Source: Campylobacteraceae bacterium (GTDB lineage Bacteria > Campylobacterota > Campylobacteria > Campylobacterales > Arcobacteraceae). Taken from it: a stretch of 32,758 bases of DNA. Shown here piece by piece: positions 1 through 32,758 of this stretch. A program made the translations under genes and the position numbers. The stretch covers positions 1 to 32,758 of the forward strand of contig JABXII010000034.1 of assembly GCA_013373175.1 (NCBI GenBank), given 5' to 3'. The notes beneath the pieces were generated by a model that ran no database searches, was not told the DNA's origin, and saw nothing but the letters and a program-made list of their open reading frames with translations. The stretch's first letter is position 1. Each line of letters starts with the position of its first letter.

Positions 1-22
1 GTTCCTCTGAAATTGGACGGGA

Positions 23-51
23 ATTATAATAGATTTTTTTTGCTTTGTCAA
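23..51 (-). promoter_or_regulatory. Near-consensus sigma70 promoter reading out of the window
   Basis: On the minus strand a perfect -35 TTGACA (46-51) and a perfect -10 TATAAT (23-28) are separated by exactly 17 bases. The bases after the -10 are unusually GC-rich for this genome (TCCCGTCC). Its target lies to the left of position 1 and is not visible. A full-consensus promoter with a GC-rich discriminator is typical of stable RNA or other very highly expressed genes, so a tRNA or rRNA operon is a reasonable guess, but only a guess. Confidence 0.8.
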
Positions 52-67
52 GGGTTTCTTCTTAATT

Positions 68-98
68 GAAGCTTAAATTTGGAAAATTTATAGCTTTC
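68..98 (-). terminator. Weak hairpin after the pseudopilin gene
   Basis: An imperfect inverted repeat (GAAGCT-TAAATTT against AAATTTA-TAGCTTTC, with small bulges) starts 14 bases beyond the pseudopilin stop codon. On the minus strand it is not followed by a T-run, so it is a poor intrinsic terminator. It may only separate this operon from the strong promoter that follows. Confidence 0.3.
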
Positions 99-111
99 TT
101 GCTCTTTTCTA

Positions 112-729
112 CTATTTTTTACCTATAAATCCTGTATTTGGTTCTATTTTTATTCTTTTTTTATAACCTGTTTTATTTATAAGTTCAATATAACAACTAT
201 CTTTTATCTCAAAATCTTCACTTTTATTCTCATGTGTTGATAACTTACTATATACTTTTCCATCATTTCCAAAAGATATTTGACCAAGGCTTGATGTACT
301 ATTACAAGAGATATTTGTATTTACTACATCAAACTCTTTTGTTAGAAGTACATATTTACTTCTATTTTCATCATATTCACAAGTATTGCTAGAGTAAACT
401 CTTTTTTTTGTAAGTGGGTCTATTAAACTTTCATTCTCATTTGGATGACCTTTTTTATTTTCATCACTATATATTACATAGTATATTCCTTTATTGTTTG
501 AACAATTAAAAAATTTGAAAGTCCACCTTTTTCTAAACCATAAAGAATCTTTTTGGTCTTGTTTATTATCTATTAGTGCTTGATATCTAGTTTGTTTTAA
601 ATAAAGCTCTATTCTATTTGCAGCATCTGCAAGTTTATTTTCATTTGGTTTAAAATAAAAAGTAGTAGTAATTAAGGATAGAACAAAAAGGACAAGTATT
701 AATTCAAGAATTGAAAAACTATTTTTCAT
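112..729 (-). CDS. Type II/IV pseudopilin-like protein
   Basis: This 205-residue protein begins with a prepilin-type N-terminus. A short basic leader, MKNS, is followed by FSILELILVLFVLSLI, a hydrophobic helix with Glu at position +5 of the predicted mature protein. The usual Gly before the cleavage site is Ser here, so processing by prepilin peptidase is likely but not certain. The rest is soluble, and the C-terminus (KRIKIEPNTGFIG) is typical of minor pseudopilins. Four Cys residues lie in the soluble part (C76, C117, C142, C178), so disulfides are possible. Its start overlaps the end of the upstream membrane-protein gene by 11 bases, indicating co-translation. No secretin, ATPase or other pilus gene is in the window, so the machine it belongs to is unknown. 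Confidence 0.7.
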   Translation of the reverse strand: MKNSFSILELILVLFVLSLITTTFYFKPNENKLADAANRIELYLKQTRYQALIDNKQDQKDSLWFRKRWTFKFFNCSNNKGIYYVIYSDENKKGHPNENESLIDPLTKKRVYSSNTCEYDENRSKYVLLTKEFDVVNTNISCNSTSSLGQISFGNDGKVYSKLSTHENKSEDFEIKDSCYIELINKTGYKKRIKIEPNTGFIGKK

Positions 730-1924
730 TTTCTTTTATTATATATGTAGTATATAGAGTTTTATTAAAATAGCTTACATCAATTTTATAATCATAGAAG
801 AATTGTTCTTTTGTTGTAATATAATATTTGCTTCCTGATTCTATTCCATAAAATCTTAGTCTAAGTAATAGTTTCTCATCTTCAGAATTAATATAATTTA
901 TATTTTTCTTTTTTAATTCAATGGCAATATCTTCTATAAAATCATATTTATATGCAAAATGTTTTTTTGGTTCACTTACTAACAAGTATAAAGGTTTGTT
1001 AAATAGTGTTAGAAATACACTCAATAAAAGAATAACTAATGTTGCAATAGTTACATTGTAATGTTTCTTTCTAAATCTTGGTAGTCTAATTCTTATACTA
1101 TTAAAAAATAGTCTTATCATATAAGGTAAAAAGATTACTACAAAAGGAGCATAATCTTCAATATATATTCTTTGTCTAAAAGATAGTAGCAAAGAGAAGA
1201 ATAATGAAGTCATTGATACATACCAAGTAAGGGTTTTATTCTCTTTTATTCCTATTCTATATATTGAATAAAAAAAGTATATAAATAATAAAGGAGAAAA
1301 GATAGATGCATAAATAGCAAAAGTGTCCATCAAGAACCCTTTTGGTTTTCCTCCTGTGTCAAAACCATATATTCCCATAGATATTCCAAACAATACTAAG
1401 GAAACAATTAATAAATTCGTATCTCTTTTTTTAAGGGAATAAAAGAATAGTGCTAGAAAAAAGATTGCAAAAGAGTTATCTAAAAATAAAAATAATAGTA
1501 ATAGTATGTATGAGTGTTTACTACTTATTTTATATATGTATATATATAAAAGAGTAAAGAAAGTAACTATGATAGCACTATTAACAAGTATTGAAGCACT
1601 TAATAAGCCTGGTAAAATAGAAAATATAGCTAAATTTACATATCTATCAGACTCTTTTTTAAAAAAATCTTCTGTTAATTTATACATTAAAACAACAGAA
1701 AGTATATAAAAAAGTAAAAAAGGAAATCTCAAGCCAAAATCATTTTGGCCTAAAATAGCAGTTGAGGCATTTGTTATTATACTTAGTAATGAGTTATTAA
1801 TAAAAAAGTTTAATGCTTCTTTGTAAGAGATACTAAGGTCTAAGATATTGTAAACTAGTGCAGATAGAACTAGAAAGAAGAATAGTAAAAATGAGTATTT
1901 ATATGCACTAGTTATTGTTTTCAT
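719..1924 (-). CDS. Multi-pass membrane protein, glycosyltransferase family 39-like
   Basis: This 401-residue protein has roughly eight or nine hydrophobic segments in its first 315 residues and a soluble tail of about 85 residues. The early sequence GQNDFGLRFPFLLFYILS resembles the conserved helix start in ArnT/PMT-type (GT39, GT-C fold) transferases, which move sugars from polyprenyl-phosphate carriers to lipid or protein acceptors at the outer face of the inner membrane. The family's acidic catalytic loop is not clear: only YKEA after the first helix resembles it, so activity and donor are unassigned. Its ATG overlaps the trpG stop codon (ATGA) and its end overlaps the pseudopilin start, so the three genes form one operon. 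A membrane protein of other function cannot be excluded. Confidence 0.55.
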   Translation of the reverse strand: MKTITSAYKYSFLLFFFLVLSALVYNILDLSISYKEALNFFINNSLLSIITNASTAILGQNDFGLRFPFLLFYILSVVLMYKLTEDFFKKESDRYVNLAIFSILPGLLSASILVNSAIIVTFFTLLYIYIYKISSKHSYILLLLFLFLDNSFAIFFLALFFYSLKKRDTNLLIVSLVLFGISMGIYGFDTGGKPKGFLMDTFAIYASIFSPLLFIYFFYSIYRIGIKENKTLTWYVSMTSLFFSLLLSFRQRIYIEDYAPFVVIFLPYMIRLFFNSIRIRLPRFRKKHYNVTIATLVILLLSVFLTLFNKPLYLLVSEPKKHFAYKYDFIEDIAIELKKKNINYINSEDEKLLLRLRFYGIESGSKYYITTKEQFFYDYKIDVSYFNKTLYTTYIIKENEK

Positions 1925-2490
1925 ATCTTTAAGAAGTTATCTATTATCTTGTGTCCATGTTCACTCATAATTGATTCAGGGTGAAACTGAACTCCATAAA
2001 TATCTTTATCTTTAATCTCTAAAGACATAATTTCATTATCATCTGTACTATATGAAGTTGGAATTACCTCAGCTGGTAAGCTATCCTTTTCTACAGTTAA
2101 AGAGTGATATCTTGTTTGAGTAAACTCATTTGGCAATTCTTTAAAAATTTTAGTCTCTTTTTCTACTTTTATATTTGAAGTTTTCCCGTGCATCATATTT
2201 TCTGCTCTTATAACTTTTGCGCCAAAAACTTGTGCAATACTTTGATGCCCTAAACAGATGCCTAAGATTGGTTTTTTATTGGCAAAGTATTCTATTACTT
2301 CTAGACAAACACCTGCATCATCAGGAGTTGCTGGGCCTGGAGAGATTATAATTTTTTCTGGGTTTAATTTTTCTATCTCTTCTACACTTAATTCATCATT
2401 TCTAATTACTTTTAAATCTGCGCCCAATTCTAAGCAGTATTGAACAATATTGTATGTGAATGAATCGTAATTATCGATCATTAAAATCAT
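1921..2490 (-). CDS. trpG: Glutamine amidotransferase, anthranilate/aminodeoxychorismate synthase component II
   Basis: A class I glutamine amidotransferase of 189 residues, the normal length for TrpG/PabA. It hydrolyses glutamine and passes ammonia to a chorismate-binding partner (TrpE or PabB) for tryptophan or folate synthesis. Visible signatures are MIDNYDSFTYN at the N-terminus, the oxyanion-strand motif SPGPATPDDAG (50-60), the nucleophile motif GICLGHQ with Cys79, and the catalytic HPES with His170 and Glu172. A good ribosome site (AGGAG, 7 bases upstream) supports the start at 2490. No trpE or pabB is next to it, so TrpG and PabA cannot be told apart; one subunit may serve both pathways. 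It leads an operon with a membrane glycosyltransferase-like gene and a pseudopilin, an odd association. Confidence 0.9.
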   Translation of the reverse strand: MILMIDNYDSFTYNIVQYCLELGADLKVIRNDELSVEEIEKLNPEKIIISPGPATPDDAGVCLEVIEYFANKKPILGICLGHQSIAQVFGAKVIRAENMMHGKTSNIKVEKETKIFKELPNEFTQTRYHSLTVEKDSLPAEVIPTSYSTDDNEIMSLEIKDKDIYGVQFHPESIMSEHGHKIIDNFLKI

Positions 2491-2517
2491 TAATTTTCTC
2501 CTATTTTTAGAATATGT

Positions 2518-2523
2518 ATTATA
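2518..2523 (-). promoter_or_regulatory. -10 box for the trpG operon
   Basis: Minus-strand TATAAT, about 28 bases before the trpG start codon, with no good -35 box, as is common in Campylobacterota. Transcription would start near 2511 and give a short leader holding the AGGAG ribosome site. Confidence 0.55.
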
Positions 2524-2571
2524 GCAACAAGTTTATTAAATCCATATGGATTATATTTTAGATTATTTAGA

Positions 2572-2577
2572 TATACT
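2572..2577 (+). promoter_or_regulatory. -10 box for the sensor diguanylate cyclase; possible leaderless start
   Basis: TATACT ends 6 bases before the ATG at 2584, and no Shine-Dalgarno sequence lies in front of that ATG. If this is the functional -10, transcription would start at or next to the A of the start codon, giving a leaderless mRNA. Confidence 0.4.
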
Positions 2578-2583
2578 TTTTGC

Positions 2584-4866
2584 ATGAATATTTACAGAAT
2601 ATTTTTACTTATAACATTAATTTTTAACACTACTATTTTACAAGCAAAAGAGAATGACAAAGTTTCAATCCAATTAGATTGGCTACATCAATTTCAATTT
2701 GCAGGTTATTACATGGCAAAAGAAAAAGGTTATTTCCAAGAAGAAAACCTTGATGTAACAATAAAAGAGTTTGATTTTGGTGTAGATTTAGTAAATACAG
2801 TATTAAATTCCCAAGCTAACTATGCAGTTGGAAAATCATCTTTGATTATTGATAGATTAGAAGGTAAGAAAATAGTATTACTTGCAGCTATTTATCAAGA
2901 CTCTCCTATGGTTTTAATTTCACTTAACAAATCAAAAATTAAAAAAATTAAAGATTTGAAAAATAAAAAAATTATGTTAACTCCAGATGCAAGGTCAGCT
3001 GCTGCTATTAATTCAATGATGATATCTCAAGGTTTAAAACTAAAAGATATTGATTTTATGCAACACTCTTTTAATATTGATGATTTAATAAATGGAAAAA
3101 CTGATGCAATGGGTTGTTATTTATCAAATGAACCATATATTTTAAACTCAAGAAATATAGAGTTTACGATACACAATCCAAGTGAATATGGCTTTGACTT
3201 TTATGGTGGATTACTTTTTACTTCTCAAGAAGAATTAAAACAACATCCTGTAAGAGTAAGAAAAATGCATAGAGCAGTTTTAAAAGGTTGGAAATATGCC
3301 TTTGAAAATATAGAAGATACTGCAAAAATTATCTATGATAAATATAATACACAAAATAAAAGTTTAGAATCTTTAATTTATGAAGGAAAAGTTTTAGAAA
3401 AACTTGCTAAATTTGATGAAGGCAAGCTTGGTAATATTGATTATAAAAAAGTTGAAGAGATTAAAAGGTTATATCTTTTACTTGGATTGAGTAATAGTCC
3501 TGTCAATTTTAAACTTGAAGATATCATATATGATTCAAAGAAGATAAATCTAACTAAAGAAGAGAAAGAGTATATCAAGAATAATCAAATCAATCTTATT
3601 TCAAACTCTAATTACCCTCCTTTTACAATTGAAACACAAGGCAAGTTATCAGGAATAGAGATAGATTATTGGAACTTAATAAGAAAGAAACTTAATTTAA
3701 ACTCGGCCATTGAAGTTATTAATAACAATAAAGAAGCAAATAAAAAAATTCATGAAGGTAAAAATAGTTTAAAATATGCCTTTGGAACAGTTGATTATGA
3801 AAATGTAAACTCTCTTCATACTATTAGTATAGATAAAATAAAACTTGCTTTAACAACTTTAGTTGACAAACCATATACAATCTCAATCAAAGAGTTAGCC
3901 AATAAAAAAATTGCTGTTACAAAATATGCTACTTACTATAAAGATTTAAAAGATAAATATCCAAATATCAATTTTGTTGGAACTAAAAATATTAATGAGT
4001 CTTTTCAACTTTTACAAAATAATGAAGTTTACGGAATAATAGGAAAGCTTCCAACTTTATCTTATAACATTACAAAAATGACTATTTCAAATGCAAGAAT
4101 ATCTGCTATTTATAATGAAAAATATGAGATTAAACTTCATTTGAATAAAAGTAATGAGATTTTATTAAATATCTTTAATAAAGCTATTTCAACAATTACA
4201 GATGAAGAAAGAAAACTTATTCGAGATAAGTATAACTCTATTATCTATGAACCAGAAAAAGATTATACATGGATTTATACTATAACCTTATTTCTTTTTA
4301 TTGTTATTATTGTAATTGCAATAAACAATAGGAAACTTAATAAGGAAATCAAAAAAAGAAAAATTATAGAAGAAGAGTTAAATATAATTGCAAATATTGA
4401 TAGACTAACAAACTCTTACAATAGAAGAAAAATTGAGACAATATTAGAATTAGAGTTAAATAGAGAAAAAAGGTATAAAAGAGGTTTATCTTTAATCTTC
4501 TTTGATGTTGACAACTTTAAACTAATCAACGACCAATTAGGGCACTCTATAGGAGATGATGTTTTAGAGAAAATATCTTCTTTAGTTAATAATACAATAA
4601 GAAAAACAGACTCCTTTGGAAGATGGGGAGGCGAAGAGTTTATAATAGTCTTACCTGAAACAAATAAAGTACAAGCAAAAAATATAGCTTATTTATTAAA
4701 AGAAAAAATTGCAAACTTTGATTTTGAAATAGATAGAAATGTTACTTGTAGTTTTGGTGTTTCTCAATTTGAAGAATCTGATTGTGCAGACTCATTATTA
4801 ACAAGAGCTGACAATGCAATGTATGATGTAAAAAGAAATGGAAAGAATGAAGTTAAAGTAGTCTAG
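2584..4866 (+). CDS. Membrane sensor diguanylate cyclase with NMT1-type and SBP3-type binding domains
   Basis: This 760-residue protein has a signal peptide or N-terminal anchor (1-21), an NMT1/THI5-like solute-binding domain (about 26-310), a second periplasmic-binding-type domain of the SBP_bac_3 family (about 333-552), one transmembrane helix (about 562-582), a short linker helix and a C-terminal GGDEF domain (about 600-758). The active site is intact (GGEEF, 682-686), and an RxxD inhibitory site (RKTD, 673-676) sits five residues before it, so feedback control by c-di-GMP is likely. The predicted role is to sense periplasmic ligands and make c-di-GMP in the cytoplasm. The ligands are unknown: NMT1 domains bind pyrimidine-like, sulfonate or similar small molecules, and SBP3 domains often bind amino acids. 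The gene stands alone, and its stop codon lies in the loop of a terminator hairpin. Confidence 0.9.
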   Translation: MNIYRIFLLITLIFNTTILQAKENDKVSIQLDWLHQFQFAGYYMAKEKGYFQEENLDVTIKEFDFGVDLVNTVLNSQANYAVGKSSLIIDRLEGKKIVLLAAIYQDSPMVLISLNKSKIKKIKDLKNKKIMLTPDARSAAAINSMMISQGLKLKDIDFMQHSFNIDDLINGKTDAMGCYLSNEPYILNSRNIEFTIHNPSEYGFDFYGGLLFTSQEELKQHPVRVRKMHRAVLKGWKYAFENIEDTAKIIYDKYNTQNKSLESLIYEGKVLEKLAKFDEGKLGNIDYKKVEEIKRLYLLLGLSNSPVNFKLEDIIYDSKKINLTKEEKEYIKNNQINLISNSNYPPFTIETQGKLSGIEIDYWNLIRKKLNLNSAIEVINNNKEANKKIHEGKNSLKYAFGTVDYENVNSLHTISIDKIKLALTTLVDKPYTISIKELANKKIAVTKYATYYKDLKDKYPNINFVGTKNINESFQLLQNNEVYGIIGKLPTLSYNITKMTISNARISAIYNEKYEIKLHLNKSNEILLNIFNKAISTITDEERKLIRDKYNSIIYEPEKDYTWIYTITLFLFIVIIVIAINNRKLNKEIKKRKIIEEELNIIANIDRLTNSYNRRKIETILELELNREKRYKRGLSLIFFDVDNFKLINDQLGHSIGDDVLEKISSLVNNTIRKTDSFGRWGGEEFIIVLPETNKVQAKNIAYLLKEKIANFDFEIDRNVTCSFGVSQFEESDCADSLLTRADNAMYDVKRNGKNEVKVV

Positions 4867-4881
4867 CTACTTTAACTTTTT
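4851..4881 (+). terminator. Intrinsic terminator shared by convergent genes
   Basis: A perfect 11-bp stem (AGTTAAAGTAG at 4851-4861 with CTACTTTAACT at 4867-4877) has a 5-base loop that contains the stop codon of the diguanylate cyclase, and a T-run follows (4877-4881). The convergent UbiD gene ends at 4880, so the same hairpin could also act on the other strand, though its T-tail there is poor. Confidence 0.8.
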
Positions 4882-6694
4882 ATAATTGATATTTTTTAAT
4901 AAACTCATCTGAAATATCTAAAATACCTCTTTGTTTTAGACTATCAAGAACTTCTCTTGAACAATCAACATCATCAGGCCATCTTCTTTTAAAATTATCA
5001 AATTCATTTTTATTTGTACCATCTAAACAAATAGTATTATTTTCAATATATAAATCTCTATTTGAATCAATATTATTTACAACTCTCCATAATAACATAT
5101 ATGGGTTATTTACGTCATTTTGATTTTTTGCATCTACTATTATAAGGATTTTAATATTTTCATAAAGAGGTTTTAAACTTTCAAAAACTTCTTTTTGATT
5201 TCTTTTTTTATCTACTGTAATAACTGCCAATGGATTTTTTGTATTTGTAAAATACTGTTTTAAATCCTTTACCTCATCAGTTATTTCTTGCATTTTTGCT
5301 AACAGTTCATCATCTTTTAACAATGTGATTCCAAGCTCTGATACTTCTTCACCTGTACAATCAAGTCCTAATTTTCCACCTACTGCAAATTTTGGACTTG
5401 AGTGATCAAGTGCATCAACTACTCCTCTTGATACTAATAATTCATCAATATCAATTCTATTTAATATATATTCTGTAATTGCTTCGTGTTCTGTTAACTC
5501 TGGAGCATCTTCATTTACAAAAATAGCATGTTTTACAAAACTCATCTGCCCTACTCCCCAAAACGCATGCATCATCTGAGAAGCATGTCCTGGATATAGT
5601 GTTTTTATTTTTGCAATAATTAGGTTATGGAATACTCCATTTTCAGGCATATAATAATCAATTAAATCAGGAGCAGTTGTTTTAAGTAATGGTAAGAAAA
5701 TTCTCTCCGTTGCATGCCCCATATATTTATCTTCTAATGGTGGTTTTCCAACTACTGTTGCTAAATATGTAGGTTCTTTTTTATGCGTAATTGCAGTTAC
5801 TTCCATAAATGGATACTCTTCTTCTAAAGTATAATATCCTGTGTGGTCCCCAAATGGTCCTTCTATTCTCATCTTACTTGTATCCACGAAACCTTCTATT
5901 ATAAAGTCATTGTCCCTTGGAACATAAATATCATTTGTGATTGATTTAACAAGTTGTGCATTTTTATTTTTTACAAAACCATAAAGCATAAGTTCAAAAA
6001 TACCAATAGGAAGTGGTGCTTGTCCACACCAAATATACATAGGGTCACCTCCTACTCCGATTGAAACTGGCATTTTCTTTCCAGCTTTTTTATACTCATG
6101 GAAAAAGTGATTTGAGTCTTTATGAATTTGCCAGTGCATCCCTAAGGTATTATCATCATATACTTGAAGTCTATACATACCTAAGTTTTTCATTTCACCA
6201 TTTAATGATGTAGTATAAACTTGTCCCATAGTAATAAAAGGACCACCATCTTGTTCCCAAGTAGTTAATACTGGTAAATCTGAAAGCTTAGCTTCATTTC
6301 CAAGTTTAATTACTTCTTGACACTCACCTTTTCCTTTATTCTTTTTAGGAATAGTATTTTTAAGAGCAAATAGCTTTCCAAAAGTTGAAAGTTTTTCACT
6401 TAATGTTGTAGGTGGCTTCATTTTTAATAAAGACTCTATCTCACTTCCAATTTTATCACCATCACCAATAAAAAGTTTTACTGCTTTTTCATTACAAAAT
6501 ACATTCATTAAAACTGGAATATCAAATTTTTTATTGTTTTTTCTATCTACTACATTTGTAAATAATAGTGCCTTTGAGTCTTCTTTTTTTACTTCTACAT
6601 ATGCAATGTGAGGTATCTCTAAGTAAATATCCAACTCATCGTCCATGATTCTTAATAAATCATTCTTTTTTAAAATTTCAATAGCTTCTTTCAT
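4880..6694 (-). CDS. ubiD: UbiD-family prenylated-FMN decarboxylase, probably for menaquinone synthesis
   Basis: A 604-residue UbiD-family decarboxylase. These enzymes use prenylated FMN to remove an aromatic carboxylate. Conserved family segments are visible: GMYRLQVYD (172-180), MHWQIHKD (186-193) and EGPFGDHTGYY (278-288), the last carrying an acidic residue of the active site. The other genes here (Wolinella-type fumarate reductase, complex I) point to menaquinone respiration, and Campylobacterota make menaquinone by the futalosine route, so this is most likely the late decarboxylase (MqnL-type) rather than a ubiquinone enzyme. That assignment is inference. The length is normal for the long UbiD proteins of this phylum. 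A GAGG ribosome site lies just upstream of the start. It is transcribed divergently from the C-S lyase gene. Confidence 0.85.
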   Translation of the reverse strand: MKEAIEILKKNDLLRIMDDELDIYLEIPHIAYVEVKKEDSKALLFTNVVDRKNNKKFDIPVLMNVFCNEKAVKLFIGDGDKIGSEIESLLKMKPPTTLSEKLSTFGKLFALKNTIPKKNKGKGECQEVIKLGNEAKLSDLPVLTTWEQDGGPFITMGQVYTTSLNGEMKNLGMYRLQVYDDNTLGMHWQIHKDSNHFFHEYKKAGKKMPVSIGVGGDPMYIWCGQAPLPIGIFELMLYGFVKNKNAQLVKSITNDIYVPRDNDFIIEGFVDTSKMRIEGPFGDHTGYYTLEEEYPFMEVTAITHKKEPTYLATVVGKPPLEDKYMGHATERIFLPLLKTTAPDLIDYYMPENGVFHNLIIAKIKTLYPGHASQMMHAFWGVGQMSFVKHAIFVNEDAPELTEHEAITEYILNRIDIDELLVSRGVVDALDHSSPKFAVGGKLGLDCTGEEVSELGITLLKDDELLAKMQEITDEVKDLKQYFTNTKNPLAVITVDKKRNQKEVFESLKPLYENIKILIIVDAKNQNDVNNPYMLLWRVVNNIDSNRDLYIENNTICLDGTNKNEFDNFKRRWPDDVDCSREVLDSLKQRGILDISDEFIKKYQL

Positions 6695-6729
6695 TTTTCC
6701 CTCATAGTAAACTAATTGTTAGCATAAGT

Positions 6730-6735
6730 TTTATA
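6730..6735 (-). promoter_or_regulatory. Possible -10 box for the UbiD-family gene
   Basis: Minus-strand TATAAA (in GATATAAAAC), about 36 bases before the UbiD start codon, in the 84-base divergent intergenic gap. There is no convincing -35 box. Confidence 0.35.
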
Positions 6736-6778
6736 TCATTTTATCATTAAAAAATAGTTTATAGTAGAGGTAATGTAT

Positions 6779-7927
6779 ATGTTTGATGAAATAGTAAATA
6801 GAAAAGGAACATCTTGCGCAAAATATGATGCGCTTGAAACTTACTTTGGATATTCTGATTTACAACCACTTTGGGTAGCTGATATGGATTTTAAAACACC
6901 TGATGTAGTAAATGATGCAATAATAAAAAGAGCCCAACATGGGATATATGGATATACAAAACCTACAGATAAAACATTTAATCTTGTTAAAGAGTGGATG
7001 AAAAAAAGACACTCTTGGGAAATTGATACTTCATGGATATCTTTTTGCAATGGAGTAGTTCCAGCATATAGTGCTGCAATTGAAGCTTTTACTGAAGAAG
7101 ATGATGAAATTATTGTTCAAACACCAGTTTATTTTCCTCTATTTAACTCAATAAAAAACAATAATAGAAAAGTAGTTAGAAATTCACTAAAAGAAGATAA
7201 TGGTTACTATACTATGGACTTAGAAGATTTAAAAAATAAAATCACTTCTAAATCTAAAATATTAGTTTTATGTTCACCGCACAATCCAGTAGGTAGAGTT
7301 TGGAGCAAAGAAGAGCTTGAAGAACTAGGAAAAATTTGTATTGAAAATAATCTTTTAATAATAAGTGATGAAATCCATGCTGATATAGTATTTAAAAAAT
7401 TTACATCTATTGCATCAATATCAAAAGAGATTTCAAATATTACTTTAACTTTAAATTCTCCTGGAAAAACTTTTAATATTGCTGGTTTAAATTGCGCATA
7501 CGCAATTTGTGAAAATAAAGATATAAAAGAGAAATTTGACAAAGAAATTACAAAAAGAGAATTAGCCTCTGTAAATGTATTTGGATTTACAGCATTAGAA
7601 GCTGCATATGAATTTGGTGAAGATTGGCTAAATGAGTTAAAAAAATATCTAAAAAATAATATTATATTTGCTAAAGAATATTTAGCAAAAAGTAACTCAA
7701 AAGTACAATTTTTGGAGCCAGAAGCAACATATTTGTTATGGTTTAATTTCAAAAATACAAAGCTAAAACATAAAGAAATAAAAAATATGTTATTCGAAAA
7801 ATCGAAAATTGCACTTAATGATGGAAGAAGTTTTGGTACAGAAGGAGACTCGTATTTTAGGCTAAACTGTGCACTTCCAAAATCGCAACTTGAAGAGGGA
7901 CTGGGTAAAATAGTTACATATTTTTAA
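6779..7927 (+). CDS. MalY/PatB-type PLP-dependent C-S beta-lyase
   Basis: A fold-type I aminotransferase-like enzyme of the MalY/PatB group, which cleaves cystathionine or other cysteine-S-conjugates to a thiol, pyruvate and ammonia. Numbered from the upstream ATG at 6773, family marks are WVADMDF (34-40), the NPVGR loop (171-175), SDEIH with the PLP-binding Asp (198-202), the Schiff-base motif SPGKTFNIAG with Lys232, and FRLNCA near the C-terminus. Length (about 382 residues) is typical. I prefer the ATG at 6779 because GAGG (6767-6770) is 8 bases before it but only 2 bases before the ATG at 6773. It could supply homocysteine for methionine synthesis, or be a general C-S lyase; the substrate cannot be decided here. 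Confidence 0.85.
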   Translation: MFDEIVNRKGTSCAKYDALETYFGYSDLQPLWVADMDFKTPDVVNDAIIKRAQHGIYGYTKPTDKTFNLVKEWMKKRHSWEIDTSWISFCNGVVPAYSAAIEAFTEEDDEIIVQTPVYFPLFNSIKNNNRKVVRNSLKEDNGYYTMDLEDLKNKITSKSKILVLCSPHNPVGRVWSKEELEELGKICIENNLLIISDEIHADIVFKKFTSIASISKEISNITLTLNSPGKTFNIAGLNCAYAICENKDIKEKFDKEITKRELASVNVFGFTALEAAYEFGEDWLNELKKYLKNNIIFAKEYLAKSNSKVQFLEPEATYLLWFNFKNTKLKHKEIKNMLFEKSKIALNDGRSFGTEGDSYFRLNCALPKSQLEEGLGKIVTYF

Positions 7928-8020
7928 CCCTGTTTCCACCTTAGTATTACAAATCTTCTCACTGAATTCTAAACTTCTAAGAATTTTTAACATATGACCA
8001 AATAGTAACTTAATTTATTG

Positions 8021-8026
8021 TATAAT
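8021..8026 (+). promoter_or_regulatory. -10 box of the nuo operon promoter
   Basis: TATAAT lies 31 bases before the nuoA start codon, in the 130-base gap after the C-S lyase gene. No recognisable -35 box sits at 16-18 bases. The leader is short, and the ribosome site of nuoA is weak (GGGA). This is the only clear promoter I see ahead of the 14-gene operon. Confidence 0.6.
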
Positions 8027-8057
8027 TTAACAAACATTCTAATAAATGGGATAGATT

Positions 8058-8420
8058 ATGTCGACACATTTAGTTCTTTCATCTGTGATTTTTGTCTCTA
8101 TTGCTTTTATATTGGTAGGAGTTTTCTTACTAACAAAGTATTTAGGGCCAAACAATACACAAGATAAATTAAAAAACACAGTTTACGAAAGTGGTGTTTC
8201 CAACCCCGTTGGAACTACAAACATTAGGTTTTCTATTAAGTTTTACTTAGTAGCTATTGGATTCTTATTATTTGATGTAGAAATAATCTTTATGTTTCCT
8301 TGGGCTGTAAACTTAGTTGACCTTGGCTATGCAGGTTTAGTAAAAATGTTTATTTTTATTGGACTACTTTTTGCTGGTCTTATTTATATGTATAAGAAAA
8401 AGGCGTTATCATGGGATTAG
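8058..8420 (+). CDS. nuoA: NADH-quinone oxidoreductase subunit A
   Basis: A small membrane subunit (120 residues) with three predicted helices (about 8-28, 62-85, 92-112). The conserved loop YESGV (43-47) and the segment FLLFDVEIIFMFPWA (69-83) are the family signature; this loop lies at the junction between the peripheral and membrane arms and helps shape the quinone site. It is the first gene of the complex I operon and overlaps nuoB by 10 bases. Confidence 0.95.
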   Translation: MSTHLVLSSVIFVSIAFILVGVFLLTKYLGPNNTQDKLKNTVYESGVSNPVGTTNIRFSIKFYLVAIGFLLFDVEIIFMFPWAVNLVDLGYAGLVKMFIFIGLLFAGLIYMYKKKALSWD

Positions 8421-8926
8421 GAGCTGAAGCTAATTTAGGTGATTCTATAATCACTACTAAACTTGATGAAGCAGTTAACTGGGCTAGATCATATTCAATG
8501 TGGCCAATGGCATTTGGTACAGCATGTTGTGGTATTGAATTTATGTCTGTTGCTGCTTCTAAATATGATGTATCAAGATTTGGTGCAGAAGTTGTAAGAT
8601 TCTCGCCAAGACAGGCGGACTTACTTATTGTTGCAGGAACTATTTCATACAAACAAGCTCCTGTATTAAAGAAAATTTGGGATCAAATGTGTGAACCTAA
8701 ATGGGTTATTTCTATGGGAGCATGTGCATGTTCTGGTGGTTTTTATGATAACTATACAACATTACAAGGAATTGATGAAATTATTCCTGTACATGAATAT
8801 ATCTCAGGTTGTCCTCCAAGACCAGAAGCTGTTTTAGATGCAATTATGAATATTCAGAAAAAATCTTACGATGAATCTATTATCAAAGAAAGAGACCAAA
8901 ACTTCAAAGGGATTTTAGATGCTTAA
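8411..8926 (+). CDS. nuoB: NADH-quinone oxidoreductase subunit B
   Basis: The 171-residue subunit that holds cluster N2, the last iron-sulfur centre before quinone. The ligand motif is intact: tandem Cys39-Cys40 in FGTACCGIEFM, Cys105 in MGACACSGG and Cys134 in SGCPPRPEA. The position after the third ligand motif carries an extra Cys (C107). It acts in the peripheral arm beside NuoCD and NuoI. Its start is inside nuoA and its end overlaps nuoCD by 8 bases, so the three are translationally coupled. Confidence 0.96.
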   Translation: MGLGAEANLGDSIITTKLDEAVNWARSYSMWPMAFGTACCGIEFMSVAASKYDVSRFGAEVVRFSPRQADLLIVAGTISYKQAPVLKKIWDQMCEPKWVISMGACACSGGFYDNYTTLQGIDEIIPVHEYISGCPPRPEAVLDAIMNIQKKSYDESIIKERDQNFKGILDA

Positions 8927-10553
8927 AACAGATATGCTCATTGATGCAAAAGATATAAAATCAACAATTACTAGACTTAAAAATGAAGAAGATTATACAT
9001 TATTACTAGATGTAACTGCAGTTGATTATTTACAATATCCAGATGTTACTCCATCTAGATTTGCAGTTATCTATATTTTAAGAACTAGCGACTTCAAAAA
9101 ACAAATTTCTATTAAATCATATGTTGATGATAATACTTTAGAAGTTGATTCAATTACTGAACTTTATTATTCTGCTGATTGGGCAGAGAGAGAAACTTTT
9201 GACCAATATGGTATTAGATTCAAAGGTCATCATAATTTAAAAAGAGTATTAAACCACCATCAATTTGTGGGTCACCCTCTAAGAAAAGATTATGAAATCA
9301 CTAAAGGTCAAATTTGTACTGAAACTGAAGATTTAATGGATGAAATGCTTCCTCTATTAAAAAGAAAAGGTTATAGTGAAGCTGATATGGATGAGCTAAT
9401 GATGTTAAATGTTGGACCTTCTCACCCTGCTTCACATGGTACAATTAGAAACTTCGTTGCAATGGAAGGTGAAACAATTGCTGCTTGTGTAACTGAAGTT
9501 GGTTACCTACATAGAGGTTTTGAAAAATCTTGTGAAACTCATAACTACTCTCAAATTATTCCATATACTGATAGACTTAATTATTGTTCAGCAATTTTAA
9601 ATAACATTGGTTATTCAAAAGCTGTTGAAGATATGTTAGGAATTGATATTACTCCTAGAGCAAAAATGATTAGAGTGATTATTGGTGAGCTTTCAAGAAT
9701 TATTGACCACCTTGTATGTAATGCTGCAAATATGGTTGACCTTGGTGGACTTACTAGTTTATGGTATTTATTTGCTCCAAGGGATAAAGCCTATGATTTA
9801 TTTTCAAAATTAACAGGGGCTAGACTTACAAACTCTTATACAAGAATTGGTGGTTTAGAATATGATTTATATGATGGCTTTGAGCAAGACCTTTCTCAAG
9901 TGTTAAAAGATACTGAAAAAGCTATTGAAGATGCCTTATCTTTAATTTTACATAATAGAATCTACCATGATAGAACACAAGATGTAGGTGTAATTGATGC
10001 TGAGTTTGCTATTAGTGCTGGTATTACTGGTCCTAACTTAAGAGCTGCTGGTGTTGCATATGACATGAGAAAAGATAATCCATATTATGGATATGAAAAC
10101 TTTGACTTTGATGTTGTTGTAGGTTCACATGGTGATGTTTATGACAGAATGATGTGTAGATTTGAAGAGATGAAACAATCAATCAGAATCATTAGACAAG
10201 CAATGAAAGAGATTCCAGATGGACCACTTAATGTTGACCATCAAGGAATCATCTTACCTGACAAAAAAGATGTTTATGGAAATATCGAAGGATTAATGAA
10301 CCAATTTAAATTAACATTTGAAGGTATCAAAGTTCCTAAAGGTGAATATTATTCAGCAACAGAAGGTGGAAATGGTGAACTTGGATTCTATATTGTAAGT
10401 GATGGTTCAGGTACTCCATATAAAGTTAAATGTAGACCACCTTGTTTCTATTCTTTAGGTGCTTATTCAAAAATTGTAGAAGGTGATATGTTAGCTGATG
10501 CTGTTGTAACAATGGCTAGTATGAACTTTATTGCAGGGGAGTTTGATAGATAA
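8919..10553 (+). CDS. nuoCD: NADH-quinone oxidoreductase, fused subunits C and D
   Basis: A 544-residue fusion. The NuoC part (about 1-130) ends with the family motif GHPLRKDY (118-125). The NuoD part (about 155-544) begins with LNVGPSHPASHG and runs to the usual C-terminus GEFDR. The quinone-site pair is present: His173 and Tyr222 are 49 residues apart, the same spacing as His38 and Tyr87 in Thermus Nqo4. The linker is short (about 131-155). Campylobacter and Helicobacter have separate nuoC and nuoD genes as I recall, so the fusion, as in E. coli, is worth noting. AAGGGA precedes the start, and the stop overlaps nuoE (TAATG). Confidence 0.95.
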   Translation: MLKTDMLIDAKDIKSTITRLKNEEDYTLLLDVTAVDYLQYPDVTPSRFAVIYILRTSDFKKQISIKSYVDDNTLEVDSITELYYSADWAERETFDQYGIRFKGHHNLKRVLNHHQFVGHPLRKDYEITKGQICTETEDLMDEMLPLLKRKGYSEADMDELMMLNVGPSHPASHGTIRNFVAMEGETIAACVTEVGYLHRGFEKSCETHNYSQIIPYTDRLNYCSAILNNIGYSKAVEDMLGIDITPRAKMIRVIIGELSRIIDHLVCNAANMVDLGGLTSLWYLFAPRDKAYDLFSKLTGARLTNSYTRIGGLEYDLYDGFEQDLSQVLKDTEKAIEDALSLILHNRIYHDRTQDVGVIDAEFAISAGITGPNLRAAGVAYDMRKDNPYYGYENFDFDVVVGSHGDVYDRMMCRFEEMKQSIRIIRQAMKEIPDGPLNVDHQGIILPDKKDVYGNIEGLMNQFKLTFEGIKVPKGEYYSATEGGNGELGFYIVSDGSGTPYKVKCRPPCFYSLGAYSKIVEGDMLADAVVTMASMNFIAGEFDR

Positions 10554-11029
10554 TGGGTAAATTTAAATATACAGAAGCAAATGAAAAAGAGTTTGCAAGA
10601 ATTGCTAAAAAGTATCCAAAAGTTGATGCAATGATGTTACCTGCTTTATGGCTTGTTCAAGAACAAGAAGGTTGGGTAAGTCCAGATGCAATGGTTTTTG
10701 TAGCTGATAAGTTAGGAAAAACTCCAATTGAAGTTTATGAGTTCGCAACATTCTATACAATGTTCAACTTAAAACCAATTGGGACATATCATATTGAGTT
10801 ATGTAAAACTCTATCTTGTATGGTAATGGGTGCACCTGAACTTAAAAAGTTTGTAAAAGATACTTTAGGAATTGGTCCTGGTGAAACAAGTGAAGATGGA
10901 AAATTCCACTTCTCAGAAGTTGAGTGTCAAGGGGCTTGTGGTGGTGCACCAATGATTGCATTAAATAATCAGTACCACGAAAACATGTCTGTTGATAAAC
11001 TTAAAAAGATTATTGAGGAGTGTAAGTAA
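10553..11029 (+). CDS. nuoE: NADH-quinone oxidoreductase subunit E
   Basis: A 158-residue thioredoxin-fold subunit carrying the [2Fe-2S] cluster N1a. All four ligands are visible: Cys84 and Cys89 (CKTLSC), and Cys125 and Cys129 (CQGAC). With NuoF and NuoG it forms the electron-input module. Helicobacter pylori and Campylobacter jejuni lack recognisable NuoE and NuoF, so its presence separates this organism from them. It overlaps both neighbours by one base. Confidence 0.95.
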   Translation: MGKFKYTEANEKEFARIAKKYPKVDAMMLPALWLVQEQEGWVSPDAMVFVADKLGKTPIEVYEFATFYTMFNLKPIGTYHIELCKTLSCMVMGAPELKKFVKDTLGIGPGETSEDGKFHFSEVECQGACGGAPMIALNNQYHENMSVDKLKKIIEECK

Positions 11030-12288
11030 TGGCAGTTGAATTAGTAAAAATTGTTAGTCAAAACTTTGACATTCCTGATTCTCATAAACTTGAAGTAGCT
11101 TTAAAAAATGGAAGATATGAATCTATTGATAAAGCATTTTCTATGCAACCAGATGAAATTACAGAAGAAGTTTGTAAATCAGGTTTAAGAGGTAAAGGTG
11201 GTGGTGGTGCTGCTTGTGGACCAAAATGGAAACTTATGCCACCAATTGACGAAAGACCTAGATACTTAATCGTTAATGGAGATGAATCAGAACCTGGAAC
11301 ATTTAAAGATAGACAAATTTTCCAATATGACCCACATCTTTTAATTGAAGGAATTATTTGTTCTTCATATGCAATAGGTGCACATGATGCATATATTTAT
11401 ATCAGAGGTGAATATAAATGGTTTATTGATAGATTAAATGAAGCAATTGAAGAAGCATATGAAGCTGGAATCATTGGTGAAAAAGTAATGAATAAATATG
11501 ATTATAGAATTGACATTACTGTTCACAGAGGTGGAGGTGCTTATATTTGTGGTGAAAAATCTGCTTTAATTGAATCAATTGAAGGTAAAAGAGGACACCC
11601 AAGACTTAAACCACATGGTAAAGAGTGTGAATGGTTCTATGGAATGCCTGCAACTGTAAACAATGTTGAAACAATTTCATCTGTTCCTAATATTGTATTA
11701 AATGGATATGAGTCATATACAAAATGGGGAACAGAAAGAGCTCCAGGAACAATGCTATTTGCAATGAGTGGTCCTGTTAAAAAACCAGGAGTTTATGAAC
11801 TTCAATATGGTGAAAAGATGATTGATGTTATTAATGACATCGGTGGTGGAATGAAAGATGGAATGAAATTAAAAGCAGTAATTCCAGGAGGAGCTTCATG
11901 TCCTATTCTTACAGCCGAAGAAGTTGAGAAAGCAAATTTAGATTATGAATCTATGTGGGACATTGGTTCAACACTTGGTACTGGTGGAATGATGATTATT
12001 CCAGAAGGTACTTCAATGGTTGAAGTTGCTAAAAATTTAATTGAGTTTTATCACCATGAGTCTTGCGGACAATGTACTCCTTGTAGAGAAGGAACTGGTT
12101 GGATTGATAAAACTATTAAAAAGATTCTTGAAGGTAATGGTTCAGATGAAGATCTTGATACTATTATTGATGTATGTGGAACAATGAATGGAAAAACTAT
12201 TTGTGTATTTGCACCAGCAGTTAAAGATATTATCCAAAGCATTGTTGAAAAATATAGACATGAATTTGTTGAATACTTTAAAAGTTAA
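11029..12288 (+). CDS. nuoF: NADH-quinone oxidoreductase subunit F with altered nucleotide pocket
   Basis: A 419-residue flavoprotein subunit. Cluster N3 ligands are intact (Cys346, Cys349, Cys352 in CGQCTPC, plus Cys392), and the FMN-side motif GDESEPGTFKDR (84-95) is kept. The dinucleotide pocket is not standard. The glycine loop usually read as GRGGAGF is GKGGGGA, so the adenine-stacking Phe (E. coli F67, Thermus F70) is Ala61. GEET becomes GEKS, placing Lys177 at the position of E. coli E183, which excludes NADPH. The PPFPA loop becomes PHGKE, replacing F203 with Gly197. Alignment to E. coli NuoF, from memory, is collinear with a constant offset of 6. The gene is therefore a real NuoF, but its donor may be NADPH or another carrier. 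gltA follows 20 bases later. Confidence 0.93.
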   Translation: MAVELVKIVSQNFDIPDSHKLEVALKNGRYESIDKAFSMQPDEITEEVCKSGLRGKGGGGAACGPKWKLMPPIDERPRYLIVNGDESEPGTFKDRQIFQYDPHLLIEGIICSSYAIGAHDAYIYIRGEYKWFIDRLNEAIEEAYEAGIIGEKVMNKYDYRIDITVHRGGGAYICGEKSALIESIEGKRGHPRLKPHGKECEWFYGMPATVNNVETISSVPNIVLNGYESYTKWGTERAPGTMLFAMSGPVKKPGVYELQYGEKMIDVINDIGGGMKDGMKLKAVIPGGASCPILTAEEVEKANLDYESMWDIGSTLGTGGMMIIPEGTSMVEVAKNLIEFYHHESCGQCTPCREGTGWIDKTIKKILEGNGSDEDLDTIIDVCGTMNGKTICVFAPAVKDIIQSIVEKYRHEFVEYFKS

Positions 12289-12308
12289 AATATAAGGAGA
12301 TATGAAAG

Positions 12309-13595
12309 ATGGCAAAGAATACTTTTACACTAACGGATAATAGAAATGGCAAGTCTTATGAGTATGATGTTTTAAGTGGTACAAGAGGACCAGATGTATT
12401 AGATATTAGAACTTTCTATAAAGATTCTGGAATGTTCACTTATGACCCAGGTTACACTTCAACTGCATCTTGTGAATCAAAAATCACATTCATTGATGGT
12501 GAAAACTCTGAACTAAGATATAGAGGTTATGACATTAGAGATTTAGCTGGTAAAAAATCTTACCTTGATGTTTGTCACCTTTTAATGATGGGAAAACTTC
12601 CAACTGAAGAAGAGTCAAAAGATTTTGATTTAGAAATTAGACATAGATCTTTCTTAAATGAAGGAATCATTAGACTATTTGATGCATTACCTGATGGAGC
12701 TCATCCAATGGCAACTATGGGTGCTGCAACAATGGCATTATCTGCATTCTATAAAGATCACTTACATTTAGAAGATGAAGAACAATTCAAAACAATGAGA
12801 AGAAGGATTTTAGCTAAGATGCCTACAATTGCGGCTATGGCTTATAGAAATTCAATTGGTACGCCACTAATCTATCCAGATGTAAATAAATATTTCACTG
12901 AAAACTTCTTATATATGTTAAGAGCTTATCCAAATGGAAGCATGAAATACTTAGGTGATGGTAAGAATGATGAAATCAAACAAGTTGAAGTTGATGCATT
13001 AGATGCTATTTTAACTTTACATGCTGATCATGAACAAAATGCTTCTACTACAACTGTTAGAAATGTTGGTTCAACTGAAGCTCACCCTTATGTTGCTATC
13101 GCTTCTGGTATCTCTGCATTATGGGGTTCTGCACATGGTGGAGCAAATGAAAAAGTTATGGATCAATTAAAATTAATTGGTGATGTTAAAAATGTACCTA
13201 CTTATATTGCTAAAGCAAAAGACAAAAATGATCCATTTAGATTAATGGGATTCGGACACAGAGTTTATAAAAATAGAGACCCTAGAGCTGAAACACTTAA
13301 ACTATTACAAGATCAATTAAGAGAAGAATTAAACTTAGATTCTAAGTTATTAGACGTAGCTGCAGCGGTTGAAGAAGCAGCATTAAGCGATGATTACTTC
13401 AAAGATAGAGGATTATATCCAAATATTGACTTCTACTCAGGTGTTATTTTAACTGCACTTAAGATTCCAGTAGAGATGTTTACTCCTATTTTTGTTATCG
13501 GAAGAATTCCAGGATGGATTTCTCAATGGTCTGAATTAAAGCAAGATCCAACTGCTAAAATTGCTAGACCAAGACAACTATATACAGGTAAGTAA
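12309..13595 (+). CDS. gltA: Citrate synthase, inside the nuo operon
   Basis: A 428-residue type II (Gram-negative, hexameric-class) citrate synthase that condenses acetyl-CoA and oxaloacetate to citrate. The catalytic triad is visible: His276 in WGSAHGGAN, His317 in MGFGHRVYK and Asp374 in NIDFYSG. The family N-terminal beta domain is present (about 1-60). It sits between nuoF and nuoG on the same strand, with gaps of 20 and 29 bases and its own ribosome sites (AGGAG 9 bases before the ATG), and no terminator on either side. This implies co-transcription with complex I. An ATG at 12302 in another frame would encode only 12 residues and is too close to the AGGAG to be the start. Confidence 0.97.
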   Translation: MAKNTFTLTDNRNGKSYEYDVLSGTRGPDVLDIRTFYKDSGMFTYDPGYTSTASCESKITFIDGENSELRYRGYDIRDLAGKKSYLDVCHLLMMGKLPTEEESKDFDLEIRHRSFLNEGIIRLFDALPDGAHPMATMGAATMALSAFYKDHLHLEDEEQFKTMRRRILAKMPTIAAMAYRNSIGTPLIYPDVNKYFTENFLYMLRAYPNGSMKYLGDGKNDEIKQVEVDALDAILTLHADHEQNASTTTVRNVGSTEAHPYVAIASGISALWGSAHGGANEKVMDQLKLIGDVKNVPTYIAKAKDKNDPFRLMGFGHRVYKNRDPRAETLKLLQDQLREELNLDSKLLDVAAAVEEAALSDDYFKDRGLYPNIDFYSGVILTALKIPVEMFTPIFVIGRIPGWISQWSELKQDPTAKIARPRQLYTGK

Positions 13596-13624
13596 GAAGT
13601 GTCTAATAAAGGAGATGACGCACT

Positions 13625-15061
13625 ATGAGTGAATTAGTTAAATTTTCAGTAAATGGGGAAGAGCATGAAGCCAAAAAGGGTAGTCTTTTAATAGATACTC
13701 TCTTAGATCGTGACATACATATTCCTCATTTTTGTTACCATCAAGCCCTAGGGAAAGATGGTAACTGTAGAATGTGTATGGTAGAAATTGAAGGTCAAAA
13801 AAGACCTCAAATTGCTTGTGACACGCCAGTTAAAGAAGGAATGATTGTAAGAACAAAAGGCGAAAATATTGAAAAAGTTAGAAGAGATATTTTAGAACTT
13901 GAACTTATTAATCACCCAATTGACTGTCCTACATGTGACCAAGCAGGAGAGTGTAAACTTCAAGATTATTACATGGAGTCTGGATTTTATGAATCAAGAG
14001 TAAATGTAAATCAAAAAGTTACTGCTAGAAAAAGAGTTGATTTAGGTTCTAATGTAATGTTAGACCAAGAAAGATGTGTACTTTGTACAAGATGTGTAAG
14101 ATTCTGTTCAGAAATCACTGGTACAAACGAACTTGGTGTTATTTCAAGAGCTGATCACTCTGTAATTGGTACATTCCCTGGTAAACCACTTGATAATCCA
14201 TATGCAATGAATGTTGTTGATATTTGTCCTGTTGGAGCACTTACTTCTAAAGACTTTAGATTCAAACAAAGAGTTTGGTTCATGGAATCTTTTGATGCTA
14301 TTTGTAATGGTTGTTCAATGGGATGTAATATTCATGTTGACCACAGAAAAGAAAAATATAAAGATGACCAAATCTTTAGATTTAGACCAAGAGTAAATAG
14401 AGATGTAAATGGTTGGTTTATTTGTGATGAAGGTAGACTTTCATATAAAAATGAAGAAGAAGATAGATTTACAACTCCATTAGTAGACTCAACAGAAACA
14501 CAGTTTAGTAATACAATCACTAAAGTATATAAAACATTAACAGAGAAAAAAGATATTCTTTTTGTATTAGATCCATCTTTATCTTTAGAAGAGATGCAAA
14601 ATACAATTAAATTGGCAGAAGCTGTAAAAGGTGAAATCACTGGTTATTCACCACAATACATTGATGAAAGTTTTGCAGACGACTATTTAAGAAAAAGTGA
14701 TAAAAGTCCAAACAGAGCATCTTTTAAAGAGTTAAACATTAATGAAACAGAAGAAGATTTTAAAAATAAAATTGCAAAAGCTAAAACTGTAATTATATTA
14801 AATAATAACTACTTCGACCAAAACCTAGAGATTTTAGAGGGTAAAACTGTTATTTCTTGCTTCTCACATAACTGTTTAACAATTTCAAAATCTGATGTAG
14901 CTATCCCTATTTCATCATTCTATGAAAAAAGTGGTACTTACATTAACTTTGAAGGTAAAAAACAAAAAGTTATTTCAAAACTTAAAAAAGAAAAACCAAT
15001 GGAATCAGTATCTTCAATTATTGAGCATATTAAATCTATGGTTGAAAAAGGTAGCCTATGA
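13625..15061 (+). CDS. nuoG: NADH-quinone oxidoreductase subunit G, compact form
   Basis: The iron-sulfur subunit of the input module, 478 residues against about 800-900 in most bacteria. All cluster ligands up to the molybdopterin-type domain are present: N1b (Cys37, 48, 51, 65), N5 (His97, Cys101, 104, 110), N4 (Cys151, 154, 157, 201) and an N7-like set (Cys227, 230, 234, 267). After residue 285 the large molybdopterin-like domain is reduced to about 190 residues, yet the conserved tail motif EKSGTYINFEGKKQ (434-447) remains. The gene has a clean ribosome site (AGGAG) and a 4-base overlap with nuoH, so this is a streamlined protein rather than a frameshifted one. Confidence 0.92.
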   Translation: MSELVKFSVNGEEHEAKKGSLLIDTLLDRDIHIPHFCYHQALGKDGNCRMCMVEIEGQKRPQIACDTPVKEGMIVRTKGENIEKVRRDILELELINHPIDCPTCDQAGECKLQDYYMESGFYESRVNVNQKVTARKRVDLGSNVMLDQERCVLCTRCVRFCSEITGTNELGVISRADHSVIGTFPGKPLDNPYAMNVVDICPVGALTSKDFRFKQRVWFMESFDAICNGCSMGCNIHVDHRKEKYKDDQIFRFRPRVNRDVNGWFICDEGRLSYKNEEEDRFTTPLVDSTETQFSNTITKVYKTLTEKKDILFVLDPSLSLEEMQNTIKLAEAVKGEITGYSPQYIDESFADDYLRKSDKSPNRASFKELNINETEEDFKNKIAKAKTVIILNNNYFDQNLEILEGKTVISCFSHNCLTISKSDVAIPISSFYEKSGTYINFEGKKQKVISKLKKEKPMESVSSIIEHIKSMVEKGSL

Positions 15062-16341
15062 GTACAGCTGCAATAGTAATTATTATAGTAAACATTCTTC
15101 TTGCTAAGATTCTTTCAGTTGGTACTACACCAATTATGGTTTGGTGGGAAAGAAGAGTTGCTGGTTTTATTCAAGATAGAACTGGACCAAACAGATGTGA
15201 TATTGGTGGAATTAGACTTGGTGGTTTAATTCAAGCAATCGCAGATATGTTAAAACTTGTATTTAAAGAAGACTTTACTCCTGCACATATTAAAGAGAAG
15301 TTTCTTTATACAATTGCACCAGCTTTAGTATTTATCTGTTCATTTTTAACAATGGCAGTTATTCCTTTTGCTGATAACTTAGTTATCGATGGTGAAAGTT
15401 TTATGATGCAAGCAATTCCTACTCAACTTGGAATTATGTGGTTCTTAGCATTTGCAGGTTTATCTGTATTTGGTATTATTTTAGGTGGATATTCATCTCA
15501 AAATAAATATGGTTTATTAGGTGGAATTAGAGCTTCTGCACAAGTTATTTCTTATGAAGCAGCAATGGGCTTATCTATTATCTCTATTCTTTTAACATAT
15601 GGTTCAATCAACTTAAATGATATGGTACAAGCTCAAGGTGGAACATTCTTTGGTGTTATTCCATCATGGGGTATTTTTATGCAACCACTTGCAGCTTTAA
15701 TTTTTATTGTTACTGCATTTGCTGAAACAAACAGAACACCTTTTGATATCGCTGAAGGTGAATCTGAGATTGTTGCTGGTTATCACACTGAGTACTCTGC
15801 AATGAGATTTGGTCTTTTCCAAGTTGGTGAATATGCTGCAATGAGTGCATCATCTGCAATTATTGTAACTCTATTCTTAGGTGGATATCACATTCCATGG
15901 ATGGATACAGCAACAATTCAAAATAACATCAACTATGTAATTTTAGCTATCGTAATTTTATTACCAATAAAAGCATATCTATTTGGTAAATGGATGAATA
16001 AAAACTACGATTGGTTAGATGCTAATGATAAAAGACATAGAGAAAAGAATATTTTAATTAGAGGATTCTGGTTAATTGCAATTATTATCTCTGCTGTTTT
16101 AATTATGTTCTTAGTTACAGGACTTGGTGAAAATGGTGTAAATATTGCAACTGCAGTTATCCAAATTGGTACATTTGTAGTTAAATTCTTACTTATGAAC
16201 TTAGTATTTATCTGGATTAGATGGACACTATTAAGATTTAGATATGACCAATTACAAATGTTAGGATGGAAAGTTCTTATTCCATTAGCGATATTAAATA
16301 TTGTAATAACAGCAACATTTATTGTTGTGACAGGAAGTTAA
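15058..16341 (+). CDS. nuoH: NADH-quinone oxidoreductase subunit H, enlarged
   Basis: The membrane subunit that, with NuoB and NuoD, forms the quinone chamber. Conserved parts are WERRVAGFIQDRTGPNR (30-46), AETNRTPFDIAEGESE (222-237) with the acidic residues of the E-channel, and RFRYDQLQMLGWK (393-405). At 427 residues it is about 100 longer than the usual 325-335. The extra part lies between GGYHIPWM (275-282) and the late helix near 375-390 and holds two hydrophobic segments (about 291-310 and 335-355) joined by a charged stretch. It starts within the nuoG stop (ATGA). Confidence 0.95.
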   Translation: MSTAAIVIIIVNILLAKILSVGTTPIMVWWERRVAGFIQDRTGPNRCDIGGIRLGGLIQAIADMLKLVFKEDFTPAHIKEKFLYTIAPALVFICSFLTMAVIPFADNLVIDGESFMMQAIPTQLGIMWFLAFAGLSVFGIILGGYSSQNKYGLLGGIRASAQVISYEAAMGLSIISILLTYGSINLNDMVQAQGGTFFGVIPSWGIFMQPLAALIFIVTAFAETNRTPFDIAEGESEIVAGYHTEYSAMRFGLFQVGEYAAMSASSAIIVTLFLGGYHIPWMDTATIQNNINYVILAIVILLPIKAYLFGKWMNKNYDWLDANDKRHREKNILIRGFWLIAIIISAVLIMFLVTGLGENGVNIATAVIQIGTFVVKFLLMNLVFIWIRWTLLRFRYDQLQMLGWKVLIPLAILNIVITATFIVVTGS

Positions 16342-16342
16342 T

Positions 16343-16849
16343 ATGGGAATTAAAATTGTAGAAAGACACGGAAAGTCTCTAAAAGATAAATTATACATCC
16401 CAGCTATTATGGGTGGTATGAAGACTACTTTTAGACACTTTAAAGAAAATTTGAGCGATGTTTCAAATCTTAAAACAATGCAGTACCCTGAAGTTCAACC
16501 TGATGATATCACTGATAGATACAGAGGAGTTCATAGGCTAACTAAATGGGCTGACGAAAGTGAAAAGTGCGTTGCTTGTTATATGTGTGCTACTGCTTGT
16601 CCTGCTCAATGTATTTTTATTGATGCAGAAGAAAGATTTGATGGTAAAGCTGAAAAAAGACCAAAAGAATTCAAAATTGACCTTCTAGAGTGTGTATACT
16701 GTGGATACTGTGTAGAAGCTTGTCCTTGTGATGCTATTAGAATGGATACTGGAATCTTTAGTTTTACAGGTGATAAAAGAGAAGATTTCGTTGTTGATAA
16801 AAATTACCTAATGAGCAATGAAAGATCAAAGGATTTTGATGATGAGTGA
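16343..16849 (+). CDS. nuoI: NADH-quinone oxidoreductase subunit I
   Basis: A 168-residue ferredoxin-like subunit with two [4Fe-4S] clusters (N6a and N6b). Ligand sets are Cys76, 79, 82 with Cys127, and Cys117, 120, 123 with Cys86, in the two motifs CVACYMCATAC and CVYCGYCVEAC. It passes electrons from NuoG towards N2 in NuoB. An N-terminal amphipathic region of about 50 residues anchors it to the membrane arm in the family. A ribosome site (AGGAAG) lies just ahead. Its last bases overlap the start of nuoJ. Confidence 0.96.
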   Translation: MGIKIVERHGKSLKDKLYIPAIMGGMKTTFRHFKENLSDVSNLKTMQYPEVQPDDITDRYRGVHRLTKWADESEKCVACYMCATACPAQCIFIDAEERFDGKAEKRPKEFKIDLLECVYCGYCVEACPCDAIRMDTGIFSFTGDKREDFVVDKNYLMSNERSKDFDDE

Positions 16850-17360
16850 TTTAATATTTGTAGCACTTAGTATTTTTGCTGTTGTTGGTGCTCTAATGAT
16901 GCTATTCTTTAGAAAACCAATGTACTCAGCACTTGGTCTATTAGTATCAATTTTGGCTGTAGCTGGTCTGTTTGCACTGTTAAATGCAACTTTCCTTTTT
17001 ATGGTACAAATTATTGTTTATGCTGGTGCAATTATGACATTAATTTTATTCTTACTTATGTTTCTTAACATTAAAGATGAACATCTTCCAAAAGAACCTA
17101 AGAAGTATCTTTTAATTGGAATTGGTGCAGCAATAATGATTCCTTTTAATGTTGTTATTTTAAAAGCAGTATCAAAGCTTCCAGAAGCTGATATGAATAT
17201 TGTTGCAGGTAGTACTTTTGGTGACATTAAACCAGTTGGTGCTTTATTATATAATGATTGGATTATAGCATTCGAATTAATTTCGATTCTTCTATTAGTT
17301 GCGCTTGTTGGTTCAATTGTTTTAGCAAAAAGAAAAAAATCTACTAAGGAGAATGCATGA
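16842..17360 (+). CDS. nuoJ: NADH-quinone oxidoreductase subunit J
   Basis: A membrane subunit of about 172 residues with five predicted helices. The family helix FMVQIIVYAGAIMTLILFLLM, broken by the pi-bulge segment VYAGAIM, is present. I chose the ATG at 16842 (MSDLIFVALS) because AAAGGA lies 8 bases before it; the ATG at 16839 is almost as good, and the longer reading from 16818 would add seven polar residues before the first helix and lacks a ribosome site. It overlaps nuoI by 8 bases and nuoK by 4. Confidence 0.92.
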   Translation: MSDLIFVALSIFAVVGALMMLFFRKPMYSALGLLVSILAVAGLFALLNATFLFMVQIIVYAGAIMTLILFLLMFLNIKDEHLPKEPKKYLLIGIGAAIMIPFNVVILKAVSKLPEADMNIVAGSTFGDIKPVGALLYNDWIIAFELISILLLVALVGSIVLAKRKKSTKENA

Positions 17361-17671
17361 TTAGTTTAACATCTTATGCTTTTGTCTCTATGATTCTTTT
17401 TTCTATTGGTGTTATAGGTGTAATCGCTAGAAGAAATATATTTGTTATATATATGTCAATAGAACTTATGTTAAATGGAATTGCACTTTTCCTTATAACA
17501 TTTGCAAGATATCATTTTAATATGGACCCACAAATTATTACAGTTATGGTTATCTCAATTGCAGCAGCAGAAGCAGCAATTTTCTTATCTGTAATCATTT
17601 TATTATTTAGAACTAAAAAATCTCTAGATACTGATATCTTTACAACACTAACACAAGGAGAGAAGTCATGA
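17357..17671 (+). CDS. nuoK: NADH-quinone oxidoreductase subunit K
   Basis: A 104-residue MrpC-like membrane subunit with three helices (about 4-24, 28-50, 60-84). The two intramembrane Glu residues of the family are visible, one in MSIELMLNG and one in AAAEAAIFLSV. It links the quinone module to the antiporter-like subunits. AAGGAG lies just upstream; the gene overlaps nuoJ (ATGA) and nuoL. Confidence 0.95.
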   Translation: MISLTSYAFVSMILFSIGVIGVIARRNIFVIYMSIELMLNGIALFLITFARYHFNMDPQIITVMVISIAAAEAAIFLSVIILLFRTKKSLDTDIFTTLTQGEKS

Positions 17672-19557
17672 TGGATACTTCACTGTTAGTTTGGATTATT
17701 ATTGCTCCACTTTTAGGTGCGATATTAAATGGTGGATTATATTTTTACCACGTAAAAAGAAAACCAGTATCTGAAACACTATTTTCTGTAATTGGTACAG
17801 GTACACCACTTATTGCATTTTTAATTACACTAAGTCTATTCTTAGACATGGTAGATGGTGGAGTAACATTTAAACAACAACTATTTACTTGGGTAAATAT
17901 TGGTGATTTAAATATTACTATGGCATTCTTAGGTGATAACCTAGCTATCTTTATGTCAATGTTTGTAACTTTTGTTGGATGGTTAATTCACATCTATGCA
18001 ATTGGTTATATGACAGGTGATAATGGTTTTGGTAAATTCTTTGCTTACTTCAACCTTTTCTTAGCATCGATGTTAATTTTAGTACTTGCAGATAACCCAG
18101 TTATTCTTTTCATTGGATGGGAAGGTGTTGGAGTTTGTTCATACTTACTAATTGCATTCTATTATGGTGATAAAGAAAATGTTATCGCTGGTAATAAAGC
18201 ATTTATTGCAAATAGAGTTGGTGACTTTGGTTTTCTTTTAGGTATTGTTACACTATTCTTTGCACTAGGTCAAGTTGATTTAAGCTTCTCTTCACTTGAA
18301 GCTAATATTTCAAATGCTTCAACTGGTTTATTAGCCTTATCAGGATTCTTACTATTTGTTGGTGCTATGGGTAAATCAGCTCAGGTTCCTTTATATGTAT
18401 GGCTTCCAGATGCAATGGCAGGACCGACTCCAATTTCAGCACTTATTCACGCAGCTACAATGGTAACAGCTGGTGTATATATGGTTGCAAGATTTCATTT
18501 CTTATACGCAAGTGTTGAAGAAATTGGTATCTTTATTGCTTATATTGGTGCATTTTCTGCATTATTTGCAGCAGTTATCGCAACAAGACAACAAGATATT
18601 AAAAAGATACTTGCATACTCAACTATGTCTCAATTAGGATATATGTTTATTGCTGTAGGACTTGGGTTTTATAGTTCAGGTTTATTTCACGTATTTACAC
18701 ATGCATTCTTTAAAGCAATGTTATTCATGGGTGCTGGTGGTATAATTATTGCTCTACACCATGAACAAAATATCTTTAAAATTGCGCAACATAGAGCACA
18801 ACTTCCAATTATTAAATTTACTTTCTTAATTGGTGTTATTGCAATTTCAGGTATTCCACCATTTTCAGGTTTCTTCTCTAAAGATGCTATTTTAGCATCA
18901 GCTTTCCAAGAGGGACAATATTTAATCTGGGGAATTGGAATGTTTACAGCATTCTTAACAGCATTCTATATGTTTAGACTTTATTTTATTGTATTCGTTG
19001 CACCAAATAAAGAGACTGTGCCATATGTTTATACATCAAAAACAATTACTTTCCCACTTATGATTTTAGCAGTTGGAGCGGTATTTGCAGGGTTCTTAAA
19101 CTTCCCAGCTATTTTTGGTGGTTCTAATTTAGTTGACAATTGGTTAGCACAAACTAACTCTATAAAAATTCATATGTCTCATTCAACTGAGTACATATTA
19201 ATGGCTGCATCTATTTTAGTGGCAGCAGCAGGTATTTTTGTTGCATATAAGAAATACGCAAACTTTGATGTTTACAAACCAGAAGATGAAAAAGGTATTA
19301 TTGCTAACAAATTCTATGTAGATGAATTCTATGACATAGTATTTGTTCAATTCTCTAAAAAAATCTCTTCATTTATTGATAAAATCTTAGATACTAAAAT
19401 TATTGATGGATTTATCATGTCAACTTGTGAACAGTTTGTTGAGTTTGGTAAAAAAGTTGCAACTATTCAAAATGCTAATGTAAGATTTTATGCTGCGTTC
19501 ATGCTTGTAGGTATGAGTGCTGTGTTTATCTATTTATATATTTCTTTAGGATTGTAA
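17668..19557 (+). CDS. nuoL: NADH-quinone oxidoreductase subunit L
   Basis: The 629-residue distal antiporter-like proton-pumping subunit, of usual length. The key charged residues are present: Glu152 in IGWEGVGVCSYLL and Lys236 in GAMGKSAQVPLYVWLPDAM, and the segment AGPTPISALIHAATMV is conserved. The C-terminal third has the long amphipathic stretch and terminal helix (about 610-628) that in the family run along the membrane arm. AGGAG lies 7 bases ahead of the first of two adjacent ATG codons. Confidence 0.96.
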   Translation: MMDTSLLVWIIIAPLLGAILNGGLYFYHVKRKPVSETLFSVIGTGTPLIAFLITLSLFLDMVDGGVTFKQQLFTWVNIGDLNITMAFLGDNLAIFMSMFVTFVGWLIHIYAIGYMTGDNGFGKFFAYFNLFLASMLILVLADNPVILFIGWEGVGVCSYLLIAFYYGDKENVIAGNKAFIANRVGDFGFLLGIVTLFFALGQVDLSFSSLEANISNASTGLLALSGFLLFVGAMGKSAQVPLYVWLPDAMAGPTPISALIHAATMVTAGVYMVARFHFLYASVEEIGIFIAYIGAFSALFAAVIATRQQDIKKILAYSTMSQLGYMFIAVGLGFYSSGLFHVFTHAFFKAMLFMGAGGIIIALHHEQNIFKIAQHRAQLPIIKFTFLIGVIAISGIPPFSGFFSKDAILASAFQEGQYLIWGIGMFTAFLTAFYMFRLYFIVFVAPNKETVPYVYTSKTITFPLMILAVGAVFAGFLNFPAIFGGSNLVDNWLAQTNSIKIHMSHSTEYILMAASILVAAAGIFVAYKKYANFDVYKPEDEKGIIANKFYVDEFYDIVFVQFSKKISSFIDKILDTKIIDGFIMSTCEQFVEFGKKVATIQNANVRFYAAFMLVGMSAVFIYLYISLGL

Positions 19558-19558
19558 T

Positions 19559-21040
19559 ATGAGTGCAGATATTTTATCGTTTATTATATTTTTACCAGCA
19601 GTAGTAGCATTTGGTTTAATGATTACTACTAAGCATGTAGAAACAGTTAGAAACATTGCATTTTTAACAACAACAGTTATCTTAGCACTTGTATTAAAAC
19701 TTTATATTGAGTTTGAACCAAGTGCAGGTATGCAGTTCGTTACAAATGTTCCATGGATTTCATCTTATGGTATTAACTACTACATTGGTGTTGATGGTTT
19801 CTCTTTAACTATTTTAATGATGATTGCTATTTTAATCCCTACAGCATATCTTCTTTTATGGGAAGGTAGAACTAAAGGTTACTGGATTAATATGTTATTA
19901 GTGCAAGCTGGTGTTACAGGTTCACTTTTAGCATTAGATGTAATTTTATTCTACTTCTTCTGGGAAGTTATGTTATTACCAGTATTCTTAATGATTGGTA
20001 TTTATGGATTTGGAGATAAAGTATTCACAACTATTAAAGTAACAGTATATACAATGCTTGGTTCACTTTTAATGTTTGTTGCTATGCTTTATTTAGGAGT
20101 TACATATCACGCTGAGTTTGGAACTTGGTCATTCCAATATGATAGTTTAACTCAAATTACATCATTATCATATAACGAAAAGATTTGGTTATTTTTAGCA
20201 TTCCTTTCTGCGTTTGCTATTAAGATTCCTATTTTCCCATTACATACATGGATTATGGAAACATATAAAAATGCTCCAACTGGTGCAGTATTCTTATTAT
20301 CATCAATCATGGCAAAACTAGGTGTTTATGCAATCGTTAGATTCTTAATTCCTATTTTCCCAGAAGTTTATGTTGAGTTCTCTTCATGGTTTGTATTTAT
20401 TGGATTATTTGGTCTTGTTTACTTTGGTATTGCTGCACTTATGCAAGATGACATTAAAAGAATGTTTGCTTATTCTTCTGCATCGCACTTAAGTTTCATT
20501 GCAGCAGGTATCTTCTCATTAAATGAATTTGGTATCAATGGAGCTTTATATTTAATTATTGCTCACGCAATTGCAACAGGTGCATTATTCTTACTTGTTG
20601 GAATTATTCATGATGAAACAGGATATAAAACAATCAAAGATTTAGGTGGATTAGCAAAACAATCTCCAATCTTTACTACAATTTTTGCAATTATGTTATT
20701 TGCAAATGTAGGACTTCCTGGAACTAATGGTTTCGTATCAGAATTATTAATTATCTTTGGTATTTATGAGTTCAATCATACACTAGGATATATTTCAGCT
20801 CTTACTGTTATTATTGGTGCTTCATATATGTTATGGATGTTCCAAAGAGCAATATTACAAGATAGAGAAGGTGAAGCTCTTAAATTTAGAGATTTAAAAA
20901 TCAAAGAGATTGTTGGTTTAGCTCCATGGGTTATTCTTGTATTCTTAATGGGTATTTACCCAGATATTTTCATTGATAAGTTTGAGCCAACTGTAACTCA
21001 CTACTTAAATGACATTTTACATATTGGAGCAGCAAAATGA
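19559..21040 (+). CDS. nuoM: NADH-quinone oxidoreductase subunit M
   Basis: A 493-residue antiporter-like proton-pumping subunit with about 14 helices. Conserved charged residues are Glu136 in [17 protein letters not shown], Lys222 in [13 protein letters not shown] and Lys253 in [10 protein letters not shown]. Length is normal. It starts one base after the nuoL stop and overlaps nuoN by four bases. Confidence 0.96.
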
Positions 21041-22545
21041 ATGAATTAATACACATATTACCAGTTTCATTAATTTTACTATCAGCTGTTGGCTTAATGT
21101 TTATGAGTATGTACGAAGAAAAATTCAATACGAAACAATATATTACTGTTTCGTCTGTATTATTAGTACTTGCTTTAATTTTATCGTTTATTCCTATTGG
21201 GGAATCATATGCTGTTAGACCATTCAATAACGTTTTTAATGATGTTTTAATTTTTGACTCGTTCTCAAACTTCTTTAACATCTTACTTATTTTAGGTACT
21301 TTATTAACACTGTTAATTGGAGAAAACTATTTCAGATCAAAAGAATATTTTAGAGGTGAGTTCTTCTCAATTTTATTATTTGCTCTATTTGGAATGATGT
21401 TATTAGCAAATGCAAACGAACTTGTAACTGCATTTATTGCACTTGAAATTGCTTCATTTGCTGTATATGTTATGGTTGGTTATAACAGTGAAGACAGTAA
21501 AAGAGTTGAAGCAATTTTCAAATACTTAGTATTAGGTTCTTTTATTGGAGCATTTTACCTTTTAGGTGTTGTTTTAGTTTATGGTGCAACTGCAACTACA
21601 AACTTAACAGAAATTGCTTCATATATTTCGACTCATTCAAATGAAGATATGGCTTTATTATACATTGGATTAACGCTAATTTTATTTACATTCCTATTTA
21701 AAATTGCAGCATTCCCATTCCAATCTTGGGTACTAGATGTATATAGAGGTGCTCCAATGATTATTACTGCATATATGGCATCTACATTTAAAATTGCTAT
21801 ATTCTCTTTCTTCTTAAGAGCAGTATTACAAGATATTTCACCAATGATTGACTTCTGGGATTCAATCATGTATGTTATTATTATCTTTACTCTTATCTTT
21901 GGTACATGGCTTGCTATTACACAAAAAATTGTTAAAAGAATGCTTGCTGCATCTTCAATTGTACATACAGGTTATTTATTATTAGCATTTATATCTCTTG
22001 GACAAAATATTCATGCAGCATATGCAACAGTATTCTACTTAATTGCATATTTATTATCTGCACTTGGATCATTTGGTATCATTTCACATATTATCTCTGA
22101 AACTAAAGTAAGAGTTACATATGATGACTTCAAAGGTTTAGCTAAAGAAAGACCATATTTAGCAGCAATGATGACTATTTTCTTATTCTCACTTGCTGGT
22201 ATTCCTTCAACAATTGGTTTCATCGGTAAATTCTATGTATTTACTGAAGCAATTAATTCAGGATATATTTTATTAGCAGTATTAGCAATTGTTGCTACAT
22301 TTGTTTCAGTATACTACTACTTCAAACTTATAGCAATGATGTACTTCTACCCTACTAAAGAAGAATGTTTAGACAATGACTTCAATGATAAAAGAGTATC
22401 TACTTATGCAATTGCATTCTTAGCTATTATTACAGTTGCAGGTGGTATTGGTTCTGCTATTGTATTCTTTATTCCAGCATTGAATATTGATACACTGATT
22501 GAATTAACACAAATTGCTATTCAATCATTATTTATAAAATCATGA
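21037..22545 (+). CDS. nuoN: NADH-quinone oxidoreductase subunit N
   Basis: The 502-residue antiporter-like subunit nearest the quinone module. Visible family residues are Glu137 in [16 protein letters not shown], Lys222 in [17 protein letters not shown] and Lys252 in STFKIAIF. It is the last gene of the operon; a strong terminator begins about 63 bases after its stop codon. Confidence 0.95.
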
Positions 22546-22608
22546 TGTGTTAATATGTAACATACTCGTATGATTTTTTAAAATTATACTTCTTCAAACA
22601 AAAAAAAG

Positions 22609-22634
22609 AAAAGCCCTAGAAATAGGGCTTTTTT
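22609..22634 (+). terminator. Intrinsic terminator of the nuo operon
   Basis: A perfect 10-bp stem (AAAAGCCCTA with TAGGGCTTTT) with a GAAA tetraloop, ending in a T-run and preceded by an A-run. It is the most GC-rich hairpin in the gap and cleanly separates nuo from frd; the A-run suggests it may also work on the minus strand. Confidence 0.93.
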
Positions 22635-22641
22635 ATTTCTA

Positions 22642-22670
22642 CAATATATATATTGCACAATAATTGTACA
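22642..22670 (+). promoter_or_regulatory. Two overlapping palindromes upstream of frdCAB
   Basis: CAATATATATATTG (22642-22655) is a perfect 14-bp palindrome, and TGCACAATAATTGTACA (22654-22670) is a 17-bp palindrome with one mismatch pair. They lie about 50-75 bases upstream of the frd -10 box. Their place and symmetry suit dimeric regulator binding. Neither matches the FNR consensus (TTGAT-N4-ATCAA), so the regulator is unknown; AT-rich DNA also yields such palindromes by chance. Confidence 0.4.
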
Positions 22671-22716
22671 TTGCATACTATTAGCCTATAGCCCACTATA
22701 AGGACATTTTCGCTAT

Positions 22717-22722
22717 TATAAT
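22717..22722 (+). promoter_or_regulatory. -10 box of the frdCAB promoter
   Basis: TATAAT, 39 bases before the frdC start codon, without a clear -35 box. The predicted leader of about 32 bases ends with the AAGGA ribosome site. Confidence 0.6.
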
Positions 22723-22761
22723 GCTATTCATGTAAATCAAAATCACTAGAAAGGATGTCAA

Positions 22762-23550
22762 ATGAGTGACCTAATAGAAGGTTATTTAGGGAAGACTGTA
22801 GAGAGAAAAAAGAGTAGAGTTCCAGCGAAACTTGACTATGTTCAAAGTGCCACTGGATTATTTCTAGGTCTTTTTATGTGGGGACATATGTTTATGGTGT
22901 CTTCAATTCTAATAAGTAAAGACTTTATGTATGCAGTGACAAAATTTTTTGAAGCTAGTTTCATATTCGATGGAGGTAATCCATTAGTAGTTTCACTTGT
23001 TGCCTTAGTAATATTTATTGTATTTATTACACACGCTGCTTTAGGTATGAGAAAGTTACCTGGTAACTTTAAACAATATCAAGTTATGAAAGCTCATGCT
23101 AATAGCATGGATCATGAAGATACTAAACTTTGGTTTATCCAAGCATTTACTGGTTTTGCTATGTTCTTCTTAGGTTCAGTACATATATATATTATTATGA
23201 CTCAATCAGATGCAATTGGACCATATGCAAGTTCAGATAGAGTTTGGTCTAACTGGATGTGGCCTTTATATCTTCTGTTATTATTAGCAGTAGAATTCCA
23301 TGGTACTATTGGACTATACAGACTAGCTGTTAAATGGGGATGGTTTGACGGAAAAGATCCAAAAGCAACAAGAAAAAGATTAAAATTATGGAAAAAATCT
23401 TTAACTTGGTTCTTCCTAATTTTAGGTTTTGCTACATTAGCTGCTTATATGAAAATAGGTTATGAAAATGCGCAAGCTGGAAAAGTTGGAGAAAGATATG
23501 TTCCAACTGCACAAGTTATGCAATTAGATAATACAGGGAGGCTAGCATAA
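22762..23550 (+). CDS. frdC: Fumarate reductase, di-haem cytochrome b membrane subunit
   Basis: A 262-residue, five-helix cytochrome b that anchors FrdAB and oxidises menaquinol. The four axial His ligands of the two haems appear at 42, 91, 141 and 180, each exactly two less than in Wolinella succinogenes FrdC (44, 93, 143, 182). Glu64 matches Wolinella E66, needed for menaquinol oxidation, and Glu178 matches E180 of the proposed transmembrane E-pathway. The soluble C-terminus (about 235-262) is of ordinary length for this type. It leads the frdCAB operon with an AAGGA ribosome site. It could also support succinate oxidation in the reverse direction. Confidence 0.95.
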
Positions 23551-23551
23551 T

Positions 23552-25537
23552 ATGAAAATTAATTACTGTGATTCATTAGTTATTGGTGGAGGATTAGCTG
23601 GGCTTAGAGCTGCTGTTGCTGCACAAAAAAAGGGGTTAAACGCAATCGTTTTATCACTTGTTCCTGTAAAAAGATCTCATAGTGCTGCTGCTCAAGGTGG
23701 TATGCAAGCTTCTTTAGGTAACTCAAAGATGTCTGATGGAGATAATGAGGATTTACACTTTGCAGATACTGTAAAAGGTTCTGACTGGGGATGTGATCAA
23801 GAAGTTGCAAGAATGTTCGTACATACTGCACCAAAAGCTATTAGAGAATTAGCTTCATGGGGTGTGCCTTGGTCTAGAGTTAAGGCTGGTTCAAGAGAAG
23901 CAATTATTAATGCTAAAAAAACAACTATTACTGAAGAAGAAGAAAGACATGGATTAATCCACTCAAGAGACTTTGGTGGTACTAAAAAATGGAGAACATG
24001 TTATACAGCTGATGCAACAGGACATACAATGTTATTTGGTGTTGCAAATGAAGCTTTAAAACATGATGTTGATATTAGAGATAGAAAAGAAGCACTTTCA
24101 TTAATCCACGAAGATGGTAGATGTTATGGTGCGGTAGTTAGAGATTTAATTACTGGAGAATTAGAAGCTTATGTTGCAAAGGGAACTTGTATTGCAACTG
24201 GTGGATATGGTAGAGTATTTAAACAAACTACAAATGCAGTTATTTGTGAAGGTACTGGTGCAGCTATTGCTCTTGAAACTGGTATTGCAACTTTATCTAA
24301 TATGGAAGCAGTACAATTCCACCCAACACCAATTGTTCCATCTGGTATTTTATTAACAGAAGGTTGTAGAGGTGATGGTGGTATCTTAAGAGATGTTGAT
24401 GGTCACAGATTTATGCCTGATTATGAACCAGAAAAGAAAGAGCTTGCTTCAAGAGACGTTGTTTCTAGAAGAATGATTGAACACATTAGAAATGGTAAAG
24501 GTGTTCCTTCTCCATATGGTTATCACGTATGGTTAGATATTTCTATTTTAGGTAGAGAGCATATTGAAAGAAACTTAAGAGATGTACAAGAAATTTGTCA
24601 AATCTTTAATGGTATAGATCCAGCTGACGAAGGTCCAAAAGGTTGGGCTCCAGTACTTCCAATGCAACACTACTCTATGGGTGGTATTAGAACTAAACCA
24701 ACTGGTGAGTCAACTAGATTATCTGGTTTATTTGCTTGTGGTGAAGCTGCTTGTTGGGATATGCATGGATTCAACAGACTTGGAGGAAACTCAGTTTCTG
24801 AAACTGTTGTTGCAGGTATGATTATTGGTAACTACTTTGCTGATTATTGTTTAGAAAATGATGTAACAATTCCTACAGCTACTGTTCAAAAATTTGTTGA
24901 TGAGCAAGATGCTTACTTAGATGAACTTTTATCATACAATGGTAGCGAAGATATTTTCAGAATCAAAAATAGAATGCAAAGATTAATGGATGAAAAAGTA
25001 GGTATCTTTAGATCTGGAGAGCCTTTAGCAGAAGCTGTTGAAGAATTAAAAGAACTATTAGTTAAAACTAAACAAATCACTGTTAAATCTAAAGAAAGAG
25101 CTGGTAACCCAGAACTTGAAGAAGCATACAGAGTTCCAAAAATGCTAAAAGTTGCACTTTGTGTTGCTAAAGGTGCAAGAGACAGAACTGAATCAAGAGG
25201 TGCACACTATAGAGAAGATTATCTAAAAAGAGATGATGCAAACTGGTTAAATAGAACACTATGTTCTTGGCCAAATAAAGATGATCTTGAACCAACAGTT
25301 GAATATGCTGACTTAGATATTATGAAAATGGAAATGCCTCCTGCATTTAGAGGATATGGTGCGAAGGGTATGATTATTGAAAATGAACTAAGTGCTAAAA
25401 GACAAGATGAAGTTGATTCAGTAACTGAAAAAATGCAAGCTGAAGGTAAAGATAGACATGAAATTCAAGACGCATTAATGCCATTTGAATTACCTATGAA
25501 CTATAAAGAGAAAAACGAAAGATTAGGAGATAAATAA
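23552..25537 (+). CDS. frdA: Fumarate reductase flavoprotein subunit
   Basis: The 661-residue catalytic subunit that reduces fumarate to succinate in the cytoplasm. The FAD fold begins at [10 protein letters not shown] (12-21), and the covalent flavin is expected on His43 in SHSAAAQGG. Active-site residues match Wolinella FrdA: His257 (QFHPTP) and Arg301 (SRDVVSRR) at the same numbers, and His373 and Arg409 for its H369 and R404. Length is close to Wolinella's 656. It follows frdC by one base, has GGGAGG upstream and overlaps frdB by one base. Succinate dehydrogenases share most of these motifs; the di-haem FrdC partner is what identifies the type. Confidence 0.95.
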
Positions 25538-26271
25538 TGAGCGTTGAAAAAGGTAGAGAAATAACTATATCAGTTCTTAAATTTAATCCAAGAAGTAAGG
25601 TTTCTAAACCTCACTTCGTTGATTTTAAATTAGAAGAGACTCCAGGGATGACTCTTTTTATTGCTCTTACTAAAATTAGAGAAGAGCTTGACCCAGATTT
25701 ATCTTTTGACTTCGTATGTAGAGCTGGTATTTGTGGTTCTTGTGGTATGGTAGTTAATGGGAAACCTGCACTTGCTTGTAGAACACTTACTGCAAATTAT
25801 CCAGAAGGTACATTAAAATTAATGCCTATGCCAGCATTCGAACTTATTAAAGATTTATCAGTTAATACTGGTAAATGGATGGATGCAATGTCAAAAAGAG
25901 TTCAATCTTGGATTGTAGACAACGGTGAAGAAGTTGATATTTCAAAAATGGAAGAAAGAATTGACCCAGAAGTAGCAAATGATACTTTCGAACTTGATAG
26001 ATGTATTGAGTGCGGAATTTGTGTTGCTTCTTGTGGTACTATGCTTATGAGACCAAATTTTGTTGGACCTGTAGGACTAAACAGAATTGCTAGATTTGAA
26101 GTTGACCCTCACGATAAAAGAACTGCTGATGACTTCTATGAGTTAGTAGGTGATGATGATGGTATCTTTGGTTGTATGTCATTAATGGCTTGTGAAGACC
26201 ACTGTCCAAAACATTTACCACTACAAAACAAAATTGCTTACTTAAGAAGAAAATTAGTAGCACTAAAATAA
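25537..26271 (+). CDS. frdB: Fumarate reductase iron-sulfur subunit
   Basis: A 244-residue electron-transfer subunit between the FrdC haems and FrdA flavin. It has all three cluster sets: [2Fe-2S] on Cys61, 66, 69 and 81; [4Fe-4S] on Cys156, 159, 162 and 223; and [3Fe-4S] on Cys166, 213 and 219. Spacing agrees with the Wolinella protein. It is the last gene of frdCAB, and its stop codon touches the base of a 14-bp terminator stem. Confidence 0.96.
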
Positions 26272-26300
26272 TTAAAAAGAGGAATTTTCCTCTTTTTAAT
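26271..26300 (+). terminator. Intrinsic terminator after frdB
   Basis: A perfect 14-bp inverted repeat (ATTAAAAAGAGGAA with TTCCTCTTTTTAAT) whose first base is the last base of the frdB stop codon. The core GAGGAA/TTCCTC followed by a T-run makes it an effective terminator; its A/T symmetry would let it work in both directions. Confidence 0.9.
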
Positions 26301-26311
26301 GTCACAATATT

Positions 26312-26346
26312 AAAAGTTAATTATTCTTTGGAGTAATTAACTTTTT
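26312..26346 (+). terminator. Second hairpin with T-run, just upstream of the first dynamin-like gene
   Basis: A perfect 12-bp stem (AAAAGTTAATTA at 26312-26323, TAATTAACTTTT at 26334-26345) closes a 10-base loop TTCTTTGGAG, followed at once by a T-run. It ends 8 bases before the AGGAG ribosome site of the next gene. It may be a backup terminator for frd, an attenuator in the dynamin-gene leader, or an operator; the sequence alone does not decide. Confidence 0.55.
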
Positions 26347-26365
26347 ATATTTTAGGAGATAGGCA

Positions 26366-28699
26366 ATGGGTTTATCAAACGATTATTTTTTACTTTATCA
26401 TGGGAAACATATAGAACAAGTAACAACATTTGGAACTATTGAGAACAAAAACCAAGATGATTTCTTTGACATTTCTGCTTTAGTACTTTGTGTTACTAGA
26501 AAAGATTATGATAAATACATATCGTTAGATAGTTTTAATGACCTTGTATCAAAAGTTACAAATAAAGAAGTAAAAACTTTAAATGATGTTTATCAATTAC
26601 AACACTGCATACTTGATACACTTAAAGTTGATACTAAAAATGTGCATTTAGATAAACTGAATAAAGCTTTTGAATATTTAAAAAATGAAAATATAATTGA
26701 AAATTCTGCTTATAAAATTTTAATCTCATTATTTGACCCAGAAGAACTTGCTGCAACAAAAGATATTAATCCAATTGCCCAATCTACTTCAGAGGAAAAC
26801 ATTCCTTTTAAAGAAGCAAAATCTATTTTAGAAAATACAATCTTAGATTTAAAAAATACTTTTAAAACAGATGATTTTATAACTGAATTAGATGAAACTA
26901 ATAATTACTTAAACAATCAAAAATTCTCCATTGGTATTACTGGGGTTATGAATGCTGGTAAATCAACAATGCTAAATGCTCTTATGGGACAAGAAATACT
27001 TGGAAGTGCAGTTGTTCCAGAAACTGCAAATTTAACTATTGTAAAACATGGAACTCCTGAAGCAAAAGTATTTTATTGGAATAAAGCAGAATGGCAAAGA
27101 ATTGAATCATCAGCAGAACAGATTGATTCAATTGCAGATTTTGTAAAAGAAACAAAATCTATTTTCAAAGATGACTTAGATAATTTAATAAAAGAAGAAT
27201 CAGTAAGCGAAAAAGTTGATATAAATAATTTAGCAGCTTTTACATCAGCAGAAGCTAGTGGTAAAAAATGTAATATTGTAAAATATGTTGAATTAAAATC
27301 TGACTTAGAATTCTTAAAAGATGGAATAGAAATTGTTGATACTCCAGGACTAGATGACCCAGTTATTCAAAGGGAAGAAATAACTAAAGAGTATCTGTTA
27401 CAATGTGATTTAATGCTTCATTTAATGAATGTATCTCAAAGTGCTACTTTAAAAGATGTAGAGTTTATTATAGATGCCCTACTTTATCAAAATATCACTA
27501 AACTTTTAGTTGTTATTACAAGGGCAGATACTGTTTCAAAAGAACAACTAGAAGAAGTTATAAACTACACAAAGACTTCAATTGAGAATCAATTAAAGCA
27601 ACAGAATAAAGATAGTAAATTAGACTATATTTTAAATAGTATTAAATTTATTCCTATCTCAGGTAAAATGGCCCTACTTCATAGAACAGGAAGAGCTCAA
27701 GAAGCAATTGATGCTGGATATAATATTGAAGATACAGGTATTTTAGAAATAGAAAATTATTTACACGAGACACTATTTGGTAAAAGTGCAAATAAATCTG
27801 AACTTGTAATCAAAAGTGCAAAATCTCAATTAGAAAAAACAATAGAAAAAGAGATTAAATCTTTTAATTATGAACTAGTATTACTTTCAAAATCAAAAGA
27901 AGAATTAGAAGCTGACTTAGAAGATTTCAATCAAAAAAAAGATACAAATAAAAGAATTTTTACAAGTTTAAAAGAAGATATAAACTTATATAAAAATGAT
28001 GCAAAGTCTTATTTAGAAACTTTAGAAACTTATTTAAATGCTGAACTAGTTGAGTTACAAAATGTAATTAGACAAAGAGTGTATAACGATGTAAAATACT
28101 CTTTTGAAAAGACTAAAAAAAGACCTCCAAGTTCAAGAGTAAAAACTATTATTGAAACAGCAATAAAAGATGGAATTATTGATATTATTAGAGATTATAG
28201 ATATAAATTTATTAAAAAATCACAAAGTATTGGAGAAATCTGTGAGCAAAAATATCAAGATTTAGGTTTTGTTATTGGTCATAAAAATGATAACTTTGAT
28301 GCGAGAGGTTTTTTCCAAGATGACTTTAAAGCAGGCTTTTTAACTTCTTCAAATGAAGTATTAGTTTCTAAAATTACAAATGAAGTTTCTAAAAGTAAAG
28401 CAAATAAATTAAATGAATTAAATTCAAATATAGAGATTTTTATAAAAGAAGAGTTTTCTACTATTGAAACAAATATTGTACAAAAAGCAAATACTATTTC
28501 AAAAGATTTAATAGAAAATTTCTTTGAACAAATAGAAGAGCCTTTAAAAGTATTTGAACATAAATTAAAGAAAGATGAAAAATCTCTTCAAGACAGACTT
28601 GCAAATTTTGAAGAAAATGAAGCAAACAAAGATGAGTTAACAATCTCAATTCATAAAAAAATCAAAAAACTAAATGCAATAAGCAAAGGACTTAGATAA
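26366..28699 (+). CDS. Dynamin-like GTPase 1 (Cj0411-type partner)
   Basis: A 777-residue dynamin-family GTPase. An N-terminal region of about 185 residues precedes the GTPase domain, which shows the P-loop GVMNAGKST (193-201), switch-I Thr220 in VPETANLT, G3 DTPG (325-328) and G4 TRAD (385-388). The remainder is long helical and coiled-coil sequence, as in membrane-remodelling dynamins. Family knowledge: the Campylobacter jejuni pair Cj0411/Cj0412 forms a heterotypic complex that tethers membranes. It shares one base with the next gene (TAATG), so the two are made together. The gene follows frdB as in C. jejuni. The cellular role here is unproven. Confidence 0.88.
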   Translation: MGLSNDYFLLYHGKHIEQVTTFGTIENKNQDDFFDISALVLCVTRKDYDKYISLDSFNDLVSKVTNKEVKTLNDVYQLQHCILDTLKVDTKNVHLDKLNKAFEYLKNENIIENSAYKILISLFDPEELAATKDINPIAQSTSEENIPFKEAKSILENTILDLKNTFKTDDFITELDETNNYLNNQKFSIGITGVMNAGKSTMLNALMGQEILGSAVVPETANLTIVKHGTPEAKVFYWNKAEWQRIESSAEQIDSIADFVKETKSIFKDDLDNLIKEESVSEKVDINNLAAFTSAEASGKKCNIVKYVELKSDLEFLKDGIEIVDTPGLDDPVIQREEITKEYLLQCDLMLHLMNVSQSATLKDVEFIIDALLYQNITKLLVVITRADTVSKEQLEEVINYTKTSIENQLKQQNKDSKLDYILNSIKFIPISGKMALLHRTGRAQEAIDAGYNIEDTGILEIENYLHETLFGKSANKSELVIKSAKSQLEKTIEKEIKSFNYELVLLSKSKEELEADLEDFNQKKDTNKRIFTSLKEDINLYKNDAKSYLETLETYLNAELVELQNVIRQRVYNDVKYSFEKTKKRPPSSRVKTIIETAIKDGIIDIIRDYRYKFIKKSQSIGEICEQKYQDLGFVIGHKNDNFDARGFFQDDFKAGFLTSSNEVLVSKITNEVSKSKANKLNELNSNIEIFIKEEFSTIETNIVQKANTISKDLIENFFEQIEEPLKVFEHKLKKDEKSLQDRLANFEENEANKDELTISIHKKIKKLNAISKGLR

Positions 28700-30717
28700 T
28701 GAGTATACTTAGTAGTTTTGTAAAAGAGTTTAATGAAACATATAATAAAACAGTTGAAATTGAATATGAAGAGGGACTTGTAGGTGATATAAAAAAAGTT
28801 AAAGATAGACTTTTAGACGAAAAATTTCATCCTTCTATTCAATTAAAAAGCATTTTAGACAAACAAATAAGAAGATCAAGATACCCAATGGAAGTTGCTA
28901 TTACAGGTCAATTTTCATCTGGTAAATCTACATTTTTAAATGCCCTACTTTCAAGAAACATCTTGCCTACAGGGATTACTCCTGTTACATCTAAAGTAAA
29001 CTTTATTAATTATGCAGATGAGTATAAACTAAAAATAACTTATTACTCTGGAGCTCATGAGTATGCTCCCATTGAATCAATTGCTGCTTTTACAGATCAA
29101 AGACAACAAGAAATGGATGATATAAAATATTTAACTCTTTATGCTCCTATGGATATTCTAAAAGATATTTCATTTGTTGATACACCAGGGTTAAACTCTC
29201 AATCACAAAGTGATACAGATACTACAAGAAGAGTATTAAGAGATGTTGGTGGTATTATTTGGCTTACACTTATTGATAATGCAGGAAAAATGTCTGAAGC
29301 TGAAGTACTTGAAGAGTATATGGAACACTTTAAAAATAAATCTCTTTGTGTTTTAAATCAAAAAGATAAATTTACAGAAGAACAAATTCAAACAACTACA
29401 AACTATATTAAAGACAAATTCTCAAAATACTTTTCACAAGTTACTCCAATCTCGGCAAAGATGGCACTTGAATCAAGGGCAGCACACAAAGATATTTTAA
29501 TTGAAACACAACAACAAGAATTAATAAAAAACTTCAAAAAAGATTTGAAAGAAAATAGAATTAGTACTCTTAAAAGTTTTGAACAAGAGTTTGATAAATA
29601 CCAAGAAGCAATTGATAAAATTAATGCAGTTGATAATACTGATAATGACAAAATCTTCGAAGAATCAAATATTCAACAAGTATTAGATTTTATTGATAAT
29701 ACAATTAGACCCCAAGCAGCAGAAGCTAAAGAGTATGCTATTAAAAAAGATTTAAGAGGTATTTGCGATATCTTAGTAAAAGAGTATGAAACTATTATTG
29801 GTGTTTATGACTCATTATGTGAAATCTTAACAGAAGCAGAAGATGATATTCTTGAAGCCTTTGATAATATTCATAAAACATACTCTAAAGAGTTATTTAC
29901 AATCTATAATTCACTTGAATCAATTATGGAAAAAATGGCCCATGAAACATTTAAAAATGTAAAAAAACAAAAAGCATATAGATATGAAGAAAAAGGTGGC
30001 TTTTTAAATAAAGACTCTTTCGAAAAAATAGAGTATGAAACATATTGGATTGATAGTGATAATGTATATAAAAAGCTTTTTTATGATGACCAAACTATTG
30101 ATAAAATGTTTAAAAGAGCAATAAAACAATTAAAAGAAGTAGAATTAGCTAGTGATGAAGCTTTTAGAAATGTTTATAGAGAAATTAAACAAAGAATTCA
30201 TAGATGGCAAGAGCCTTATGAACTTATCAAGAAACACAGAGAAATTGCCTCTGATTCAGAGTTTTCTACAACGAGACACTTTGCAGCTAAAGTATATGAA
30301 AATGTATTAAGAAGTTTCCATAGAGCTATTTTAGAAAATATTTCAGCTTTAAGAAAAAAGTTTGCATACTTTAATGGAGCTTTATCTTATTCCTATATTC
30401 AAACAACACAAGCTACAATTGCACACTTTGAGCAACAAATTGCAGAATCAATTGCTTTATTTGAAAAAGAACCTGCAAGATTTAATGTATATCATCCAAG
30501 AGAAGATGAAATTCTTACAAAATTAAAAGCAAACTTTGGATTTGAAAAAATAGAAGATTTCTTAACTTCTAAAAGAAATTATCTTTATAAAATAATTCAA
30601 TATTCAAGAAATCAATATTTAGAAATAAATAAAGATAGAATTGAATTTGTAAGCTCAAAAAAAGCAAATTACTTAAACAAGATAGAAGACCTAAAAAGCA
30701 TTAAAAGTGAGATTTAA
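28699..30717 (+). CDS. Dynamin-like GTPase 2 (Cj0412-type partner)
   Basis: A 672-residue dynamin-family GTPase whose GTPase domain starts near residue 60. Motifs are the P-loop GQFSSGKST (70-78), the switch-I region around TGITPVTSK (91-99), G3 DTPG (161-164) and G4 NQKD (220-223). Helical stalk-like sequence fills the remainder, with an aromatic-rich part around residues 430-450 that could belong to a membrane-touching tip. It is the expected partner of the preceding gene, whose stop codon overlaps its start. Its own stop codon lies in the loop of the terminator that follows. Confidence 0.88.
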   Translation: MSILSSFVKEFNETYNKTVEIEYEEGLVGDIKKVKDRLLDEKFHPSIQLKSILDKQIRRSRYPMEVAITGQFSSGKSTFLNALLSRNILPTGITPVTSKVNFINYADEYKLKITYYSGAHEYAPIESIAAFTDQRQQEMDDIKYLTLYAPMDILKDISFVDTPGLNSQSQSDTDTTRRVLRDVGGIIWLTLIDNAGKMSEAEVLEEYMEHFKNKSLCVLNQKDKFTEEQIQTTTNYIKDKFSKYFSQVTPISAKMALESRAAHKDILIETQQQELIKNFKKDLKENRISTLKSFEQEFDKYQEAIDKINAVDNTDNDKIFEESNIQQVLDFIDNTIRPQAAEAKEYAIKKDLRGICDILVKEYETIIGVYDSLCEILTEAEDDILEAFDNIHKTYSKELFTIYNSLESIMEKMAHETFKNVKKQKAYRYEEKGGFLNKDSFEKIEYETYWIDSDNVYKKLFYDDQTIDKMFKRAIKQLKEVELASDEAFRNVYREIKQRIHRWQEPYELIKKHREIASDSEFSTTRHFAAKVYENVLRSFHRAILENISALRKKFAYFNGALSYSYIQTTQATIAHFEQQIAESIALFEKEPARFNVYHPREDEILTKLKANFGFEKIEDFLTSKRNYLYKIIQYSRNQYLEINKDRIEFVSSKKANYLNKIEDLKSIKSEI

Positions 30718-30731
30718 TATCTCATCTTTTT
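30708..30731 (+). terminator. Intrinsic terminator overlapping the end of the second dynamin-like gene
   Basis: TGAGAT (30708-30713) pairs with ATCTCA (30719-30724) around a loop that holds the stop codon, followed by TCTTTTT. Upstream AAAAG can pair with CTTTT after a one-base bulge, lengthening the stem to 11 pairs. Confidence 0.65.
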
Positions 30732-30786
30732 AATGTTTTCCTTTCAAAAATTATAATACTATTTTAATCTCTTTATTTAAACTTAT

Positions 30787-30906
30787 TATAATAATACACA
30801 AACGATTGTGTCGAATATTCGCACTTACAAAAAAAAATGTGAAACTTAAGAAATAATCATAATGATTAACAACTGTTTAAATCAAAATGTGTGAAACTTT
30901 TATAAA
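30787..30906 (+). promoter_or_regulatory. Complex promoter and operator region ahead of the acetolactate-synthase-like gene
   Basis: This part of the 217-base gap holds two possible -10 boxes (TATAAT 30787-30792 and TATAAA 30901-30906). Between them are the inverted repeat ACACAA-ACGA-TTGTGT (30796-30811), the palindrome CGAATATTCG (30812-30821), a direct repeat TGTGAAACTT (30838-30847 and 30890-30899, 52 bases apart), and AATAATCATAATGATTAAC (30852-30870), which matches the classical 19-base Fur box at 15 positions. Which promoter is used is not clear. No other gap in the window is so rich in symmetric elements. Confidence 0.45.
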
Positions 30907-30934
30907 TATTTAATTAAAAAAAATTGGAGATAAA

Positions 30935-32590
30935 ATGAACGCATCAGATTTATTTATTAAGGCGTTAGAAAATGAAGGTGTTGAATATATATTTGGTATT
31001 CCTGGAGAAGAGAATCTAGACTTACTAGAAGCACTTAGAAAATCAGATAAAATCAAACTAATCTTAACTAGACATGAGCAAGGTGCAGGTTTTATGGCTG
31101 CTACTTATGGTAGATTAACAGGAAAAGTTGGTGTATGTGTTTCAACTTTAGGACCTGGTGCTACTAACTTTGCTACTGCAGCAGCTTATGCACAATTAGG
31201 TGCAATGCCAATGCTTATGATTACTGGTCAAAAACCAATTAAAAAATCTAAACAAGGTAGATTCCAAATCATTGATATCGTTAGAATGATGAGACCAATG
31301 ACTAAATTTGCAAAACAAATTGTAAATGGTAACAATGTTCCTTCAGTTGTAAGAGAAGCATTTAAAATTGCAACTACTGAAAGACCAGGTGCAGTTCATA
31401 TTGAATTCCCTGAAGATATCTCTGCAGAAGAAGATGTTGAAGATAACATCTACCCAGTAAGAGATTTTCATTATCCACAACCTCATAAAAAAGCTATTGC
31501 AGACGCAGTTAAAATGATTGAAAAAGCAAAAAGACCATTATTATGTATTGGTAATGCTGCAAATACAGATGATATTTCTGCTGCTTTAACAGATTTTGTA
31601 AATGAAACTGGTATACCATTCTTCTCTACTCAAATGGGTAAAGGTGTAGTTGATGAGAACCACAAATTATGTTTATCAACTGCTGCACTTTCAAAAGATG
31701 ACTTTATTCACTGTGCAATTGAAAGAGCTGACTTAATTATCAATGTTGGTCACGATGTAATTGAAAAGCCACCATTCTTTATGGAAAATGAAGAAGGAGC
31801 TACAAAAGTTATTCATGTAAACTTCTTCCCATCAGAAGTAGATGATACTTATTTCCCACAACTAGACGTTGTTGGTGATATCTCTTCAAGTATAGAAAAA
31901 ATCACAAATGATATTTCTAAACAAGAACACTGGGACTTTGATTACTATGTAAGATTAGCAGATGAAATCAGAAATAGACTTTCTAAATACTTTGGTGATA
32001 CAAGATTCCCAATCTTACCACAAAGAGCAGTTAGAACTATTAGACAAACTTTAACAAGTGATGATGATATTGTTACACTTGATAATGGTGTTTATAAAAT
32101 CTGGTTTGCAAGAAACTATAGATGTGCTAAACCTAACACACTATTATTAGATAATGCTCTTGCTACTATGGGTGCAGGTCTTCCTTCTGGTATGGCAGCA
32201 AAAATGGTAAATCCTAATTCTAAAGTTGTTGCAGTTTGTGGTGATGGTGGATTCATGATGAATGACCAAGAGATGGAAACAGCTGTAAGATTAGGTCTTG
32301 ATTTAACTGTAATTATTCTAAATGACAATGCATATGGAATGATTAAATGGAAACAAACAGGTATGGGATTCGATACTTTCGGACTTGATTTACAAAACCC
32401 TGATTTTGTTAAATTTGCAGAATCATTTGGTGCTAAAGGTTATAGACCAGAATCTTGTGAAGAGTTTGAAGAGACTTTAGAAAAATGTGTAAACTCTAAA
32501 GGTGTACACTTAATCGACTTAGCAGTAGATTATTCATTAAATCATAAAATTTTAAATGATTTATTAGCAAATAAAACTTGTATGCTATAA
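30935..32590 (+). CDS. Acetolactate-synthase-like ThDP enzyme
   Basis: A 551-residue thiamine-diphosphate enzyme of the acetohydroxyacid synthase/acetolactate synthase group. It shows the catalytic Glu48 in RHEQGAGFMA, the N-terminal motif FGIPGEENLDL, and the ThDP/metal motif GDGGFMMNDQEMETA (436-450) ending at LNDNAYG (462-468). The normal reaction is condensation of two pyruvates to acetolactate. No ilvH/ilvN regulatory subunit follows; instead an aldehyde dehydrogenase begins 28 bases later, which suggests a catabolic or special role rather than branched-chain amino acid synthesis. Related ThDP enzymes (for example sulfoacetaldehyde acetyltransferase or glyoxylate carboligase) share this architecture, so the substrate is not certain. 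GGAG precedes the start. Confidence 0.8.
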   Translation: MNASDLFIKALENEGVEYIFGIPGEENLDLLEALRKSDKIKLILTRHEQGAGFMAATYGRLTGKVGVCVSTLGPGATNFATAAAYAQLGAMPMLMITGQKPIKKSKQGRFQIIDIVRMMRPMTKFAKQIVNGNNVPSVVREAFKIATTERPGAVHIEFPEDISAEEDVEDNIYPVRDFHYPQPHKKAIADAVKMIEKAKRPLLCIGNAANTDDISAALTDFVNETGIPFFSTQMGKGVVDENHKLCLSTAALSKDDFIHCAIERADLIINVGHDVIEKPPFFMENEEGATKVIHVNFFPSEVDDTYFPQLDVVGDISSSIEKITNDISKQEHWDFDYYVRLADEIRNRLSKYFGDTRFPILPQRAVRTIRQTLTSDDDIVTLDNGVYKIWFARNYRCAKPNTLLLDNALATMGAGLPSGMAAKMVNPNSKVVAVCGDGGFMMNDQEMETAVRLGLDLTVIILNDNAYGMIKWKQTGMGFDTFGLDLQNPDFVKFAESFGAKGYRPESCEEFEETLEKCVNSKGVHLIDLAVDYSLNHKILNDLLANKTCML

Positions 32591-32618
32591 TAAACAAAAA
32601 CCAAAGTAAAGGATAAGA

Positions 32619-32758
32619 ATGAGTACAATAGAAGTAACATCACCATATGATGGAAAAGTAGTAGGGACAGTTCCTTTTACAAATATAGAAGGTGTTCAAA
32701 AAGCAATTGACGTTGCATATGAAAAGTTTTTAGATGTTGAGAATTGGATTCCAAAGTA
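32619..32758 (+). CDS. Aldehyde dehydrogenase, N-terminal part (cut by window end)
   Basis: Only 46 full codons are visible. The reading begins MSTIEVTSPYDGKVVGTVP, followed by a helix with KAIDVAYEKF, the usual N-terminal start of NAD(P)-dependent aldehyde dehydrogenases. AAAGGA precedes the ATG. It lies 28 bases after the acetolactate-synthase-like gene with no terminator between, so the two are probably co-transcribed. The catalytic Cys and Glu lie beyond the window, so substrate class cannot be given. Confidence 0.75.
   Translation, partial: MSTIEVTSPYDGKVVGTVPFTNIEGVQKAIDVAYEKFLDVENWIPK

Follow-up and report, generated by a model that had tools for sequence, protein, structure and literature searches.

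Textbooks present complex I as an enzyme for NADH. In the E. coli NuoF subunit, F67 is the Phe on which the adenine of the nucleotide stacks and E183 is the residue that disfavours or excludes NADPH through its 2'-phosphate, and two pocket segments form the adenosine half of the site, according to structural work on the Thermus and E. coli enzymes. A 2011 study by Morina et al. is said to have changed NuoF E183 in E. coli complex I, after which the enzyme used NADPH. Campylobacter and Helicobacter, of the same phylum as the DNA analysed here, also have a complex I with an altered input module: it works without NuoEF, whose genes were replaced, and takes flavodoxin or ferredoxin as donor, according to the relevant parts of PMC6682613 and PMC4178425. 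The NuoEF-bearing enzymes of the phylum are called canonical, E. coli-like or NAD+-interacting in passages of PMC6682613, PMC4794192 and PMC4585668, the word being canonical for Arcobacter butzleri in the first and NAD+-interacting for Sulfurospirillum multivorans in the last.

The window, by which we mean the whole stretch of 32,758 nucleotides that was analysed, contains a nuo operon running from nuoA (8058) to nuoN (22545). The complex I gene set is complete, conserved and of the 14-gene type, and the order A-B-CD-E-F is the one seen in canonical systems. The window genome (2.76 Mb, 38 contigs, completeness 99.98%) has its nearest NuoF relatives among the Arcobacteraceae in the NuoF tree. 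The features used below are as follows.

8058 to 8420, plus strand: nuoA, by open reading frame and family search
8411 to 8926, plus strand: nuoB, by open reading frame and family search
8919 to 10553, plus strand: nuoCD fusion, by open reading frame and family search
10553 to 11029, plus strand: nuoE, with N1a ligands Cys84, Cys89, Cys125 and Cys129
11029 to 12288, plus strand: nuoF (419 aa), the FMN/N3 subunit with a rewritten adenosine half-site
11188 to 11226, plus strand: glycine-rich segment R54-K66 (RGKGGGGAACGPK), with K56, G59 and A61 for E. coli R62, A65 and F67
11281 to 11310, plus strand: conserved segment D85-D94 (DESEPGTFKD) of the nicotinamide/FMN side, from the alignment
11557 to 11559, plus strand: Lys177 codon AAA, replacing E. 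coli E183 (Thermus E185)
11611 to 11643, plus strand: rewritten loop P195-G205 (PHGKECEWFYG), replacing PPFPATSGAWG
12309 to 13595, plus strand: citrate synthase gene in the nuoF/nuoG interval, by open reading frame and family search
13625 to 15061, plus strand: nuoG, short (478 aa), by open reading frame and family search
15058 to 22545, plus strand: nuoH to nuoN, with nuoH and nuoI found by family search

The names of nuoJ, K, L, M and N are putative, assigned by gene order. A citrate synthase gene within the nuo operon was common to those Arcobacteraceae-family loci that had enough flank, and one locus titled Sulfurovum (L059) has no such gene inside the operon. In the 478-aa NuoG, motifs for N1b, N5 and N4 were matched and the N7 pattern used gave no match; cysteines 227, 230, 234 and 267 are present in a 2-3-32 spacing. 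Upstream of nuoA, at 4880 to 7927, lie a gene on the minus strand that we take to be UbiD-like and one on the plus strand that is presumably a MalY/PatB-like aminotransferase, an arrangement that recurs in many loci of the family.

The window NuoF was matched by PF01512 (E 1.1e-42), PF10589 (E 2.2e-28) and PF22461 (over its cut-off) in profile searches, so that the Complex1_51K, SLBB and NADH_4Fe-4S domains are all present. It scored 504.2 bits against TIGR01959, the NuoF equivalog model, below the cut-off of 558.65, and 440.4 against NF010120, which is also named NuoF, above the cut-off of 389. The N3 ligands are Cys346, Cys349, Cys352 and Cys392 (12064 to 12204, plus strand), so that this set is complete in NuoF, as is the N1a set in NuoE. 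Since both nuoE and nuoF are present, the complex is not of the NuoEF-less (epsilon) type known from Campylobacter and Helicobacter. No second, canonical NuoF was found in the window genome, where the single PF01512 match is NuoF itself. An AlphaFold2 model built on a 20-row alignment reached a pLDDT of 83.2 and a pTM of 0.85, and its best Foldseek match (8e9h_F, TM 0.93) confirms the NuoF fold only; at residues 57-59, 169-172 and 175-200 the pLDDT is below 50, so the model carries no side-chain information on the new pocket.

We aligned 91 non-redundant Campylobacterota NuoF sequences, referred to below as the clade, with 17 canonical NuoF and 23 HoxF/FdsB-like paralogues, taking E. coli NuoF from NC_000913 as the reference. 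The 91 rows exclude the window itself (L001, L002), two partial loci (L061, L062), identical duplicates, the loci L131-L133, which have no NuoF front part, and the E. coli locus L134, retained as row Ecoli. The canonical set is small, and two of its 17 rows nearly duplicate others (E. coli and a Klebsiella plasmid copy; three Flavobacterium). A preliminary description of this DNA had placed the window NuoF at a constant offset of 6 from E. coli NuoF, and the offset holds in the alignments. The replacements it had read from that offset were confirmed against NC_000913: Ala61 stands for F67, Lys177 for E183 and Gly197 for F203, and PPFPA (E. coli 201-205) has become Pro195-His-Gly-Lys-Glu199.

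The pattern is broader than one genome. Position 183 is Lys in 91/91 clade rows and Glu in 17/17 canonical rows, whereas the paralogues carry Ala (16), Glu (5), Thr (1) or Gly (1) and never Lys. Position 67 is Phe in all 17 canonical rows and Tyr or Phe in 23/23 paralogues, and in the clade it is Ala (82), Gly (8) or Ser (1). The NADH-specific signature of F67 plus E183 was thus found in none of the 91 clade rows and in 17/17 canonical ones. A further 16 NuoF of the Arcobacteraceae family all have GEKSAL, together with Ala replacing Phe. A sequencing error or an oddity of one genome was ruled out by Lys in 91/91 and 16/16 sequences. Over the whole of NuoF, seven differences are fixed (at least 90% in the clade and at least 85% in the canonical set): Y29A, R62K, A65G, F67A, E183K, A205E and A404V. 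Five of them fall in the two pocket segments of the adenosine half-site, and positions 183, 65, 62, 205, 67 and 208 stand at the top of a ranking by divergence and conservation.

The clade thus resembles the canonical NADH-dependent subunits (NuoF, Nqo1 or NDUFV1 of E. coli, Thermus, Aquifex and Paracoccus) in fold, in FMN and N3 ligands and in the residues of the nicotinamide side, and differs from them in R62K, A65G, F67A, E183K, A205E, the PPFPA loop and the TIGR01959 score. The diaphorase subunits of HoxF/FdsB/HydB type, including Campylobacterota paralogues of about 545 aa, are homologous FMN/Fe-S subunits, but they keep an aromatic residue at 67, have PPH, PPL or PPF loops and form a separate branch of the tree. 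The engineered E. coli enzyme of Morina et al. was reportedly changed at the same residue; the clade change, unlike it, is natural, is to Lys, is fixed across the sampled NuoF of a phylum, and is accompanied by a new loop and by the disappearance of the stacking Phe.

The loop itself changed from KPPFPATSGAWG to KPHGKECEWFYG with its length unchanged. Glu199 is invariant in 91/91 clade rows, position 201 carries an acid (E 82, D 8, X 1), and position 202 is aromatic in 91/91 rows (W 80, F 10, Y 1), three features that the preliminary description had left out. Position 204 is F (64), Y (26) or W (1), and position 198 is K (80), P (6) or R (5). Because the replacement residues are themselves strictly conserved, the loop is replaced and not degenerate, and selection has maintained one particular new site. 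To say that NADH binding was lost therefore goes too far, as the loop was exchanged for another that is equally strictly kept. The same conserved residues were taken to rule out a decaying or non-functional NADH site in a complex heading towards NuoEF loss. Full-length clade NuoF is found in a minority of genomes (81/397) and many Campylobacterota lack it, as such decay might predict; since the replacement residues do not vary between families and the loci seen have an intact operon, we regard decay as highly improbable. No graded series towards NuoEF loss, of the kind implied by the earlier suggestion of an evolutionary intermediate, was seen among the NuoF examined.

The other half of the site is unchanged. 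In E. coli numbering, K72, W73, N90, D92, E93, E95, D101, Y178 and E182 are the same in 91/91 clade rows, and the window NuoF has the four N3 cysteines, which bears out the statement that the FMN-side and N3 residues are intact. In Aquifex, E95, D103, E97 and E184, whose numbers are one or two above those of E. coli, hold the nicotinamide end of NADH and, via waters, part of its pyrophosphate side, according to the relevant part of PMC6560083. The substrate site of the clade thus appears to be canonical in one half (nicotinamide/FMN) and new in the other (adenosine).

Such a site might still use NADH, with the adenosine half rebuilt in place: Glu199 and Glu201 would take the ribose hydroxyls, Trp202 (or Phe203 or Tyr204) would stack on the adenine, and Lys177 would be salt-bridged to the loop. 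The conservation just described (Glu199 in 91/91 rows, an acid at 201 in 90/91 with one X, an aromatic at 202 in 91/91) fits this reading, as do the unchanged nicotinamide side and the more acidic loop. The mean loop charge over E. coli positions 200-212 (K/R minus D/E) is -0.36 in the clade versus +1.53 in the canonical set, which argues against a simple basic pocket for a phosphate and would be compatible with an NADH site that was rebuilt. An invariant Lys at what is presumably the NADPH-excluding residue of E. coli is, on the other side, not what an NADH site needs, and we consider continued use of NADH possible but unlikely. The preliminary description had allowed that the missing Phe and Glu might be supplied from shifted positions; the conserved Glu199 and the aromatic residue at 202 are candidates for this, in a region where the model pLDDT is below 50. 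The published accounts assume NADH or NAD+ for these NuoEF, as far as the pertinent passages of PMC6682613 and PMC4585668 go.

A third class of donor was weighed as well. NuoEF might have given up nucleotide binding and be reduced at FMN or N1a by a one-electron carrier, either flavodoxin or ferredoxin. The alignment shows the adenosine site lost, the window genome encodes POR_N proteins of about 1198 and 379 aa, and a complex I fed in this way has been described for Campylobacter jejuni and suggested for Sulfurospirillum, in the parts of PMC6682613, PMC4585668 and PMC4178425 concerned. These donors look less likely here because the nicotinamide-side residues are invariant in 91/91 rows (E93, E95, D101, Y178 and E182 among them), which a protein donor would not need, and because the Campylobacterota that use them have the NuoEF genes replaced altogether. 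In Sulfurospirillum multivorans, moreover, a NuoEF-type complex I is reported beside one of the ferredoxin/flavodoxin type (PMC4585668, in the part on these enzymes), which suggests that the two have different donors. We therefore judge direct reduction by flavodoxin or ferredoxin quite improbable.

To see what else could oxidize NAD(P)H, we searched the genomes for other sinks. No NqrF match was found in the window genome and none of the 61 family genomes had one over the cut-off; PntB was likewise found in none of the 61, and the soluble transhydrogenase SthA was over the cut-off in 0/14 genomes. For a 455-aa protein of the window genome the SthA model gave 274 bits, short of the cut-off of 465, and an unusual transhydrogenase may thus be present. 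With E. coli Ndh as query, the window genome gave no full-length NDH-2-like match (best E 3e-4, residues 171-317), while 35/61 family genomes had matches of full-length type at E<=1e-19; for one of these (L220) the nearest solved structures are NDH-2-like, and the rest of the 35 may include relatives that are not NDH-2. RnfC carries PF01512, and no RnfC/HoxF-like protein was found in the window genome, whose sole match to that family is NuoF. The searches thus detected no NDH-2, Na+-NQR, Rnf or known transhydrogenase in this genome and left complex I as its one identified respiratory sink for NAD(P)H.

The sources of reducing equivalents point to NADPH. The window genome has aceE and, about 5 kb from it, an Lpd gene (L155:5391-6755, plus strand, contig C37; 603-aa frame) that has DVVVRGPQ in place of the E. 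coli Lpd sequence DVVEMFDQ, with E205V and M206R where the second Rossmann strand ends. M206R is reportedly among the four extra changes of the engineered NADP-using E. coli Lpd. According to the relevant parts of PMC8406311, E. coli Lpd becomes able to use NADP+ with E205A or E205G, and the best of the engineered NADP enzymes combines E205V with four further changes. Lpd of this R-type is accordingly predicted to be NADP-type. Among 40 family genomes with an aceE-type Lpd, 26 have the R-type and 14 the E-type; in 39 of them the gene lies within about 6 kb of aceE on the same contig, and in G402 it is on another contig. The isocitrate dehydrogenase of the window genome belongs to the monomeric, NADP-dependent family, which was over the cut-off in 14/14 genomes tested, and the lone Iso_dh match in each of these, a protein of 355-398 aa, is probably LeuB by size and score. 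The POR_N proteins of about 1198 and 379 aa in the window genome are of POR and OOR type by size, and because the larger is also present, pyruvate may take a ferredoxin-type route as well.

Six genomes with genus code g2 (G008, G106, G127, G187, G237 and G276), whose NuoF group with named Aliarcobacter and Arcobacter rows, have an R-type Lpd, and their only strong POR_N matches are proteins of about 380 aa, by inference OOR. No full-length NDH-2-like, NqrF or PntB match and no SthA match over the cut-off was found in these six, so complex I would be the only respiratory exit found there for the NADPH of a pyruvate dehydrogenase with predicted NADP-type Lpd. A. butzleri is described in parts of PMC2147049 and PMC4584990 as having pyruvate dehydrogenase, lacking pyruvate:ferredoxin oxidoreductase and growing on lactate and pyruvate.

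On this evidence the complex most likely oxidizes NADPH, possibly along with some NADH, and reduces the quinone pool, a reading that we favour with moderate confidence. It is supported by E183K in 91/91 and 16/16 sequences, by loss of F67 in the same rows, by the nicotinamide side kept in 91/91, and by the absence of another sink among those searched together with the predicted NADP-type sources. If the enzyme used NADH, by comparison, the NADPH that NADP-type Lpd and isocitrate dehydrogenase are expected to produce would be left without a sink in genomes that lack a transhydrogenase. Of the two donors proposed in the preliminary description, NADPH thus gains from the genome evidence on sinks, Lpd and isocitrate dehydrogenase, and the non-nucleotide donor recedes. 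In the mechanism we propose, Lys177 would be the counter-charge for the 2'-phosphate of NADPH, and Glu199 and the aromatic residue at 202 would hold the ribose or the adenine in a new geometry. NADPH would be supplied by pyruvate dehydrogenase with its NADP-type Lpd and by monomeric NADP isocitrate dehydrogenase, and complex I would return NADP+.

Several observations count against the NADPH reading. Three genomes with an NAD-type Lpd and no NDH-2-like match (G241, G397 and G402), all with Lys in NuoF, seem to need complex I for their NADH, having no other respiratory exit for it, which favours a site that still uses NADH; the remaining 11/14 E-type genomes have an NDH-2-like match, as do 13/26 R-type genomes. 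Absence of such a match in 13/26 R-type versus 3/14 E-type genomes falls short of significance (Fisher p = 0.10), and phylogenetically independent pairs gave no decision either way; this missing association weakens the reading. It is also weakened by the 455-aa match to the SthA model, which leaves room for an unusual transhydrogenase, and by K-type NuoF outside the family in which Lpd was examined. Use of both nucleotides as donors could reconcile the three genomes.

Full-length clade NuoF (at least 53% identity) was found in 81 of 397 Campylobacterota genomes, spread over several family codes of one order. All 68 of the 81 sequences that were inspected have Lys at 183, the other 13 (nine from f10, four from f3) lying outside the inspected set. 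Among the matches listed, the other 22 full-length proteins were paralogues of 34-39% identity (frames of 449-583 aa), 18 of which were fetched, and no canonical NuoF was seen among the 68 clade and 18 paralogue sequences inspected. In a quick maximum-likelihood tree whose support values are SH-aLRT alone, with the clade thinned at 93% identity to 62 rows and a number of long branches flagged, the clade forms one side of a branch (SH-aLRT 100) and groups with canonical NuoF (95), apart from the paralogues, which indicates a single origin inside canonical NuoF. Because the clade is one branch found in several family codes, the change was evidently made once, before those families parted, or spread among them. 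One locus, L108 (G293, family code f2), has its NuoF inside the rows of f3 genus g24, with a loop segment of 51 residues identical to that of L105, L107 and L109; a transfer between families is possible.

More broadly, and only tentatively, we suggest that the NuoEF-bearing complex I of Campylobacterota may be a dedicated NADPH:quinone oxidoreductase whose nucleotide half-site arose a single time, at the group's base, with NADPH as the main respiratory currency of many Arcobacteraceae. These would combine NADP-type pyruvate and isocitrate dehydrogenases with ferredoxin-type oxidation of 2-oxoglutarate. The literature searched, in the parts available, describes neither these NuoF substitutions nor a Campylobacterota complex I that is fed by NADPH, and on the basis of that search the pocket substitutions are unreported. 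If the suggestion is true, the complex would be a native NADPH-driven proton pump, its pocket rebuilt once, then kept and paired with NADP-type dehydrogenases upstream, and would offer a test bed for discrimination between NADH and NADPH. It would also bear on the metabolic schemes published for A. butzleri and S. multivorans (in the sections concerned of PMC6682613 and PMC4585668).

Other arrangements of nuo genes were observed in the phylum. In f10 (L080, L082-L087 and L089-L091), the genes next after nuoA-B-CD-E-F are nuoN, M and L, which lie on the other strand, and no match to nuoG was found in the vicinity, evidently a rearranged complex I cluster. In L131 (1926-3935, minus strand), L132 and L133, from genomes without clade NuoF, the nuo cluster includes a protein of 670-685 aa with a NuoF-type N3 domain in front, behind which the L131 protein has Fer4_20 and pyridine nucleotide-disulphide oxidoreductase domains. 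This protein appears to be another way of feeding complex I.
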